In this document: piece by piece, positions 1-64,000 of the stretch
Numbering within the stretch: position 1 is the first letter of the stretch
Layout: the number at the start of each line of letters is the position of its first letter
Origin: Stutzerimonas stutzeri
GTDB taxonomy: Bacteria > Pseudomonadota > Gammaproteobacteria > Pseudomonadales > Pseudomonadaceae
Direction of reading: 5' to 3'
Length of the DNA: 64,000 nt
Assembly: GCF_000219605.1 (NCBI RefSeq)
Contig: NC_015740.1
Coordinates: forward strand, 2,976,001-3,040,000
Notes under the pieces: generated by a model
Told to the model about the DNA's origin: nothing
Seen by the model: only the letters and a program-made list of their open reading frames with translations
The model's database searches: none
Made by a program: the position numbers and the translations under genes

Positions 1-450
1 GCATTGGCGAAAAATTGGATCCAGGGTCTCCATGTCCTCCACCGTGGCGCCGCGAGCATGCAGGCGACGTTGTCGCTCCGATTCATTGAGCAGCAACAAC
101 ACCGTCAGGTCAGGTTGGATCAGGCTCAGGCTCAATGTCTCGATTTCAGCCGTGACACCGCGAGCCTTGGCATAGGCGAACGTCGAAGCCCAGTAGCGAT
201 CCATGAATACCCATTCGCCACGCTCAGCCTTTTTGCGAGCCTGCCGTCCTTGGCTGGATACGCTGGCCGTATAGAACAACGCCTTGGCCAGTTCGTCCTC
301 TGCAAAGGCGTGCAGCACGGCCTGACGACACTCGCGCAGTGCCGCCCCCGGCGTACTCATTGCATGGCCGGAAAAACACCCTGCTAGCTGCTGGACCACC
401 GTAGACTTGCCGACCCCATCCAGCCCCTCGACTGCAATAAAACCGCCCAT
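1..450 (-). CDS. dTMP-kinase-like nucleotide kinase (partial, C-terminus off the left edge)
   Basis: Reading the minus strand from the ATG at 450 gives MGGFIAVEGLDGVGKSTVVQ, a P-loop (GLDGVGKST) at residues 9-17 as in thymidylate kinase, followed about 80 residues on by an MDRYW segment that fits the kinase DR(Y) motif. About 150 residues are in the window. Thymidylate kinases phosphorylate dTMP to dTDP. Because it sits as the last visible gene of a defence-type operon, one base after the radical SAM gene, it is more likely an accessory nucleotide kinase than the housekeeping tmk, which in Pseudomonas lies next to holB. The substrate is not readable from the sequence. Confidence 0.75.
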   Translation of the reverse strand, partial: MGGFIAVEGLDGVGKSTVVQQLAGCFSGHAMSTPGAALRECRQAVLHAFAEDELAKALFYTASVSSQGRQARKKAERGEWVFMDRYWASTFAYAKARGVTAEIETLSLSLIQPDLTVLLLLNESERQRRLHARGATVEDMETLDPIFRQC

Positions 451-451
451 A

Positions 452-1678
452 TCAATTCGCCTCTAGTTCCAGAGCCATTCGGGCCATTTCGGCATGTTCC
501 GCCTCCGAAAAGCTGTTACTGGCAACCACGATGGGGATGCGCTGGTCGACGCTTTCCCTGAATCCGTAACGTGCTTTCTGCTCATGGAGCGGTGTGCCAC
601 GCAGCAACATCAGCGGCCAGGCTCGCACGCGCGGCACCCGCTGTTGCAGGCACCAATCCACGCTGGAGCGGAAGCTGTCCAGCGTCTGATGTGGCAAGCC
701 ATAGATCAGCGAAACCTCGAAGTCGATCTGCCGCTCATGCAGTTCGCGAATTCTGCTACGAACAATTTCCATATGGTTGGGCCGGTCGATCGCTCGATAC
801 TCGGCGTCCACGGTCGTCTGCAGACCGAACTCCAGCGTCACATCGAGCCCATCGAGCGCCTCCAGAAACTCTGGGGTGCAGGTTTCGAAACGGCACTGCA
901 ACGAGAACTGAGCTCTCACACCTGCGGCCTTGATGCTGTTCAGGGTCTCGACGGCCCGCCCAGGATTGGCGTGAAAGATCGGATCCAGCACCGAGATGCG
1001 CTTTACTCCTGTAGCGGCAAACAGGGCCAGCTCACGCTCCAGGCGCTTCGCATCAAAGCACTGGGTCCTGAGCCGATTGCCCGGTTGACGATGCTGGCAG
1101 AAGGAGCACTTGAAAGGACAGCCGCGCTGAGTTTCCCAGCGAATGCTGGCCTGTGGAGCCACCGTGCCCAGCAGGTACGGCGAGGGCAATGCGAGCAGAT
1201 CGTGGTCTGCCTTGCTGCCCTGATCGGGCGTGCCAGCGACATGGATACCGCAGTCATCGGGCAATTCCCCGCAGGCCAGCGCGACCATTGCCAGCTCGCC
1301 CTGGCCACGGACGAAATAGTCCACACCAGGGTACGTTCCTTCCAGCTGCCCTTTGCTCATAAAGGAAATCTGCGGACCGCCGAGCACGATCCTTATGCCA
1401 GTGCCTTTGATCTGGCGGATCAGACTCTGTACCTCAGCATCGTTCCACACATAGGTACCGAAGCCGACCAGGCAACCGGGGCCAGCCTCGACAATGGCCT
1501 GCAACAGCTCGGTGGATACCTGCTGCAGTGAGAAGTTCGGGCTGTTGACCTGAGCCTCAACTATCCGCCACGGCACATCCGCAGCCTGCAAGGCCGCCGC
1601 AATCGAACCGATGCCCAGGCCGGTCTTGCCATCCTGCGGGCGCCGCCAGTCCAGCGATACCAGAATGACCAGACTCAT
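452..1678 (-). CDS. B12-binding-domain radical SAM protein
   Basis: 408 aa. The first ~140 residues look like a cobalamin-binding Rossmann domain (VGFGTYVWN and IVLGGPQIS stretches, but no clear DxHxxG motif). The radical SAM domain follows with the cluster motif CPFKCSFC (CxxxCxxC, about residues 188-195) after RWETQRG. Such proteins cleave S-adenosylmethionine with a 4Fe-4S cluster to do radical chemistry, often methylation or rearrangement; the substrate here is unknown. Its start overlaps the stop of the upstream small gene (ATGA at 1675-1678), and its stop is one base before the kinase start, so the three genes are translationally coupled. Pairing with a nucleotide kinase suggests a nucleotide substrate, by analogy with prokaryotic viperins; this is inference, and the protein is not itself a viperin. 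Confidence 0.8.
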   Translation of the reverse strand: MSLVILVSLDWRRPQDGKTGLGIGSIAAALQAADVPWRIVEAQVNSPNFSLQQVSTELLQAIVEAGPGCLVGFGTYVWNDAEVQSLIRQIKGTGIRIVLGGPQISFMSKGQLEGTYPGVDYFVRGQGELAMVALACGELPDDCGIHVAGTPDQGSKADHDLLALPSPYLLGTVAPQASIRWETQRGCPFKCSFCQHRQPGNRLRTQCFDAKRLERELALFAATGVKRISVLDPIFHANPGRAVETLNSIKAAGVRAQFSLQCRFETCTPEFLEALDGLDVTLEFGLQTTVDAEYRAIDRPNHMEIVRSRIRELHERQIDFEVSLIYGLPHQTLDSFRSSVDWCLQQRVPRVRAWPLMLLRGTPLHEQKARYGFRESVDQRIPIVVASNSFSEAEHAEMARMALELEAN

Positions 1679-1914
1679 GTCATCACCTCCAGCCCGGCGT
1701 GCCGATATCGCTCCGAGTGGCCACGCAGGCGCTGTCGCACGTCACGACGAAAGTTCTGGAAGGCACGCCGGTCGCCCGGTGTGGTTGGCACGATGACCAT
1801 GCCGCAGCCATTGGGTGGGAAAAGCTTGTAGTGCCGTCCCTTGGCATAGGTCCAGCCAAGCTGGATAAGTCCTAGCACGAGCTGATTGATGTCCTTGTCC
1901 CTGCTGAAATACAT
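1675..1914 (-). CDS. Small HicA-like (dsRBD-fold) protein
   Basis: 79 aa from the ATG at 1914, which has GAGGAA six bases upstream; an upstream start at 1947 is possible but lacks such a site. The segment with LGWTYAKGRHYKL and MVIVPTTPGD resembles the HicA fold (lysine/glycine-rich strand, then a G-x-H strand and a VP strand). HicA proteins are mRNA-cleaving toxins, but no HicB partner is visible. It may instead be an RNA-binding accessory of the radical SAM/kinase pair that it overlaps by 4 nt. Family assignment is tentative. Confidence 0.5.
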   Translation of the reverse strand: MYFSRDKDINQLVLGLIQLGWTYAKGRHYKLFPPNGCGMVIVPTTPGDRRAFQNFRRDVRQRLRGHSERYRHAGLEVMT

Positions 1915-2011
1915 GGCGGTTCCTCGGTTACGTGGCGTTTTGCGCACGATGCAACAGAGGTGGCTGTCGAAGCCCGACAGCCAGCCGAAAGAAAAATCAG
2001 AAAATGCACGG

Positions 2012-4222
2012 TCAGTGCCAGAGGCGCTGTGGCAGCAGCGTCAGCAGATGCTCGACCACGGTGTGCCGCTGATAGGCGACGGCAACCCACAGTGCATTCT
2101 TTTCGCTCAAAGAATCGTCCTCTTCCAGCGAGGCCCAAGGGTCCCCACCCGCGGCAATCATCGCCTTGAGTACATCCAGATCGCCAAGCTGGGCAGCGAA
2201 CAAGGTTGGCGTCCAACGGTCGCGGTGGCCGTTGAAGTCCGCATAGCGTCGATTCGGATCGGCCCCCTTTGCCAGCAGCGTCGTGACCACCTCACGGAGT
2301 GCATTGGCGGACCCACTGAAGTGCTTGCGGACAGCCTCGAAGATCAGCTTCTTCCGTGGTTCAGCGAGCATCGCATGCCAGCCCTGACGCTGGGCTGACA
2401 GCTCGCAATCCAAAATGGTACCGCATTTGGCATCGAAGGCGTCAGCCGGAACACGGCCCTCAAGATAGGCCTTCAACTGTGCTGGATCGCTCACATGGAT
2501 GCTGTCATGCAGCAGCGCCATGGCATAAACCAGCGCGCTGGGCGACGTAAAGCAGGCCTGTTCGACATTTGCACCCAGCGCGATCAGCCTGTCGACAACT
2601 ACGGAATCGGCCATATTCATGGCGATCTGCAGCGGTGTTTCCCGCTTGGTCGAGGCTGGACGATTGGCTGTTTCCGGGCTGATATCCAGCGTCAGCAGAT
2701 ACTGAAAGATCTCCGGATCCTTGCGCTCATATGCTCGGCGCAGCGCCATGATCAGCGCATTCTCACCTGACTCGGGAATGAACACATTCGGGTCACCCCC
2801 GGCCTGTACGAGCCTTTTGACGTGCTCCAGCTCACCCCACAGCACCGCATTCATCAGCGGCGTATAACGGACTCGCCCATCGGCGTACTTGCGCAGTGCG
2901 TTGGGCTTTTTCAGATCCGTGGATGACGGGGAGAATGGCTTGTCCGGCATCTCGACACGCATCGCGGGAGGAATACGCTGCGCCGCCTTCTGTGGCGCAA
3001 ACAGCCGCTCGAACTCAAAGGACAGGCGGCGCAGTACCTGCTCGTCCAGTTCCAGCTGCGGCGGGTTGTTCAATCCGAGCAGGTAGCATTTGTCCCAGTA
3101 ATGCTTGGCGCCAACCTTATCGCCTACACCCACGGCATAACACAGCGCCTCTCGAAGAATCGCATGCTGATTGGGGCCGGCTCGCCACCAGGCCTGCTTG
3201 CAGGCGGTGGCATACAACTCAAGCGCTTTGTCCTTCTCACCAAGATTGGCTGCCAACCGTGCCGATAGCCATGACCACAGATACTCATGGGCCGCCCGCA
3301 CCAACGGGCTACCGCGCTCATACAGAGCCTGCAGCCAATCGAGACGATCACGAATCTGCCGCTGATTGCCCCGGGCATCGGCAAACATTCGATCAAGATC
3401 TGCCAGCACAGGAGCGACCTGATCACGCAAAGGCAGGCTGCTGCGGTCGGCAGCCTCCCGCTTCAACTGCTCACGAACCTGCTGCTCGGACTTCAGCGGT
3501 CGGTGGTCATGCATATGAAAGTCACGCTTGATGCTGTCGCGCAGCTCCGCTGACAAGGATTGCAGCGCCACGGCCATGACCAGCCAGCCCGTGAGTCGCT
3601 CCACCTGCTTGGCAGTCAAGCTGCTGCCTGTGAGCAGAGCCTGTACCGATACCCGGTAGGGCCACAGGTTTAAGCCAATCGACTCACCCTGCTGCCAACG
3701 GTCTAGGGTGCGCTCATCAATATCGAGATGATTGACAACTCGCTGTCGCAGCTGGGCTGCTGGCAAGCCGCTCTGGCTTGCCGCCACCTGCAGCCAGGTC
3801 ACAAAAGGCACCTCCCACCAGGTCTTCAAGTCGAGAAGAGGGATTTCACGGCTGGCGCGACGAATGAAGCCGGACAACTCGGGGATTATCAGCAGCGGGA
3901 GCAGCGCCTCGCGGGCGCGCTCTGGAATCATTGCTGTTGTATCGGTATCGCGCGCGAATAAGCGCAAAAGACTGCTATGTCGATGCCAAGCCGAATCGAT
4001 TAGGTTGCTCCAGTCAGCTCCGCAGTCTTCTCGGATGGCTCGTAGCCATTGCGCTTGGCAATCCTGTAGCAACTCGAAGTTGCTGCCCGGTCGCTTTTCA
4101 AGGCCCAGATCATCCAGATCCTTGTCAAGACCCCTGCTGTTGAAGCAAGGACGATAGCCAGATGCTGTAATCAATATGCGTAGGGCTGCGCCTGGTGTTA
4201 AAAGAACTATTTCGCGGCTCAT
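2012..4222 (-). CDS. Ankyrin-repeat protein of unknown function
   Basis: 736 aa. The N-terminal ~400 residues are helix-rich with no family I recognise. The C-terminal part has ankyrin-type units: TPLMNAVLWGELEHVKRLV then GGDPN; ENALIMALRR; TPLQIAMNMADSVVVDRLI then GANV; and further units ending GADPNRRYAD, TPTLFAAQLGDLDVLKAMI and NALWVAVAYQ. Ankyrin proteins usually mediate protein contacts. It lies in the same-strand run behind pglX, 123 bp after the cold-shock/zinc gene, so it is probably cargo of the defence island. No catalytic residues can be pointed out. Confidence 0.7.
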   Translation of the reverse strand: MSREIVLLTPGAALRILITASGYRPCFNSRGLDKDLDDLGLEKRPGSNFELLQDCQAQWLRAIREDCGADWSNLIDSAWHRHSSLLRLFARDTDTTAMIPERAREALLPLLIIPELSGFIRRASREIPLLDLKTWWEVPFVTWLQVAASQSGLPAAQLRQRVVNHLDIDERTLDRWQQGESIGLNLWPYRVSVQALLTGSSLTAKQVERLTGWLVMAVALQSLSAELRDSIKRDFHMHDHRPLKSEQQVREQLKREAADRSSLPLRDQVAPVLADLDRMFADARGNQRQIRDRLDWLQALYERGSPLVRAAHEYLWSWLSARLAANLGEKDKALELYATACKQAWWRAGPNQHAILREALCYAVGVGDKVGAKHYWDKCYLLGLNNPPQLELDEQVLRRLSFEFERLFAPQKAAQRIPPAMRVEMPDKPFSPSSTDLKKPNALRKYADGRVRYTPLMNAVLWGELEHVKRLVQAGGDPNVFIPESGENALIMALRRAYERKDPEIFQYLLTLDISPETANRPASTKRETPLQIAMNMADSVVVDRLIALGANVEQACFTSPSALVYAMALLHDSIHVSDPAQLKAYLEGRVPADAFDAKCGTILDCELSAQRQGWHAMLAEPRKKLIFEAVRKHFSGSANALREVVTTLLAKGADPNRRYADFNGHRDRWTPTLFAAQLGDLDVLKAMIAAGGDPWASLEEDDSLSEKNALWVAVAYQRHTVVEHLLTLLPQRLWH

Positions 4223-4345
4223 CGAACATCCTTGTTAAGTGCGACACAATTCAAGCCATATGCAATACGTCAGCCGCTGTCTGCGCTGAACAGCCACAAA
4301 GTCTGGCCCCTCGGGACGCCGAACAAGCTAGCCCGAGCTCCAAAC

Positions 4346-6178
4346 TTATTGATGTTGGCGATTTAAAGGCCCGCAACTTGGTAGATAGAAACGCCTGACC
4401 AAGTCATCTGATTCAATTGTAAAACTACAATTATTATCACTGCACTTCACGAAGCGGTTGTATCTGTTCCGTAGGGCGTCATATGTTTTTGACTCGTACA
4501 GTTTAAGCGGAGCAGCACAATCGGGACATAGGCCAATCGGATTGCTCTTTGCGTGGTCTCCGCAGCAACTCGCACAACTCCTGCAGATGTAGCGACCAGC
4601 ATCACACTTCAATGAGCTATCACGCGAATCAATAATATCGTAGCATCCTTGACCCATGCAGTGATTTATATAGTGACCTTTTCGGAATTCAACGCAATTT
4701 GGATTTGGACATTTGAAAACCGTGAGCCGATACGCCGGTGCCATGTCTTTTTTGACCAGCTTGCCATTTTCGACTGCCATATATTCCACACGCGCATAGC
4801 GCAGATCTGGAATCATCAGAGAAGAGCAGCAGCGACAATGAATTACTTTGAAAATCTCCCTCAACCTGTTCAGGTAGCCCGCAACCTTTATGGGGAAGTC
4901 TTGTTCGGTCGGCTCTGCGGAATGCAAATAGTTTATATCGTAATGAGCAAACCAGTCATAAATATTAAATTCAGTATAGTTTTTGCCAGTATTTGGAATC
5001 ACTTTCGGATAATGACAAGACTTGCCACGACATAGATAAATTTCCTGCTTTTTCCAGTAGACAGCTTCGCAAGAAAGTTTTTGGCTTTTTTGATATGGAT
5101 TTTCCAGAGTGCTGCATGCCGGAAACAGTTCAAGTATCTCGCCTATATCCTGCTCAGGATTGATTTTTTCGGATATAATGGCTTCCCACAAGCTCGCCAT
5201 GAACAGGTCGTATACATTGTCCAGCGTGTTCCCAGCTAGCACCAAGCTAAAAATTTCCTTCAGTATAAAAATATCAGCTCTTGATCGAAGACTTTCGGTA
5301 CGCTCGTAAAGATTGACAAACTTCAGGTCCTTTTCATAGAGGTATTTTTTGAACTGATAGTAACTGAACGTCGGACCGATGACAGGGTGCATCATGATGC
5401 CACCGTCTAGGTGAGCAAGACTCCTGATTTTTGTTTTTATATAATCAGGCGGGAAATCTTTACCGGAATAAATATCTTTTACATACTCATTGATAGATTC
5501 GAGTTCTTTATCCCTACCACGCGCATATTTCCCCAAGTAGCCCGCTAGTAGGCCAAAGAGCTTCAAGTCAGGGGGTAATTTTCCCAGAGACGAGTTAAAA
5601 AGCCGTGCAGCCTCGCTATTATCGATTGACTGCAGATGATTTGCAGCCTCTTCAACGTTTCTAGCAATGTATTCTGCTGGCAAGGATAACCAGTCAATAT
5701 CCTTCAGAGGAGAAATATGGCCATTTGTGGCAAGAAACTCGATATTCTTTGACCAATCCTGCTTGTCAGACAGCATGGATAGAAGTTCATCAAGCCCCAT
5801 CAGATCAATGATTCTTTCTGTTTGCCACCTTGTACGGGTCGATAGATTACGACTGATGGAAGAGGCTATGATATCTCTAATTCTAATGTACACCGCAACG
5901 TGTGATTGACCACTTTTCTGGGTTATCAATCCAATTAGCTCATCGAGGGGGAGTTCCCCCAAGTCGTTGGCACTGGTTGCGATCCATTTTCCTTTATGAT
6001 CTTCAAGATGAAAATGAATGAGCTGACCTGCAGTTGGCCTTCCTTGGCCAAGCCATCCACTCTCATGTAGAAATACATCGAATCCGTCTATAGACTCCAC
6101 GAAGCCAAATTTATTTTCAGTATTTTTGGCACTATTGTAACCGCCGAACCATTTGACGACTCCCGCACTTGCTGTCAT
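4346..6178 (-). CDS. Cold-shock-domain / cysteine-cluster protein
   Basis: 610 aa. Residues ~6-75 resemble a cold-shock (OB) fold: GVVKWFGGYNSAKN, then KFGFVESIDGFDVFLHESG, matching the K-W-F / G-F-I / D-V-F-x-H pattern, so single-stranded nucleic acid binding is likely. The middle is helical and unrecognised. The C-terminal ~170 residues are rich in cysteine pairs (CRCC, CPNPNC, CRSCASCC, CPDC, CSDNNC), a likely set of zinc ribbons. Its ATG is 4 nt after the stop of the third pglX piece, so it is read with that operon. The gene is clearly more A+T-rich than its neighbours, a sign of separate origin. Confidence 0.65.
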   Translation of the reverse strand: MTASAGVVKWFGGYNSAKNTENKFGFVESIDGFDVFLHESGWLGQGRPTAGQLIHFHLEDHKGKWIATSANDLGELPLDELIGLITQKSGQSHVAVYIRIRDIIASSISRNLSTRTRWQTERIIDLMGLDELLSMLSDKQDWSKNIEFLATNGHISPLKDIDWLSLPAEYIARNVEEAANHLQSIDNSEAARLFNSSLGKLPPDLKLFGLLAGYLGKYARGRDKELESINEYVKDIYSGKDFPPDYIKTKIRSLAHLDGGIMMHPVIGPTFSYYQFKKYLYEKDLKFVNLYERTESLRSRADIFILKEIFSLVLAGNTLDNVYDLFMASLWEAIISEKINPEQDIGEILELFPACSTLENPYQKSQKLSCEAVYWKKQEIYLCRGKSCHYPKVIPNTGKNYTEFNIYDWFAHYDINYLHSAEPTEQDFPIKVAGYLNRLREIFKVIHCRCCSSLMIPDLRYARVEYMAVENGKLVKKDMAPAYRLTVFKCPNPNCVEFRKGHYINHCMGQGCYDIIDSRDSSLKCDAGRYICRSCASCCGDHAKSNPIGLCPDCAAPLKLYESKTYDALRNRYNRFVKCSDNNCSFTIESDDLVRRFYLPSCGPLNRQHQ

Positions 6179-6182
6179 TGCT

Positions 6183-7973
6183 TTACTCCGAAGCTCCGCC
6201 GGTTACGGCCTTCACTTCGGCCAGCAGATCGCCAAACTTTCCGTAGTTCAGCTTCACGCCGTCATCTAGATCGAGGCTGATGCGCTGGTCGGCGTAGTGG
6301 CGGAGTTTTTCGTCGAAGGCGGCGAGTTCGGCCTGCTGGTTGTGCAGGGTAGTGAGTTCTTTTTCTAGGCGCTTTTTCTCGGCGGTGCTGGTGCTGGCTT
6401 CGAGGTCTTTTTCCAGCTTGGCAGCATAGTTGGCAAGCTTGGCGGTGAGGGGGATGACATACTCGGTGCGCATGCGCGCCAGGGTGCCTTCGTTGTAGCG
6501 GTGCAGGTAGACCAGGCACTCGAAGGCTTTGTGTTTGCCGGAGCTGAACAGCCAATAGATCGGGCGCTTTTTGTAGGTGCGCAGGTGGTCCTTGAAGAAC
6601 TGGGTGCTCAGGTAGCGGCGGATGGTATCGAGGCTGTTCTCGCCCTTCTTGGGCTTGATGGCGTGCAGGCATAGGCTCTCGGCGACGAAGTCTAGGTTTT
6701 GCTGCAGGTTTTCGTCACCCCAGACCACGCGGATGAATTCGCGAAAGCGGTGGGTGGCGTCGTCGGAGAACCATTCCTGATCGGTGAGCGGCAGGATGGC
6801 GTCGTCGTCCGGGGCAAAGCGCGGCGAGGGGATCTGACGCAGGTAGTCCTGCAGGGTTTCGCCCTGGCTGGCGAGGATCAGGCCGGGCTTGTCCAGCGAA
6901 TAGCGGCCCATCATGCAGCCGATGGCGTAGGACACCAGTTCGCGCAGGGTGTCGCATTGCAGCAGGGTTTCGAGCTCTTCCTCGCTGCGGTTGCCCCCGT
7001 AACGGTATTGTGGGTTACAAGTGAGGGTGACTTCATTCGATGGTACTTCAGGTGCTAACTCAGCCTGTAAGCTATAACTAGTGATGAAGGCGCGATTGTT
7101 TTCTTCTTCTAGTAGCTGCGTCTTGAGAGTTTCTTTTCTCCATTTGCATCGAGTTTCTTGGTAAACACGACTTAATACTGGGTGAAAAACATCAGTGTCT
7201 AATAGGGGTGGGGTGACAAAGTCCCAGGAAGTTTCATAGGAGTCCCAGTCAGATTTTGCTTGGTCAATTAGCTGCTCAATTGTGTTGGGTGTAATCTGAG
7301 ATAAAGAATCTATGATTGGCATAGAGGCAATGTGGCCAACTTCAAAGTTAAGAGTTGGTGATATTGCTGTAAGAAGGCGACGAGAGACTAACGAGTTCAT
7401 GAAACCTGTTAGCTTTAATCTGTACTCATGATCTGGTGTGAAGATACAGCATCCGGCCACATCAAAAATAAACCCGCTGGGGTAGTACCGTAATGCAAGG
7501 TTGCCGCTGGAAATTTTCGACCAGCTAATACTAGGCTTGAAGTACTCTGAGATGCTTTTTATTGTTCTAGTGGGGCTTCCATAGAGTGATGCAGCATGAC
7601 CAATTACTTCCTCTCCATCGTTTTCCCAATTTAGTACATGCTCGATATTTCCATACCACTTTCTAAAGTCACCCCCTTTGTTGTAGGGAAACCATTTGGC
7701 ACCACACTGCGCTGCTTCTTCGCGACTAGATGCGGAGGTATGCAGCTTTGTCATTGCCACTTCCCACCAGCTACGGAGAAATCGGCCATTATCACTCGTA
7801 GCCATTCCCTGTCTTGTGTCGCCATTTTTCTTTAATGGCTCTCCATTTGAAAATGCTGCTCTGAGTTCATGAGATACCCAATAAGCCACCGGACTCCCTG
7901 GAATCTTCATAAAATCCGCCGCTGAAGCCCGGTAAAAATACTGGCTCATGTCCTTGCTTTGTTCCTGACTCAT
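6183..7973 (-). CDS. pglX: BREX PglX, C-terminal piece (target recognition region and tail)
   Basis: 596 aa from the ATG at 7973, which overlaps the reverse transcriptase stop as ATGA (7970-7973). An open frame continues upstream to 8447, but only inside the RT gene, so it is rejected. It opens with a short new leader and then FYRASAADFMKIPGSPVAYW and RQGMATSDNGRFLRSWWEV, which in PglX follow the methyltransferase core. The C-terminus ends in a Lys/Glu-rich coiled segment (about residues 500-560). PglX is the adenine methyltransferase that marks host DNA in BREX phage defence. Roughly 7020-7970 (residues 1-315) is visibly A+T-rich beside the G+C-rich tail, as if the recognition domain had been swapped. 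It cannot methylate without the N-terminal piece at 12779-14752. Confidence 0.85.
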   Translation of the reverse strand: MSQEQSKDMSQYFYRASAADFMKIPGSPVAYWVSHELRAAFSNGEPLKKNGDTRQGMATSDNGRFLRSWWEVAMTKLHTSASSREEAAQCGAKWFPYNKGGDFRKWYGNIEHVLNWENDGEEVIGHAASLYGSPTRTIKSISEYFKPSISWSKISSGNLALRYYPSGFIFDVAGCCIFTPDHEYRLKLTGFMNSLVSRRLLTAISPTLNFEVGHIASMPIIDSLSQITPNTIEQLIDQAKSDWDSYETSWDFVTPPLLDTDVFHPVLSRVYQETRCKWRKETLKTQLLEEENNRAFITSYSLQAELAPEVPSNEVTLTCNPQYRYGGNRSEEELETLLQCDTLRELVSYAIGCMMGRYSLDKPGLILASQGETLQDYLRQIPSPRFAPDDDAILPLTDQEWFSDDATHRFREFIRVVWGDENLQQNLDFVAESLCLHAIKPKKGENSLDTIRRYLSTQFFKDHLRTYKKRPIYWLFSSGKHKAFECLVYLHRYNEGTLARMRTEYVIPLTAKLANYAAKLEKDLEASTSTAEKKRLEKELTTLHNQQAELAAFDEKLRHYADQRISLDLDDGVKLNYGKFGDLLAEVKAVTGGASE

Positions 7974-10966
7974 GTCAATTTCCCCTTGGGTAATGCTTTG
8001 CGCGCGTGCGCCATATCCTGGTTGAACCCGTCCGGGACGGGCTTGAAGTCTCTGGCGGGCGAACGGTGGCTGGACTGGAATTGACGCAGGGCCAGCACGT
8101 CGATCTCGCCGGTGATGCAGTAGTCGTGGTTGCCGCCCTTGACGCGCAGCAGATCGCGTTTCCAGCGATCCTTGTAAGGTGCGCGGATGCGGCTGTCGCC
8201 GTACTGGCGGTTGTTGCACTGGATGATGTAGGCGTGGATATCCAGGGCGGCGGACTCCACCAGTGCATTGAAGGTGTCGGTATCGCTGTTCCACTCGGGG
8301 ACGAACAGGGCGTCGATCTTGCCGCGCAGGTCTGCACGGTAGCGGATGTTGGTCAGCTCGCTGCAGATCATCAGGGCAAAGCGGAAGTCGCCGTGCTGGA
8401 TGATAGGCGGCTTTTGCCAAGCGCTGGCTGGGCGCATTTCCAGGCAAGCGAGGCGGAACAGCTCCTGCTCTTCGTGCAAGGCCGGATACTGCTTGTCCTG
8501 GCGGTAGAGCATCAGTGACGGGAAGCCGAGGCCATCATGGGTGAGAGAGGCCCAGACCTGATTGCGCACGCGCCTTTTAGGTACGTGAAGGTATTCCACG
8601 CCAGTAATCAGGGAGATACCACGGCCCTTGAGCTTGTCGGCGATGCGCATGAACCACTGCGGTGGCAGGGCAAGCTCGGGCATGACTAGGTAGCCTGCAC
8701 CATCGGGCCTAGAAATCAGCTCGTTGATCAGGCGATTGAGGCGCCGGTAGCGGCGGCGGCTAGCCGGCTCAGGTTCACGCATGACGGCAGCGACAAAGCT
8801 CTGATCGCTGGTTTCCCAGCTGGCCACGGCAATGGTCTGTCTGGCCTTGGGCTCTCCGTCTGGTATATGCAGTACCGGGTGCTTGTCCCAGCGCGGCATC
8901 TTGTCCTCAGACAGATCGAAGCCACGCAGAGCCCGGACTACCTTGCCCAACGCGTCACAGTGTCGGGTGTTGAATGGATCGGGGGCGATCAGGTACAGCT
9001 CGTTGAGGCTGAAGGGTCGGGTGGCGAAGATGAGACCATTCGGTGTGCCGTGCTTGAAGTTGAGCCAACCAGAGAGCGTACTGATGCCATCGACTACTTC
9101 GTCAGGCAGCAGACCCAGAGTGTCTGAACTGGTGAGTCTCTTGCGTGACGGAATACCGCGCTGACTAATCATCTCCTTGGGCAGGCTAGCGAAGCGCAAG
9201 GGCATGTGTGCCAGGTCGTAACTGAAGAGGCGCGCCTGGTCTTTTTGCAGCTCGCGCACGTTGTCCAGCAAACCGCCCAGTGCCGAGCCCACATAATGCA
9301 GGCTGGCTTCGAGTCCAGTCAGAAGTTTCTTCCAGCCTGCAGCGCCGGTCTTGCTCAGCCGTGATGGGAACGCCGACAGAATGCTTTCGTACACTGACAA
9401 GGCCAGTGCTAGGCGCCAGCGTTCCGAGCACTCAACTAGGGGCGCCTCATTAGACTGCGCCTTGATCTCGAATTTGCAGTCCCTCTCCACCGTTACCACC
9501 AGAGTATCCAGCGCCCTGATGAGTTGACCGAGCTGCTCGAAGTCCTCGCAGGCCATGGCCATGCGAATAATGCGTGGCAGATACTGAGCCAGCTCGAAGA
9601 ATTTGGCTGGCGTCAGCAAGTGGTTAATGACCGCCCTGAGAAAAGCATGGCGGTGCTGCTGCCAGGCCTCCGGCGGTAGATCACGCTCATAAGCTTCGTA
9701 GTCGCGCAGATTGAGGGCAAAACCGGCACGGTGCAGGGTCAAGGCATCGGTCTTGCGCAGGTTGTCGGCCTGCTCACCTGCATGATTGGTGGCCTTGAGC
9801 AGATCGGTGGCTACGCTAGCGGGCGAGTCCGGCAGATCCGGCAGAGCACGCCACTCACTAGCACGCCGATTGATCTGCTCGGAAATGGCGTTGACCAGTG
9901 CTACACCGGACGCACCGGAGAGAATGAACAGCTTGTTCTTGCTGTTTTCAAACGCAATGCGGCTGCCTTTGAGGTAGCTTGGCGCGAACAAGATGCTCTT
10001 TTTGCCCGGGTCACTCTTGAGCAGGGCATTGCCACCCTCTCGGCTGAAGATCCACTCCCAGAACTGCTCCGTGCTTTTGATGCCGCTGGTGTTTTCCATC
10101 ACCAGCAAAATGTCATCCACGTAGCGCCCGTAATACAGCGGCACCACTTGCTGCTCGATGAACTGATCGAGCTTGAGCAGCGCAGCATTGGCAACCACGG
10201 CGGACGCGGGCAGGCCGACGGGCAGGCCCTTCTGTAATGGCGTTGCCTTTGCCCAGGCCTCCATGGCGCGGATAAACAAGCGATGGAGCTTGGTCTGAGC
10301 CTTGTTCAGGTTGATACCAGCCAGTTTGAGAAAGCCCTTGTACAGCATGAAGCCGGGGTTCAGCTCGTGATAGAAGCTGCTGACATCGGCGGTAAGGGCC
10401 AGCACATTCTTCTTGCCCGCCAGGGCGGTGCGCATGGCCTCGATGCCACCATCACGCCAGTCTCGGAAGGGCTTCAGGTAGGGCTTGAACGAGCCCAGTG
10501 CCAGCTCGTTGATGTGGTCGTGACGGTTACGACGCAAGCGGCTGCCATAGACATTGGCACTCAACTGCTTATCGAAAAGGTCGCCGACCTCCAGCATCCA
10601 TAGCGCTGACAGCACATGAAAGTTCATGCTGCAGTTAGCCATCAGGCGGAACTGAGCTACAGGCTTTTTATTGGCCTCAAGCACGTTGCGCCACTCGGCT
10701 TCTGGCGAAGAGAGGATCAGCCCCGAATCCAGCTCGCCTTTATCGTACTGGATGGCTTTGGGTGTCAGCATCCAGCCACCTAGAAACTCGGCATCCTCGA
10801 CCCAGGCCTCATCTGCGCCATTGATTAACCCCCGCAGATGCTCCAAGTTGCCCGCCAACTGGTCTTCATAGTCGGCAATTTCGAGCAGCGACGGGTTGGT
10901 CGAGTAGTAGAGATCGACCTTGGCCTTGCGGTAAGCGAGGCCGAGATCCTTCAGCAAAACCGTCAC
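7970..10966 (-). CDS. drt1a: Reverse transcriptase-nitrilase fusion (UG1/DRT1-type defence RT)
   Basis: 998 aa, GTG start overlapping the stop of the 67-aa ORF (GTGA). RT motifs: A at about residue 190 (LTADVSSFYHEL), B (KGLPVGLPASAVVANAA), and C with the catalytic YVDD near 282 (YYGRYVDDILLVME). A helical middle of ~300 residues follows. From ~720 there is a nitrilase fold with the three expected residues: Glu in VMPELALP (~765), Lys in RQDKQYPALHEE (~824) and Cys in ALMICSELT (~868). RT fused to a C-terminal nitrilase is the published architecture of the UG1 class, defence-associated RT type 1, which protects against phage; its mechanism was not settled to my knowledge. All active-site motifs look intact. 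The odd point is the setting: it separates two pieces of pglX. Confidence 0.9.
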   Translation of the reverse strand: MTVLLKDLGLAYRKAKVDLYYSTNPSLLEIADYEDQLAGNLEHLRGLINGADEAWVEDAEFLGGWMLTPKAIQYDKGELDSGLILSSPEAEWRNVLEANKKPVAQFRLMANCSMNFHVLSALWMLEVGDLFDKQLSANVYGSRLRRNRHDHINELALGSFKPYLKPFRDWRDGGIEAMRTALAGKKNVLALTADVSSFYHELNPGFMLYKGFLKLAGINLNKAQTKLHRLFIRAMEAWAKATPLQKGLPVGLPASAVVANAALLKLDQFIEQQVVPLYYGRYVDDILLVMENTSGIKSTEQFWEWIFSREGGNALLKSDPGKKSILFAPSYLKGSRIAFENSKNKLFILSGASGVALVNAISEQINRRASEWRALPDLPDSPASVATDLLKATNHAGEQADNLRKTDALTLHRAGFALNLRDYEAYERDLPPEAWQQHRHAFLRAVINHLLTPAKFFELAQYLPRIIRMAMACEDFEQLGQLIRALDTLVVTVERDCKFEIKAQSNEAPLVECSERWRLALALSVYESILSAFPSRLSKTGAAGWKKLLTGLEASLHYVGSALGGLLDNVRELQKDQARLFSYDLAHMPLRFASLPKEMISQRGIPSRKRLTSSDTLGLLPDEVVDGISTLSGWLNFKHGTPNGLIFATRPFSLNELYLIAPDPFNTRHCDALGKVVRALRGFDLSEDKMPRWDKHPVLHIPDGEPKARQTIAVASWETSDQSFVAAVMREPEPASRRRYRRLNRLINELISRPDGAGYLVMPELALPPQWFMRIADKLKGRGISLITGVEYLHVPKRRVRNQVWASLTHDGLGFPSLMLYRQDKQYPALHEEQELFRLACLEMRPASAWQKPPIIQHGDFRFALMICSELTNIRYRADLRGKIDALFVPEWNSDTDTFNALVESAALDIHAYIIQCNNRQYGDSRIRAPYKDRWKRDLLRVKGGNHDYCITGEIDVLALRQFQSSHRSPARDFKPVPDGFNQDMAHARKALPKGKLT

Positions 10967-11166
10967 TGAATGGCCTCCAGCAACATGGCCTTCTTCTCTG
11001 CCTCGGATTTGCCATCCACCAGCCGGATATAGGCACCCGCATAGTTCGGGTAGGCGGCATTTTCGATCACGAAGGCAGTGGTCGAGACCACCTCACCACT
11101 GATGCTGTCGAAGGCCCGCGCCCCAGGTGGGCCATGGTTGTGATTTTCAGGGCTGACGCTATTCAT
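10963..11166 (-). CDS. PglX middle segment as its own 67-aa ORF
   Basis: 67 aa. After a ~15-residue new leader it reads GARAFDSISGEVVSTTAFVI and then AYIRLVDGKSEAEKKAML, the stretch that in PglX-type methyltransferases directly follows the catalytic core and precedes the FYRASAADF...PGSP region starting the third piece. It overlaps the membrane-protein stop (ATGA, 11163-11166) and the RT start (GTGA, 10963-10966). PglX-N already ends with what looks like a different version of this segment (GIAFGTAATV ... GAYCYVEYEDI), so this piece may be a relic of a second pglX allele rather than an essential part. Assignment rests on remembered family sequence. Confidence 0.65.
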   Translation of the reverse strand: MNSVSPENHNHGPPGARAFDSISGEVVSTTAFVIENAAYPNYAGAYIRLVDGKSEAEKKAMLLEAIQ

Positions 11167-12782
11167 TCAGGCTTCTTGCCAGCCTCCATCATCTTGTCAT
11201 CGAGTTTTTTCAGTCCAGCCAGCAGGGTGCGGCCGATAAAGCGACTGGGCCTGGAGCTCAGCACCTTGTAGCCCAGCTCTGCCGTGCCCACCAGGGCTCG
11301 CGCGGTGCCTTCGATGGCCACACCAGCGCCTTCGAAGAGAGCTTCCACGCCATCGCCACCGTTCTTGTAGCGCTCACCGGCATGGTTGATGCCCTGGATG
11401 GTGGCGAAGAAGCCCAGCCCGCCGACGCCAGCGAGCAGCGCATCAACGCCAGTATCCTTGACATCTACTATCGAGCCGCCGAGCGTGAGATCGACCGAGT
11501 TCTCCAACTCGATATTGCTGTAGCCCGAATCGATGGCGCGGGTCTGTTCGGCGACTTCCGAGGTGGCGATCACCGGGATGTCGGCATCTACGCTGTTGAC
11601 GTAGGCCGCACTGGCAGTGGCCTTGAGCTGGAAGGCCTGCCCGTCGATGATGATGTCGGTGCCCGGATTGTTGAAGTGCTCGAACAGGGTGCCGCCGGTA
11701 TCCGCCGCCACCAGCTGCTCGAAATAGGCGCCCTTGGTCAGGGAGGCAAGCCCGGCCAGCTGTTCGGCAGGCAGGAACAGGGTCTCCAGCCAGATTTCGG
11801 CATCACTCATGCCCGCATAGTTGCCGTTGACGCTACGCAGCGCGTCGTAAATGTTGCCCGCAGTAGTGAAGTCATCCCACAGGGAAACCGGAACCGACAA
11901 GGCCGAAAGCCAGAGTGCCGCCTTGAGCGGTAGCTCGTTGTCCTGTTCCCGCGTCACTTCCTGCGCGATGAATTGCTCGATCTGCTTTTGACTGGCAGTG
12001 ATCCGCGCTTCGGCACGGCTCTTGAGTTCGGAAAAATGTGCATTGAGTCGAGCAAAATCCTCGGTGTGCTGCGTTTTCAGCTTTCTGTGCATGAAATTCA
12101 GCTGGTTAATCGCCTGATCGATCCCACTAAAATCGGGACCACCGGAATACTTCATCTTGTTCCACCAGGAGAACTTCTCGTAGGTCTCTTCCCACAGGTC
12201 GCTGAGTTGCTCACGCCGCTTTTGCAGACGGTTATGCGTTTCGCGAAGGGTGGTTTCAGCCTTGATGAGTGGAATCCGGCTCTTGATATCTTCCAGGCGT
12301 TGCTGGCATTGGCGGCGGGTGCGCGCCACCTCGGCCACAAGCCGCCGGTACAGATGTTGGCGGGTTAACTCGTCCAGGTGCTGGTCCAGCTTGGGCTGCA
12401 GCGCGTTCAGCACGCTCCGGGTCAGCGGGCTTTTGCGGGCCTGCGGCAGGGCGGCAGCCAGCGCGTGCCGGGCCGCGGACAGCTCCTGGGCTTGCAGTAC
12501 TTCGTTGAGCGCGGCAAGCACCTGCGCATAAGCGCGCCGCTGGCGTCGATGGAAAAGGTAGCCGCCCCATGCGACCAGCCCGACCACAAGAACCAGAGCC
12601 GGCAAGAGTGCATACAGCCAGCGGGATTCGACCTGCTGGCCAGCCAGCAGGATGGAGTGCGTGGGCAGCCATTGCATCGCCAGCAGCATTAACAGCCCCA
12701 ACAGCGAAAGCAGCAGCGCCTGCTGCAAACGCTGGCGACTGGCTCCCAGGCAATCCTGCAATTGCGGTGTTGAGATGGTCAT
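11163..12782 (-). CDS. Membrane-anchored coiled-coil protein inserted in the pglX locus
   Basis: 539 aa. Two hydrophobic segments near residues 21-40 (LLLSLLGLLMLLAMQWL) and 57-76 (LYALLPALVLVVGLVAWGG) make an N-terminal hairpin. A long Arg/Glu/Gln-rich helical, probably coiled-coil, region covers ~85-290, and a globular C-terminus holds a glycine-rich hydrophobic stretch (ALLAGVGGLGFFATI) near 460. No enzyme motif is seen. It starts on the stop of PglX-N (ATGA, 12779-12782) and its stop overlaps the start of the 67-aa ORF. It is two frames upstream of the RT-nitrilase, so it may be the RT's membrane partner; some DRT1 loci are listed with a second gene, but I cannot tell whether this is it. 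Confidence 0.6.
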   Translation of the reverse strand: MTISTPQLQDCLGASRQRLQQALLLSLLGLLMLLAMQWLPTHSILLAGQQVESRWLYALLPALVLVVGLVAWGGYLFHRRQRRAYAQVLAALNEVLQAQELSAARHALAAALPQARKSPLTRSVLNALQPKLDQHLDELTRQHLYRRLVAEVARTRRQCQQRLEDIKSRIPLIKAETTLRETHNRLQKRREQLSDLWEETYEKFSWWNKMKYSGGPDFSGIDQAINQLNFMHRKLKTQHTEDFARLNAHFSELKSRAEARITASQKQIEQFIAQEVTREQDNELPLKAALWLSALSVPVSLWDDFTTAGNIYDALRSVNGNYAGMSDAEIWLETLFLPAEQLAGLASLTKGAYFEQLVAADTGGTLFEHFNNPGTDIIIDGQAFQLKATASAAYVNSVDADIPVIATSEVAEQTRAIDSGYSNIELENSVDLTLGGSIVDVKDTGVDALLAGVGGLGFFATIQGINHAGERYKNGGDGVEALFEGAGVAIEGTARALVGTAELGYKVLSSRPSRFIGRTLLAGLKKLDDKMMEAGKKPE

Positions 12783-14752
12783 TGGGTGGCGTCCGCGCTT
12801 TTAGCTGCCCTGAGGTTGCGCTCGTTCAAAGGAGGAAAGCTGACCGGCCTGCCGTCATCACCAATGTCCTCGTACTCGACGTAGCAATAGGCTCCAAGCG
12901 TCGCGGAATGTCCGTTTTTCTTGCACACGGTGGCTGCGGTACCAAAGGCGATGCCCATGACCATGTTGGCCATGTGCGCCATGCACTCGATGGACGATTC
13001 ACGCAGCAGCTTCATACGCAAGCCCTCGTATGAGGACAAGAACATCCAGCTCTGCATCGTGACCATCGCGTTGAAGCCGTAATCTTTGAGCAGCTCAAAA
13101 CCTCGCTCGATGAAAATGGCAAACAGATCCGACTTGCTGTTGGGGTAGGCCTTTTTGGCAAACTCCTTGAGGTCGGCGTTCATGCCCTTGCTGCCCATAT
13201 AAGGCGGGTTGGCGAACACGGCATCGTAACGTTGCGCCAGGATCCAGGCCTGCTGCACATAGGGCAGCAGCGTCTGTGCGGCGGGCCTCTGCATGGAGTC
13301 GCCCTCCCCGGCCAGTTGGCGCAGCTTCTGCAGCAGCTCGCCGAGCGGCTGGGCATCCTCGGCGGGCACGTCGATCAGCGAGCCGAAGGTCTTGGCCTGG
13401 GTAAAGCGCCCCAAGGTGGACCTGAGCAGTTGGTAGCGGTTGTCGGCCTGGGCGGCGGCGAGGTTGCTCTGCTCGCTGTCGAACAGGTTCTGCGACTGGC
13501 CGCGCTGCCAGTCACTGGTCAGGTTGAGGGCGCGCCAGAGGGCGTCGAGGTCGAGGTGGCGGCTTTCCTGCAGGGCCAGCACGTTGAGCTTAAGTTCGCG
13601 GCTGAAGATGCGGCGGTCGTCCTCGCGGGCCAGCATCATCAGCGCGAAGCCGGCGAGCTGGCCGGCGCGGTCGTCGATATCGAGACCACATAGGTTGTTT
13701 TCGAGGATCAATTGCGGAATGTCGCGGCTGCGGAAACCGCGCTCGGTGTAGATCTCCTTGAGCAGCTGGTAGGCCTCGACCAGGATGTGGCCGGAGCCGC
13801 AGGCCGGGTCGAGCACCTTAAGACTCAGCGGGTCGATGCTCTCCGGGGTGCTGGCGGCCAGTTGCGCCTGCACTTCGGGCGGCTGCTCGCCGGTGGCCAC
13901 GTAGTAGGGCATCTTGTCCTTGAGCGGCGAGTCCGGGTAGGTCTGCAGCCACTGGCGACCGAGGCTGTTCTGCACCAAGTACTGGACGATCCAGTTGGGG
14001 GTGAACAGTTGGGTGGCGGCGGGGATGTCCTCGCTCTTCACCACCTTGCCGATCACCTGGTCCTTCTTCTCGCTGATGTAGAACTGATAGAGCCAGCCAA
14101 TGATCTCGACGTCCTGCCAGTCCTCCTCAGGAATGGCAGCAACCAGCTCGCGGATCAGCGAGTCGGTCTTGGTCAGGTTGTCCGGCAGCAGCAGTTCGAG
14201 GGCATCGTCCACGGCTTCGAACAGGAAGGGCATGGCCTGATGCAGGGCCTGACATTGGGCCAGCAGCAGTTCGCGGTAGAGTTCCTCGTCCTTATTGCCG
14301 TCGAGCTTGAGTTCGGTGATGTGGGCCTTGTCGAGGCCTTCCAGTTCGATGTCCAGGCAGTCTTCGAGGATCTGCGGCATGCCGGCATTGCCATCGGCGG
14401 CACTGAGCACACGGCGACCATGATCGAGGTAACCCTTGATCTCCATGTAACGCAGTGCACAGAGACGGTTGAACCAGCTGTAGGCGGCCTGCTCCATGGT
14501 CTGGGCGAAGCCGAGCTGTTCGACCTTCTGCGCCAGTGCGGCACGCGGTCGGGCGATGCTGGCAGGAAATGCTCGCTGGGTACCGGTGCTATCGGTGATC
14601 AGGGCCAAGTCACCCTTGATCTCCAGCGGAGCAATGCCGAGCGACGGCACAGTGGATTCGCGAATGCCGAACAGGGCAGCACGCTTGCTCATGGCAGCTA
14701 TGAACGCCGTCCTGGCTTTGGGGGCGTAGCGTTTGATGGCGTTGGTGTTCAT
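12779..14752 (-). CDS. pglX: BREX PglX, N-terminal piece with the methyltransferase core
   Basis: 657 aa starting MNTNAIKRYAPKAR, typical of BREX type 1 PglX. The SAM-binding motif DPACGSGHILVEAYQLL is near residue 320 and the catalytic NPPY (FANPPYMGSKGMN) near 515, so the N6-adenine methyltransferase core is complete. It ends at PLNERNLRAAKSADATQ and stops where an intact PglX (roughly 1200 aa) would run on into the target-recognition part; that part is found as two ORFs at 10963-11166 and 6183-7973. The stop overlaps the membrane-protein start. Whether the pieces assemble into an active enzyme is unknown. A 138-bp gap separates it from the upstream fic gene. Confidence 0.9.
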   Translation of the reverse strand: MNTNAIKRYAPKARTAFIAAMSKRAALFGIRESTVPSLGIAPLEIKGDLALITDSTGTQRAFPASIARPRAALAQKVEQLGFAQTMEQAAYSWFNRLCALRYMEIKGYLDHGRRVLSAADGNAGMPQILEDCLDIELEGLDKAHITELKLDGNKDEELYRELLLAQCQALHQAMPFLFEAVDDALELLLPDNLTKTDSLIRELVAAIPEEDWQDVEIIGWLYQFYISEKKDQVIGKVVKSEDIPAATQLFTPNWIVQYLVQNSLGRQWLQTYPDSPLKDKMPYYVATGEQPPEVQAQLAASTPESIDPLSLKVLDPACGSGHILVEAYQLLKEIYTERGFRSRDIPQLILENNLCGLDIDDRAGQLAGFALMMLAREDDRRIFSRELKLNVLALQESRHLDLDALWRALNLTSDWQRGQSQNLFDSEQSNLAAAQADNRYQLLRSTLGRFTQAKTFGSLIDVPAEDAQPLGELLQKLRQLAGEGDSMQRPAAQTLLPYVQQAWILAQRYDAVFANPPYMGSKGMNADLKEFAKKAYPNSKSDLFAIFIERGFELLKDYGFNAMVTMQSWMFLSSYEGLRMKLLRESSIECMAHMANMVMGIAFGTAATVCKKNGHSATLGAYCYVEYEDIGDDGRPVSFPPLNERNLRAAKSADATQ

Positions 14753-14890
14753 GGGGTGTCCTGAATAGGGCAGCTGTTCAGTGCGCTGAATGGTATTTGG
14801 GCGGACCGCTGTTCAAGCGGCCGGCGGGTGGCTGATTGCCTGATTCGGTTGCGGCCAATTGCCTGATTGGCCTGCGGGTGCTCTGCGGGT

Positions 14891-16369
14891 TTAGTCATGG
14901 TTGATGACCTCGCGCCAGGCGGATTCCAGGGCATCGAAGACGGCTTCCGGTACCTGATGCTGGTATTGCTTGCGGCGGTTTTGCGAGAGCGTGCCGTTTT
15001 GGTCGAGGCAGAACATCACCAGCCGCGCGAGGGTGCTGTTGGGTATGTCGAATTGCTGATCGATACGGCGGTAGATGGCGTCGTAGCGATTAAGAAACTG
15101 GGTTTCTTCCTTGAGGTGGCGTTCGAGCGCCTGTTCGGTGGCGCGCAGCATAAATTCGGCGCAGGCGGTGCCGTCCCAGTAACGGTAAAGCGCTTCGTGG
15201 CCGGTGAAGTCGAAGGCGAACTGGCCCTCGTCGATAAAGGTCACGTCCCAGAAACGCCGCGCCGGTTCGGAGAACGCCTGCAGGGTGGCCAGGTAGTCGG
15301 CCTCGTTCTGGCGCAGGGCTACGGATACCGGCAGCAGCAGGCCGTGCTTGAGCGCGCCGCGCTGGCAGAGCACCTGATGGAAGAGAAAGCGTGACAGGCG
15401 GCCGTTGCCATCCATAAAAGGGTGAATAAACACAAAGCCAAACGAGACAATGCTGGCCAGCAACAGCGGGTCGAGGTCTTCGGGCGGCTGGTTGGCCAGT
15501 TGAATCAGCTGCTCCATCAACTCGCGGCCGAGCTCGGGCGGTGGCGGTAGATAGGTGACGCCGAGTGTGCCGCGCAGGCCGTTGCTGAGGTAGTTCTGCT
15601 GATGACGAAATGCAGCAGCCTGGGCATAAGGGTTACTGATGACGGCGTTTTGCAGCTCGACGAAATAGTCTTCATCTAGCTGGCGGGGCTGGTGGGCCTG
15701 CTTGAGCAAGTCAACGAAGCGGCCAGCTTTGTCTTCGCTGGGGGTTTCGTTCTCGATTGCGTAGGAATCGCGGGTTTCGTGCAGGTAGGCCCAAGCCAGG
15801 GCGCGGTTGAGGATGTCGCGGGGCAGCGATTCACTGAACTCGGTGGCTTGTTGCAGCAGGTTGCGATTCAGCAGCGTCTGCAGCGCATCGGTACGGCGCA
15901 GGGTGATGCAGTAGTCGAGGCTACCGATGCCGTTGAACAGCACGCGCCAACGGTTATTCTTCGCCCCTGTAACTGTGATGTACTGAGCGGGATCAAAGAG
16001 TGGCACGTAGGCGGTGCGCAGGTTGCCCGCCTGATGCTGGATGCACTGACCGGTGAAGTGCTCCCACAAGTACGCAGCTTTACGCAGGTACTGGCTGGTT
16101 GGGCTGGCCTCAATAGCGGCGCGGAGCTCGGGTTCAGTAATCAGCGGCAGGCACTGGGCCAGGATGGCCAGGTCAACGCCCTCGTGCTTTAGAGCGAACA
16201 GGATATGACCGAGCAGATTGTCGTCGGCCGGTGCCATGCTGGCGGGCACTGCCAGGGTTTGGCCGATGACTTCCTTGCGGGTGACCGCACGGACTTCCGC
16301 CAGGCGCGCAGGTGGCAGCGCCTTGACTGTCGACTCCTGAAGCAGGCGGTTGTACCCGACCGGTTGCAT
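14891..16369 (-). CDS. Fic-domain protein with an apparent inhibitory helix
   Basis: 492 aa. The Fic signature HPFMDGNGRLSR (HPFx[DE]GNGRxxR) is at about residues 316-327, so transfer of AMP or another nucleotide phosphate to a target protein is expected. SYAIEN near residue 203 fits the inhibitory motif [S/T]xxxE[G/N], upstream of the Fic core as in class II Fic proteins, so the enzyme should be self-inhibited until released. It sits between the BREX pieces brxC and pglX on the same strand, 138 bp before pglX. That suggests an abortive-infection-type toxin guarding the BREX locus, which is inference; the target is not known. Confidence 0.85.
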   Translation of the reverse strand: MQPVGYNRLLQESTVKALPPARLAEVRAVTRKEVIGQTLAVPASMAPADDNLLGHILFALKHEGVDLAILAQCLPLITEPELRAAIEASPTSQYLRKAAYLWEHFTGQCIQHQAGNLRTAYVPLFDPAQYITVTGAKNNRWRVLFNGIGSLDYCITLRRTDALQTLLNRNLLQQATEFSESLPRDILNRALAWAYLHETRDSYAIENETPSEDKAGRFVDLLKQAHQPRQLDEDYFVELQNAVISNPYAQAAAFRHQQNYLSNGLRGTLGVTYLPPPPELGRELMEQLIQLANQPPEDLDPLLLASIVSFGFVFIHPFMDGNGRLSRFLFHQVLCQRGALKHGLLLPVSVALRQNEADYLATLQAFSEPARRFWDVTFIDEGQFAFDFTGHEALYRYWDGTACAEFMLRATEQALERHLKEETQFLNRYDAIYRRIDQQFDIPNSTLARLVMFCLDQNGTLSQNRRKQYQHQVPEAVFDALESAWREVINHD

Positions 16370-16552
16370 GGCTCAGTTCCTTCTTGAATACCGTTTTGCG
16401 CTTAGGAAACTTTGTGCGAATCCTTTTTTTATTGCGCAGATTGGCATTATTACCATTTTTTTTGTGCGGCGGCCTATTTCACGAATCCTGATGTGTTTAC
16501 TGGCATAAGGCAGGCGCTTTGGAGTGCGCCATGCCTTGGCCTTAGAGCGGCA

Positions 16553-17539
16553 TTATGGGGTCAACAGAATGATGGGATGTTGATCCTGAGCGTTGACTGC
16601 GTTCAGGTAAGCCTGGCCACTGATTTCTCTGCTTCCGAGATGTTCGAGCAGCAACGGTTGCGTCATCGCGGCATCGGTCATCTCGCGTAGGCCCAACATT
16701 ACCTGCGCTGCTTTGGCTTGGTTGGACTTGAACAGGTGCAGGTCATCCTCTCGCGAGTCTTGTTCCGCTTCGGTCATTCTTGCCGCAAGTTGTGTGGCGC
16801 TGAGCGGGTCAAACAGGTCGCTGTAGTTATCGGCAATAACCGTGGAGGCATGCTGAGCGGCGCTCATCTCGTTGGCTTGCAGCAGGCACTGAATGCGAGC
16901 GGCATTACACATTGCCAGCGCGCTGGTCATTTTATTGAACCAGTCGTAGTGGAAGCTGTTCTGGGTCAGGTGATGGCCGATCTCGCTTCTTAGGAAGCCG
17001 CTTTCCATGGCGAGCAGGCCTTCAATGGTCAGCCATTCCTGAGCTGGGCTGCGTAAAAACGAGGCCTGTTCGGCCCGCTCAAACAGCACGTAGATATTGG
17101 CGAACTTATGCCGCAGGTGTTTTTCTGCCAGCTCTTGGAAGTGCTTGTCCATCTGGCTGGATAGCTGAGCGATGGCGCTTTCGAGCCCTTTGAGCTTTTG
17201 GTTGATCAGCATAAAGCCCAACACGCTTACCCCAAGCCCGGTGGCGGCAAGGCCGATGTTGGCGTACTGCAGCATCTGCAGCCCTTCCACCATGGTTTTG
17301 AGTTGGTGCAACTGGACGTTGGCGTAACCAGAGGACGCCAGGTCCAGGGCGCTCAATGGGGAAAACGGCAAGAGGCTGGCGTTGCTGAGAAGCTTCTGCG
17401 CCAAGCCGGTTTCCTGAACGTGGCTGATAATCTGACCGGACATACTGTCCTTGAGCAGCGTACCGATGCGTACGATGCTGCCATCGGCAATACCGCTGGC
17501 AAACTTTGTGGGCACCTCAAACAGGATCTGCTCAACCAT
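16553..17539 (-). CDS. Unknown protein with one hydrophobic segment and helical C-terminus
   Basis: 328 aa. A hydrophobic stretch near residues 93-112 (YANIGLAATGLGVSVLGFML) is followed by a helical, heptad-like region (SAIAQLSSQMDKHFQELAEK) and mostly helical sequence to the end. No catalytic motif is recognised. Its ATG (17539) overlaps the end of the preceding gene (stop at 17532), so the two are a translationally coupled pair, possibly a membrane complex. They lie between brxC and fic as cargo of the BREX locus. Confidence 0.55.
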   Translation of the reverse strand: MVEQILFEVPTKFASGIADGSIVRIGTLLKDSMSGQIISHVQETGLAQKLLSNASLLPFSPLSALDLASSGYANVQLHQLKTMVEGLQMLQYANIGLAATGLGVSVLGFMLINQKLKGLESAIAQLSSQMDKHFQELAEKHLRHKFANIYVLFERAEQASFLRSPAQEWLTIEGLLAMESGFLRSEIGHHLTQNSFHYDWFNKMTSALAMCNAARIQCLLQANEMSAAQHASTVIADNYSDLFDPLSATQLAARMTEAEQDSREDDLHLFKSNQAKAAQVMLGLREMTDAAMTQPLLLEHLGSREISGQAYLNAVNAQDQHPIILLTP

Positions 17540-18230
17540 GGCGCAGCTCCTTGATCAACGTGTCCGCGGTGTTTTCGAGCATTTTGGTCATACCCATCGC
17601 CAGTGATCGTTCTTTTTTGCTGAAGTGGATTTTCTTGATGATCTGTTTGTCGACCCTGGCCTTCAGGCGGCTGCGGGCATTGCGCTTGATGCTTTTGAAG
17701 CGCAGTAGGGCTATCAGGAATAGGAACCCCAGGACTACCAGGCCGGCGATTAAGTTACGTGTCACGAGTACCGTCGTGGTGACGCCCAGAAACCCAAGCA
17801 GACCACCTACCGATACAGTGGCTGTAGAAAAGGCGACAACCGCTGGAATAGTTGCTGCAGCAACGCCGGTTGAAATAGCTGCAGTGCCTACATCCAGCAG
17901 TGTGCTCTTGCTGCTATGTCCGTCCAGAGAGGGGGTGAAATCCTCTTCGGGGATGGCTCGCGCTACGACTGATTGCAGGTCTTGCTCTGCCGCCATTCTC
18001 AATTCCGTGGCTTTGGTTTGGCACCACTCGGTAAAGAGCGGCTGAATGGTGTTGCGCAGATACCGGCCGGAAAAAAGTGCATCCCAAAAACTGATTTGGT
18101 CGATTTTGGCGTGCAGCTCGCCCTGCAGCTGCCGCGACTCGACTTCGAGGCGCTGCTGTGTTGTCTGCGTCCAGCGGTCCTTCCAACTCAGAATCAGTCG
18201 GCGGGCTTCTATCTTTTCCAGTCTGTCCAT
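17532..18230 (-). CDS. Unknown small protein with two membrane segments
   Basis: 232 aa from the ATG at 18230, which has GGAG seven bases upstream; a TTG at 18242 is the alternative. Residues ~1-90 are charged and helical (ARRLILSWKDRWTQTTQQ). Two hydrophobic stretches follow (AISTGVAAATIPAVVAFSTA and VTRNLIAGLVVLGFLFLIAL), then a basic tail rich in Lys/Arg. No family is recognised. It is coupled to the 328-aa gene and starts 26 bp after the truncated brxC. Confidence 0.55.
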   Translation of the reverse strand: MDRLEKIEARRLILSWKDRWTQTTQQRLEVESRQLQGELHAKIDQISFWDALFSGRYLRNTIQPLFTEWCQTKATELRMAAEQDLQSVVARAIPEEDFTPSLDGHSSKSTLLDVGTAAISTGVAAATIPAVVAFSTATVSVGGLLGFLGVTTTVLVTRNLIAGLVVLGFLFLIALLRFKSIKRNARSRLKARVDKQIIKKIHFSKKERSLAMGMTKMLENTADTLIKELRHG

Positions 18231-18256
18231 ACAACGCTCCAATCCTTGGTGTCTGG

Positions 18257-19512
18257 CTAGCGCAGCCGAATACGTTTGCCTTGTTGAATCTGTGCATCTA
18301 GCTCTGCTTTCAAGGCGCTGAGGAAACGATCCACGTCGGCCTGGGCCTCAAGGTAGACGCCATTACCCAGCTTGTTGAAAACGCTGGTGGCCGCAATTTC
18401 GACCACTGGCTTGGGTGGGGCGACAGGCTTGACCGGAACGGGAGGCGGCGTGCGCTCTTCCTTGACCTGGTTGCTACCTTGGGCCGCTTGCTGCGCGGCT
18501 TTTTCAGCTTGCTGCTGCAGCTTTTGCTGGCGATCCACCTCGGCTTGAATGGCGCGCTCCAGCTCGAAGATGCCGTCTTGCAGGCGCTCTTCGGCGGTTT
18601 GGCTTTCCAGTTGGTAAATGTGGGCCAGGCTGGTTTCAGTCTCGGCTTCGGCTTTAAGCAGCTGCAGTGGGCGCAGTAGGCGATTGCTTAGCTCAGCGCT
18701 TTCGATGCCGCTCTTGGCGATTTCGGCCTGCAGCAGGGCGATCTTCTGGTCTATCGCTGCCAGCGCCTGCTCGCGCTGTTCGGTGAGGATGCTGACGTTG
18801 ACTGTCTCAACGGTTTCTACCAAACCAGAGATTTTGTGCAGCTGGTTGTATGGGCTGGCATGGCTTTCGATGGCCTGAAGTTCGGCCATTGCCTTGCGGG
18901 CACTGTCATTCTTCTCCAGGGCGTTGCGGTTTTTTTCGAAGCGACGCAGGGCCTGTTGCAGCTGCTGCCAGCTGTGCAACTGGTTGGTGAAAAATTCGTT
19001 GAGGTCGCGGTAATCCTCTTCGAGGTCGAGGTAGTCGTTCTGGTTGTCGACCACCTCCTTGAAGAAGTCGACGCTATCGCTGTTGCCCAGCAGACGCTGT
19101 AGGGTCAGCAGAGACTTCTCGATTGTGCTTTTGCCTGGGAAGCGACCGACATCAACCTTGCTCTTGTAACTCTTGAGTTCGGAGAGCCAGGTTTCCAGGC
19201 GGCTGCGGTAGAAGGCATAGAGCTCTTTCTCACCGGCCGGGCCTAGGGCGTTGAACAGATCCTGACTGAGATTGCGGGCTTTCTTGAGCAATACCTCATC
19301 GGTCTGGCGCTTTTTCTGCACCGAGATTTCCCGACGCTTGCGGCTGTTGGTCAGGTATTCGAAAGCATCCGGCAATGCGAGGCTGGGGCCAGCAACATGG
19401 AAGGAAATCCGCCCGGCGGCAGCGAGGCGGCCGATCAACAGGAGGATTTCGCCATCAGGCCAGCCGAACGGACGCTTGTTGAAGCGCTCGACGATGTCTG
19501 ACATGTTGGCGC
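18257..19512 (-). pseudogene. brxC: BREX brxC, 3' third only (truncated at the IS21-family element)
   Basis: About 418 codons remain. Just inside the IS junction it reads VERFNKRPFGWPDGEILLLI, a recognisable BrxC C-terminal-region motif, followed by a long coiled-coil and a Pro-rich linker (PPPVPVKPVAPPKP). BrxC is normally around 1200 aa with an N-terminal P-loop ATPase, which is missing here. The open frame begins inside the IS end (19531), so any N-terminus would be fused to about six IS codons. The far side of the IS carries integrase sequence, not the rest of brxC, so the gap is a deletion or rearrangement rather than a simple insertion. The BREX cascade is therefore probably inactive unless it is complemented elsewhere. 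Confidence 0.8.
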
Positions 19513-19697
19513 TGATGGAAAATTGACCCACCCTGCCGATTGAAATTTGACCCAGGGCGGATTGCTGATTTTGTTACCAGCAACTGTGGATAAGTCTACC
19601 AGCGCAGCTGCTTTTGAACCCACTCCCTCGCTGTCCCAGTTCAGCTGTTGAAGACCTGCCACATGCAGCCATGCAGCAGGCCGTCGTCGCCATGAAA

Positions 19698-20501
19698 TCA
19701 GAACGGCTCATCGTCCTCCGGTTCCTGGCCGCCCTTACGCTTTCGCTCCCGTGATTTGATCTTGGCCTGGGCCGCCAAGCTACTGTGTTGCAGGCGATAG
19801 GACTCGTTACCGGTTTCGACGATGTGGCAGTGGTGGGTCAGCCGATCCAGCAGGGCGGTGGTCATCTTGGCGTCGCCGAACACGCTCGACCATTCGGCGA
19901 AGCTCAGGTTGGTGGTGATCACCACGCTGGTGTGTTCGTACAGCTTGGACAGCAGGTGAAACAGCAACGCACCGCCAGCCTGGCTGAACGGCAGATAACC
20001 CAGTTCGTCGAGGATGACCAGATCCATGCGCAGCAGTGCCTGGGCGATCCGCCCGGCTTTGCCGTCGTGTTTTTCGCGCTCCAGCAGATTGACCAGATCG
20101 ACCGTGGAGTAGAAGCGCACGCGCTTACCGTGCCGGGTGATGCCGGACACGGCCAGCGCGGTGGCTAGGTGGGTTTTACCGGTGCCTGGCCCACCGATCA
20201 GCACCACGTTCTGCGCGGTGTCGGTAAAGGCCAGGCTGGCCAGCTCGCTGATCAGGCGTGCGTCGGCGCTAGAGGCGTTGAAATCGAAGCTGGCCAGATC
20301 GCGGTGCATCGGCAGCTTGGCCATGTTCATCTGGTGGCTCACCGAGCGCATGGCGCGATCTGTGTGCTCTTGTTCCAGCAGGTGTTCGAGCAGCCACTTG
20401 GACGAGGCTGTGTTCGACTCACCCTGTGCAGTTAACTCCGCCCAGGCCGTGGCCATGCCGTGCAGGCGCAGCTCCTTGAGTTCCGCCATCAAATCACGCA
20501 T
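19698..20501 (-). CDS. istB: IS21-family helper ATPase IstB
   Basis: 267 aa from the ATG at 20501, overlapping the istA stop by 8 nt; the open frame upstream of it lies inside istA. Walker A is [11 protein letters not shown] and Walker B is [13 protein letters not shown], as in DnaC/IstB ATPases. IstB assists IstA in target selection and strand transfer. It appears intact. Confidence 0.93.
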
Positions 20502-22002
20502 GACCGACCTCCTCGGCCTGGCCACGCAGGCGGTCGTAGCGCGCCGTGTTAGCGACGGGGGCTTCCTTGAGCGACAAGTGGGTTTCGACGCTGGGTGGTG
20601 GTTCGGTCGCGGCCAGGCGCGCCACGACATTGAGGATGTGTTCGGCGCTCAGGCTGCCGCTTTCCAGTACCAGCTCAACAGCCACCAGCACCGCATCGAG
20701 CCCGGCGACTGGTACGGCAGCCAGAACTTGCGCCATGATCCGGTCACCGCCGGCATGACGCCCCAGACCGTGCTTAAGCTGACGCAGCGGCGCCGGCAGA
20801 TCAGCAAAGGGCGCGCCGTTGCGCAGCGCACCGGGCTTGCGTTCGATCAGCGGGAGGTAGTGCTGCCAGTCATAGCTGACCTGGTCGCGATCCAGCAAGC
20901 GGACATGGCTGGCGATCAGCGCGTCGTCAGCCACCACCTCGATTCGCGTCGGATACAAACGGCTGCTGACCCACTTACCCGCGTACTCACACGGCACCGA
21001 GTAGCGGTTGCGCCCGACGCTGACCAGGCAGGTGCTGGAGACCCGCGCAGGCCGCTCGACGTAACCGTCGAATGGCGCTGGCACAGGCATCAGTTCAGCG
21101 TGCTCCAACTCCAGCACTTCGGCCACACTCAGACCGCTGTATTGAGGGTGCGTCAGCTCGTTCCAAAGCGCGCGGCAGCGCTGGCCCAGCCAGGCATTGA
21201 GTTCCTCGAAGGAGTGAAACTGGCAGTCCTGGGCGTCTAGCCAGATACGCCTGCGGCTGTCTTGCACGTTCTTTTCAACGATGCCCTTTTCCCAACCAGC
21301 GGCGACGTTGCAGAAGTCCGGATCAAGCAGGTAATGCGCGCACATCACCGCAAAGCGTGCATTCACCGCCCGGCCTTTGCCCTTATTGACCTTGTCGACG
21401 GCGGTCTTCATGTTGTCGTAGATGCCCCGGCGCGGCACGCCGCCCAAGGCGCCGAACGAGCGTGTATGGGCGTCAAATAACATCTCATGGCCCTGGCTCG
21501 GATACGCCACAAGCCAGAACGCACGGCTGGCACACAGCTTCAGATGTGCCACCTGCATACGCCGGTAAATGCCGCCGACCAGCAAGCCTTCCTCGCTCCA
21601 GTCAAACTGAAACGCCTCGCCAAGAGCAAAGGTCAGTGGCACAAAGGCCTGCGACGCCTTGTCCTGTCCCCCTCGCCAGGCACGGATAAACGCGGTGAGC
21701 TGGCTGTAGCCACCGTCATAACCTTCGGCTTTGATTTGCGCCAACAGCGCCTTGGCACTGCGCCGCTGTTGCTTGGGCCGCAGCGAATCGGCCTTTAGCG
21801 CCTGCTCCAGCGTGGTGTGAAAAGGGCTGAGTTTGTTGAAGATCGCGCGGCGTTGGTAGACCGGCGGCTTGGCCTCAGGTGCTCTGACCCACTTGCGAAT
21901 CGTGTTGCGCGCCAACCCGGTGCGCTTGGCTATCTCATGCAGCGACAGCTTGTCGCGGAAATACATCCGGCGGATTTTGCCCATCATTTCCATACTGATC
22001 AC
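20494..22002 (-). CDS. istA: IS21-family transposase IstA
   Basis: 502 aa. An N-terminal helix-turn-helix ([20 protein letters not shown]) is followed by a DDE integrase core with Asp in AFQFDWSEE, Asp in [11 protein letters not shown] and Glu in [12 protein letters not shown]. The length fits the family (about 500 aa). It appears complete and, with the readable terminal repeats, the element may still be mobile. Confidence 0.93.
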
Positions 22003-22099
22003 CCTGTGTTCTCCTGCTCAAAAATTGAGCAGAAGCAGTTGAACACCTGGGTCAGTTTTCAGTCGGCAGAACAGCCTCTACTGGGTCAGTTTTCGGTCA

Positions 22100-22983
22100 G
22101 CGGCAACAACCATCAAACCAGGCATGCACACCATGTTCGTTTTTGCCGCTTCGTCGCTTTTCTGCGTACCGACTTTCAAATCGTGGATGCCAGGCATATT
22201 CAACAGCCTCACCTCGAAAGCTATGCGGAAATACTGTACGGCCTTGCTTCCACTGGCCAGATGAAATTGAGCTACGCACAGAACCTGCTCTCCTCCGTGA
22301 ATACAGTGATGCACGGATTTCGCAGGGATCACGCAGTCTGGATCGCTCCGGCAGAAGCTGTGGGCCTCCGCAGTCAGGTAAGAACCGTTATGCCTGGTGG
22401 AAACTGGAGCCAAGTGGAAGAAGTTGTAGAGAAGTTGAAATCCGGGGGCAACGAGCGTGCAGCTGCAGTCGTTCTGCTAGCCCGAGCGTTTGGCATGCGG
22501 TATCGCGAGGCGGTCCTGGGCGACCTAAACCGTATGAAGCGCGAAGCGAACTCGGGCAATGTGGCAATCCTAGAAGGGACAAAAGGCGGGCGACGATGCG
22601 CCTCCCGACGCATTCCGATCGGCGATCGCCAACTACATGCTCTCTATTTCGCGCTCAAAGTGCGACCGGACGGATCGGCCAATTTGCTGGCGGAAGACGA
22701 GACCTTCAAGGGCTTCTTGGATACCGTGGCAAAAACGGCACGCCCTGTGCTGAAGGCATGCGGTATTCGTTGCTTTCACGATCTCCGGGCAGCTCGAATG
22801 ATTGAGGTATACGAATCGATTTCTGGCCAACCAGCGCCCGTACGCGGGCTAAGTCTTGACGCTGGGCGAGACACAGAAGCGAGAGCCCAGGTCGCACTCC
22901 AGTCAGGACACGGCGAGCACCGAACCAGTGTCGCTTATATCGGCAGGAAGCCGTACAGAAGAGCTGTGGAGTCGTCATCGTGA
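22100..22983 (+). pseudogene. Tyrosine-recombinase-type integrase, N-terminus removed by the IS
   Basis: Integrase sequence starts right at the IS end and runs in frame to 22983 (about 290 codons). The core-binding part (MKLSYAQNLLSSVNTVMHGF) precedes a catalytic-type domain with FGMRYREAVLGDL (Arg I region), CFHDLRAARMIE (HxLR-like) and ALQSGHGEHRTSVAYIG (GH...Y region). The frame entering from the IS gives no native start, so the gene is 5'-truncated. It overlaps the next gene (GTGA at 22980), so the two were a pair. It is probably from a different integrative element than the xis-int modules further right. Confidence 0.7.
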
Positions 22984-23333
22984 TCAGCCATATTCTGGCC
23001 AGGATTCGCTGGAACGGCCTGTCACCGCTCCATCAGCGGCGTCACTCGACCAGAATCAAAGTGATGCTCAACGCCATGGCGGAGCGTTTCCCGCATCTCA
23101 AACATCCCGAACAGGTAAAACTGAAGCATCTCTGCTGGCTACACGACATGTGGCTCATCAAACAAGGCTTTGCGGATGCCACTCGGTCGGACTACAAGCG
23201 AAGCATGGCCCTACTGGTAGCTGCGCTAGGCGGTAGCCTTCACTGGCAAAGCGCGCTGAACATGACAAAGGATTCGAGGAAAGGTGGTCGCCCGGAGACT
23301 TGTAAGGCGATCAAAACCAAGCGACGCAGTTAA
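22980..23333 (+). CDS. Integrase-associated small protein (core-binding-like)
   Basis: 117 aa, GTG start overlapping the integrase stop. It contains a segment (HLCWLHDMWLIKQGFADATR) resembling the SAM-like core-binding region of tyrosine recombinases, but no catalytic domain. Its pairing with the truncated integrase suggests a two-subunit recombinase or accessory factor; this is inference. It ends 40 bp before the umuC stop on the other strand. Confidence 0.5.
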   Translation: MISHILARIRWNGLSPLHQRRHSTRIKVMLNAMAERFPHLKHPEQVKLKHLCWLHDMWLIKQGFADATRSDYKRSMALLVAALGGSLHWQSALNMTKDSRKGGRPETCKAIKTKRRS

Positions 23334-23373
23334 CAGGCCGTGTGTAAACCTAGCCGTCTGACGTGAGGCTCGC

Positions 23374-24654
23374 CTAGTCGCACCGCACCACCCACAACTG
23401 ATCCAGCCTGGTAGTGAAACTCTGGCTCATCATCTCCCGTCGCATGCCCCAGTCTGGCGCGGTGGTTACCCGGCCGGGCCGGAGGGTGTTGCGGCCCCAC
23501 TTGGCGTTTATTGCATCGAGCACGCCCATAACGCGCTCCGACGCGGCGGGCTGGGTTTGGGCGAATAGATCGTCGGTGTACTCGCCGCGCTGGCAGAGGT
23601 CCATCAGCAGGACCTCTGCCTTGCTGAACGAAAAGCCATCGCGATAGATGTGTTCCAACCCAGCGATCGCCGCCCGGATGATGTAGCGGGTGTCGTTGGT
23701 GGGATACGGCAGCTCACACACGACGCCTTTCGCGAACTTGGGCTCGTCGGGATTAAACATGCCGGTACGGATGCTGATTCGGACGCGCTTGCACATGGAC
23801 TGCTGTGCCCTCAGCTTCTCGCTGGCCCGAGCGGCATATGCCGCCACTGCGTCCTTGATTGGCTCAAGCTCGCGCAGGCGCTTGCCGAACATCCGCGAGC
23901 AGCAGATCTCCTGTTTGGGTGACGCGACCTCCTCCAGATCGAGGCACGGCGTCCCGCGCAGTTCGCGTGCGGTTTTCTCGATGACCACGCTGAATTTTTT
24001 GCGCAGGGTCCAGGCATCCGCGCTAGCTAGATCCCAAGCAGTACGTATGCCCAACCTGTTCAGGTGCTCGGTCATCCGGCGACCGACACCCCATACATCG
24101 CCGACGTCAGTCACGCGCAGCACCTTGTCGCGCCGCACCGGGTCGAGAAGGTCCACTACCCCACCCGTCTGCTTCTGCCAGCGCTTCGCTGAATGGTTCG
24201 CCAACTTGGCGAGCGTCTTGGTCCCCCCAATGCCCACCCCGACCGGGATACCTGTGCTGCGCAGTACCTCAGCGCGGATCCGCCTGCCGAGCACTTCGAC
24301 GTCTGGCACACCGGTAAGGTCGGCAAACGACTCGTCGATTGAGTACACCTCAACCGCAGGCACCAGGCTCTCGATGACCGTCATGACGCGCTCGCTCATG
24401 TCGCCGTACAGCGCGTAATTGCTGGAAAACACCACAACGCCCCAACGCTCCAGGTCGCGCCGGATCTGAAAATACGGCACGCCCATTTTGATACCGAGCT
24501 GCTTTGCCTCGGCCGAGCGCGCGATCACGCAGCCGTCATTGTTCGAAAGCACGACGATAGGCGTACGGCGCAAGTCTGGTCGAAAGACACGCTCGCAGCT
24601 GGCGTAGAACGAGTTGCAATCAATGAGGGCGATGGCCCGCTCAGTACTTGCCAT
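23374..24654 (-). CDS. umuC: Y-family DNA polymerase V subunit UmuC (RulB type)
   Basis: 426 aa. [20 protein letters not shown] carries the first catalytic Asp, and [12 protein letters not shown] the SIDE motif of Y-family polymerases. UmuC with UmuD' copies past DNA lesions in the SOS response. The start overlaps the umuD end by 14 nt. Length is typical (about 420). Plasmid- and island-borne copies in Pseudomonas are called rulAB and raise UV tolerance. It is intact, although rulB genes are known targets for integron-like elements with integrases such as the pair just to its left. Confidence 0.93.
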
Positions 24655-25072
24655 GGATTCGGATGCTGTATGACACCACGCCCCATACGTAGAGTTCTTC
24701 GCTTTCGAGGAGGTACCGCGGCGGGAACTTCGGATTAGCCGAGCGCAGAATGACCTGGCTGCCGGCTCGGTCGAAAATCTTGACCAGAGGCTCGTTATTC
24801 AGCGCTGCGATGATCACCTCCCCTTTTTCTGCCTCCCGTCCCCGGTCGATGATCAGAATGTCTCGGTCGAAAATGCCGACCTGGATCATGCTCTCCCCGT
24901 CTGCGCGCGCCAGGTAGGTATGCGGAGCTCGGATGTTCATCAGCTCGTCGAGCGAGATGCTCCCCTCCATGTGGTCCTGCGCTGGGCTCGGGAATCCGGC
25001 GGGCACGCAGAAACTGAAAAACGGCAGTGCAATTGTGGCGGGAGCAGCAGGTCCCAACATATGGACGGGCAT
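24641..25072 (-). CDS. umuD: SOS mutagenesis protein UmuD (RulA type)
   Basis: 143 aa. The self-cleavage site is probably Ala25-Gly26 (CVPAGFPSP); the serine/lysine dyad is Ser61 (DGESM) and Lys98 (EPLVKIFD), as in LexA/UmuD S24 peptidases. RecA-stimulated cleavage gives UmuD', the partner of UmuC. A LexA box lies 17 bp upstream of the ATG, so SOS control is expected. Confidence 0.93.
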
Positions 25073-25088
25073 GGCACAGACCTCATAA

Positions 25089-25104
25089 CTGTATGCATAT
25101 ACAG
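25089..25104. promoter_or_regulatory. LexA (SOS) box between umuD and the SRAP gene
   Basis: CTGTATGCATATACAG is a perfect match to CTGT-N8-ACAG with an A/T-rich centre. It lies 17 bp upstream of umuD and 51 bp upstream of the divergent SRAP gene, so it could control both. Confidence 0.9.
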
Positions 25105-25154
25105 TATTCTGAAGCTAGAGTCCGGTCAATTGAACCAGATGTGCGGGGGCACCC

Positions 25155-25904
25155 ATGTGTGGACGTTTCGCTCAGTACCGAATCGCCTATGAGTACCTGG
25201 ACAAGATCGCGATGCAGCTGCCCTTGCCATTGCCATTGCCATTGCCATTGCCATTGCCATTGCGTGGCAGCGTGAATCCTGAGCCAATCGGACGCTACAA
25301 CGTGTGTCCGCAATCACTGGTTCAGCTCCTGCACCAGGACGATGATGGCCTGCGCATGGAGCCGGTCAAGTGGGGTTACGCTCCATTGTGGGCACAGGGG
25401 AAGAGACCACCAGCGATAAATGCCAGAGTGGAAACGGCCGCGACTAGCAGATTCTTTCGCGATATCTGGCAAACAGGCCGTGCAATAGTGCCCGCTGATG
25501 GTTGGTACGAGTGGAAGAAGGACGCGGAGAATCCGAAGATCAAACAGCCCTACTACATCACGCTCCGTAGCGGCGAGCCGATGTTTTTCGCTGCGCTCGG
25601 GCGGTTTCAGCGAGGCGGCTCGCTGGAACCGCGAGACGGCGACGGCTTTGTTGTCATTACGTCATCCAGCGCTGCCGGCATGCTCGATATTCACGATCGG
25701 CGTCCACTGGTTCTAACGCCGGAGTACGCGGCTCACTGGATGTCCTCGGATTTACCGCCGCGCGAGGCTGAAGAGCTCGCACTAAAGCATGGTTTGTGCG
25801 TGGAGGAGTTCGAGTGGCGTCCGGTGGGAAAGGACGTCGGGAACGTGCGAAATGAGGGGCCCGAACTTATCGATCGGCCAACATTAGATGATAGTAGTGA
25901 TTAA
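25155..25904 (+). CDS. SRAP/HMCES-like abasic-site shielding protein
   Basis: 249 aa. It starts MCGRF, giving the catalytic Cys2 that forms a thiazolidine cross-link with abasic sites in single-stranded DNA; this fixes the start at 25155. Other family motifs are INARVET, VPADGWYEWKK and the histidine region DIHDRRPLVL. E. coli YedK is the model. It is divergent from umuDC with a shared LexA box, a sensible SOS pairing of translesion synthesis with abasic-site protection. Unusual is a (Leu-Pro)7 run at residues ~22-36, encoded by a perfect hexanucleotide repeat, before the PIGRYNVCP motif. Confidence 0.92.
   Translation: MCGRFAQYRIAYEYLDKIAMQLPLPLPLPLPLPLPLRGSVNPEPIGRYNVCPQSLVQLLHQDDDGLRMEPVKWGYAPLWAQGKRPPAINARVETAATSRFFRDIWQTGRAIVPADGWYEWKKDAENPKIKQPYYITLRSGEPMFFAALGRFQRGGSLEPRDGDGFVVITSSSAAGMLDIHDRRPLVLTPEYAAHWMSSDLPPREAEELALKHGLCVEEFEWRPVGKDVGNVRNEGPELIDRPTLDDSSD
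25224..25263 (+). repeat. Hexanucleotide microsatellite (TTGCCA)6 inside the SRAP gene
   Basis: Six full TTGCCA units plus a partial one, coding Leu-Pro repeats. Being 6 bp long, unit gain or loss keeps the frame and changes only the length of a loop near the active site. Confidence 0.95.
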
Positions 25905-26293
25905 CCGGCTACTCATACGAGAGTCAGCTATTAGGACGCAGGGTCTATTGGAGCGCTGGGGCTATTCAATTGCTGCCAGCAGACAGATCACCCTTTCCAA
26001 ACCTCAGCAGCCAGTGGTAACTCATTCAGCTTCTGCACGCATCAGGCGTTTTTATTTTGAAAACTAGAGAAATACAGTCACTTACAAAACAGCTGACTTA
26101 CTGCCCCAAAGCGCATTATACAGCGACCAGGCTAGAGGGCATGAATTCCCAGTCCTATTCAGACAGCAAATCATCATAAAACATCGGATCTCCACGCTCA
26201 TTCTTCCAAATCCAATTTTCCCTCAATTAGACAACTTCCAGCAGCCAATGCCGGTGATATAAATATCTCGTCAGCCTAACTAACGAGGTAAAT
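25905..26293. other. Gene-free stretch: leader of the int-A module
   Basis: No gene is seen. From about 26035 to 26293 it resembles the leader upstream of the second module (40240-40508), sharing ATCAGGCGTTTTTA near 26040, GAATTCCCAGTCCT, TTTTCCCTCAATTAGAC and GAGGTAAATATGAACAC at the xis start. The shared blocks suggest a conserved control region for xis-int and a common origin of the two modules. Confidence 0.75.
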
Positions 26294-26338
26294 ATGAACA
26301 CTTACAAACATCAGTCCTGGGTTGTGCCGGGCCTCTGG

Positions 26339-27530
26339 GGATGGTCTGAAGTAGCCCTGTATTTCTGGCTGACTTCAGCCTCCGCCGATTTTGAAAGCGG
26401 TCAACCGATCAAAAACGATCAGATCGCCCGCTTATTTCTGTGTTTTTAGCCGCCGCGAGCACCTCGCAGCAGCCATTTTCCACATTACAGGCGCACCTCT
26501 CCTGCATTCGTCAGTAAATGTCGTCGAGCCATCCACAGATTCGACAGCGCGAAGAGTGTCACCAGTTGCGCGGTGTTCTTTGCCAGGCCACGGAAGCGCG
26601 TCTTCACATAGCCAAATTGGCGCTTGATCACCCGGAACGGGTGTTCGACCTTGGCCCGCACCTGGGCTTTGGCCTTCTCGATCTTGCGCCTGGCTTTGTA
26701 AAGCGGGCTGCTCTTGCCCAGTTTCTTGTAAGTGCTGCGCCGTGCCGCCACCTGCCAGATCACCTCACGACCATCATGTTCGGCACGCTTCTCGACACCG
26801 GTATAACCGGCATCAGCGCAGACCACGTTTTCCTCGCCATGCAACAACTTGTCGACTTGGGTAACGTCCGCCACGTTGGCGGCAGTGCCTACTACGCTGT
26901 GCACCAAACCCGACTCGTCATCCACGCCGATGTGCGCCTTCATGCCGAAGTAGTACTGGTTACCCTTCTTGGTCTGGTGCATTTCCGGGTCGCGTTTGCC
27001 GTCTTTATTCTTGGTCGAACTCGGCGCATTGATCAGCGTGGCATCGACGATGGTGCCTTGGCGCAGCGACAAACCTCGGTCGCCCAGGTAGCCATTGATC
27101 ACGGCCAGGATGCCGGCAGCCAGTTCGTGTTTCTCCAGCAGGCGACGGAAGTTCAGGATGGTGGTTTCGTCGGGGATACGCTCCAGGTTCAGCCCAGCGA
27201 ACTGGCGCAGGATAGTGGTCTCGTACAGCGCCTCTTCCATCGCCGGATCGCTGTAGCCAAACCAGTTCTGCAGCAGATGCACCCGCAGCATCGCCATCAG
27301 CGGATAGGCCGGACGGCCGCCTTCACCCTTGGGGTAGTGCGGTTCGATCAGGGCTATCAGCCCCTTCCAGGGCACCACCCGATCCATCTCGATCAGGAAC
27401 AGCTCTTTGCGGGTCTGCTTGCGCTTGCCGGCGTACTCGGCATCGGCGAAGGTCATCTGCTTCATCGGAAAACTCGGTGAGTGGAGTCCGGGGATCTTGC
27501 CAAAATCAGGAAGTCTTCTTCAGAGTTTCC
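26339..27530 (-). mobile_element. IS5-family insertion sequence in the xis gene
   Basis: About 1,192 bp. The ends pair as GGATGGTCTGAAGTAG (left) and, inverted, GGAAACTCTGAAGAAG (right). The 4-bp CTGG is duplicated at 26335-26338 and 27531-27534, as expected for IS5. One intact transposase is inside. Confidence 0.92.
26485..27465 (-). CDS. IS5-family transposase
   Basis: 326 aa. DDE-type residues are Asp in GTIVDATLINAPSS, Asp in NVVCADAGYTG and Glu in AKVEHPFRVIKRQFGY. An N-terminal DUF772-like region (LMAMLRVHLLQNWFGYSDPA) is present. Complete length for IS5 subgroup elements. Confidence 0.93.
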   Translation of the reverse strand: MKQMTFADAEYAGKRKQTRKELFLIEMDRVVPWKGLIALIEPHYPKGEGGRPAYPLMAMLRVHLLQNWFGYSDPAMEEALYETTILRQFAGLNLERIPDETTILNFRRLLEKHELAAGILAVINGYLGDRGLSLRQGTIVDATLINAPSSTKNKDGKRDPEMHQTKKGNQYYFGMKAHIGVDDESGLVHSVVGTAANVADVTQVDKLLHGEENVVCADAGYTGVEKRAEHDGREVIWQVAARRSTYKKLGKSSPLYKARRKIEKAKAQVRAKVEHPFRVIKRQFGYVKTRFRGLAKNTAQLVTLFALSNLWMARRHLLTNAGEVRL

Positions 27531-27817
27531 CTGGTTCCGTCAGAACCTGTTGGAGTCAACTTTTGACATTAGCAAGGAAGCAGCCCGAAAGTATCGGTCC
27601 AACGGCCTCTGGCTGGAGGGGAAGCACTGGCGAACCGATCCGGCCAACCGAATCGTTTATAACCGTGTGGAGATCGAAAACTGGCTGGGCGGCCACTCTT
27701 GAAGCCGCTCCCGACTGACGCGAAGCTGCCGCCCGGAGTAGAGCTCAACGGGAAGCGGCTTCGCATATCGGGTATCCGGATTAAGTGGTTGATGGGCCTT
27801 CCAGCCCCATCCAACCC

Positions 27818-28745
27818 TTAGTCCTTCCAGAAGGTTGATAGATCGACACCGAAGTTCTTCTCAGGCTCGGGGAGTCCCATGTTGTAGGTCATGGTGGCTC
27901 TGCCCAGAAACGGGGATTCCTTGACTTGTGGCGCCTTCTTCTTGTGCTTGGTGGTATAGAGCATCCGGGCTCGCATTACCTCGAACGAATAGCCCCGGCC
28001 ATCACGGTTTTTGTCCTTGGCTAGGCGGTTTATCGACTACGTGAAAGCGTTGGTGATCGGGATGTCGGTCTCAAAGTAGGTCAGCATCTCTTCACGCCAG
28101 CCACTGACGGCGCTGACGAGATCCTTCCAAACCTCCTTCTGCCCCTGGAGGGATGTTGTCAATCCAGGTGGCGAGAGCCTGTTCGGCACCACGCCGATTG
28201 GTACAGTCCCAGATATGGTAGAAGCGCTCCTTGTGCTCGTAAGCCGCCAAGAGCTGGGGGGAATGCTCCTGTCCAGGTCTCCATGATGAGCCGTTCGCGG
28301 TCTGAAACGTCGTGAGCGCGCTTCAGCAGGATTTTCCGGTCACCTTTGAGGGTCCGGCGCTGATTGGGCTTCAACTCCTTCCTTAGGCCTTTGCGGATCT
28401 TCTCTAAGGCCTCGTTGGCCATGCGCACGACGTGGAACTTATCGACCACGATACGGGCCTGTGGCAGCACCGTCTGGAAGGCGCGGCGGTAGGGCTTCCA
28501 CATGTCCATGCTGACGATCTCGACCTGGTGGCGGTTGGCCATGCTCATGAGGCGTCTTGTCACCCTCTCTTGCTGACGACCGGGTAGCAGGTCCAGCAGG
28601 GTGAGCTCTTCCAGATTGGTTAGGATGCAGCAGAGCCCTTGGCAGCAGTCGTGCATCAGGAACGTACAGCTGGCTCATGAAGGCGTGCCGCCTTATCAAG
28701 GCCCAGGACGCGCCTATTCCGGAAGTCAAGCATGCGATAGCGAAG
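27818..28745 (-). pseudogene. Decayed ISL3-family transposase
   Basis: The C-terminal part is readable (DGRGYSFEVMRARMLY, ending FWKD at 27818), but an in-frame stop falls in TNAFT*SINRLAKDKN. A central block (28159-28656) holds the ISL3 motif VDKFHVVRMANEALEKIRKG and VSMDMWKPYRRAF. Further upstream the frame shifts and the ~100 N-terminal residues (zinc-finger part) are missing. Not functional. Confidence 0.85.
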
Positions 28746-28757
28746 ACGCTAGGCGAT

Positions 28758-29279
28758 TCAGCGGCGGCGGCTGCCTGGTTGATGTCGTATTTCCGCCCAA
28801 ATAAAGAGGGCGACACCGAGGAAGATCCATACGTCCGCTAGGTTGAACGATGGCCAGTGCCACTGGGCATAGTGAAAATCGAGAAAATCCTCTACGTAGC
28901 CTAACCGCAAGCGATCTGCGACATTGCCCAACGCGCCGCCGAGGATCGCACTGAGGGCGAGCCGATAACTCAGTACGCGTGGTGAACGCCAAAGCCAGTA
29001 CACCAGTAATATCGAGATAACCAGGGCCAGTCCGATGAAAAGCGGCTGCTGCCAACCGCCGACATCCGCGAGAAAGCTGAAGGCCGCCCCCGTATTGTGG
29101 CGGTGGACCCAATTGAAGAAGGGTGCGGCAGGCACGCTTTCACCATGCGCTAGCATGGTGCTGGCAAGGTACTTGCTCGCCTGATCGACAAACAGTAACA
29201 GGAGCGAGAGCCACAGCCAGCGCATCGCCTTTCCCGGCTCGTGGGCTTTCTCTGCGAGCCGACTGCCATAAGTAGACAT
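28758..29279 (-). CDS. lspA: Lipoprotein signal peptidase (transposon-borne copy)
   Basis: 173 aa from the ATG at 29279, chosen because GGAGG lies 8 bp upstream; an in-frame start at 29300 is possible. Four hydrophobic segments; the two catalytic Asp are in GNVADRLRLGYVEDFLDF and FNLADVWIFLG. LspA removes the signal peptide of prolipoproteins in the inner membrane. It is 53 bp after lnt, the enzyme for the last step of the same pathway. It lies in a transposon, so it is an extra copy in addition to the expected chromosomal gene. Confidence 0.93.
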   Translation of the reverse strand: MSTYGSRLAEKAHEPGKAMRWLWLSLLLLFVDQASKYLASTMLAHGESVPAAPFFNWVHRHNTGAAFSFLADVGGWQQPLFIGLALVISILLVYWLWRSPRVLSYRLALSAILGGALGNVADRLRLGYVEDFLDFHYAQWHWPSFNLADVWIFLGVALFIWAEIRHQPGSRRR

Positions 29280-29332
29280 ATCCCCTTCCTCCTGACCCAA
29301 TCTAGAATTTGCTCGCTGCTAAATAACAAGCG

Positions 29333-30910
29333 TCATGTACCCAACCGATGATGCCGACGAATTCGACGGAGCAGGAGCAGGCCGAGTCCGAGTGCGGTCA
29401 GGCCAAGAACAGGCCAATCCCGCCAGCGCACATAAGGGGGCGCGCCAGTTCGCGGTGTCACTTCGGCGCTGAGGGTGGCCACTTCGAACTGCGGAGCACG
29501 CTTGAGCACTTTGCCCTCATGATTGATGGCTGCTGTGATACCGGTGTTCGTGGCTCGAAGAAGGTCACGTCCGGTTTCGATGGCACGCATGCGTGCCATC
29601 TGGAAATGCTGGAGGGGGCCGAGCGAGCTGCCGAACCAGGCATCGTTGCTGACATTCACCAGTAACTGCGCTTCGGGCAGAAGCTCAGTGACTTCGGCAC
29701 CAAAGACCGCCTCGTAGCAGATGAGTGCCCCTACGGGCACCCCTGCTGCATTCAGGACGTGCGCTTCCCGTCCCGGTGTGAAGTCGGACATGGGCGCCCC
29801 GAGCACGTCGAGGGCCGACCCCAAAAGATCCCGAAACGGAACATATTCACCGAAGGGCACCAGGTGGCGTTTGTAGTAGAAGCCTGAGGGATCGGAGAGG
29901 CTTACCACGGCGTTGTAGGTACGGCCCTCCGCCTCGCGTACCGGGACGCCAATCATTAACGATGTGCCTGCCTGATCGGCTAACGCCTCAAGCTCAGCAA
30001 GATATGCTTTGGCCTGGTCATGCCACATCGGGATTGCCGCTTCTGGCCAGATCACGATATCGGCTCCGAGATGCTGCGCGGTAAGCGCCTGATAGCGCTC
30101 AAGTGTGATGTCCCGGTATCTCGGGTCCCATTTCTTGTCTTGCGCGATGTTTCCTTGCAAGAGGACGACATCGATCGGGTCAGCGGCTGGCTGCGTCCAT
30201 TCACGATCCAGCAGTTGCAAGCCGGCGAGGGTAGCGACTAACACGGCACCGACTACCGCAGCACGGCGCAGGCTTGGCCCCTGGACAACCCAGGCAAGCC
30301 CGCCAGCGAGAAGTGCCACCAGTAAACTCACGCCAAGCACGCCAAAGACGGGAGCGATAGTGGCAAGTGTGGTGTCGGTCTGGCTGTAGCCAATGAAGAG
30401 CCAGGGAAAGCCGGTCAAGAACCAGGTTCGCATCCATTCACTCAGCACCCATGCCGCAGGTAGCCCTAGCCAGAGTGCCATTGCATCCATCTCAGGGCGC
30501 AGGCAGCGCACGAGGTACGCGACGCCCCATGGAAAGAGGGCGAGCAGCGAGACAAAGGCCGCCGTGACTAACACCGCCACCACGGGGCCATTGCCGTACT
30601 GGCTAATGCTGATAAAGACCCAGGAGACACCCACGCCGAAGTAGCCAAGGCCAAAGAGGTAGGCCGACCACAGCGCCTGACGCCTTGAAGACTGCGCGGT
30701 CAGGACAAAAAATGTTGCCAGAGCGATCACCGCAAGCCATGCCCAGCCCACAGGGGCAAAGGCAAGCGGCATGGCGCCTCCAGCAAGTAGAGCCATCCCC
30801 CCTGTCAGAAGCGGCTTATAGCGCACGCCCGTGTATAGGCTAGAGGGTAGCGCGCACTTATCACCCAATGCTCTCTCGCCTCCGAATCCAGGATCAACCC
30901 TGTGGCTCAT
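29333..30910 (-). CDS. lnt: Apolipoprotein N-acyltransferase (transposon-borne copy)
   Basis: 525 aa. The N-terminal half is a set of hydrophobic segments; the C-terminal nitrilase-fold domain has the triad Glu in IVIWPEAAIPM, Lys in YKRHLVPFGEYVPF and Cys in ALICYEAVFGAEV. Lnt adds the third acyl chain to lipoproteins. The N-terminal ~30 residues are extra compared with ordinary Lnt (about 500 aa). Together with lspA it duplicates lipoprotein maturation on a mobile element. Confidence 0.92.
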   Translation of the reverse strand: MSHRVDPGFGGERALGDKCALPSSLYTGVRYKPLLTGGMALLAGGAMPLAFAPVGWAWLAVIALATFFVLTAQSSRRQALWSAYLFGLGYFGVGVSWVFISISQYGNGPVVAVLVTAAFVSLLALFPWGVAYLVRCLRPEMDAMALWLGLPAAWVLSEWMRTWFLTGFPWLFIGYSQTDTTLATIAPVFGVLGVSLLVALLAGGLAWVVQGPSLRRAAVVGAVLVATLAGLQLLDREWTQPAADPIDVVLLQGNIAQDKKWDPRYRDITLERYQALTAQHLGADIVIWPEAAIPMWHDQAKAYLAELEALADQAGTSLMIGVPVREAEGRTYNAVVSLSDPSGFYYKRHLVPFGEYVPFRDLLGSALDVLGAPMSDFTPGREAHVLNAAGVPVGALICYEAVFGAEVTELLPEAQLLVNVSNDAWFGSSLGPLQHFQMARMRAIETGRDLLRATNTGITAAINHEGKVLKRAPQFEVATLSAEVTPRTGAPPYVRWRDWPVLGLTALGLGLLLLRRIRRHHRLGT

Positions 30911-31066
30911 GCTTTCTTGCTCCGCTTAATCAAGCTGCGTCAATTCATTCGGCCGGCTGGCCAGGGTGGCAAAGTGAATGTTTCTGGACTCGACTAGGTG
31001 CGCCGTAAGCTGGGAGCTGCTTCGTATTCGGCCAGCACGACAGTGGCTGTGTTGGGGAGCAGTACG

Positions 31067-31828
31067 TTAGCTTTGCGATACCACCCCTTCCAAGCCCGCT
31101 GATACCAGAACGAACAGGACGAAGCCGCCTATGAAAGCCAGCGGTGAGATGTGCGTATCGTCACCGCTCTCGTGAGCCTCGGAGATCATATCTTCGATGG
31201 CAGCGACCGTGAGAAGGCCTGCCGTGAACGTCAGTGCCGCTAGCTTAAATGCCTCCGGCTGGTTCCTGAGTACGAAGTAAGCAAAGACGGCTGCCGAGAG
31301 CACAGGAATCGCGAAGGAAGCAGAGAGCAGTATCCGCTTGCTACGAGGGATTCCTTTATCTTTCATGGTGGCGATCGTCGCAAAGCCCTCAGGAACATCG
31401 GCGAGAACCTGACCCGCCGCCAGGATTATCGCGACCGACGGTGAGACCGCCGACCCCGCCCCGATCAGGAGGCCATCGCTGAACAGGTCGATGGATACGG
31501 CGATATAGATCATCCAGACACTCGTCTGACCGCCTTCTCCCTGCTGGCCTTGTCGCTTCTGGAGACTCTCAACGAGCTTCTCGATACCTACGTAAGCAAT
31601 GCCGCCCAGCGCGAAAGCGAGGGCGATTACCCAGGCTGAGAGGTTCTCTAGCACGCGCGGCATGATTTCAACCGCCACCACCGCAATGACGAGGCCGGCA
31701 GCGCCGTGAAGGGCGTAATTGAGACGGCGCCCGGTAGTTCGGGAGGCCTCCGCAGCGAGCCCACCACTAAAATTGCCTAAGGCGGGCAACAGCGCCAGGC
31801 CGAGTACCAGCCAGATACTATCCATCAT
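31067..31828 (-). CDS. ZIP-family divalent metal transporter
   Basis: 253 aa with about eight hydrophobic segments. ZIP motifs are LNYALHGAAGLVIAV, a segment with DVPEGFATIATMKDKG (the HxxxE-like metal site is changed to DVPEG) and IEDMISEAHES near the end. ZIP proteins carry zinc or related ions into the cytoplasm. The start follows AAGGAAGGAAG. It is read in the same direction as the CDF gene 142 bp upstream; both may respond to the MerR-type regulator. Confidence 0.85.
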   Translation of the reverse strand: MMDSIWLVLGLALLPALGNFSGGLAAEASRTTGRRLNYALHGAAGLVIAVVAVEIMPRVLENLSAWVIALAFALGGIAYVGIEKLVESLQKRQGQQGEGGQTSVWMIYIAVSIDLFSDGLLIGAGSAVSPSVAIILAAGQVLADVPEGFATIATMKDKGIPRSKRILLSASFAIPVLSAAVFAYFVLRNQPEAFKLAALTFTAGLLTVAAIEDMISEAHESGDDTHISPLAFIGGFVLFVLVSAGLEGVVSQS

Positions 31829-31970
31829 CTTCCTTCCTTGGTTGATTCCTAGATACGCTACCTTGCTGGCTCCGAGCCTTCGCGCTATATGCTGTCGTTC
31901 AGGCCTAGCGCGCTTGTACAGCCACTTCGATCAAGTGTCCCAGGCATCGATAGCTGCGTACCGTGCAGCC

Positions 31971-32891
31971 TCACCCCTTGAGCGCCAGGATGCGCCGAGC
32001 GCCGTTGAGGACGATCAGGCCCACGATGGTACCGATAATCAGGTCAGGGTAGCTGGACCCCGTCCAGGCGACCAAGGCACCGGCGGCGATGACGCCCATG
32101 TTGATCACCACATCATTGGCCGAGAATATCCAGCTTGCCTTCATATGCGCGCCGCCTTCGCGGTGCTTGGATATCAACAGCAGGCAACCGGTATTGGCGA
32201 TCAACGCGACGAAGGCGATCGCCATCATCATCAGCGATTCAGGCTCACTACCGAAAACAAAGCGTCGCACCACCTCGACGAGTACGCCGATAGCCAAAAT
32301 CAGTTGCAGTACCCCTGCCAGATGCGCGGCACGTACCTGCATTTTCGCACTGCGCCCTACGGCATAGAGAGCCAGGCCATAGACGGCTGCATCGGCAAAC
32401 ATATCCAGGGAATCAGCGATCAGGCCGGTAGACTGGGCGATCAGGCCAGCAGTCATTTCCACCACGAACATGATCGCATTGATACCGAGCAACACGCGCA
32501 GAGTGCCTGACTCCTGCGTAGCAGAGACTGCCGAGCTCTCAGCGGCCTTGATCGTCTCTGGGTCGGCAATGACGGTTTCCTGAAGAGAGGCGCCTAGCCC
32601 CAAGGTCGCCAGTTTCGCGGTAATGGGCTCAGCCTCGCCGTCATGCACGACCTCCAATCGGCGGTTCGACAAGTCGAAGGACAGCGTTCGAATCTCATCA
32701 AAGCCGTTCAGCGCCAAGCGGATCATCCGTTCTTCTGAGGGACAATCCATCTTCGGCACAGCATACACGCTGACCCATTCCCCTGACGCTTCGGAGGAGA
32801 CCGGCATATCGGTATCCGCTGCAGGCGTTGCATCGCAGCTACATGGGCCACCACAGGCTTTACTCACGATACGGCTCCAGTTAACCAACAT
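31971..32891 (-). CDS. CDF-family cation efflux protein with an N-terminal HMA-like domain
   Basis: 306 aa. Residues ~40-105 look like a heavy-metal-associated domain whose CxxC is changed to KMDCPSEE; a Cys-rich start (CGGPCSCD) precedes it. The CDF membrane part follows, with SLDMFADAAVYGLALYA carrying the metal-site residues and FSANDVVINMGVIAAG (N/D-V-x-x-N) in the later helix. CDF proteins export Zn, Cd or Co using proton exchange. Its promoter region is shared with the divergent MerR-type gene and carries a plausible operator. Confidence 0.88.
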   Translation of the reverse strand: MLVNWSRIVSKACGGPCSCDATPAADTDMPVSSEASGEWVSVYAVPKMDCPSEERMIRLALNGFDEIRTLSFDLSNRRLEVVHDGEAEPITAKLATLGLGASLQETVIADPETIKAAESSAVSATQESGTLRVLLGINAIMFVVEMTAGLIAQSTGLIADSLDMFADAAVYGLALYAVGRSAKMQVRAAHLAGVLQLILAIGVLVEVVRRFVFGSEPESLMMMAIAFVALIANTGCLLLISKHREGGAHMKASWIFSANDVVINMGVIAAGALVAWTGSSYPDLIIGTIVGLIVLNGARRILALKG

Positions 32892-32907
32892 AGATTGCTA
32901 GTATTAA

Positions 32908-32933
32908 AAACTATATAGCTACTATAAGGTCAA
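32908..32933 (-). promoter_or_regulatory. MerR/CadR-type promoter-operator for the CDF gene
   Basis: On the minus strand TTGACC (-35) is followed by TTATAGTAGCTATATAGTT and then a TTTAAT-like -10, a 19-bp spacer typical of MerR-controlled promoters. ACCTTATAGTAGCTA resembles the first half of the CadR/PbrR operator. Confidence 0.7.
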
Positions 32934-32965
32934 TGGGAAAGATGATCCGTTGAGGAGTAAGCCTG

Positions 32966-33400
32966 ATGCGCATTGGTCAGTTAGCCCAGATAGCGGGTAT
33001 CGACACGCAGACGATCCGCTTCTATGAGCAGCAGGGCCTGTTGCCGCCGCCAGAACGGCAGGAGAATGGTTACCGTGTCTATACCGAGAAGCATGGCGAG
33101 TGGCTTGCCTTTATCCGCCGCTGCCGAATTCTGGACCTGTCACTGACAGAGATTCGCGAGCTACAGAGCTATCAGGACGACCCTCGCCAGCCTTGTACCG
33201 CCGTCAACGCCATGCTCGATGACCACATCTCTCATGTGCGGTCGCAGATAACTGCTCTGCAAGCGCTTGAGCAACAACTCGTTTCACTGAGGGCGAGTTG
33301 CAACGAGGGTCGGGAGATCAATGCCTGCGGCATCCTGACGGGGATCAGCGAGGAGAGCAAACAACAGCTGTATAGGGCTAGCTCAGGCCGTAAGGACTGA
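32966..33400 (+). CDS. MerR-family metal-responsive regulator (CadR/PbrR type)
   Basis: 144 aa. The winged helix starts MRIGQLAQIAGIDTQTIRFY. Metal-site cysteines fit CadR/PbrR: one in the dimer helix region (PRQPCTAVNAML) and a C-terminal pair CNEGREINACG. Such regulators twist the long spacer of the target promoter when Cd, Pb or Zn binds. It is divergent from the CDF gene with the operator between, so it probably controls CDF and perhaps the ZIP, lnt and lspA genes behind it. Confidence 0.9.
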   Translation: MRIGQLAQIAGIDTQTIRFYEQQGLLPPPERQENGYRVYTEKHGEWLAFIRRCRILDLSLTEIRELQSYQDDPRQPCTAVNAMLDDHISHVRSQITALQALEQQLVSLRASCNEGREINACGILTGISEESKQQLYRASSGRKD

Positions 33401-34206
33401 GCAGAGACATGCCGGACCTTGCAGTGACATTGTGAATGCATGGTGTGTTGATCGCGAAGCCTCACTGCGTATCTCGGCATGCGAACCTGGGCGTTGCTGC
33501 AAACTTGCAGGGGCCGTGAAGAAGAGTCGTCATCAACCAGGTAATCCGCTGAGCTGATGGTTGGTTCCGTCATCATGATATGAGCCAATCAACCAAAAAA
33601 TCCGGATACCCCGCATATCATTCATGTACCGCGGCCAGCGCTGCCGGGAGCCGGTGCCTGGCATCGCCAAAATCAACAAGGCTAGCGTTGCCTACGCTGA
33701 CACGGTACTGGATGCCTTCTTGGCGCGCTGCACCTCTAGCCAGCGGCCAAGACCCTCTTTGACGGTCCGATTGATGGGGCCGCCGATACCTGAAAAAGCG
33801 GCCGCCCGAGGCGATTCGGGAAAATGTGTGGCGTAGTCGAATCGCCCCTCTTTAATCTCTGCCAGGATCGTACTGCCGTGGAACGGTAAAACAGTGAGCA
33901 CCTGGTTCACTTCGCATCTAAAGAAAGCCGGCGTCCGCCATCGTGGCGCGAACCAGTGCCGGCATACGTTCGCCAGTCAGGCGCTATCCAACTATGTTCC
34001 GGCGGAATGGGTCGCGCGGCAGCTTGGCCACACAGACACATCGATGGTCCGCAAGCACTACGGTCGCTGGATTCCCGCTGATACCAAAAGCATGGCCGGC
34101 ATTGTTTCGCAGATGATGGGATTCAGAACGGACTAGACCGGAATTGAGCGGCTTAGAAATCCATGCTTTTGTCCTAAAACTGTCCTAAACGAGACGCCAG
34201 ATACAA

Positions 34207-34243
34207 GAAAGCCCCGCTGCACGCTTCGTGCCGCGGGGCTTTC
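34207..34243 (+). terminator. Hairpin after the element A integrase
   Basis: GAAAGCCCCGC...GCGGGGCTTTC stem downstream of the int-A stop; the same hairpin, slightly changed, follows int-B at 42021-42058. Confidence 0.8.
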
Positions 34244-34291
34244 AGGTCTTTCAATAACGGCGATTTTCAAGGTAGTTATCGCGTGAGCGTG

Positions 34292-35341
34292 TCACGCTGC
34301 ATTTGATGTTTGCTGCAGTACCGCTTCCCGTTCCGGATTCAGGCACACGATTGGTGCCAGCACCCAGTTCCTGATGTTGCCGCTCCAGCGCTCCGGGTGC
34401 CGTGCACGCGCCGCCTCGTACAGCTCGATACGCTTGCGCAGCAACTCTTCCGCCTGGCCGGTATGTCGCTGCGCCGGGGTCACGAACTTCAGGGCGCTGT
34501 GGCGATGTTCATGGTTGTACCAGGCCACGAAGCGGTTCACCCAGTTCCTGGCCTGCTCCAGCGTGTCGAAGGGCCGCTCCGGCCACAGCGGGCAGTACTT
34601 CGCCGTGCGGAACAGGGCCTCGGCATAGGCGTTGTCATTGCTCACCCGCGGGCGACTGAACGAGGGCATCACCCCCAGGTTCTGCATGGCCGCCAGCATG
34701 GTCGAACCCTTCATCGCGCTGCCGTTGTCCGAGTGCAGTACCAGCGGCTGGCCTGCCCGCTGTTCACGTAGGCAGGCCTGGCGTAGCAGCTGGGCGGCCT
34801 GCTCGGCGCTTTCACTTTCATGCACCTCGTTGGCCACCAGCTTGCGGCTGTAGACGTCCTTGATCATGTACCAGTAGAAGTAACGGCCCTTGACCGTGGT
34901 CGGCAGCCAGGTGATGTCCCAGCACCACAGCTGGTTCGGGCCGTCGGCCACATGGGTCGTCAGCGCTCGTTTCACCGGTGGGCGGCTACGGCCGCGCGGA
35001 TGCTGCTGTTCGGCGTCCTTCAGCACCCGGTAGAAGGTCGACTCCGAGGCCAGCCAGGTGCCCTGATCGGCCAGCCGCGCCACGATCTGCTGCGGCGGCA
35101 GGCTGGCAAACTCGGGCTGGTTGGCGACCTCCAGCACGCGGCGGCGCTCTTGCGGACTCAGCTTGTTGGCCGGCTCAGCTCGTTGTGCCGAAGGACGCCG
35201 ATCCTCCGGGCAGTGCTGCCAGCGCTGCAGGCTGCGCAGCGACAGACCCAGTTCGGCGCAGGCCTGCGCCCGCCGCGCTCCCGCCGCCACGGCGTCCTCG
35301 ATCAACTGCAGCGTTTCACGGCGATCCGGGGCGCTGATCAT
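34292..35341 (-). CDS. IS3-family transposase OrfB
   Basis: 349 aa. An rve-type DDE core shows LWCWDITWLPTTVKGRYFYW (first Asp), LVLHSDNGSAM (second Asp) and SNDNAYAEALFRTAKY (Glu). An HTH-like N-terminus precedes it. Its start overlaps the orfA stop (ATGA at 35338-35341). It appears intact. Confidence 0.92.
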   Translation of the reverse strand: MISAPDRRETLQLIEDAVAAGARRAQACAELGLSLRSLQRWQHCPEDRRPSAQRAEPANKLSPQERRRVLEVANQPEFASLPPQQIVARLADQGTWLASESTFYRVLKDAEQQHPRGRSRPPVKRALTTHVADGPNQLWCWDITWLPTTVKGRYFYWYMIKDVYSRKLVANEVHESESAEQAAQLLRQACLREQRAGQPLVLHSDNGSAMKGSTMLAAMQNLGVMPSFSRPRVSNDNAYAEALFRTAKYCPLWPERPFDTLEQARNWVNRFVAWYNHEHRHSALKFVTPAQRHTGQAEELLRKRIELYEAARARHPERWSGNIRNWVLAPIVCLNPEREAVLQQTSNAA

Positions 35342-35859
35342 TCGTCCTCGTCCTTCCCCCAGAGCGCCTCGGCTTTTTTTCGCAACACCAGCAGAGCCGC
35401 GGTTTCTGCCAGCGCCGCATCCTTGCGCCGCAGTTCACGCTCCAGCTGCTTGATGCGCTTCTTCGCGGCCTTTTCCTCTTCGCGTTCGCGCCGGGTCTTG
35501 CTCGGCTGAGCCAGGCTGTTGGCCTGCTCGCAGGCTTCGCGCCAGGCGTTGATCTGCTCGACATACAGGCCTTTGCGCCGGCAGTACTCCGCCAGCTCAG
35601 CCGCATTGAGGCTGGCGCTTTCCAGCACCACCCGAAACTTGTCCTGGCTCGACCACTGGTCGGCCTGCTGTCCGTCTCCCGGCACCACTGCTCCCGCTGC
35701 TCTGGCCTGTTTGCGCCAAGCATACAGGGTGGCATCAGTAATGCCTGTCGCTTCCACCAGCTCCGGCACCGTCCGGTTCAAGGGGGGCATCATCTGCCGT
35801 ACCACCCACTCCCGGTGCTCTATCGAATAACGCGCCACACGACTCTCACTTCCGCCCAC
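35338..35859 (-). CDS. IS3-family OrfA (helix-turn-helix)
   Basis: 173 aa with a GTG start; a later GTG giving ARYSIEHREWVV is possible. It holds two HTH-like segments (VPELVEATGITDATLYAWRK and NAAELAEYCRRKGLYVEQIN) and a C-terminal Lys/Glu-rich leucine-zipper-like helix (KRIKQLERELRRKDAALAE). It binds the IS ends together with OrfB. Confidence 0.88.
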   Translation of the reverse strand: MGGSESRVARYSIEHREWVVRQMMPPLNRTVPELVEATGITDATLYAWRKQARAAGAVVPGDGQQADQWSSQDKFRVVLESASLNAAELAEYCRRKGLYVEQINAWREACEQANSLAQPSKTRREREEEKAAKKRIKQLERELRRKDAALAETAALLVLRKKAEALWGKDEDE

Positions 35860-35912
35860 CGACCAAGACTCATCGAATCAACTCACTCGACAACTATCCT
35901 GACGCGGCGGGA

Positions 35913-35932
35913 TAGTGGCGGAGAGATAGGGA
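35913..35932. other. Attachment-site copy (boundary of elements A and B)
   Basis: TAGTGGCGGAGAGATAGGGA is identical to 42069-42088, which covers the 3' end of tRNA-Ser. It should be the crossover product left when one element integrated beside another, and marks the A/B junction. Confidence 0.9.
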
Positions 35933-36692
35933 CTCTGACCCTGCCAGGTAGCTGATTGAGCGTCGAACTCTGACATCAGCAGGCCAAACATGATTGCCCT
36001 GGCCGGGGTGCTTTTCAAGGAGTTCGGGGCCGATGCTTCGTCCAGACATAGCCACAAGGATTCACCCTGCTGATGTTCCATGCCTCGGATGATCGGAGCG
36101 TCCGACAGCGCACTCCTAAGGCCTGACAATTCGTCGGACGCAGCACCTAGCGGGAAAAGCGATCCCGGCCAGGTAAGGAATACAACCGCCAGCCGCGGCA
36201 TCAGCGATACGCCCTTTGCCCGGGAGGCAGGGTGTGATTCGTCCATCCTGGCCGGGGATGCTTGGCTTTGAACCCCCAACGCTGTATGCCGTTTTTGCCT
36301 GACCTATTGGCTTGTTGTTGCGCCAAGAGTCGGCTCAACGAGAAGTGTCCGAACAACTCAAATTACTAAGCGATGAAATTCGTCGGACGCTCGCGCGGGT
36401 TGTCCCCCGACGATCCTAGCCAGGCACGAAATTGCCCGTGCAACCAGGCGACTACGGATTGGACGCCACCTCTCTCTGATTCAACTGGCCGGGGCGCTTC
36501 CGGTATTCAAAAACCGCGACTTGGTCAGCGTCGACGCAAACCTGCTGAAGAGCAGGGTGCAACCTGCCCGCGATATCACAATGCGCGCGAATCGAGTTCA
36601 CGCAAATTGGGCGTTTTCGCCAGTTAGCCGAAACGCAACGCAAGGCCGGATCATTAAGGTAGCTCCCGACCAATCAACATCAGGAGCCCCCT
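35933..36692. other. Left end of element B without a convincing gene
   Basis: No ORF here looks like a real protein. Short repeats stand out: CTGGCCGGGG appears near 36001, 36247 and 36487 (twice followed by (G/A)TGCTT, once by CGCTTCC), and AATTCGTCGGACGC at about 36129 and 36378. A frame near 36478-36620 (IQLAGALPVFKNRDLVSVDA) could be a protein relic but has no start and runs into stops. The stretch may hold control sites or decayed genes. Confidence 0.6.
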
Positions 36693-37814
36693 ATGGCCGA
36701 CATCACCAAGCGCCCTGGCGCACCCGCAACAATGTCACGTTTCGCCGACGAGGTTGAGCCCGCCAATGCCGCGGTAGTCGAAGCGCAGCGGCCGGTACGG
36801 TCTCGCGCCGCACACTCGTTCAAGTTCCTGGCCGCGAATCAGCTCCCAGTAAAACCCATCGCTTGGCTCGTGAAAGATTACCTCGAATCCGACACCCTGG
36901 CCGTCTTGTATGGACCGCCATCGGCCGGTAAGTCCTTTCTCGCCCTGGACATCTCTTGCTGCATTGCAGCCGGCCTGTCATTCCATGGTCATGATGTGAA
37001 GCCAGGTGCCGTTTTCTACATCGTCGGCGAAGGCCACGGCGGAGTGGCCCGCCGAATCCACGCCTGGGCAGCACACAACAGGTCCGCGGTTCCTGGCTCG
37101 CTATTCATCTCCGAAACCCCAGCTGACTTTTTCGATTGTGATAGCGCGGCACGCGTTGCAAGCGCTGTGGACAGCATCGCGATCGCTACGGGAGTTCAGC
37201 CCACACTGATCGTGATTGACACCATGGCGAGGAATTTCTTGGGAGAGGAAAACAGTGCCACCGACATCAATCACTTCGTACGCAACCTCGACGACATGCG
37301 CCGGCGCTGGCAGGCAACGGTGCTGATCGTCCATCACTCCGGTAAAGACCACGAGCGTGGTGCGCGAGGTTCTATTGCCTTGAAGTGCGGAGTGGACGCC
37401 GAGTACGAAGTGACCTGCAGCGCCAAGGACGGCATGGTCCGTCTCACACCAGGAAAAATGAAAGACGCGGTAAAGCCGACTCCGCTGGCGTTCGAACTGG
37501 AAAGCGTTCTGGTGAAAGACGCTTTCGGCCACCCGGTCCAATCGGCTGTCCTCAGATCGGTGGCATACACAGCGACGAGCAATCCACTCCAGCCGCAGGG
37601 AAAAAATCAGCAGCGCGCACTACAGGTCCTAAAGGACATGTATTCCGAAGCCAGTGAAAAAGGAGAAGCGCCAGATATCACGCTCGATGACTGGAAAAAG
37701 CGACTTGCCGAACACGGGGTGACCCGAAACCGGGCGAAAGAAGCCTGCGATAGCCTTGCGAGACGTGGGATCGTCAGCGTAGATGAATCGCACGTGGCGC
37801 TCTGCACTGAGTAG
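36693..37814 (+). CDS. RepA-like AAA-type ATPase / replicative helicase-like protein
   Basis: 373 aa. Walker A is VLYGPPSAGKSFLALD (about residues 70-85) and the Walker B-like strand is PTLIVIDTMARNFLG, followed by VLIVHHSGKDHERGARGS, the pattern of RepA/RecA-like hexameric helicase ATPases (AAA_25). A C-terminal winged-helix-like part (LKDMYSEASEKGEAPDITLD, then NRAKEACDSLARRGI) follows. Such proteins serve replication in phage satellites and integrative elements. GGAGC precedes the ATG. It is the largest gene of element B besides int. Confidence 0.82.
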   Translation: MADITKRPGAPATMSRFADEVEPANAAVVEAQRPVRSRAAHSFKFLAANQLPVKPIAWLVKDYLESDTLAVLYGPPSAGKSFLALDISCCIAAGLSFHGHDVKPGAVFYIVGEGHGGVARRIHAWAAHNRSAVPGSLFISETPADFFDCDSAARVASAVDSIAIATGVQPTLIVIDTMARNFLGEENSATDINHFVRNLDDMRRRWQATVLIVHHSGKDHERGARGSIALKCGVDAEYEVTCSAKDGMVRLTPGKMKDAVKPTPLAFELESVLVKDAFGHPVQSAVLRSVAYTATSNPLQPQGKNQQRALQVLKDMYSEASEKGEAPDITLDDWKKRLAEHGVTRNRAKEACDSLARRGIVSVDESHVALCTE

Positions 37815-38135
37815 CATCAGCGGATATCTGGAGGGTCTTGCCAGCCCGCTAGTTTCGCTTGCTTGGCTATCGACCAGCAAGCCTAGGTCAGGCCCTGGCA
37901 GCAACCAGCATGTCCGCTCCCGCATCCTTCTTCAACAGCTCGTACAAACCGTTAGGAATACGTCCCGCGTGGACTCGTCGGGGAGCAACTTGGGCGCCAT
38001 ACCGGTGTGGCTGCTCATCTGCGATGGCTTAAATCGCCCTCATCCACCAGGTCGGCCTTCATGGTTCTATACCATTGTTCTGGACCTGAGCCATCACCAC
38101 GTTGTCGGCGCCGCACCTGCTTGAGGCGTTGGTGT
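37815..38135. other. Gene-free stretch with relic sequence
   Basis: No intact gene is seen. On the minus strand, at 38120-38145, the sequence GGCGTTGGTGTTCAT-C-GG-A-TGTCCT (plus-strand orientation) nearly repeats the start of pglX at 14735-14762, so the first codons of a second pglX-like gene may survive here, directly after the ATPase fragment at 38136-38366. Confidence 0.4.
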
Positions 38136-38366
38136 TCATCGGATGTCCTTGTTCCATAGCTGGTCCATGGGAACAGCAAAAGCACTGGGTATGTCTTCAA
38201 GCCGCAGGGTGTTGGTGCCGGTGTAAAGCAAAATGCCGCCCTGCCAGCTGGGCCCGGCCTGCTCAGCCAAGCGCGCCAGGCCGCGGCCGTCCTTGCTCTG
38301 CACGGAAGCGACCTTTTTCACTTCCACGCCCCACAAGCGGTCGTCCTGCTCGATGACAAGCGGCAC
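38136..38366 (-). pseudogene. C-terminal fragment of a DUF4143-type ATPase
   Basis: 76 codons encoding VIEQDDRLWGVEVKKVASVQ, GRGLARLAEQAGPSWQGGI and TLRLEDIPSAFAVPMDQLW. This matches the C-terminal end of AAA+DUF4143 proteins, with the nuclease-like ExK strand (GVEVKK). The ATPase part is missing, so the gene is a remnant. It probably arrived with the region now relic at 37.8-38.5 kb. Confidence 0.7.
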
Positions 38367-38551
38367 ATCCGGACGACCTCATTTCCGATCTGATGGAGCT
38401 GCATGTCGATGCCGTACTGAAGCGCCTTTCGGAATTTCGCGGCTCTCAATTACAGCGATTGCCGTAACACAATCATTTCGAAGATAAAGAATGTAGCTCA
38501 CTAGCACGTGCGACGAGCTACTCGGGACTCTGACTACGCTTATCGCTCCGT

Positions 38552-39040
38552 TCAATCAAAATCGACGGAGGAAGAGGTTTCTCCGAAATTAGGCGCTTCA
38601 TGATCAAAATACAGGCGGTCGCCAAGCGCATCCATGCCATACGGGTTGCCCATAACATCGAAGCAGCCATCCATCATCGGCATTCCGTTGACCGGGTTGA
38701 TCAGACTGCCTTCTATGAATTCGGCACAGCCAGCCGAAGAGCTGGATAAGAAATTGCTAGCCTGAGTCAGCGTGTGTGGCTCGGCACAGGCAGCGTAATC
38801 GTCAAACGGGAAGCTCGTTTCCATTCCCTCCCCTATGAGGGAATCCGGAGATTGGTAGCACGCGCGTTCATGACAAATACCGAGTCCGTCGTGCACGACG
38901 ACAGCCTTTCCTCGGATGGGATAAATCACGGTTGTGTACGCTGATCTATCTGGTCGAACGATGGCGGCGAACAGGCTGGCAAACTGGCTAAACAGGCTCA
39001 CGGCTGTCTCCTTGGTCACGTTTACCAACAGCATCCCCAC
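38552..39040 (-). CDS. Hypothetical protein of element B
   Basis: 162 aa, unrecognised. It is acidic and contains several cysteines (GICHERACYQ, YAACAEPH, SAGCAEF, DGCFDVMGN). No membrane segment or signal peptide is clear. The ORF is free of overlap with other plausible genes, and an upstream GGGGATGC-type site is weak. It may be a real small gene of the element. Confidence 0.45.
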   Translation of the reverse strand: MGMLLVNVTKETAVSLFSQFASLFAAIVRPDRSAYTTVIYPIRGKAVVVHDGLGICHERACYQSPDSLIGEGMETSFPFDDYAACAEPHTLTQASNFLSSSSAGCAEFIEGSLINPVNGMPMMDGCFDVMGNPYGMDALGDRLYFDHEAPNFGETSSSVDFD

Positions 39041-39196
39041 CTGCTGAAGCGAAGCAAAAGCTCAGCAGGCGGAGCATGTTGTCAGGTGACTCTTCACCTC
39101 TGTTTCTAGAATTACCGATTGGCCATTGCCAAGAGCCAAAATCGGAGGCTGACCCGGCTAGCGAGGCGACTAACCTGCCAGCGTCTTCGCGGGCAT

Positions 39197-39418
39197 TCAG
39201 CCCCCCCTAAACCATTGCATTCCTGAACTACGGCAGCCCTTGACTGTGAGCTGTCGGCTCTTCTTGTCTCCATCGTAGCTTTCTAGTTGCATGCGAATAA
39301 AATCGCTTTCGCTACCACCACTGCGGCGAACAAGCACCGTCACTTCGACTTCGTAGAATCCATCCTGCAATTCTGCGACCGTGACGATATCCTCGACATG
39401 CTGGTATATGCTTTCCAT
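39197..39418 (-). CDS. Hypothetical small protein of element B
   Basis: 73 aa from the ATG at 39418, preceded by GAGGG at a good distance; the frame is open further upstream but without such a site. The sequence (MESIYQHVEDIVTVAEL then YEVEVTVLVRRSGG) looks like a small alpha-beta protein. No family recognised. Confidence 0.5.
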   Translation of the reverse strand: MESIYQHVEDIVTVAELQDGFYEVEVTVLVRRSGGSESDFIRMQLESYDGDKKSRQLTVKGCRSSGMQWFRGG

Positions 39419-39782
39419 ATTTTTACCCTCGACTGAAAGACAGAGTTGTGCACCCCTTGCCGGAGGCGGACCGAAGCCCTTGAACAATGATGCACTGCCG
39501 GTGTTATTGGACACCGCCGGCCGATCCAGCCGCATTGACTGGCGACTTCAGTTGCAATCTGCTTTGAAATTACCTGACAATCCAACGTCAGCAAGACCTG
39601 ATCGGCAATCATTTAAAAGAATTTTTACTGTCGGAATCCGACAGGGAATTACATAAGCCGACCATAACAAGCCCAACACCACCTCCAATTCCGTCTAATC
39701 ACGTTTTTTCGTAACTTAAAAGAAACATTAGCCCCGAATCTTATGGAAAATAGCTCCTACAACCAACAAAACGGAGCTCTAT
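39419..39782. other. Divergent intergenic region with a perfect palindrome
   Basis: No gene is seen. It separates the 73-aa gene (minus) from the 130-aa gene (plus). CTGTCGGAATCCGACAG at 39628-39644 is a 17-nt perfect dyad that could be an operator for one or both genes. Confidence 0.55.
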
Positions 39783-40175
39783 ATGGAAACCCCCAAGCCG
39801 ATTTCCTTACATGTTGAGGCACCGCTAAACCAGTTGAGTGAGGTGACGACTAGCTATTCCCAGCAGGTGGTAGATGAGTACATGAACAATCCTGCTGCGC
39901 CCATCCAGAAATACCGCCCGCAGACCATTGGCTATGAGGGCACTTATATTCCTGTCTGGTACAGGTGCGACGCCCCAAGCCGTCATTGGAGTGTGATCGG
40001 CTCCAACTTGAACAACCGTGTTCGCAGCAACTCTTTCCGCGCGACTGATCCTGCAGAGCGGGAAATCGTAATTGCTACCGAGGAACGCTTGGCATTGATC
40101 AGGGAGATTTTCTTCTACCTGCTTTCGCTGAAAGAAGCATTCAAACGTCTCAGCGATATGGAAGAGAAGTCTTGA
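39783..40175 (+). CDS. Hypothetical protein of element B
   Basis: 130 aa, ATG with GGAG eight bases upstream. N-terminal half is unrecognised (SLHVEAPLNQLSEVTTSYSQ); the C-terminal half is helical (EREIVIATEERLALIREIFF). A terminator-like hairpin lies 58 bp after the stop. It is the gene immediately before the xis-int leader and may be a regulator of the module, but nothing in the sequence proves that. Confidence 0.6.
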   Translation: METPKPISLHVEAPLNQLSEVTTSYSQQVVDEYMNNPAAPIQKYRPQTIGYEGTYIPVWYRCDAPSRHWSVIGSNLNNRVRSNSFRATDPAEREIVIATEERLALIREIFFYLLSLKEAFKRLSDMEEKS

Positions 40176-40508
40176 AAGAGCACTAGATCGAAAGATGCAG
40201 GAATGCACGCTACTGCTTTAGAAGCCGCGCTCTACGCCTGATGCATTGTATCAGGCGTTTTTAATCATGAAAGACCAAAAAATACGCAGCCAACTATAAA
40301 AACAGCTAACCGAGGACTTACCCAAACTGAGCCATGCAACAACCAGCCTAGCGATCTGAATTCCCAGTCCTCTTCAGACGGCCAAGCACCATAAAGCTTC
40401 GAATCAAAGCATTTCACTCTCAAATTCTAGTTTTCCCTCAATTAGACGACTTTCAGCGTCCAGCGCTAGTGATATAAATACTTCGTCAGCTTAACTCACG
40501 AGGTAAAT
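40176..40508. other. Leader of the int-B module
   Basis: No gene. It holds the hairpin at 40233-40263 and then the region resembling 26035-26293 in element A, up to the GAGGTAAAT ribosome site of xis. GATATAAATA(C/T) (40470) is conserved in both and could be a -10. Confidence 0.6.
40233..40263 (+). terminator. Rho-independent-type terminator after the 130-aa gene
   Basis: ACGCCTGATGCATTGTATCAGGCG followed by TTTTTAA: a stem of CGCCTGAT/ATCAGGCG with a U-run on the plus strand. Confidence 0.85.
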
Positions 40509-40721
40509 ATGAACACTCTCGAACATGAAATCTGGATTGCGCCAGGTCTCTGGTTCCGCCAGAACTTGCTTGAACCCGTTTTTGGCATTAGCACGGAGGC
40601 TGCCCGGAAATACCGGTCCAGCGGCCTTTGGCTGGAGGGCAAGCACTGGCGAACCGACCCGGCCAATCGGATCGTTTATAGTCGCACCGCAATTGAAGAC
40701 TGGCTAGGCGGCGAGTTGTGA
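40509..40721 (+). CDS. Excisionase-like protein of element B
   Basis: 70 aa, GAGGT upstream. GISTEAARKYRSSGLWLEGK and IVYSRTAIEDWLGG fit the DUF1233 type of putative excisionase (winged helix). The stop overlaps the integrase GTG (GTGA at 40718-40721). It is intact, unlike its copy in element A. Confidence 0.8.
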   Translation: MNTLEHEIWIAPGLWFRQNLLEPVFGISTEAARKYRSSGLWLEGKHWRTDPANRIVYSRTAIEDWLGGEL

Positions 40722-41950
40722 CACTCAACTCCGCCGCTGGAAAGCTGCCTGCCGGAGTAGAACTAAACGGAAAGCGGCTGCGCATTTCGTTCATGTACCG
40801 CGGTCAGCGCTGCCGGGAGCCTCTGCCTAGCATCGTGAAGATCAACAAAGCCAGCATTGCATACGCCGACAACAAGCGGCGCACGATCTTGGCAGAGATC
40901 AAAGAGGGTCGCTTCGACTATGCGGCACACTTTCCCGAATCGCCTCGGGCGGCCGCTTTTTCAGGTATCGGCGGCCCCAGCATCAATCGGACGGTGAAAG
41001 AAGGCCTTGACCGCTGGCTTGAGGTGCAGCGTGCCAAGAAGGCAACCAGCACCGTGGTTAACTACGTCAGCAAGGCGCGTCACGTCGAAGCTAAGATCGG
41101 GAAGCGACGCATCAATGATGTTAGCAAGTCCGACTTGGAGCTGTTTCAGGCGCACCTACTCAAAGGAGGCTTGTCACCGAAGACGGTGAACGACATCTTC
41201 ACGGTAGTACGCGGCGTATGGGCCGATGCATTCAGCGACGGGATCATTAAGACCAATCCACTGGACCGGATCACGAATATCGACACCGATGCAGACGTCG
41301 AGCATGCCGATCCGTTCACGCGGGAAGAGATCGAGCTCATCGCCAAGGCAGATCCTGACCGTCGGCCAGATGTGCGAATGATCCTGTTCAACTGCTGGGC
41401 CGGCCTATCCCTGTCAGAAATCATCGCGCTAGCGGTCGAGGATGTTGATCTCGATGCAGGCGTAGTGCGGGTGCGCCGCGCGTTGGTGGCCGGAGAATAC
41501 AAGGTGCCGAAGGAGCGTTCGCGGGTACGGACGGTAGAGCTGATCGACCCGGCCATCGAACAGTTGCGCAGAGCTGTGGCCGACGCAGAGAAAGATCCGC
41601 CGATGCTGATCACTGTCACTCAGCGCGACAACGTGACCAAGCGGAAAGAGTCGATCCGTCTCCTGTTCCGAAGCTCGGCCAGCGGTCTGCCGTGGAGTGG
41701 TAAAACAGTGAGCACATGGTTCACATCGCACCTGAAGAAAGCCGGCGTCCGACACCGCGGTGCCAACCAGTGCCGGCATACCTTCGCCAGCCAGGCGCTA
41801 TCGAGCTACGTTCCGGCGGAATGGGTCGCGCGCCAGCTTGGCCACACCGACACAACAATGGTCCGCAAGCACTACGGTCGCTGGATTCCCTCGGACACCA
41901 AAAGCATGGCCGGCATCGTGTCGCAGCTGATGGGGTTCAGAACGGACTAG
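40718..41950 (+). CDS. int: Tyrosine-recombinase integrase of element B
   Basis: 410 aa, GTG start. N-terminal arm-binding region of DUF3596 type (GVELNGKRLRISFMYRGQRC), core-binding middle (YVSKARHVEAKIGKRRINDV), catalytic domain with NQCRHTFASQALSSY, ARQLGHTDTTMVRKHY and the tyrosine in KHYGRW. The usual first Arg position (TGLRxSE) reads AGLSLSEII and the usual HxxR His reads Asn (NQCR); I believe these changes recur in this branch but cannot verify it. It lies 119 bp from the att core in tRNA-Ser, the normal position for an integrase next to its site. Confidence 0.92.
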   Translation: MTLNSAAGKLPAGVELNGKRLRISFMYRGQRCREPLPSIVKINKASIAYADNKRRTILAEIKEGRFDYAAHFPESPRAAAFSGIGGPSINRTVKEGLDRWLEVQRAKKATSTVVNYVSKARHVEAKIGKRRINDVSKSDLELFQAHLLKGGLSPKTVNDIFTVVRGVWADAFSDGIIKTNPLDRITNIDTDADVEHADPFTREEIELIAKADPDRRPDVRMILFNCWAGLSLSEIIALAVEDVDLDAGVVRVRRALVAGEYKVPKERSRVRTVELIDPAIEQLRRAVADAEKDPPMLITVTQRDNVTKRKESIRLLFRSSASGLPWSGKTVSTWFTSHLKKAGVRHRGANQCRHTFASQALSSYVPAEWVARQLGHTDTTMVRKHYGRWIPSDTKSMAGIVSQLMGFRTD

Positions 41951-42020
41951 ACCGGCATTGAGCGGCTTAGAACGCCATGCTTTTGTCCTAAAACTGTCCT
42001 AAATGAGACACCAGAAACAA

Positions 42021-42058
42021 GAAAGCCCCGTTGCATGCTTAGTGCGACGGGGCTTTCA
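42021..42058 (+). terminator. Hairpin after the element B integrase
   Basis: GAAAGCCCCGTTG...CGACGGGGCTTTC stem downstream of int-B, matching the one after int-A. Confidence 0.8.
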
Positions 42059-42068
42059 GGTTTTATAT

Positions 42069-42088
42069 TAGTGGCGGAGAGATAGGGA
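42069..42088. other. Attachment site in the tRNA-Ser 3' end
   Basis: TAGTGGCGGAGAGATAGGGA, identical to 35913-35932. It restores the tRNA acceptor and T-arm 3' side, so integration leaves the tRNA whole. Confidence 0.9.
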
Positions 42089-42161
42089 TTTGAACCCTAG
42101 GTACCCGCGAAGGTACAACGGATTTCGAATCCGTCCCGTTCGGCCACTCCGGCATCTCTCC
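42072..42161 (-). tRNA. tRNA-Ser (anticodon CGA)
   Basis: 90 nt including an encoded CCA. It begins GGAGAGATGCCGGAGTGGCC; the anticodon loop TTCGAAA gives CGA; a long variable arm fits a serine tRNA; the T-arm is GGTTCAAATCC. Its 3' end is the insertion site of elements A and B. Confidence 0.97.
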
Positions 42162-42277
42162 AGCGGCGCGCATCATAGCAGCTGGATCGGCTTTTTCGAA
42201 CCCCAACTGCACAGATTTTTTACCGTTTTTCAGCCGCTTGCACGGCCGGGCGACCGATTCCGGCCGCCCGGTACCCT

Positions 42278-43147
42278 TCACGCGGTCAGCCGCGTCAATG
42301 CTTCGCGATACTTGTCGGCGGTTCTCTGCGCGACCTCTGCGGGCACGGCAGGTGCAGGGGGCTGCTTGTTCCAGCCGGTGGACTCCAGCCAGTCGCGGAC
42401 GAATTGCTTGTCGAAGCTCGGTGGGTTCTTGCCCTCTTCATAGCTGTCGGCGGGCCAGAAACGGCTCGAGTCGGGCGTCAGCACCTCATCCATCAGGGTC
42501 AGCGTGCCGTTCTCATCCAGGCCGAACTCAAACTTGGTATCAGCGATGATAATCCCACGAGTGGCGGCGTACTCGACGGCTGCGCTGTAGAGCGCGATGG
42601 ATACGTCACGCACCTGCGCAGCCAGCTCCTTGCCGATGATCGCCTCGCATTGCTCGAAGGAGATGTTCTCGTCGTGGTCGCCTACCGCGGCCTTGGTCGA
42701 GGGGGTGAAGATCGGCTGCGGCAGCTTGGCAGCTTCCTTCAGGCCGGCGGGCAGCTGGATGCCACAGACGGTGCCGCTCTTCTGGTATTCCTTCCACCCG
42801 GAACCGACGATATAGCCGCGCACGATGGCCTCCACCGCAACCGGCTTGAGGCGCTTGGCGACGACCGCGCGCCCCTCCACCAGCGGCAATTCGTCAGCCG
42901 GCACCACGTCCTCGACCTTGTCGCCGGTGAAGTGATTGGGAATCAGTCCCTTGAGCTTGTCGAACCAGAAGTTGGAGATGGCGGTCAGGATCTTGCCCTT
43001 CTCCGGAATCGGCTCGGCAAGGATCACATCGAAGGCCGACAGGCGATCGGTGGCGACCATGAGCATGCGTTTGTCGTCGATCTCGTAGAGGTCGCGAACC
43101 TTGCCCGAGTAGATCTTCTTCAGGCTGAGGGCGGTGGGAGTGGTCAT
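42278..43147 (-). CDS. purC: SAICAR synthetase (long form)
   Basis: 289 aa from the ATG at 43147 (GGAAA upstream). [31 protein letters not shown] and [14 protein letters not shown] are SAICAR synthetase motifs. It joins CAIR and aspartate in purine synthesis. It is of the longer type known from beta-proteobacteria and yeast Ade1, whereas P. aeruginosa PurC at the same locus is about 236 aa by my recollection, so the gene may have been replaced. A hairpin at 43188-43210 separates it from bamC. Confidence 0.93.
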
Positions 43148-43187
43148 ACGCAATTTTCCGCGGTTGGCAGGTCAGCAGAAACGAAAC

Positions 43188-43210
43188 AGGCGAAACCATG
43201 GGTTTCGCCT
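43188..43210 (-). terminator. Hairpin between bamC and purC
   Basis: On the minus strand AGGCGAAACC-CATG-GTTTCGCCT, then GTTTCGTTTCT. A 9-bp stem with a T-rich tail, so it should end or reduce transcription from dapA-bamC into purC. Confidence 0.65.
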
Positions 43211-43241
43211 ATCCGTGTTCGTGTAACGGGGCAGCTCGCAG

Positions 43242-44342
43242 TCAGCCCAGGTTGTCCTTGATCAGACTGAGCACCCGACGGGCGACGTCCGCTGGCGCGA
43301 CGGTATCGATGCTCTTGTCCAGTGTCACCTGCACACCGTTACCCGCACGGGTCAGACGCACCTGATAGCGCTCGGCACGCGCTTCGATTTCGTCCTTGTC
43401 CGGTGCGCCACCGAACAGCCGGCTGAAGAAACCAGGCTTGTCGTCGGGGTCGTCGGCACGCTCGCTGAGGTTCACGTAGTAGACGCCAAGGCTGCGATCG
43501 AGATCGTCGACCCGCACGTCGGCGGCCTGCAGGGCACGGCCGACGCTGGACCAGGCACGATCGAAGTCGCTGTCCAGCTGCAGCAACGGATTGCCGCTGC
43601 CATCCTGAGTAAGACTGACGCGACTTGGCGCATCGAAATCGCGCTCGGCGAGCAGCGAAACGGAACCACCCTGGCGGGCGCTGCGGTTCAGACTGGCCTG
43701 CAGCTCGTCGAGCAGCACGCGGTCGAGTTCCTTGTTGCTCGAAGTTTCCGGCCAGGCCACGTCGGTGCTGCTACCGGCCGGACGCTTGACGCTGACCACG
43801 AAGATCTCGCTGGTGTTGCGCTGAACGCCCGGCTCGACCCGGACGCGGACGCGCGTCTCACCTTCCTGGATACCCAGGTTGCGCACCAGCGCCTCGTCCA
43901 GTTGCGAGGCGGTTTGCCAGGCAGTGGCAAACTCACCTGTCTGACGCCGCTCTTCAGCGATGCTGAAGCCCTTGTCGGTGAAGAACTGACGGGCCGCGAT
44001 CCAGACCTGAGCCGGCGCATACTGCGCCACCAGCCAGCGCGAGTCCCCGGAGGACTGCACACTGAAATCACTGACGTCCGCGGCCACTTGCAGGCGCTGC
44101 GGCCGCGGCACTTCGTATTTGCCGGAGTGGGTATTGTCAGCCACCTGGCGCGGGATCGGCAGCAGAGGATCGAGCGGACGCGTTCCGCCATCGACGGCGA
44201 CCTGCATCGGAGCGGTCTGACGTGCCGAAAGGTAGTCACTGCCGCGGTCACGGAAATATCCATCATCGCCCCACAGCCAGCCGCAGCCACTGGTTGCAGA
44301 GATCATCAGGGCAAGGGTCGAGAGTCCGGCCAGTCGCTTCAT
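43242..44342 (-). CDS. bamC: Outer-membrane assembly lipoprotein BamC (NlpB/DapX)
   Basis: 366 aa. The lipoprotein signal peptide ends in a lipobox at SATSGC-GWLWG. The conserved unstructured segment (YLSARQTAPMQVA, DPLLPIP) and two helix-grip domains follow. BamC is part of the BAM complex that folds outer-membrane proteins. It lies 16 bp after dapA, the usual arrangement. Confidence 0.93.
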   Translation of the reverse strand: MKRLAGLSTLALMISATSGCGWLWGDDGYFRDRGSDYLSARQTAPMQVAVDGGTRPLDPLLPIPRQVADNTHSGKYEVPRPQRLQVAADVSDFSVQSSGDSRWLVAQYAPAQVWIAARQFFTDKGFSIAEERRQTGEFATAWQTASQLDEALVRNLGIQEGETRVRVRVEPGVQRNTSEIFVVSVKRPAGSSTDVAWPETSSNKELDRVLLDELQASLNRSARQGGSVSLLAERDFDAPSRVSLTQDGSGNPLLQLDSDFDRAWSSVGRALQAADVRVDDLDRSLGVYYVNLSERADDPDDKPGFFSRLFGGAPDKDEIEARAERYQVRLTRAGNGVQVTLDKSIDTVAPADVARRVLSLIKDNLG

Positions 44343-44358
44343 GCGTATTCCTTTGTTA

Positions 44359-45237
44359 TTAAGCCAGCACGCCGGTTTGGCGCATCGCCTGACGGAGCGG
44401 TTCCTGGTAGCTCTGGCTGAGCCAGGTCAATGGCAGACGGATGCCATTGCCCATCAGGCCCATCTCGTGCAACGCCCATTTGACCGGAATCGGATTGGCT
44501 TCCAGGAACAGCGCACGATGCAGCGGCATCAGGCGCTCGTTGATAGCGCGAGCGGTCTCGGCATCCCCGGCCATCGCCGCGGCACAGAGTTCGCTCATGG
44601 CACGCGGGGCGACGTTCGCCGTGACGGAGATGTTGCCCTTGCCGCCCATCAGCATCAGCTCGACGGCAGTGGGGTCATCGCCCGAGTAGACGAGGAAGTC
44701 CTTGCTGACGCGGTCCAGCACTTCCCGACCGCGCTTGAGGTCGCCAGTGGCTTCCTTGATACCGATGATGTTCGGCACCTTCGACAGACGCTCGACCGTA
44801 TCGGGCAGCATGTCGCACACGGTGCGGCCCGGTACGTTGTAGAGGATCTGCGGGATGGCCACGGCCTCGGCGATGTGCTTGAAGTGCAGGTACAGGCCTT
44901 CCTGGGTCGGCTTGTTGTAGTACGGAGTGACCAGCAGGCAGGCGTCGGCGCCGGCGGTCTTGGCGTTCTCGGTCAGTTCGACCGCTTCGCTGGTGGAGTT
45001 GGCGCCCGTTCCGGCGATCACCGGAATGCGCCCGTTGACCTGGTCGACCACGCGGCGGATCACTTCGATATGCTCGGCCACGCTCAAGGTGGCCGACTCA
45101 CCGGTGGTACCGACAGCAACGATTGCATTGGTGCCTTCCTGCAAATGGAAATCCACCAGCTTGCTCAGGCTGTCCCAGTCCAGACCGCCCTGCGCATCCA
45201 TGGGCGTGACCAGCGCCACCATACTGCCCGCAATCAT
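44359..45237 (-). CDS. dapA: 4-hydroxy-tetrahydrodipicolinate synthase
   Basis: 292 aa from the ATG at 45237 (AGGAGTG upstream; the frame is open further up but without support). Schiff-base Lys in [11 protein letters not shown] and Tyr in ILYNVPGRT are present. It condenses pyruvate with aspartate semialdehyde for lysine and diaminopimelate synthesis. Confidence 0.95.
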
Positions 45238-45463
45238 GCAACCACTCCTGCCGGAATAAATAAAAAGAGGCGTAATGGTACAAGGCTCCCCAGCGCTTTG
45301 CGAGTAGCCTGACACACGCCGCGCCGAGCCGGCAAAGCGCTGCCTGCAGTTGCCAAGGGAGCCCGCCATGTGAGGCGTGCATTCCCTCTGCCCTCGCTTT
45401 TCGCTACCCTTAGCCGTTTTCGGCTTGGCTGGCCGACCGATTCACCACCGCCAGGAATGCTGC

Positions 45464-46024
45464 ATGTCCACCCCCCCTCTCCCCCGCGAACAATTTCTCG
45501 TCATCAGCGCCCTGGGCGCCAACCCGATGGAGCTGACCAATGTGCTCTGCCGCGCCGCCAACGAGAATCGCTGCGCGGTCGTCAGCACTCGCCTGACGCG
45601 TCATGGCCAGTGCAGCGCACTGGTTCTGGAAGTCGGTGGTAGCTGGGATGCTCTCGCCCGGATGGAAACCACGCTGCCGGGGCTCGCGAAGAAGCATGCG
45701 TTCACGGCCAATGTCGTTCGTAGCGAAGCGCTGGAAAGCCGCCCGCAGGCCTTGCCTTATGTGGCCTATGTGAGCGCAGTCTTCCGCCCCGATATCCTCA
45801 ACGAGCTGTGCCAGTTCTTCATCGACCACCGCGTCGAACTGGAAAGCCTGACCTGCGACACCTACCAGGCCCCACAGACCGGCGGCACCATGCTCAACGC
45901 CACCCTGACCGTCACCCTGCCTGCAGGCACGCAGATCAGCTGGCTGCGCGATCAGTTTCTCGACTTTGCCGACGCGCTCAACCTCGATGCGCTGATCGAA
46001 CCCTGGCGTCCGCAGAACCCTTGA
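45464..46024 (+). CDS. gcvR: Glycine cleavage repressor GcvR-like ACT protein
   Basis: 186 aa from the ATG at 45464 (AGGAA upstream). Two ACT-type halves: EQFLVISALGANPMELTNVL and, about 80 residues later, YVAYVSAVFRPDILNELCQF. GcvR binds GcvA and modulates glycine cleavage genes in E. coli; the role in Pseudomonas is by homology. It is 14 bp before bcp, divergent from dapA. Confidence 0.85.
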   Translation: MSTPPLPREQFLVISALGANPMELTNVLCRAANENRCAVVSTRLTRHGQCSALVLEVGGSWDALARMETTLPGLAKKHAFTANVVRSEALESRPQALPYVAYVSAVFRPDILNELCQFFIDHRVELESLTCDTYQAPQTGGTMLNATLTVTLPAGTQISWLRDQFLDFADALNLDALIEPWRPQNP

Positions 46025-46038
46025 GATCAGGAGGCAAC

Positions 46039-46512
46039 ATGGCAGTCGCAATCGACCAACCGATTCCACCCTTCCAGGCCCAGGCTACCAGCGGCCAGTC
46101 GATCGACCTCGCGTCGCTGGCCGGCAAGCAGGTCGTGCTGTATTTCTATCCGAAGGACAACACACCGGGCTGTACGACCGAAGGTCAGGGTTTTCGTGAT
46201 CTCCATCAGGCGTTTCTCGCGGCCAACACCCTGGTCTTTGGCGTCTCGCGCGACAGCCTGAAAACCCACGAGAACTTTCGCGCCAAGCAGGGCTTTCCCT
46301 TCGAGCTGATCAGCGACAAGGACGAGCAGCTCTGCCAGCTGTTCGATGTGATCAAGCTGAAAAAACTCTACGGCAAGGAGTATCTCGGCGTGGACCGCAG
46401 CACCTTTCTCATCGACCGCGACGGCGTACTGCGTCAGGAATGGCGCGGCGTGAAGGTGCCCGGCCATGTCGAGGCCGTGCTCCAGGCCGCCCAGGCACTG
46501 AACCACGCGTAG
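46039..46512 (+). CDS. bcp: Peroxiredoxin Bcp
   Basis: 157 aa, AGGAGG upstream. The peroxidatic Cys is in DNTPGCTTEGQGF; the resolving Cys five residues later in E. coli BCP is absent (Gln/Gly instead), so it should be a 1-Cys type. It reduces peroxides with thioredoxin-like donors. Confidence 0.94.
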   Translation: MAVAIDQPIPPFQAQATSGQSIDLASLAGKQVVLYFYPKDNTPGCTTEGQGFRDLHQAFLAANTLVFGVSRDSLKTHENFRAKQGFPFELISDKDEQLCQLFDVIKLKKLYGKEYLGVDRSTFLIDRDGVLRQEWRGVKVPGHVEAVLQAAQALNHA

Positions 46513-46519
46513 AAACAAT

Positions 46520-46544
46520 AAAGGCTGGCGCCGCGCCAGCCTTT
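46520..46544. terminator. Bidirectional terminator between bcp and perM
   Basis: AAAGGCTGGCG-CC-GCGCCAGCCTTT: an 11-bp perfect stem between two convergent genes. Confidence 0.92.
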
Positions 46545-46548
46545 CCCA

Positions 46549-47625
46549 TCATTCGCCAGGCTCGACCACCACGGTCGCCGGCTCCCTCGGCCAGGCATAC
46601 AACACGGCCTTGAACAGGGTCGCCAAGGGGATGGCGAAGAACACCCCCCAGAACCCCCACAGCCCACCGAACAGTAGCACCGCGCAGATGATCGCCACCG
46701 GGTGCAGATTCACCGCCTCGGAGAACAGCAACGGCACCAGGACGTTGCCATCCAGAGTCTGGATAATGGCGTAGGCCACCATCAGGTAGAAGAACTGGTC
46801 GCCCAGACCCCACTGGAATATCCCGATCAGCGCTATGGGAATGGTGACCACGGTAGCCCCGATGTAGGGCACCACGACGGAGACGCCCACGAGCATCGCC
46901 ATCAGTGCCGCGTAATTGAGCCCCAGCGCGGCAAAGACGGCGTACGAGACCACGGCGCAGATCAGGATCTCGATCGCCTTGCCCCGAATGTAGTTGGCGA
47001 TCTGCAGGTTCATCTCCTGAGAGACCTGAGTGATCAGGCCGCGCTCGCGTGGCAGGTAGTCCTTGATCCAGTTGCTGATCTGCTCGCGATCCTTCAGAAA
47101 GAAGAACACCAGAATCGGCACCAGCACCAGATAGATCATCAGCCCGATCAGCAGCGGCAGACTCGACAGTGAAGACGTCAGCACCAGCTGGCCGTAGCGG
47201 CCGATCTCGCCACGCATGAAATCGATGCCGCGCAGCACCTGCTCCTCGGTCACCAGTTGCGGATAACGCTCCGGCAGCAACAGCAGCAGCGACTGCCACT
47301 CCACCAGCATGCGCGGCAGCTCGTTGAATAGCGTCAGCACCTGTTGCCAGAGCAGCGGCACGATGAACAGCGTGCACACCACCAGCACCCCGACGAACAT
47401 CAGAAATACCAGCCAGACCGCAAGCAGGTGCGGCACCCGCCGACGCTCCATGGCACCCACCAGCCCTTGCATCAGGAACGCCAGCACCAGTCCGGCCAGC
47501 ACCGGCGCCAGCATCTTGCCAAGTGTCAGGACGATCGCGAATGCAAGGAACAGCAGAACAGCGAGAACAACCGCCTCCTCGTCGGAGAAGTAACGCTGCA
47601 TCCAACCGCGTAATACCTTGATCAT
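46549..47625 (-). CDS. perM: AI-2E/PerM-family membrane permease
   Basis: 358 aa with about eight hydrophobic segments (VVLAVLLFLAFAIVLTLGK; LMAMLVGVSVVVPYIGATVV; FGGLWGFWGVFFAIPLATL). The family includes TqsA and PerM; the substrate of this member is not known. It is followed by a TusA-like gene reading into it from the same strand (21 bp). Confidence 0.9.
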   Translation of the reverse strand: MIKVLRGWMQRYFSDEEAVVLAVLLFLAFAIVLTLGKMLAPVLAGLVLAFLMQGLVGAMERRRVPHLLAVWLVFLMFVGVLVVCTLFIVPLLWQQVLTLFNELPRMLVEWQSLLLLLPERYPQLVTEEQVLRGIDFMRGEIGRYGQLVLTSSLSSLPLLIGLMIYLVLVPILVFFFLKDREQISNWIKDYLPRERGLITQVSQEMNLQIANYIRGKAIEILICAVVSYAVFAALGLNYAALMAMLVGVSVVVPYIGATVVTIPIALIGIFQWGLGDQFFYLMVAYAIIQTLDGNVLVPLLFSEAVNLHPVAIICAVLLFGGLWGFWGVFFAIPLATLFKAVLYAWPREPATVVVEPGE

Positions 47626-47646
47626 GTATTTCCTCGAAGCGAACCG

Positions 47647-47898
47647 TCAGGCCTTGCGCAGCCAGTAACGATAAAGACCATCCTCGACCTCTTCATGTAG
47701 AAGCGCATGGCCGGCCAGCTTGGCGAAACTGCGAAAATCCCGTTGCGAGCCAGGATCGCTGGCGACAACCTTGAGTACCGCCCCGCTGGGCAGGCGATTC
47801 AATTCCAGCTTGGCCTTGAGCAGCGGCATCGGGCAGTCGAGGCCGACGGCGTCCAGCTCGGCATCGCACGCGGGCGATAGTGGTCGACCTTCACTCAT
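47647..47898 (-). CDS. TusA/SirA-like sulfur-carrier protein
   Basis: 83 aa from the ATG at 47898 (GAGGAGG upstream). The motif DAVGLDCPMPLLKAK carries the CPxP sulfur-accepting Cys. The P. aeruginosa gene at this position (PA1006) acts in molybdenum-cofactor sulfur handling and nitrate respiration, as I recall. Not the canonical tusA. Confidence 0.9.
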   Translation of the reverse strand: MSEGRPLSPACDAELDAVGLDCPMPLLKAKLELNRLPSGAVLKVVASDPGSQRDFRSFAKLAGHALLHEEVEDGLYRYWLRKA

Positions 47899-48008
47899 GG
47901 TTCGCCTCCTCAGCAAAGCCACGCAGCATACCTAGCGCACCGGGGCTCTGGCCAGCCAGCCAAGGTCAAGGCTACAGTAGCCGTTCTCACTTCAACGAGC
48001 CTGCCTGG

Positions 48009-49439
48009 ATGAAACTGCTGCGCCCCGCCCTGCTCACGCTCACCTGCCTGCTTGTGCAACCGACATTGGCTAACGACCTGCCTTCGCTCGGCGACGCCAG
48101 CTCGGGCATCGTGTCGCCGGAACAGGAACATGTGCTCGGGCGCGCCTGGCTGAGCCTGCTGCGGGGGCAGGTGAAGCAGCTTTCCGACCCCCAGCTCAAG
48201 GACTACGTCGAGAACAGCGTGTACCGCCTGGCCGAAACCAGCCAGCTACAGGATCGACGTCTGGAATTCGTCCTGCTCGACAGCCCGCAGCTAAACGCCT
48301 TTGCCGCACCCGGTGGCATCATCGGGGTCAATGGTGGCCTGTTCATTCATGCGCAGACCGAAGCCGAGTACGCTTCGGTGATGGCGCACGAACTGGCTCA
48401 CCTCTCACAGCGACACTTCGCTCGCGGCCTCGAAGCCCAGCAGCGCATGCAGCTGCCGATGATGGCCGCCATGCTCGCCGGCGTCGTGGCAGCCGCAGCC
48501 GGGGCCGGCGATGCGGGCATCGCCGCCATCGTTTCCACCCAGGCCGCAGCCATCCAGGCCCAGCGTCGCTTCTCCCGGCAGAACGAGCAGGAGGCCGACC
48601 GTATCGGCATCGTCAACCTCGAACGCGCCGGTTATGACCCACGCGCCATGCCATCGATGTTAGGCCGGCTGATGCGGCAGTACCGCTATGACCAGAAGCC
48701 ACCGGAGTTCCTTCTGACCCACCCGGTCAGCGAATCGCGCATCGCAGACACCACAAACCGAGCCGAGCAATATGCGCAGGGCGGCACTCAGGACAGCCTG
48801 CGCTACCAGTTGATGCGGGCGCGTACCCAACTCAAGTTCGAAAGCACACCCGGCGTCGGAGCCAAGCGTTTCCGCGCAATGCTCGATGAGAACCCCGAGA
48901 TGGACGCCGCCCGTTACGGACTGGCGCTGGCGCAGATGAAAGCCGGGCAGCTCGCCGATGCGGCCAGCAGCCTGGAGCCGCTGCTGGCCAAGGCTCCGGA
49001 TGACCTCACCTACAATCTGGCACAGGTCGAGCTCGACATAACAGCCAATCGCCTGCAGCAGGCGCAGACCCGACTACAGCGCCTGCTGCAGCTGTATCCG
49101 GGTAACTACCCGGTGCGCCAGATGCATATCGACCTGTTGATGGAGCGGGGCGAGACCCAACAAGCCGAACGCGAGCTGGACAAACTCGCCGAGCAGCGCC
49201 GGCGGGACCCGGACATCTGGTACCAGGTCGCAGAGGTCCGGGGCCTTAGCGGAAACATTGTCGGCCTGCATCAGGCGCGCGCCGAATACTTTGCGCTGGT
49301 CGGCGACTACGATCAGGGCATCGAGCAGCTCAACCTGGCCAAGCGCCGCGCCAGCAACTTCCAGATTTCCGCGCGAATCGACGCCAGGCAGAAGCAGCTG
49401 ATCGAAGAGAAGCGCATGGTCGAGGACATGCTGCGTTGA
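48009..49439 (+). CDS. bepA: Periplasmic M48 metalloprotease-chaperone BepA (YfgC)
   Basis: 476 aa from the ATG at 48009. Signal peptide (LLRPALLTLTCLLVQPTLA), zinc motif HELAHLSQRH (HExxH), third ligand Glu in NEQEADRIG, then TPR-like repeats to the C-terminus. It degrades or assists misassembled LptD and other outer-membrane proteins. Typical length. Confidence 0.93.
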   Translation: MKLLRPALLTLTCLLVQPTLANDLPSLGDASSGIVSPEQEHVLGRAWLSLLRGQVKQLSDPQLKDYVENSVYRLAETSQLQDRRLEFVLLDSPQLNAFAAPGGIIGVNGGLFIHAQTEAEYASVMAHELAHLSQRHFARGLEAQQRMQLPMMAAMLAGVVAAAAGAGDAGIAAIVSTQAAAIQAQRRFSRQNEQEADRIGIVNLERAGYDPRAMPSMLGRLMRQYRYDQKPPEFLLTHPVSESRIADTTNRAEQYAQGGTQDSLRYQLMRARTQLKFESTPGVGAKRFRAMLDENPEMDAARYGLALAQMKAGQLADAASSLEPLLAKAPDDLTYNLAQVELDITANRLQQAQTRLQRLLQLYPGNYPVRQMHIDLLMERGETQQAERELDKLAEQRRRDPDIWYQVAEVRGLSGNIVGLHQARAEYFALVGDYDQGIEQLNLAKRRASNFQISARIDARQKQLIEEKRMVEDMLR

Positions 49440-49481
49440 TAAGCAGCACGCGACACCCCTACAGACCATACCAATGAAAAA

Positions 49482-49503
49482 GCCACGCTCGAAAAAGCGT
49501 GGC
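49482..49503 (-). terminator. Terminator after nadA
   Basis: On the minus strand GCCACGCT-TTTTCG-AGCGTGGC followed by TTTTTCATT, 45 bp after the nadA stop. The hairpin also lies just after bepA on the plus strand, where no T-run follows. Confidence 0.85.
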
Positions 49504-49547
49504 CTCGGTTGACGCGGTCGAGTGCGTATCCGCCGCTCTCGAAGGGC

Positions 49548-50606
49548 TCAGGCGTTACCGGCCTGCTTCAAGCGTGCCGCCTGGGTGAAATCGAGCATTC
49601 GCTTCAGCGGCTTCACAGCCCGCGGAATCAGCGCCGGGTCGACGAAAATCTCATTGCTTCCGGTGCCCAGGCATTCCAGGGTGCGCTCGAGCGTGTTCAT
49701 CGCCATCCACGGGCAATGCGCACAGCTACGACAGGTCGCGCCCTGCCCCGCCGTCGGCGCTTCGATGAAGGTCTTCTCCGGACACAGCTGCTGCATCTTG
49801 TAGAAGATTCCGCGGTCGGTCGCCACGATAAGGGTCTGCTGCGGCAGCGTCTGCGCGGCCTTGATCAGCTGACTGGTCGAACCCACTGCATCGGCCAGCT
49901 CGACAACCGCCTGCGGTGATTCGGGATGAACCAGAATTGCCGCATCCGGATACAACGCCTTCATGTCCGCCAGCTGCTTGGCCTTGAACTCCTCGTGCAC
50001 GATGCAGGCGCCATCCCACAGCAGGATGTCCGCACCGGTTTCGCGCTGCACGTAATTGCCCAGATGCTTGTCCGGTGCCCAGATGATCTTCTCGCCGTTA
50101 TCCATCAGGCTCTCGACGATCTCCAGCGCGCAACTGGATGTCACCACCCAGTCGGCACGTGCCTTCACCGCTGCCGAGGTATTGGCATAGACCACCACGG
50201 TGCGCTCGGGATGCTGGTCGCAAAACGCCGAGAACTCATCCACTGGACAGCCGAGATCAAGCGAACAGGTTGCCTCCAGCGTCGGCATCAGCACGCGCTT
50301 TTCCGGATTGAGGATCTTCGCCGTTTCCCCCATGAACTTGACGCCAGCCACCACGACCGTTTGCGCGGGGTGTTCGTTGCCGAAACGTGCCATTTCCAGC
50401 GAATCGGAAACGCAGCCGCCAGTCTCTTCGGCCAGCGCCTGGATCACCGGATCGGTGTAGTAGTGCGCCACCAGCACCGCATCCTGGCGCTTCAACTCGG
50501 CAGCGATCTCGCTGCGCAACTTTGCCTCCTGCTCAGGCGTCAGCGGCTGGGGCTGCTTCGCCGCCAGGTGTGCCTGCACAAGGATGCGTTCGGGTATCTG
50601 CGTCAT
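49548..50606 (-). CDS. nadA: Quinolinate synthase A
   Basis: 352 aa from the ATG at 50606; the longer open frame upstream is not supported. [18 protein letters not shown] opens the fold; cluster Cys lie in [13 protein letters not shown] region ([10 protein letters not shown]), [12 protein letters not shown] and [13 protein letters not shown]. It makes quinolinate for NAD with a 4Fe-4S cluster. Confidence 0.95.
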
Positions 50607-50807
50607 GGTCGCGGGTCCTGCCAACACGGGATTGCACGAAGCGCCAGGTAGCTCGGCGGCAACGGTAAAGTCGGGCTTGTCGATAAGACGGAAGGAGCAG
50701 GATTCGGACGAGGCTCCTGCCATTCGACGGGGCAGGAATACTAGCCGATGCATCGGCAAAAGGGAAAGCATCGGACACAGGGGCTGGCCTTCGCAGCCCC
50801 AAACGAA

Positions 50808-50832
50808 AACCGCCGGCGGGCGCCGGCGGTTT
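50808..50832 (-). terminator. Terminator after the acetyl-CoA hydrolase gene
   Basis: On the minus strand ACCGCCGGCGCC-CGCCGGCGGT then TTTCGTTT, just after the stop at 50840. Confidence 0.88.
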
Positions 50833-50839
50833 CTTTGGA

Positions 50840-52336
50840 TCACTCGCCCTTGAGCATGTGACCGCGTTCTTCCAGGTTGATGTGCCACTGCATGGCCTCA
50901 CCCAGCAGATGCGGGGTCTGGCCGCCTTTCTTGCAGGCATCCTCGAAGTACTTGTTCAGCGCATCGCGGTAGGACGGATGCACGCAGTTGTCGATGATCA
51001 CGCGCGCACGTTCGCGCGGAGCCAGGCCACGCAGGTCTGCCAGGCCCTGCTCGGTCACCAGGATCTCCACGTCGTGCTCGGTGTGGTCGACGTGAGCAAC
51101 CATCGGTACGACGCTGGAAATGTTGCCACCCTTGGCGATCGACTTGGTCACGAAGATGGCCAGGTGGGCGTTACGCGCGAAGTCGCCCGAACCACCGATA
51201 CCATTCATCATCTTGGTGCCGCCCACGTGGGTGGAGTTGACGTTACCGTAGATGTCGAACTCCAGCGCGGTGTTGATGCCGATGATGCCGAGACGGCGCA
51301 CCAGCTCCGGATGGTTGGAGATTTCCTGCGGACGCAGCACCAGCTTGTCCTTGTACTTCTCCAGGTTACCGAACACGCGATCGTTGCAACGCTCGGAGAG
51401 CGTGATGGAGCAACCGGAAGCAAAGGTCATCTTACCGGCGTCGATCAGTTCGAAGGTGCAGTCCTGCAGTACTTCGGAATACATCACCAGGTCTTCGAAC
51501 GGCGAGTCGATCAGACCACACATTACGGCGTTGGCGATGTTGCCGATACCGACCTGCATCGGGCCGAGGTTCTTGGCCATGCGACCGGCAGCCACTTCGC
51601 TCTTGAAGAACTCGACCAGGTGGTTGGCGATGGCCTGGGTTTCTTCGTCCGGCGGCGTGACGGTGGAGTAGGAGTCAGGCTGATTGGTGATCACGATCGC
51701 AGCGATCTTGGCCGGATCGACCGGAATAGCTGCGCTGCCGAGACGGTCATCGACCTTGGTCAGCGGGATCGGGCCACGATTCGGACGCTCGCCCGGGAAG
51801 TAGATATCGTGCAGGCCTTCAAGGTTCAGGTTGTGCGCCAGGTTCAGCTCGATGATCACCTGGTCGGCAAACATGGCCAGGTTGGCCGAGTTGCCCACGG
51901 AGGTGGTCGGCACGATGTGGCCCTGTTCGGTGATGCACAGCGCCTCGACGATGGTGACATCGGGACGCTTGATCTGATGGTTGCGCATCTGCTCCACGGT
52001 GTGCGACAGGTGCTGGTCGATGAACATGACCTCACCTGCGTTGATCGCCTTGCGCAGTACCGGGTCGGCCTGGAACGGCATGCGGCGGGCCAGCAGGCCG
52101 GCGGAAGCCATCTTGCCATCGAGATCGTTACCCAGGCTGGCACCGGTCACCAGGCTGATCTGCAGCTTCTCGTCCTTGGCACGGTCGATCAGCGCAAGGG
52201 GTACGGCCTTGGCTTCGCCCGCGCGGGTGAAGCCGCTCATGCCAACGGTCATGCCGTCGCGAATAAGGGAAGCAGCCTCTTGGGCGCTCATGACCTTGTT
52301 CTGCAGAGAGGACAAGCGGATGCGATCAGAATACAT
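50840..52336 (-). CDS. Acetyl-CoA hydrolase / succinyl-CoA:acetate CoA-transferase
   Basis: 498 aa. N-terminal motif [20 protein letters not shown] and the later [18 protein letters not shown] belong to the class I CoA-transferase family that includes SCACT (AarC/Cat1). It moves CoA between succinyl-CoA and acetate or hydrolyses acetyl-CoA. It stands alone between nadA and tRNA-Lys; P. aeruginosa has inserted islands in this interval. Confidence 0.92.
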
Positions 52337-52535
52337 TTGAGCCTCGAACCAACGGACAATCAGGAAGGTCGCAGTCTATTACGTTTAAAAACGCTTGAGC
52401 CATCTACTAAGGTCGTAGAGAAAAACGTCGCTTATGGTCGAATGTACGACTCAAGCGAAGCGCCACAAAAACTGCGGATATAAAAAAGCCGGACGACCTA
52501 GTGGCCTCCGGCTTTTCCTGCTCCAAGGAGCGATA

Positions 52536-52611
52536 TGGTGGGTCGTGTAGGATTCGAACCTACGACCAATTGGTTAAAAGCCAACTGCTCTACCAACTGA
52601 GCTAACGACCC
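52536..52611 (-). tRNA. tRNA-Lys (anticodon TTT)
   Basis: 76 nt including encoded CCA: GGGTCGTTAGCTCAGTTGG start, anticodon loop CTTTTAA, T-arm GTAGGTTCGAATCCTAC. In P. aeruginosa this tRNA is the attachment site of PAPI-1-type islands; no integrase is adjacent here. Confidence 0.97.
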
Positions 52612-52718
52612 GATGCGGGGCGCATGATACTGATTTGATTGATGAAAACAAACTTTTTTTTGAAAAAATTTAGCCTTAGGCAGTGACGTAGGCAGACGCC
52701 CCGCCGAGAATGCCGGCC

Positions 52719-53393
52719 TCAGAAATAGCGTGTCGGGTCGGCCAGGCCAGCCTCGGCAAAACCAGCCGAACGCAATCTGCAGCTGTCGCACTTGCCACAG
52801 GCGCGACCGTCGTCATCCGCCTGATAGCACGAAACCGTCATCGCATAATCGACGCCCAGTCGACTTCCCTCCCGGACGATTTGCGCCTTGCTGAGGTTCT
52901 GCAGCGGCGCCTGAATGCGGAACCCCTGCCCTTCGACCCCGGCCTTGGTGGCAAGATTGGCCATCCGCTCGAAGGCCGCGACGAACTCCGGCCGGCAATC
53001 GGGGTAACCGGAATAGTCCACCGCATTGACGCCAATGAAGATGTCGCGAGCCCCCAGCACTTCGGCCCAGCCAAGCGCCAGCGACAGGAAGACGGTATTG
53101 CGCGCCGGTACGTAGGTCACGGGAATTCCCTCACCGGGCGCCTCCGGCACATCGATGCTGGCGTCGGTCAATGCCGAGCCGCCGATGCCGTTAAGGTTCA
53201 GTCCGATGACCTTGTGCTCGACGACCCCCAGCTGCTTCGCGACCCGTTCGGCGGCCTGCAGCTCCGCCCGATGACGCTGGCCGTAATCGAAACTCATGGT
53301 GTAGCAGGCATAGCCCTGGGCGCGCGCCATGGCCACGACGGTCGCCGAATCAAGCCCACCGGAGAGCAGGATGACTGCTTTCTTCTCGTTCAT
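52719..53393 (-). CDS. queC: 7-cyano-7-deazaguanine synthase
   Basis: 224 aa. PP-loop [17 protein letters not shown] and C-terminal zinc site [10 protein letters not shown]. It converts CDG to preQ0 for queuosine. Located 40 bp after queE, which makes its substrate. Confidence 0.96.
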
Positions 53394-53433
53394 TTCCGCG
53401 TTTTACCTTCAAAACGATTGATGGGCGCCATGC

Positions 53434-54075
53434 TCAATGGCCAGGCGCATCGTTCCAGATGATCTTGTGCAGCTGGAGCTGCAACCGTACCGGCAGGTTG
53501 TCCGCGACGATCCAGTCCGCCAGCGCGCGGACATCGACCTGACCATGGCTGGGGGAGAACAGGACCTCGCCGGCCCGCCGGTCCAGCCCGTACTCGATCA
53601 ACTTGGACACGGCCCAGTCGTAGTCCTCCCGGGAGCAGATGACGAACTTCACCTGATCGTTGCGGGTGAGATGGACGATGTTCTCATAGCGGTTGCGTCC
53701 GACTTCCGCCGAGCCTGGGGTTTTCAGGTCCACCACCCGACTGACGCGCTCATCCACCGGGGAAATGTCGAGCGCGCCGCTGGTTTCCAGTGAAACCTCG
53801 TACCCCGCATCGCAAAGTCGCTGCAGCAGCGGCACGCAATTGGGCTGAGCCAGCGGCTCGCCACCTGTCACGCAGACGTAACGCGGATTGTAGGCAGCGA
53901 CACGCTCCAGGATGGCATCGAGGGTTATGAGCTCTCCGCCGCTGAACGCATAGGCGGTATCGCAGTACTGACAGCGCAGGGGACAGCCGGTGAGGCGAAC
54001 GAACACCGTGGGCAATCCACTGGTGCGCGTCTCCCCCTGCAGCGAGTAGAAGATCTCGGTAATTCGCAGGGTCAT
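53434..54075 (-). CDS. queE: 7-carboxy-7-deazaguanine synthase (radical SAM)
   Basis: 213 aa from the ATG at 54075 (MTLRITEIFYSLQGE); an in-frame upstream start at 54108 is less likely. Cluster motif CPLRCQYC and GGEPLAQPN are present. It rearranges CPH4 to CDG. Together with queC it forms the preQ0 pair. Confidence 0.95.
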   Translation of the reverse strand: MTLRITEIFYSLQGETRTSGLPTVFVRLTGCPLRCQYCDTAYAFSGGELITLDAILERVAAYNPRYVCVTGGEPLAQPNCVPLLQRLCDAGYEVSLETSGALDISPVDERVSRVVDLKTPGSAEVGRNRYENIVHLTRNDQVKFVICSREDYDWAVSKLIEYGLDRRAGEVLFSPSHGQVDVRALADWIVADNLPVRLQLQLHKIIWNDAPGH

Positions 54076-54150
54076 ATCAGCCACGGGCGTGACGGCTAAA
54101 CAGGCCATCCGCCTCCGTTGCGGGAAATAGGGGCAGCGATTCTAACGAAA

Positions 54151-54174
54151 AAACCCGCACTGTGGGCGGGTTTC
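54151..54174 (-). terminator. Terminator after cpoB (end of the tol-pal operon)
   Basis: On the minus strand AACCCGCCCACAGTGCGGGTT followed by TTTTCG, 21 bp after the cpoB stop. Confidence 0.88.
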
Positions 54175-54194
54175 GTTCGTTAACGCAGGCGAAT

Positions 54195-55019
54195 TCAGCG
54201 ATTGAGCTGGCGCTGTGCCAACTGCGCCGCGGACGTATTCGGGTACTGCGCGATGACTTGGCGCAAGATCCCCTGGGCCTTATCGCGATTGCCCATGCGG
54301 ATCTCGACATCGGCCAGCTTGTAAAGCGAGTCCGGCACCTTGCTGTGCTGCGGATAAGCCTGACTGACGCGGGCAAAAGCCTGGCCCGCACCCTGCAGAT
54401 CGCCCTTGGCCAGATTGACCTCACCCAGCCAATACTGCGCATTGCCAGCGTACTGACTATCTGGATACTTGCGCAGGAATGCAGCGAAAGCCTGGCTGGC
54501 CTTGTCGAAGTCCTTTGCCTTGATCAGGTCGAACGCGGCGTCGTAATAGAGCTTCTCTTGCGCCGGATCACCCGAAGCGCTCTGCGACTGTCCGGACGAG
54601 GCAGCGGATGCACCGGCACCGCCCGCAGCCGCCGGTTCGCGCGACGGCGCCGACTGATTACTGGACGCCTTACTGGACGCCGCGGGCCCGCTGGACAAGC
54701 GCCGATCAAGATCCTGATAACGTTCCAGCCCCTCTTGTTGCAGGCGCTGGATCTGATTCTGTTGTTCCTCGAGCATGCCGCGCAATTGCGCGATCTCTTC
54801 CTGCATCTGCTGCAGCTGCATGAAGAGCATGCCCTGCGCCGAAGATGGAGCAGCAGCTCCACCTCCGGCATAGGCACCGTCACCACTCGGCGCGGCCGTG
54901 GAATAACCGGAGCCGCCACTGGCGTCACCCTGTTCGTAATCCACAACCGGCACTTGAGCCACCGCCATCAGCGGCAGGCCGAGCACTGTAAAAGTCAGAG
55001 CGTGGCGGTACTTGCGCAT
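54195..55019 (-). CDS. cpoB: Cell-division coordinator CpoB (YbgF)
   Basis: 274 aa. Signal peptide (ALTFTVLGLPLMAVAQ), coiled coil (QLQQMQEEIAQLRGMLEEQQ), Ser/Ala-rich linker and TPR repeats (YWLGEVNLAKGDLQGAG). It links septal peptidoglycan synthesis with Tol-Pal constriction. It is 6 bp after pal. Confidence 0.94.
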   Translation of the reverse strand: MRKYRHALTFTVLGLPLMAVAQVPVVDYEQGDASGGSGYSTAAPSGDGAYAGGGAAAPSSAQGMLFMQLQQMQEEIAQLRGMLEEQQNQIQRLQQEGLERYQDLDRRLSSGPAASSKASSNQSAPSREPAAAGGAGASAASSGQSQSASGDPAQEKLYYDAAFDLIKAKDFDKASQAFAAFLRKYPDSQYAGNAQYWLGEVNLAKGDLQGAGQAFARVSQAYPQHSKVPDSLYKLADVEIRMGNRDKAQGILRQVIAQYPNTSAAQLAQRQLNR

Positions 55020-55025
55020 GACGAA

Positions 55026-55529
55026 TTACTTACGCAGTTCGACGCGACGGTTCTGAGCCCAGGACTGCTCGTCGTTGCCCATGGCAACCGGACGCTCTTC
55101 GCCGTAGGAAACCAGTTCCAGCTGAGCCGGGGAAACGCCCTGCAGAACCAGGTAGCGCTGAACGGCCTTGGAACGACGCTCGCCCAGAGCCATGTTGTAC
55201 TCACGGGTACCACGCTCGTCGGTGTGGCCTTCCAGAACGACGCGAGCGCCGTTGCCTTTCAGGTCCTTGGCGTGAACGTCCAGAGCGCGCATGGCTTCCG
55301 GCTTCAGGTCGGAGCTGTCGTACTCGAAGTAGAAGGTGGTGATGGCGCGCAGAGCGGCTTCTTCGCTCATGCTGCCGTCGATGGCACCCGAATCAGCACC
55401 GTAACCGGCATTCGGATCGATCGCGCCCGAACCTTCGCCCGAATCGTCGCCGCCTTTGGACGAACAACCGACAGCAACAGCCATGGCCAGAGCCAGAGCG
55501 GTGAACTTACCGAATTTCAGCATTTCCAT
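55026..55529 (-). CDS. pal: Peptidoglycan-associated lipoprotein Pal (OprL)
   Basis: 167 aa from the ATG at 55529. Lipobox ...[12 protein letters not shown], then an OmpA-like domain ([20 protein letters not shown]) that binds peptidoglycan. Partner of TolB. Confidence 0.96.
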
Positions 55530-55577
55530 GTGTAACAACCCCAGGTGTGTTTTTGGTTAAAAAGCGTTGATACCGCA

Positions 55578-56879
55578 TCAGTTCAGGTAAGGGGACCAGG
55601 ACGGCTCTCGGACTTCGCCTTGAGCTGTTGGAAGCGGGAGCCTAACGCGTCCGTTGATGGACACGAGCATCAAGACTCCCCGGCCCTGCTGGCGGGTGGC
55701 GTAGATTAGCATGGTGCCATTAGGCGCAACAGTGGGAGACTCATCCAGACTGGTATCCGAAAGTATCCGCAGGTTGCCGCGCTGCAGATCCTGGGCGGCA
55801 ACCTTGAAGTTGGTGTAGCCATCCTGACGGTGAATCATGACCAGCGTCTTCTCGTCAGCCGAGAGTTTCGGGTTGGCGTTGTAGTTGCCGACGAAGGTTA
55901 CGCGCTCGGCCGAGTTGCTACCCAGACGCTGCTTGTAGACCTGCGGCTTGCCTGCCCGGTCGGACGTGTAATAAATGGTCTGACCATCAGCGCCCCAGAA
56001 GGGTTCGGTATCGATGGCGTAGTGGTTGGTCAGGCGCTGCAGCTGACGCGAACCGAGATCCATTACATAGATCTCCGGGTTGCCGTCCTTGGACAGCACG
56101 AACGCCAGTCGATTGCCGTCCGGAGAAAATGCCGGGGCACCATTCAGCCCTTCGAAATTGGTGATCTGCTCACGGCGGCCGGTGTCGATGTGCTGCACGA
56201 AGATGCGCGGACGCTTCTGCTCGAACGAGACATAGGCTATACGGCGGCCATCGGGCGAGTAACGCGGCGAGAGGATCGGCTCGCGCGATTGCAACAGGGT
56301 TACCGCCCGCGCACCGTCATAGTCCGAACGCTGCAGCGTGTAGCGGGTATTGGCGCCCCCCATCCGCTCGGCCGTGACATACAGCAGACGAGTGGAGAAC
56401 GCGCCCTTGATGCCTGTCAGCTTCTCGAACGACTGATCCGCCGCATGGTGCGCCATATCGCGCAGCTGGTCCGGCGAACCGCCGACAGTGCCGCTCATCA
56501 CCTGCTGCTCGGTGGTCACGTTGAACACTTCGTAGCGCGCTTGCAGCCGGCCGCCAGCGGGTTCGATGTTACCCACCATCACATACTGCGCACCCAGCGC
56601 TTTCCAGTCGCGATAGATGATCTCGCTGCCACGGGTCGGCATGCTGATCATGTTCTGCCGTGGAATCGGCTGGAAGATGCCGGTATTGCGCATGTCATTA
56701 CCGATGATCTCCGCCATGTCCTCTGGAAGTACGGTACCGCCCTGCCAGCCGAACGGGACGACGGCAATGGGGATGGCGCGATCGGCGCCGCTGGTAACGA
56801 CGATGTTTTTCTCCTGCGCCACTGCAATGCCTGCCAGGCAGCAGAGCAGGACAAGTAGACCTCGAAGGGAGTTGATCAC
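55578..56879 (-). CDS. tolB: Tol-Pal periplasmic protein TolB
   Basis: 433 aa. Signal peptide ([14 protein letters not shown]) and a beta-propeller with repeated [26 protein letters not shown] and [12 protein letters not shown] blades. The start overlaps the tolA stop (ATGA at 56876-56879). Confidence 0.96.
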
Positions 56880-57877
56880 AACGCAAGATCCTCAGGCGTG
56901 AATGTCATTTTGAATGACCGGTAAGGCTGGAATTCCTGCGGGCTCAGGCCCTGCATTTCAGTCAGCCGACCGATGTTCTTGACTGCGGCAACCGCAGAGT
57001 TGTCGAACGGTACGTCACCGCTCGATCTCGACACACTGACATTGGTGATGGTGCCATCAGGCAGCATGTTTACCTGCAGCTGTACCGTCATGTTGTTCCG
57101 TGCAGACGGCGGACGAGTCCAGCCTTCTGCCGCGCGCAACCGAATCAGATCATCGAAGTTGCCGGCAACCTGATCGCCATGGGTATCGGCCATCGCCTGC
57201 TGGCGTTCGGTGGTATCGGACAGAAGCTCTGCCAGTGCCTGGGCCTTCTTGTCTTCGGCAGCCTTGCGCGCTGCTTCCGCCGCGGCCTTCTTCTTGGCTT
57301 CTTCGGCGGCCTTCTTCTTGGCCGCCTCGGCTGCCGCTTTCTTCTTGGCTTCTTCCGCCGCCTTCTTCTTGGCCTCTTCGGCGGCCTTCTTCTTGGCCTC
57401 CTCAGCCGCCTTCTTCTTGGCCAACTCCTCGGCGGCCTTCTTCTTCGCGATCTCGGCCTGCTTCTGCTGCTCTACCTTCTTCGCCTCTTCGGCTTTCCTG
57501 GCCGCAGCGGCCTTATCGGCAGCGGCTTTCGCCGCTTCGGCCTTTCGAGCCTCCTCGGCCTTCTTTTGTTCCGCAGCCTTCGCCGCAGCCTGCTTCTGCT
57601 GCTCGATCTTGCGCTGCTCCATCTGCTCGGCTTCGTACTGTTTGGCAGCCGTCTTCTTCGCCTCGCCGGCAATCTTCTGGTTGGTCTGCGTGGTCGCCTG
57701 GCTCTGGGACTTCAGCTGATAAAGCGTTGCCTGCACGATCGGCTTGGATGGCGGCAGCTCGGGCGTCATGGAAAAGCTGACGAACAGCATGCCGAAGATG
57801 ATGACGTGCAGGCCGACCGCCAGCACGGTCGGCCAGAAATAGCTCTGCGAAGGTGACGAGTCACGCTGTTGCATCAA
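56876..57877 (-). CDS. tolA: Tol-Pal inner-membrane protein TolA
   Basis: 333 aa. One membrane segment ([19 protein letters not shown]), a long Ala/Lys/Glu helix with (A)EEAKKKAA repeats at ~70-215, and a C-terminal domain ([20 protein letters not shown]). It transmits proton-driven force to TolB-Pal. The start overlaps the tolR stop. Confidence 0.96.
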
Positions 57878-58314
57878 GGGGCCTCGGTGATCAGGCCGAC
57901 ATTGCCCACGCCGGCTTCCTGCAGGCCACCCATGGCGGCCATGACCGCCCCGTAGTCAACGGCGCGATCACCGCGGATGAACACCTGAGTGTCCGGACGC
58001 TGACGCATGATGGCGACCACGGCGCGGGTCATGTCTTCCAGCGCGACCGCCTCATTACCCTTGCTCTCGGTGTCGACTTCGCTGCCAACGTTCCAGTAAT
58101 AGGTCTTGTCGGCCTTGATGGAGATGGTCAACACCTGCTTGTCGTTGTCCTGCGGCAAGGCCTCGCTGCTGACCTTGGGCAGATCGACCTTGACGCCCTG
58201 GTTAAGCATCGGCGCCGTCACCATGAAGATGACCAGCAGCACCAGCATCACATCGATGTAGGGCACCACGTTCATCTCGGCGACGGGCTTGCGTCTGTTG
58301 CGGATTCTGGCCAT
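57874..58314 (-). CDS. tolR: Tol-Pal protein TolR
   Basis: 146 aa. Single membrane helix with the proton-path Asp (VVPYIDVMLVLLVIFMVTAP) and a periplasmic domain. It works with TolQ as the proton-driven stator. Confidence 0.96.
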   Translation of the reverse strand: MARIRNRRKPVAEMNVVPYIDVMLVLLVIFMVTAPMLNQGVKVDLPKVSSEALPQDNDKQVLTISIKADKTYYWNVGSEVDTESKGNEAVALEDMTRAVVAIMRQRPDTQVFIRGDRAVDYGAVMAAMGGLQEAGVGNVGLITEAP

Positions 58315-58325
58315 GGCCGTGGGCC

Positions 58326-59018
58326 TCAGTCTTCGGTGGTGTGAACTTTGCGGTGCAGGATGGCCTGGAACTCATCGGCGAAGGTGTAGTAACGGCCGAT
58401 GAGCATCTCGCCACGAGCCGAGAAGCGGTTGTAGGCAATCACCGCCGGAATTGCGGCGAACAGACCGATCGCTGTAGCGATCAGGGCTTCGGCGATGCCG
58501 GGCGCCACGGTGGCCAGCGTGGCCTGCTGCACCTGAGCCAAACCACGGAAGGAGTTCATGATCCCCCAGACGGTACCGAACAGACCGATGTAAGGGCTGG
58601 TGGAACCGACGGTGGCGAGAAACGGCAGGCTCTGCTCGAGCTTTTCCTCTTCACGGGAAATGGCGACCCGCATAGCGCGGTTGACACCGTCCATCACGGC
58701 GTCCGGATCTACGCCCTGCTGCTGGCGCAGCCGGGAAAATTCCTTGAAACCGGCGCGAAAGATCTGCTCGACACCCGAGTCAGGGTCGGGATTGCTGCCT
58801 GCCTGGCGATACAGCTTGGACAGATCGATGCCCGACCAGAAGCGCTCTTCGAAGGCATCCAGCGACCGCTTGGCAGCGCGCAGCATGTTGCCGCGCTGGA
58901 AAATCAGGATCCATGAGGTCACCGAAGCGCCTACAAGTATCAGCATGACCAGCTGCACCACGAAGCTGGCGTTGCTGATCAGGCTCCACATGGACATATG
59001 ATCGACGTTGGCTTCCAC
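58326..59018 (-). CDS. tolQ: Tol-Pal protein TolQ
   Basis: 230 aa with three membrane helices and the MotA/ExbB pattern (LPFLATVGSTSPYIGLFGTV). First inner-membrane part of the Tol engine; 2 bp after ybgC. Confidence 0.96.
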   Translation of the reverse strand: MEANVDHMSMWSLISNASFVVQLVMLILVGASVTSWILIFQRGNMLRAAKRSLDAFEERFWSGIDLSKLYRQAGSNPDPDSGVEQIFRAGFKEFSRLRQQQGVDPDAVMDGVNRAMRVAISREEEKLEQSLPFLATVGSTSPYIGLFGTVWGIMNSFRGLAQVQQATLATVAPGIAEALIATAIGLFAAIPAVIAYNRFSARGEMLIGRYYTFADEFQAILHRKVHTTED

Positions 59019-59020
59019 GC

Positions 59021-59464
59021 TTACTCTCCTGCAGGGGATAGACCCAAGCCAGCGAAGGCATCACGCAGCGCTTCGGGAATAGCTCGGGGTTTCAAACTTT
59101 CGGCACGTACGCAGGCCACGAGGACCTGCCCTTCACACAGCAGAACGTCATCGACCGCACGCCGCACCTGCTGACGGAAACGCAGGCTGGCACGATTGAG
59201 CTCGACCACCTCGGCGGTCACCAGCAGCTCGTCATCCAGGCGCGCCGGGGCTCGATAACGCGCCTCGACCGAATGCACGACGAACAGCAAGTCCTCACCG
59301 GCTAGCTGCGACTGGGCGAATCCCAGGCTGCGCAACCGCTCGGTACGAGCTCGCTCCATGAATTTGAGGTAGTTGACGTAGTAGACGATGCCACCCGCAT
59401 CGGTGTCCTCGTAATAGACTCGACAGCGGTGGGTGAAGATTTCAGCTCCGGCTTGCGCGCGCAT
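59021..59464 (-). CDS. ybgC: Tol-Pal-associated acyl-CoA thioesterase YbgC
   Basis: 147 aa from the ATG at 59464 ([20 protein letters not shown]). Hot-dog fold thioesterase with [20 protein letters not shown] holding the catalytic Asp. First gene of the tol-pal operon. Confidence 0.94.
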
Positions 59465-59515
59465 ACTAGTGCTCGGCCCTGCAAATGCCAATCGGGTAAC
59501 AGAACAATATTTTCT

Positions 59516-60568
59516 TCAAACTATGTCGCCTTCGAACAGGTCCGGCGTCGGCGGCTCGTTCATGCGTTTGGGCAAGTTGAGGCCGAAGTGCAGATAGGCA
59601 TGGCGCGTCACCACGCGACCACGCGGCGTACGCATGATGTAGCCCTGCTGGATCAGGTATGGCTCGAGCACGTCCTCGATGGTGTGGCGCTCCTCGCTGA
59701 TCGCCGCGGCAAGGCTGTCGATGCCCACCGGGCCACCATCGAACTTCTCGATCAGCGTCAGCAGCAGGCGACGATCCTGATGATCAAACCCGCGCTCATC
59801 GACATCCAGCATGTTCAGCGCAAGGTCAGCGATCTGCCGGGTGATCTCACCCTTGCCGCGCACCTGAGCGAAGTCACGAACCCGGCGCAGCAGACGATTG
59901 GCGATGCGCGGCGTGCCGCGCGCGCGACGGGCGATCTCAAACGCGCCCTCGGGTTCGGTTGGCAGCCCGAGGATTCCGGCCGACCGCCTGACGATCGTGG
60001 CCAAATCCTCGGTGGAGTAGAACTCCAGACGCTGGACGATACCGAAGCGGTCGCGTAATGGATTGGTCAGCATGCCGGCCCGCGTCGTGGCGCCGACCAG
60101 GGTGAACGGCGGCAGATCGAGCTTGATCGAACGCGCCGCCGGCCCTTCGCCGATCATGATATCGAGCTGGAAGTCCTCCATCGCCGGATACAGCACCTCC
60201 TCGACGATCGGCGAGAGGCGATGGATCTCATCGACGAACAGCACGTCGCCGGCTTCCAGGTTGGTCAGCAAAGCGGCCAGGTCGCCCGGCCGCTCGAGGA
60301 CAGGACCAGAAGTACTCTTGATTGACACGCCCATTTCTTCGGCAATGATGTTCGCCAGGGTGGTCTTGCCCAACCCGGGCGGACCGAAGATCAGAGTATG
60401 GTCGAGCGCTTCCTGGCGCCCTTTCGCGGCGCGGATGAATAGATCCATCTGCTCGCGCACGACCGGCTGGCCAATGTACTCCGCGAGCTTCAGGGGGCGA
60501 ATGGCGCGATCCAACTGCTCGTCGCGATCGCGACTGCTGGCCGTGACGATACGATCCGCTTCGATCAT
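59516..60568 (-). CDS. ruvB: Holliday junction helicase RuvB
   Basis: 350 aa. Walker [13 protein letters not shown], Walker [12 protein letters not shown], winged helix at the end ([18 protein letters not shown]). Drives branch migration with RuvA; 3 bp after ruvA. Confidence 0.97.
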
Positions 60569-60571
60569 GGT

Positions 60572-61177
60572 TTACACCATGCCCTTGAGGGCGCGGCGAA
60601 TCATCTCTTCACTGCTCAAATTCTCTTCCTGTATGGCGGACACTGCCCGGCTGGCCTCCTGGGGCTTGAAGCCCAGGGAAATCAAAGCGCTGACCGCATC
60701 ATTCTCGGCGCTTGTGACTGCCGTTTTGCTGCCAGGTTCAACTACCAGGGTTGCGATGGCCGGCATGCTTTCCCACGCCTTGAAGCGGTCCTTCAACTCA
60801 ACCAGCAGTCGTTCGGCGGTCTTCTTGCCGACACCAGGTATGCGCACCAGCACCGAGGTATCCTGCGCCTGAACGCACCGCACCAGCTCATCGACCTCCA
60901 GCCCCGACATGAGCGCCAAAGCCAACTTGGGTCCCACGCCGTTCAGCCGGATCAGCTCGCGAAATAGCTCACGCTCGCGTTTCTCGGCGAACCCATAAAG
61001 CAGCTGCGCGTCTTCACGCACCACCAGATGGGTGTGCAGAGTCACCGGCTCGCCGACCGCTGGCAGGCGATAAAGCGTAGTCATCGGCACCTCGACTTCA
61101 TAGCCGATGCCGTTGACGTCGAGAATCATGTGAGGCGGTTGCTTTTCCGCCAGCGTGCCGCGCAAACGTCCGATCAA
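60572..61177 (-). CDS. ruvA: Holliday junction protein RuvA
   Basis: 201 aa. Opens [20 protein letters not shown]; helix-hairpin-helix motifs [18 protein letters not shown] and [18 protein letters not shown]. Forms the tetramer that loads RuvB. Confidence 0.97.
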
Positions 61178-61223
61178 ACCTGCTTCCTCCAGTGCCCGAC
61201 GATGCCGGGTCCTATTCGCAAGG

Positions 61224-61748
61224 CTACAGCCGCAGCCGCCCGCCTCTTCGCTTGGCGCCGATCAGCCCATGAGGGACCAGGCTCTGCCGGTGATGCGCAT
61301 GGCACAGGGCGATGGCCAAGGCGTCCGAGGCATCAATCTGCGGCTTCTCCAGCAGCTTGAGCAGATGCATGACCATCATCTGCACCTGCTGCTTGTCCGC
61401 ACCGCCAGTGCCGGCGATGGCCTGCTTGACTTGCGTGGCGGTGTACTCGGCGATCTGCAGTCCCGCCTCGGCCCCCGCGACGATGGCAGCACCGCGGGCC
61501 TGCCCGAGCTTGAGCGCCGAATCGGCGTTACGGGCCATGAACACCTGCTCGATTCCCATGGTCACCGGACCATAGGTGCGAATGACTTCGCTGACGCCAC
61601 TGAACACGGCGCGCAAGCGCTCCGACAGCTCGCCGCTGCCGGTGCGAATGCAGCCCGAAGCGACGTACTCGCAACCACGACCGGTATCTCGGACGACGCC
61701 GTAGCCGGTGATTCGAGAGCCCGGATCGATACCCAAAATCAGCGTCAT
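61224..61748 (-). CDS. ruvC: Holliday junction resolvase RuvC
   Basis: 174 aa from the ATG at 61748 ([19 protein letters not shown], first catalytic Asp); later acidic residues in [11 protein letters not shown] and [14 protein letters not shown]. Cuts Holliday junctions. Open frame upstream is not supported. Confidence 0.97.
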
Positions 61749-61857
61749 GCCTTGGCCGTGCTGTCTATTTATCCAGTGACGAGTATACGGAGGCGCCTGC
61801 CCCGACGCCACTGGCGTCATCACATCCCAACGCTTCTTCGACGCCACGCCGAACCAT

Positions 61858-61890
61858 AAAAAACCGGAAGCGCGACTGCGACCTCCGGTT
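61858..61890 (-). terminator. Terminator after yebC
   Basis: On the minus strand AACCGGAGG...CTTCCGGTT followed by TTTTTATGG, 18 bp after the yebC stop. Confidence 0.88.
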
Positions 61891-61907
61891 CCTTCCAGCG
61901 ACATGGC

Positions 61908-62657
61908 TCAGCTCAGCTGCTGCATGATCTCATCGGCAATTTCGGCGTTGTGATAGACGTTCTGTACGTCATCCAGATCTTCCAACGCATCGATCAGACG
62001 CAGGACCTTCTGTGCGGTCTCGACATCGGTGATGGGCGCCATGATCGACGGAATCATCGCCACTTCCGCCTCGTCCCCCTTGAAACCGGCTTCTGTGAGC
62101 GCCTCGTTGACCGAGAGGAAATCGGCGAAGCTGGTATACACCTCGACCGAGCCGTCTTCCTGCGTGACCACGTCGTCGGCGCCGGCTTCCAGCGCAGCCT
62201 CCATCAGCGCATCCTCGTCGACGCCCGGTGCATAGCTGATCTGCCCCTTGCGATCGAACATGTAGGCCACCGAACCGTCAGTACCGAGGTTGCCGCCATT
62301 CTTGCTGAAGGCATGACGCACCTCCGCGGCGGTGCGGTTGCGGTTGTCCGTCATGGCTTCGATGATGATCGCCACGCCACTCGGCGCGTAGCCCTCGTAG
62401 CTCAGCTCGGTCATGTTGTCGGCTTCGTTCGAGCCAGCGCCGCGGGCGATGGCACGGTCGATGACCTCGCGCGACATGTTGGCCGTCAGCGCCTTGTCCA
62501 CCGCCAGGCGCAGGCGCGGGTTGTCCGCCGGGACACCGCCGCCATGCTTGGCCGCCACGGTCAGTTCGCGGATCAGCTTGGTGAAGATCTTGCCCCGCTT
62601 GGCGTCCTGGCGCTCTTTGCGGTGCTTGATGTTGGCCCATTTGGAATGACCAGCCAT
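61908..62657 (-). CDS. yebC: YebC/PmpR-family regulator
   Basis: 249 aa, [20 protein letters not shown] start and [20 protein letters not shown] motif. The family includes PmpR of P. aeruginosa (quorum-sensing repressor) and translation factors that help ribosomes at proline stretches; which applies here is not shown. It precedes ruvC as in other Pseudomonas. Confidence 0.95.
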
Positions 62658-62775
62658 AACTCACTCCATTCTTCGACTGAATCAGAAATCCCGACAACCG
62701 TTCGCCAACCGCTGGATCGCCAGCCGGGAAACGGTTATCGCCTTGACGCCCGTACGACCGGAGTCGCAAGACGAA

Positions 62776-62798
62776 GAAGCCTGGCAGAACCAGGCTTC
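62776..62798 (-). terminator. Terminator after aspS
   Basis: On the minus strand GAAGCCTGG-TTCTG-CCAGGCTTC followed by TTCGTCTT, 10 bp after the aspS stop. Confidence 0.88.
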
Positions 62799-62807
62799 GG
62801 GTAGCGC

Positions 62808-64000
62808 TTACTCCGCCTTTGGCTGCTCGCGCAGGCGGATATGCAGATCGCGCAGTGCCTTGTTGTCCACCGCGCCAGGCGCCTGGGTCATGACATCCGC
62901 AGCGCTCTGGGTTTTCGGGAAGGCAATGACTTCGCGAATCGACTGCGCGCCGGTCATCAGCATGACCAGGCGATCCAGGCCGAAGGCCAGACCGCCGTGC
63001 GGCGGCGCACCGAACTTCAGCGCATCGAGCAGGAAGCCGAACTTCTCTTCCTGCTCGGCCTCGTCGATGCCGAGAATGCGGAATACCGCCTGCTGCATTT
63101 CCTTGCGATGGATGCGGATGGAGCCGCCGCCTAGCTCGGTACCGTTGAGCACCATGTCGTATGCACGCGACAGCGCAGCGCTGGGGTTGGCCTCCAGCTC
63201 CTGCGGTGTGCATTTCGGCGCGGTGAACGGGTGGTGCAGTGCGCTCAGCGAGCCGTCATCGTTCTCTTCGAACATCGGGAAGTCGACGACCCACAGCGGC
63301 GCCCAGTCGCAGGTCAGCAGCTTGAGGTCATGGCCGAGCTTGATGCGCAGCGCGCCCAACGCCTCGGAGACGATCTTGGCCTTGTCGGCACCAAAGAAGA
63401 CGATATCGCCATCGACCGCGCCGACGCGGTCGAGGATCACGTTGAGGTTGTCTTCCGGGATGAACTTGACGATCGGCGACTGCAGCCCCTCGACGCCCTT
63501 GGCGCGCTCGTTGACCTTGATATAGGCCAGGCCCTTGGCGCCGTAGATGCCGACGAACTTGGTGTAGTCGTCGATCTGGCTGCGCGGCATGCTTGCGGCA
63601 CCCGGCACACGAAGGGCGGCCACGCGACCTTTCGGATCACTGGCCGGGCCGGAGAACACCTTGAACTCGACCGCGTTGAGCTGATCGGCAACGTCCACCA
63701 GCTCGAGCGGGATGCGCAGGTCTGGCTTGTCCGAGCCATAGCGACGCATGGCCTCTTCGAACGGCATGTGCGGGAATTCACCAAACTCCAGATCCAGCAC
63801 TTCCTTGAACAGCTTGCGGATCATGCCCTCGGTGATACCGATGATGTCCGCTTCGTCGAGAAAGCTGGTCTCGATGTCGATCTGGGTGAACTCGGGCTGA
63901 CGATCGGCGCGCAGGTCTTCGTCGCGGAAGCACTTGGCGATCTGGTAGTAGCGATCGAAGCCGGCCACCATGAGCAGCTGCTTGAACAGCTGCGGCGACT
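62808..64000 (-). CDS. aspS: Aspartyl-tRNA synthetase (partial, N-terminus off the right edge)
   Basis: About 397 C-terminal residues are in the window. Class II synthetase motif 2 ([20 protein letters not shown]) and motif 3 ([17 protein letters not shown]), with the bacterial GAD insertion between. It charges tRNA-Asp. The family is about 590 aa. Confidence 0.97.

Follow-up and report, generated by a model that had tools for sequence, protein, structure and literature searches.

A BREX type I pglX gene divided at a domain hinge, with a UG5-type reverse transcriptase-nitrilase among the genes in its gap

In BREX type I, PglX usually is a single chain of about 1,200 amino acids, and m6A on a 6-bp non-palindromic site is the mark of the system. 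In the stretch of DNA analysed here (the window: 64,000 nucleotides of Stutzerimonas stutzeri, NC_015740.1, positions 2,976,001 to 3,040,000), recognizable parts of PglX instead lie in separate reading frames, with genes for a membrane protein and a reverse transcriptase (RT) between them (Table 1). Does such a locus represent the remains of a gene destroyed by insertions, a composite machine, or a two-gene PglX that harbours other defence genes?

The divided gene and its genomic setting

The five frames reported by the first-pass annotation are all intact, and each of their four junctions is a 4-nt overlap (in gene order ATGA, ATGA, GTGA, and ATGA), as it had described. Because the genes overlap in this way, there is no room for an intron ribozyme; a group II intron in pglX was rejected, as positions 1-24000 of the window contain no Rfam match at gathering score and the group II RT model yields 22.3 bits versus a cut-off of 300. 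Both halves of pglX score above the NCBIfam cut-off for BREX-1 PglX. In comparisons with solved PglX/BrxX chains, pglX-N aligns to residues 1-600 of 8c45 and 1-613 of 9ewz, and pglX-C to residues 642-1223 of 8c45. These alignments place the division point at the hinge between the methyltransferase and target-recognition (TRD) domains, and 113 of the best 120 stand-alone C-half proteins begin at the same hinge site.

A reading of the locus as three consecutive PglX pieces holds for the first and third parts, which align to the solved chains, but fails for the 67-aa segment between them. This segment corresponds to positions 568-620 of the PglX profile, of which part 1 already reaches position 602. 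Part 1 thus ends in one natural version of the segment and the 67-aa frame is another version, which shares 94% identity over 53 aa with the end of pglX-N in a related locus (L029). The DNA ahead of the RT start is nearly identical to that of L029 and L042. As a duplicate of a stretch present in part 1 and a match to the L029 pglX-N end, the segment was rejected as a third piece, and the comparisons mark it as a tail that a previous pglX-N left behind.

According to similarity searches, the genome encodes all six genes of the BREX type I core (brxA, brxB, brxC, pglX, pglZ, and brxL), with pglX as two halves; BrxA, BrxB, BrxC, PglZ, and BrxL are also matched by PADLOC models. These genes occupy two chromosomal places, with brxA-brxB-brxC approximately 0.71 Mb from the remainder. 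The break is flanked by IS21, and a second IS21 copy, 98.9% identical over 2605 nt, adjoins the full brxC at 3.71 Mb.

Table 1. Features of the divided pglX locus and its surroundings (positions in the window)
Feature	Position	Strand	Remarks
pglX-N, N-terminal and methyltransferase half of PglX	12779..14752	-	657 aa; NCBIfam BREX-1 PglX 762.9 bits, model 1-631 of 1210
Membrane protein, slot cargo	11163..12782	-	539 aa; residues 310-445 PDC-M72B-like (candidate defence family)
PglX segment, putative tail of earlier pglX-N, immediately ahead of RT start	10963..11166	-	67 aa
UG5-type RT-nitrilase, slot cargo	7970..10966	-	998 aa; YVDD 282-285, C868 in nitrilase part
pglX-C, target-recognition and C-terminal half of PglX	6183..7973	-	596 aa; NCBIfam BREX-1 PglX 731.4 bits, model 647-1210
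Variable target-recognition region within pglX-C (limits approximate)	7150..7904	-	low GC; poorly conserved among 113 C-halves
Duplicated C-terminal part of brxC	18257..19531	-	424 aa, residues 809-1223 of 1223; tblastn with L046 BrxC; PADLOC BrxC model 795-1189
IS21 element at BREX operon break	19698..22002	-	istB 19698-20630, istA 20494-22002; Pfam IstB_IS21 E 1.1e-105

Recurrence of the split and exchange of the cargo

Split pglX loci number 11 including the window, and chance is excluded because the cut recurs at the same site in the ten other loci. The gap holds an intact RT in eight loci, an RT in two frames in one, only an RT tail in one, and no RT in one. A split devoid of cargo was not found among the 11 loci, and none of the other loci compared repeats the window's five-gene order exactly. 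Before counting, L045 and L064 were treated as one record, and L038, L043, and L044, which repeat L023, L024, and L025, were dropped or merged. In the PglX tree, calculated without L110 and L111, the split loci fall into two distant clades, a single clade being rejected (AU p=0.0009); an intact PglX (L114) lies inside one of them. Each PglX clade has its own RT clade, as judged from this tree and an RT tree that took only the first part of the L029 RT. Where calculable, dN/dS ranges from 0.085 to 0.18 for pglX-N, from 0.06 to 0.15 for the C-terminal part of pglX-C, and from 0.12 to 0.15 for the RT, which indicates purifying selection on the compared pieces, and 27 of 34 junctions examined have a 4-nt overlap. 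The first-pass annotation had regarded the arrangement as retained and not as plain insertion damage, a view borne out by the 11 loci, the purifying selection, and the overlaps. Disrupted frames do occur in relatives, but in the RT only, which is in two frames in L029 and reduced to a 90-aa tail in L046. The literature searched contains no description of a split pglX with genes in the gap.

In relatives the gap also carries Shedu, HEC-02, or SIR2-HerA genes, the last in place of the RT in L046 and G233. RT and SIR2-HerA are each seen substituting for the other; RT or HerA genes that were displaced have left their tails ahead of the next gene, whose start overlaps. The cargo genes belong to listed stand-alone defence families. 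In these patterns the gap behaves like an exchange slot for predicted antiviral modules. The membrane protein of the window matches the PADLOC model PDC-M72B (E 4.7e-16), and its residues E355, D376, Q385, and K387 are invariant in 38 sequences. A homolog in L147 is placed behind a non-BREX operon. Its predicted structure (mean pLDDT 64) has no PDB match at E<=0.001.

The reverse transcriptase-nitrilase

The RT had been taken for a DRT1-type (UG1) enzyme. This label is wrong at the family level, because the protein scores far higher against the PADLOC model RT_UG5-nitrilase (1027.5 bits; residues 3-996 of 998 on model positions 21-903 of 907) than against Drt1a (93.6 bits). UG5 and DRT1 are both nitrilase-bearing UG/Abi RTs. 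The YVDD motif, C868, E764, and K825 are invariant in 24 aligned RT sequences; we take E764 and K825 to be the nitrilase catalytic residues beside C868, which aligns with C1116 of DRT1 (solved chain 9yfd, matched by sequence alone). The predicted structure (mean pLDDT 63, with the nitrilase part mostly under 50) matches the RT domains of DRT4, DRT6, DRT9, AbiK, and others, and 9yfd is absent among the matches listed.

No pglX lies in the retrieved stretches around the RT relatives of L023-L025, L037, L039-L041, Escherichia coli (L071), and Sinorhizobium (L073/L074). In L066 the RT directly follows an intact pglX and is therefore independent of the split. RT-like DNA was found in 2 of 5426 E. 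coli genomes, where pglX does not adjoin it. Among plasmids, 12 records encode an RT-like protein, five of which cover most of the query; three of these five, from Sinorhizobium, are >50% identical, and the two inspected have no adjoining pglX. Relatives of pglX-C occur in 264 plasmid records, a number that pools split and intact forms. Viral contigs yielded no RT relative by the patterns used. An obligate BREX-DRT complex is not supported, in view of the RT relatives that lack pglX, of L066, and of the replacement of the RT by SIR2-HerA.

Proposed function, alternatives, and known systems

We propose, with a probability of about 0.62, that the locus is a BREX type I system with a hinge-cut pglX and exchangeable cargo, in which the halves likely form a two-subunit PglX and the RT-nitrilase likely is an independent back-up effector. 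The genes would be translated by coupling from one mRNA, and the halves would reassemble into a working methyltransferase. With such coupling, synthesis of the recognition half would accompany translation of the cargo, and a locus deprived of its cargo would tend to lose PglX as well; a control logic via translational coupling is possible. The 67-aa segment, presumably a tail scar, would continue to provide the RT start region. By analogy with DRT1, on which PMC13275509 reports together with DRT5S and DRT5L, the RT may synthesize protein-primed DNA, and the nitrilase may abort infection once BREX has been overcome. An excerpt of a study on Salmonella PglX, in which expression of the C-terminal domain alone failed (PMC11341690), counts against reassembly. 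Also at odds with the proposed explanation are L114 with its intact PglX, the operon of the window strain split in two by IS21, the two-frame RT in the slot of L029, the RT beside intact PglX in L066, and a kinship-aware test of the association between split and RT, which comprised 3 independent pairs only (median p 0.25). A broader version, which we put somewhat below even odds, is that split-PglX BREX may be a distinct widespread form whose hinge was opened at least twice as a plug-in slot. The recognition subunit would then be translated through the resident defence module (UG5 RT-nitrilase, SIR2-HerA, Shedu, HEC-02, or membrane effector), and modules would be swapped inside, and guarded by, one core gene.

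Alternatively, the PglX halves and the RT-nitrilase could belong to a single complex, the RT being licensed to synthesize DNA when PglX recognizes its target; this is close to the view of the first-pass annotation. The tight overlaps and the separate RT clade of each PglX clade would fit, as would the presence of the RT in 7 of 8 split versus 0 of 25 intact genomes in the PglX-first samples. The two RT searches behind this comparison had different cut-offs (1e-30 and 1e-60), the 15 intact genomes of the order were taken as being within the 390 searched on the basis of handle numbers, and G497 and G423 (partial PglX, open frames of 217 and 228 aa) were excluded. Such a machine is nevertheless unlikely in view of related RTs elsewhere that lack pglX, the one beside an intact pglX, and the loci in which SIR2-HerA replaces the RT. 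Next in rank, and quite unlikely, is that the split serves specificity exchange, because a separate recognition gene swaps more easily, like HsdS of type I restriction, the hinge having received the cargo as a passenger. The TRD is indeed variable (pN 0.37-0.47 versus 0.08-0.16 in the remaining pglX-C), its GC content in the window is 0.446 versus 0.604 in the rest of pglX-C, and its flanks are conserved on both sides in the profile of 113 C-halves (7 of the 120 matches were left out). Yet variable TRDs also occur in intact PglX, according to an excerpt of PMC11842806, and a cargo-free split is absent among the 11 loci. Decay, with pglX inactivated and its halves remnants of repeated insertions, would agree with the broken operon and duplicated brxC end of the window strain, the tails of displaced genes scattered in the slot, and the L029 RT; it is very improbable, and plain inactivation was rejected, given the same cut site, open halves with their own starts, purifying selection, and two clades. 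That the RT rewrites the adjacent variable TRD as part of a diversity-generating retroelement is hardly credible and was rejected, for although its gene lies directly upstream of the variable domain, the RT is of the UG5 type and no template repeat was found: the second matches of the TRD DNA, within the window and genome-wide, are all at chance level.

A core immune enzyme has apparently been bisected naturally at a domain hinge, where further immune genes are nested. The prediction from this is a BREX methyltransferase of two subunits, the recognition half of which could be provided in trans; recognition by BREX, and the engineering of it, would thereby become accessible to direct tests. The slot also is a genomic location where UG5 RT-nitrilases, on whose biology few studies exist, are found repeatedly. 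For annotation the split is a trap, as the 600-aa halves carry the same name, PglX, in the sources.

Compared with known systems, the locus resembles BREX type I in the presence of all six core genes in the genome and differs in that PglX, a single chain in the literature searched, is encoded by two genes (657 + 596 aa) with defence cargo between them. The RT agrees with UG5-nitrilase RTs (class 3 UG/Abi, relatives of DRT1) in its C-terminal nitrilase, its conserved active-site motifs, and its best PADLOC model, but is located inside a split BREX gene; its similarity to DRT1 itself is low. Separate genes for methyltransferase and recognition parts recall HsdM/HsdS of type I restriction-modification in this one respect, whereas here the recognition gene is the C-terminal half of PglX and cargo separates the genes; membership was rejected, since each half on its own matches BREX-1 PglX at full strength. 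A further parallel is offered by the back-up effectors of BREX operons described in PMC12839542 (Shedu, OLD-ABC/TOPRIM as in PARIS, and GmrSD), which likewise are extra defence genes carried in a BREX operon. Those effectors flank core genes or separate them, whereas the cargo described here interrupts a single core gene and leaves tails upon exchange.

A pglX divided at its hinge

The five frames proposed by the first-pass annotation are correctly positioned, all on the minus strand, and none is broken; all four junctions between them are 4-nt overlaps. The outer two each exceed the 500-bit cut-off of the NCBIfam BREX-1 PglX model, pglX-N with 762.9 bits over model positions 1-631 and pglX-C with 731.4 bits over positions 647-1210. 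Aligned with the solved Salmonella PglX (8c45), pglX-N corresponds to residues 1-600 and pglX-C to residues 642-1223. According to excerpts of the published descriptions, the Salmonella protein has its hinge at 654-659 and its target-recognition region (TRD) at 662-849 (PMC11341690), and the E. coli protein comprises a methyltransferase domain (211-650), a TRD (651-837) and flexible hinge loops (638-675; PMC11842806). Judged from these alignment limits and published positions, the cut is placed between the methyltransferase and the recognition half.

Features of the split pglX locus, the BREX operon and related loci (L, fetched loci; G, genomes, G000 being that of the window)
Feature	Location	Strand	Remarks
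pglX-N	window 12779-14752	minus	657 aa, open frame
Membrane protein	window 11163-12782	minus	539 aa, open frame
67-aa segment	window 10963-11166	minus	open frame
RT-nitrilase	window 7970-10966	minus	998 aa, open frame
pglX-C	window 6183-7973	minus	596 aa, open frame
Radical SAM/B12 gene	window 452-1678		PDC-M51A
Ankyrin-repeat gene	window 2012-4222
Protein with cold-shock match	window 4346-6178		match sub-threshold
Fic gene	window 14891-16369		PDC-S24
BREX, two parts	window 18257-22002; L136:7378-15138 (G000:3705377-3713137)		near-identical IS21 copies at both breaks; brxC end twice
RT in two frames	L029:8707-11741
Ankyrin and 168-aa genes	L066:14059-15761		PDC-M72A, PDC-M72B
Membrane-protein relative	L147:9197-10921 (G167)
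Stand-alone RT-nitrilase island	L071:7690-17672 (E. coli)

The core BREX genes of this strain are all open, and BrxA, BrxB, BrxC, PglZ and BrxL were confirmed by PADLOC models, the operon being in two parts. Immediately to the left of the window are pglZ and brxL; brxA, brxB and the full brxC are found about 0.71 Mb away on the opposite strand, beside an IS21 copy that shares 98.9% identity over 2605 nt with the IS21 flanking the second brxC end in the window. A WYL-domain gene precedes the distant brxA.

A protein search with pglX-C gave 7852 matches at E<=1e-30 among 7995 candidates scored; because eligible lengths were about 328-1043 aa, intact PglX was excluded and these numbers yield no ratio of split to intact forms. 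Among the best 120 of the 7852 matches, 114 are 540-640 aa long and 113 share a start site ahead of the hinge motif (109 recognised by pattern, of which 98 lie at one offset, and 4 by eye). Their sources include P. aeruginosa, Stutzerimonas, Marinobacter, Microbulbifer, Marinobacterium, Pseudohongiella and Moraxellaceae. Exactly equal longest-contig sizes link 16 of the 120 listed pglX-C relatives to the 120 listed RT matches (shifted sizes: mean 0.44, largest 4) and 5 of 120, one being the window, to the membrane protein (mean 0.43, largest 2), which is indirect evidence that C-halves neighbour both genes. PADLOC already includes PglX models, 607 and 593 positions long, that match the two halves, so proteins of this kind have previously been gathered as PglX.

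Recurrence of the split and its cargo

RT-first searches, counted with the window's genome, gave 15/298 family, 10/390 order and 4/369 class genomes, and 10 loci were obtained from genome_contigs. Neighbourhoods were then read, with cargo names taken from PADLOC or, for HEC-02A of L028 and the cargo of L113/L143, assigned by similarity.

Gene orders at split pglX loci other than the window (N, pglX-N; C, pglX-C)
Locus	Order
L026 (G036)	N, HEC-02A, HEC-02B, RT, C
L027 (G046)	N, SduA, RT, C
L028 (G246)	N, HEC-02A, HEC-02B, RT, C
L029 (G192)	N, RT of 820 aa, separate 199-aa RT tail, C
L042 (MAG)	N, RT, C; contig ends inside C
L045 = L064 (MAG)	N, RT, C
L046 (Pseudomonas ceruminis)	N, SIR2, HerA, 90-aa RT tail, C
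L060 (G602)	N, RT, HerA tail, C
L065 (G333)	N, RT, C
G233, two contigs (L113, L143)	N, HEC-02A, HEC-02B, SIR2, HerA, C

The split thus recurs in 11 loci including the window, eight with an intact RT and one each with an RT in two frames, an RT tail and no RT; 27 of the 34 junctions examined are 4-nt overlaps. The exact five-gene order, which the first-pass annotation took for an arrangement kept for co-translation, has no second case among the loci from the family, order, class and genome_contigs searches. In L066 (G600), the RT lies directly 3' of an intact 1184-aa PglX within a BREX operon, which also carries the ankyrin and 168-aa genes between pglZ and brxL.

PglX-first searches, used to avoid RT bias, found PglX in 16/298 family genomes (6 split, 10 intact, as judged by open frame), 20/312 order genomes (3 split, the window included, as well as 15 intact and 2 partial) and 7/56 genus genomes (3 split, 4 intact). 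When the family and order sets were compared with the RT searches, the RT was present in 7 of 8 split versus 0 of 25 intact genomes (Fisher p 1.9e-6, kinship ignored); with kinship considered, only three independent pairs are left, and on average the RT goes together with the split in 2.8 of these (median p 0.25). On the tree built from 38 PglX N-domains, at least three changes are required to explain the split, which falls into two distant clades, a single clade being rejected (AU p 0.0009), and the intact PglX of L114 within one split clade demands re-fusion or a further split. The nine slot RTs in a tree of 29 rows need four changes, three of them forced by well-supported branches, and stand-alone RTs of Pseudomonas, Stutzerimonas, E. 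coli and Sinorhizobium branch among or beside them.

Traces of exchange

The 67-aa segment had been regarded as the second of three consecutive PglX pieces. This is not borne out, as it covers PglX profile positions 568-620 and overlaps pglX-N, which reaches 602. In L029, which belongs to a same-genus genome, the end of pglX-N matches it at 94% identity over 53 aa. PglX tails occur in two natural versions, 'FPPxNERNL' (pglX-N of the window, L026, L028, L045 and L065; similar in intact L119) and 'RLVDGxSEAEK' (L027, L029, L042, L046, L060, L113 and intact L109), and the window contains both. The DNA upstream of the RT start is almost identical in the window, L029 and L042, and a one-base length difference from three relatives just upstream of the shared frame brings the tail into frame with the ATG overlapping the stop of the membrane protein. 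We read the segment as what remains of a former pglX-N, its tail, after a module of pglX-N and membrane protein took the place of the old 5' part. Its low dN/dS (0.03-0.06 versus three relatives) may stem mostly from before the exchange.

Comparable 3' tails are kept before the next gene in four loci: that of pglX-N before the RT in the window, of the RT before pglX-C in L046 and L029, and of HerA before pglX-C in L060. The RT appears to have been replaced by SIR2-HerA in L046, and SIR2-HerA by the RT in L060. The tails were likely retained because the ribosome-binding site and start region used by the following gene lie within them. Identity of the L029 RT to that of the window is 61% over the first 791 residues and 87% over the last 202, as a combination of two alleles would give.

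Pairwise dN/dS, where calculable (several pairs were saturated), ranges over 0.085-0.18 in pglX-N, 0.12-0.15 in the RT and 0.06-0.15 in the C-terminal part of pglX-C. In that last part pN is 0.08-0.16, as against 0.37-0.47 in the TRD. The majority residue across the 113 C-halves has a mean frequency of 0.85 in the hinge (residues 11-34) and 0.88-0.89 from residue 321 on, and 0.42-0.48 in most of the TRD (0.73 at residues 91-110). The low GC of the window's TRD (0.446 versus 0.604 at the pglX-C end) is a sign of exchange.

In the membrane protein, E355, D376, Q385 and K387 are invariant in 38 sequences and by eye resemble what we take to be a putative PD-(D/E)XK nuclease core. A 70% identical relative in L147 stands behind a different operon (genes of 724, 1043 and 1042 aa), so this protein moves between systems.

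Possible function and relation to known systems

The RT, previously designated DRT1-type, is of UG5 type, with 1027.5 bits to PADLOC RT_UG5-nitrilase over residues 3-996 versus 93.6 bits to Drt1a. YVDD (282-285), E764, K825 and C868 do not vary across 24 aligned sequences, E764 and K825 presumably being nitrilase catalytic residues. A stand-alone relative in L071 follows hsdR, hsdM, hsdS and a nuclease gene; the island that holds them ends at tRNA-Leu, and another E. coli genome is annotated in the same way.

PglX-N and PglX-C would associate where the hinge once joined them and together serve as BREX methyltransferase and sensor. The RT-nitrilase probably works on its own, because relatives occur without pglX in the fetched stretch; its location between the two halves would couple the effector to the recognition subunit through a shared message.

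Open-licence literature on BREX or pglX with an RT or UG5, on split or interrupted pglX and on nested systems, judged mostly from listings, gave nothing that suggests this arrangement. The main text of a large 2026 BREX survey does not contain the words 'reverse transcriptase', 'split' or 'nitrilase'; Shedu is one of the back-up effectors that it reports within BREX operons (PMC12839542). C868 of the RT-nitrilase aligns with C1116 of DRT1, which is reported to be required for immunity (PMC13275509). The same source reports template-free synthesis by DRT5S and DRT5L, which are UG5-type by our assumption, the word UG5 being absent there. By analogy with DRT1, the RT-nitrilase would make protein-primed DNA and abort infection via its nitrilase (PMC13275509).
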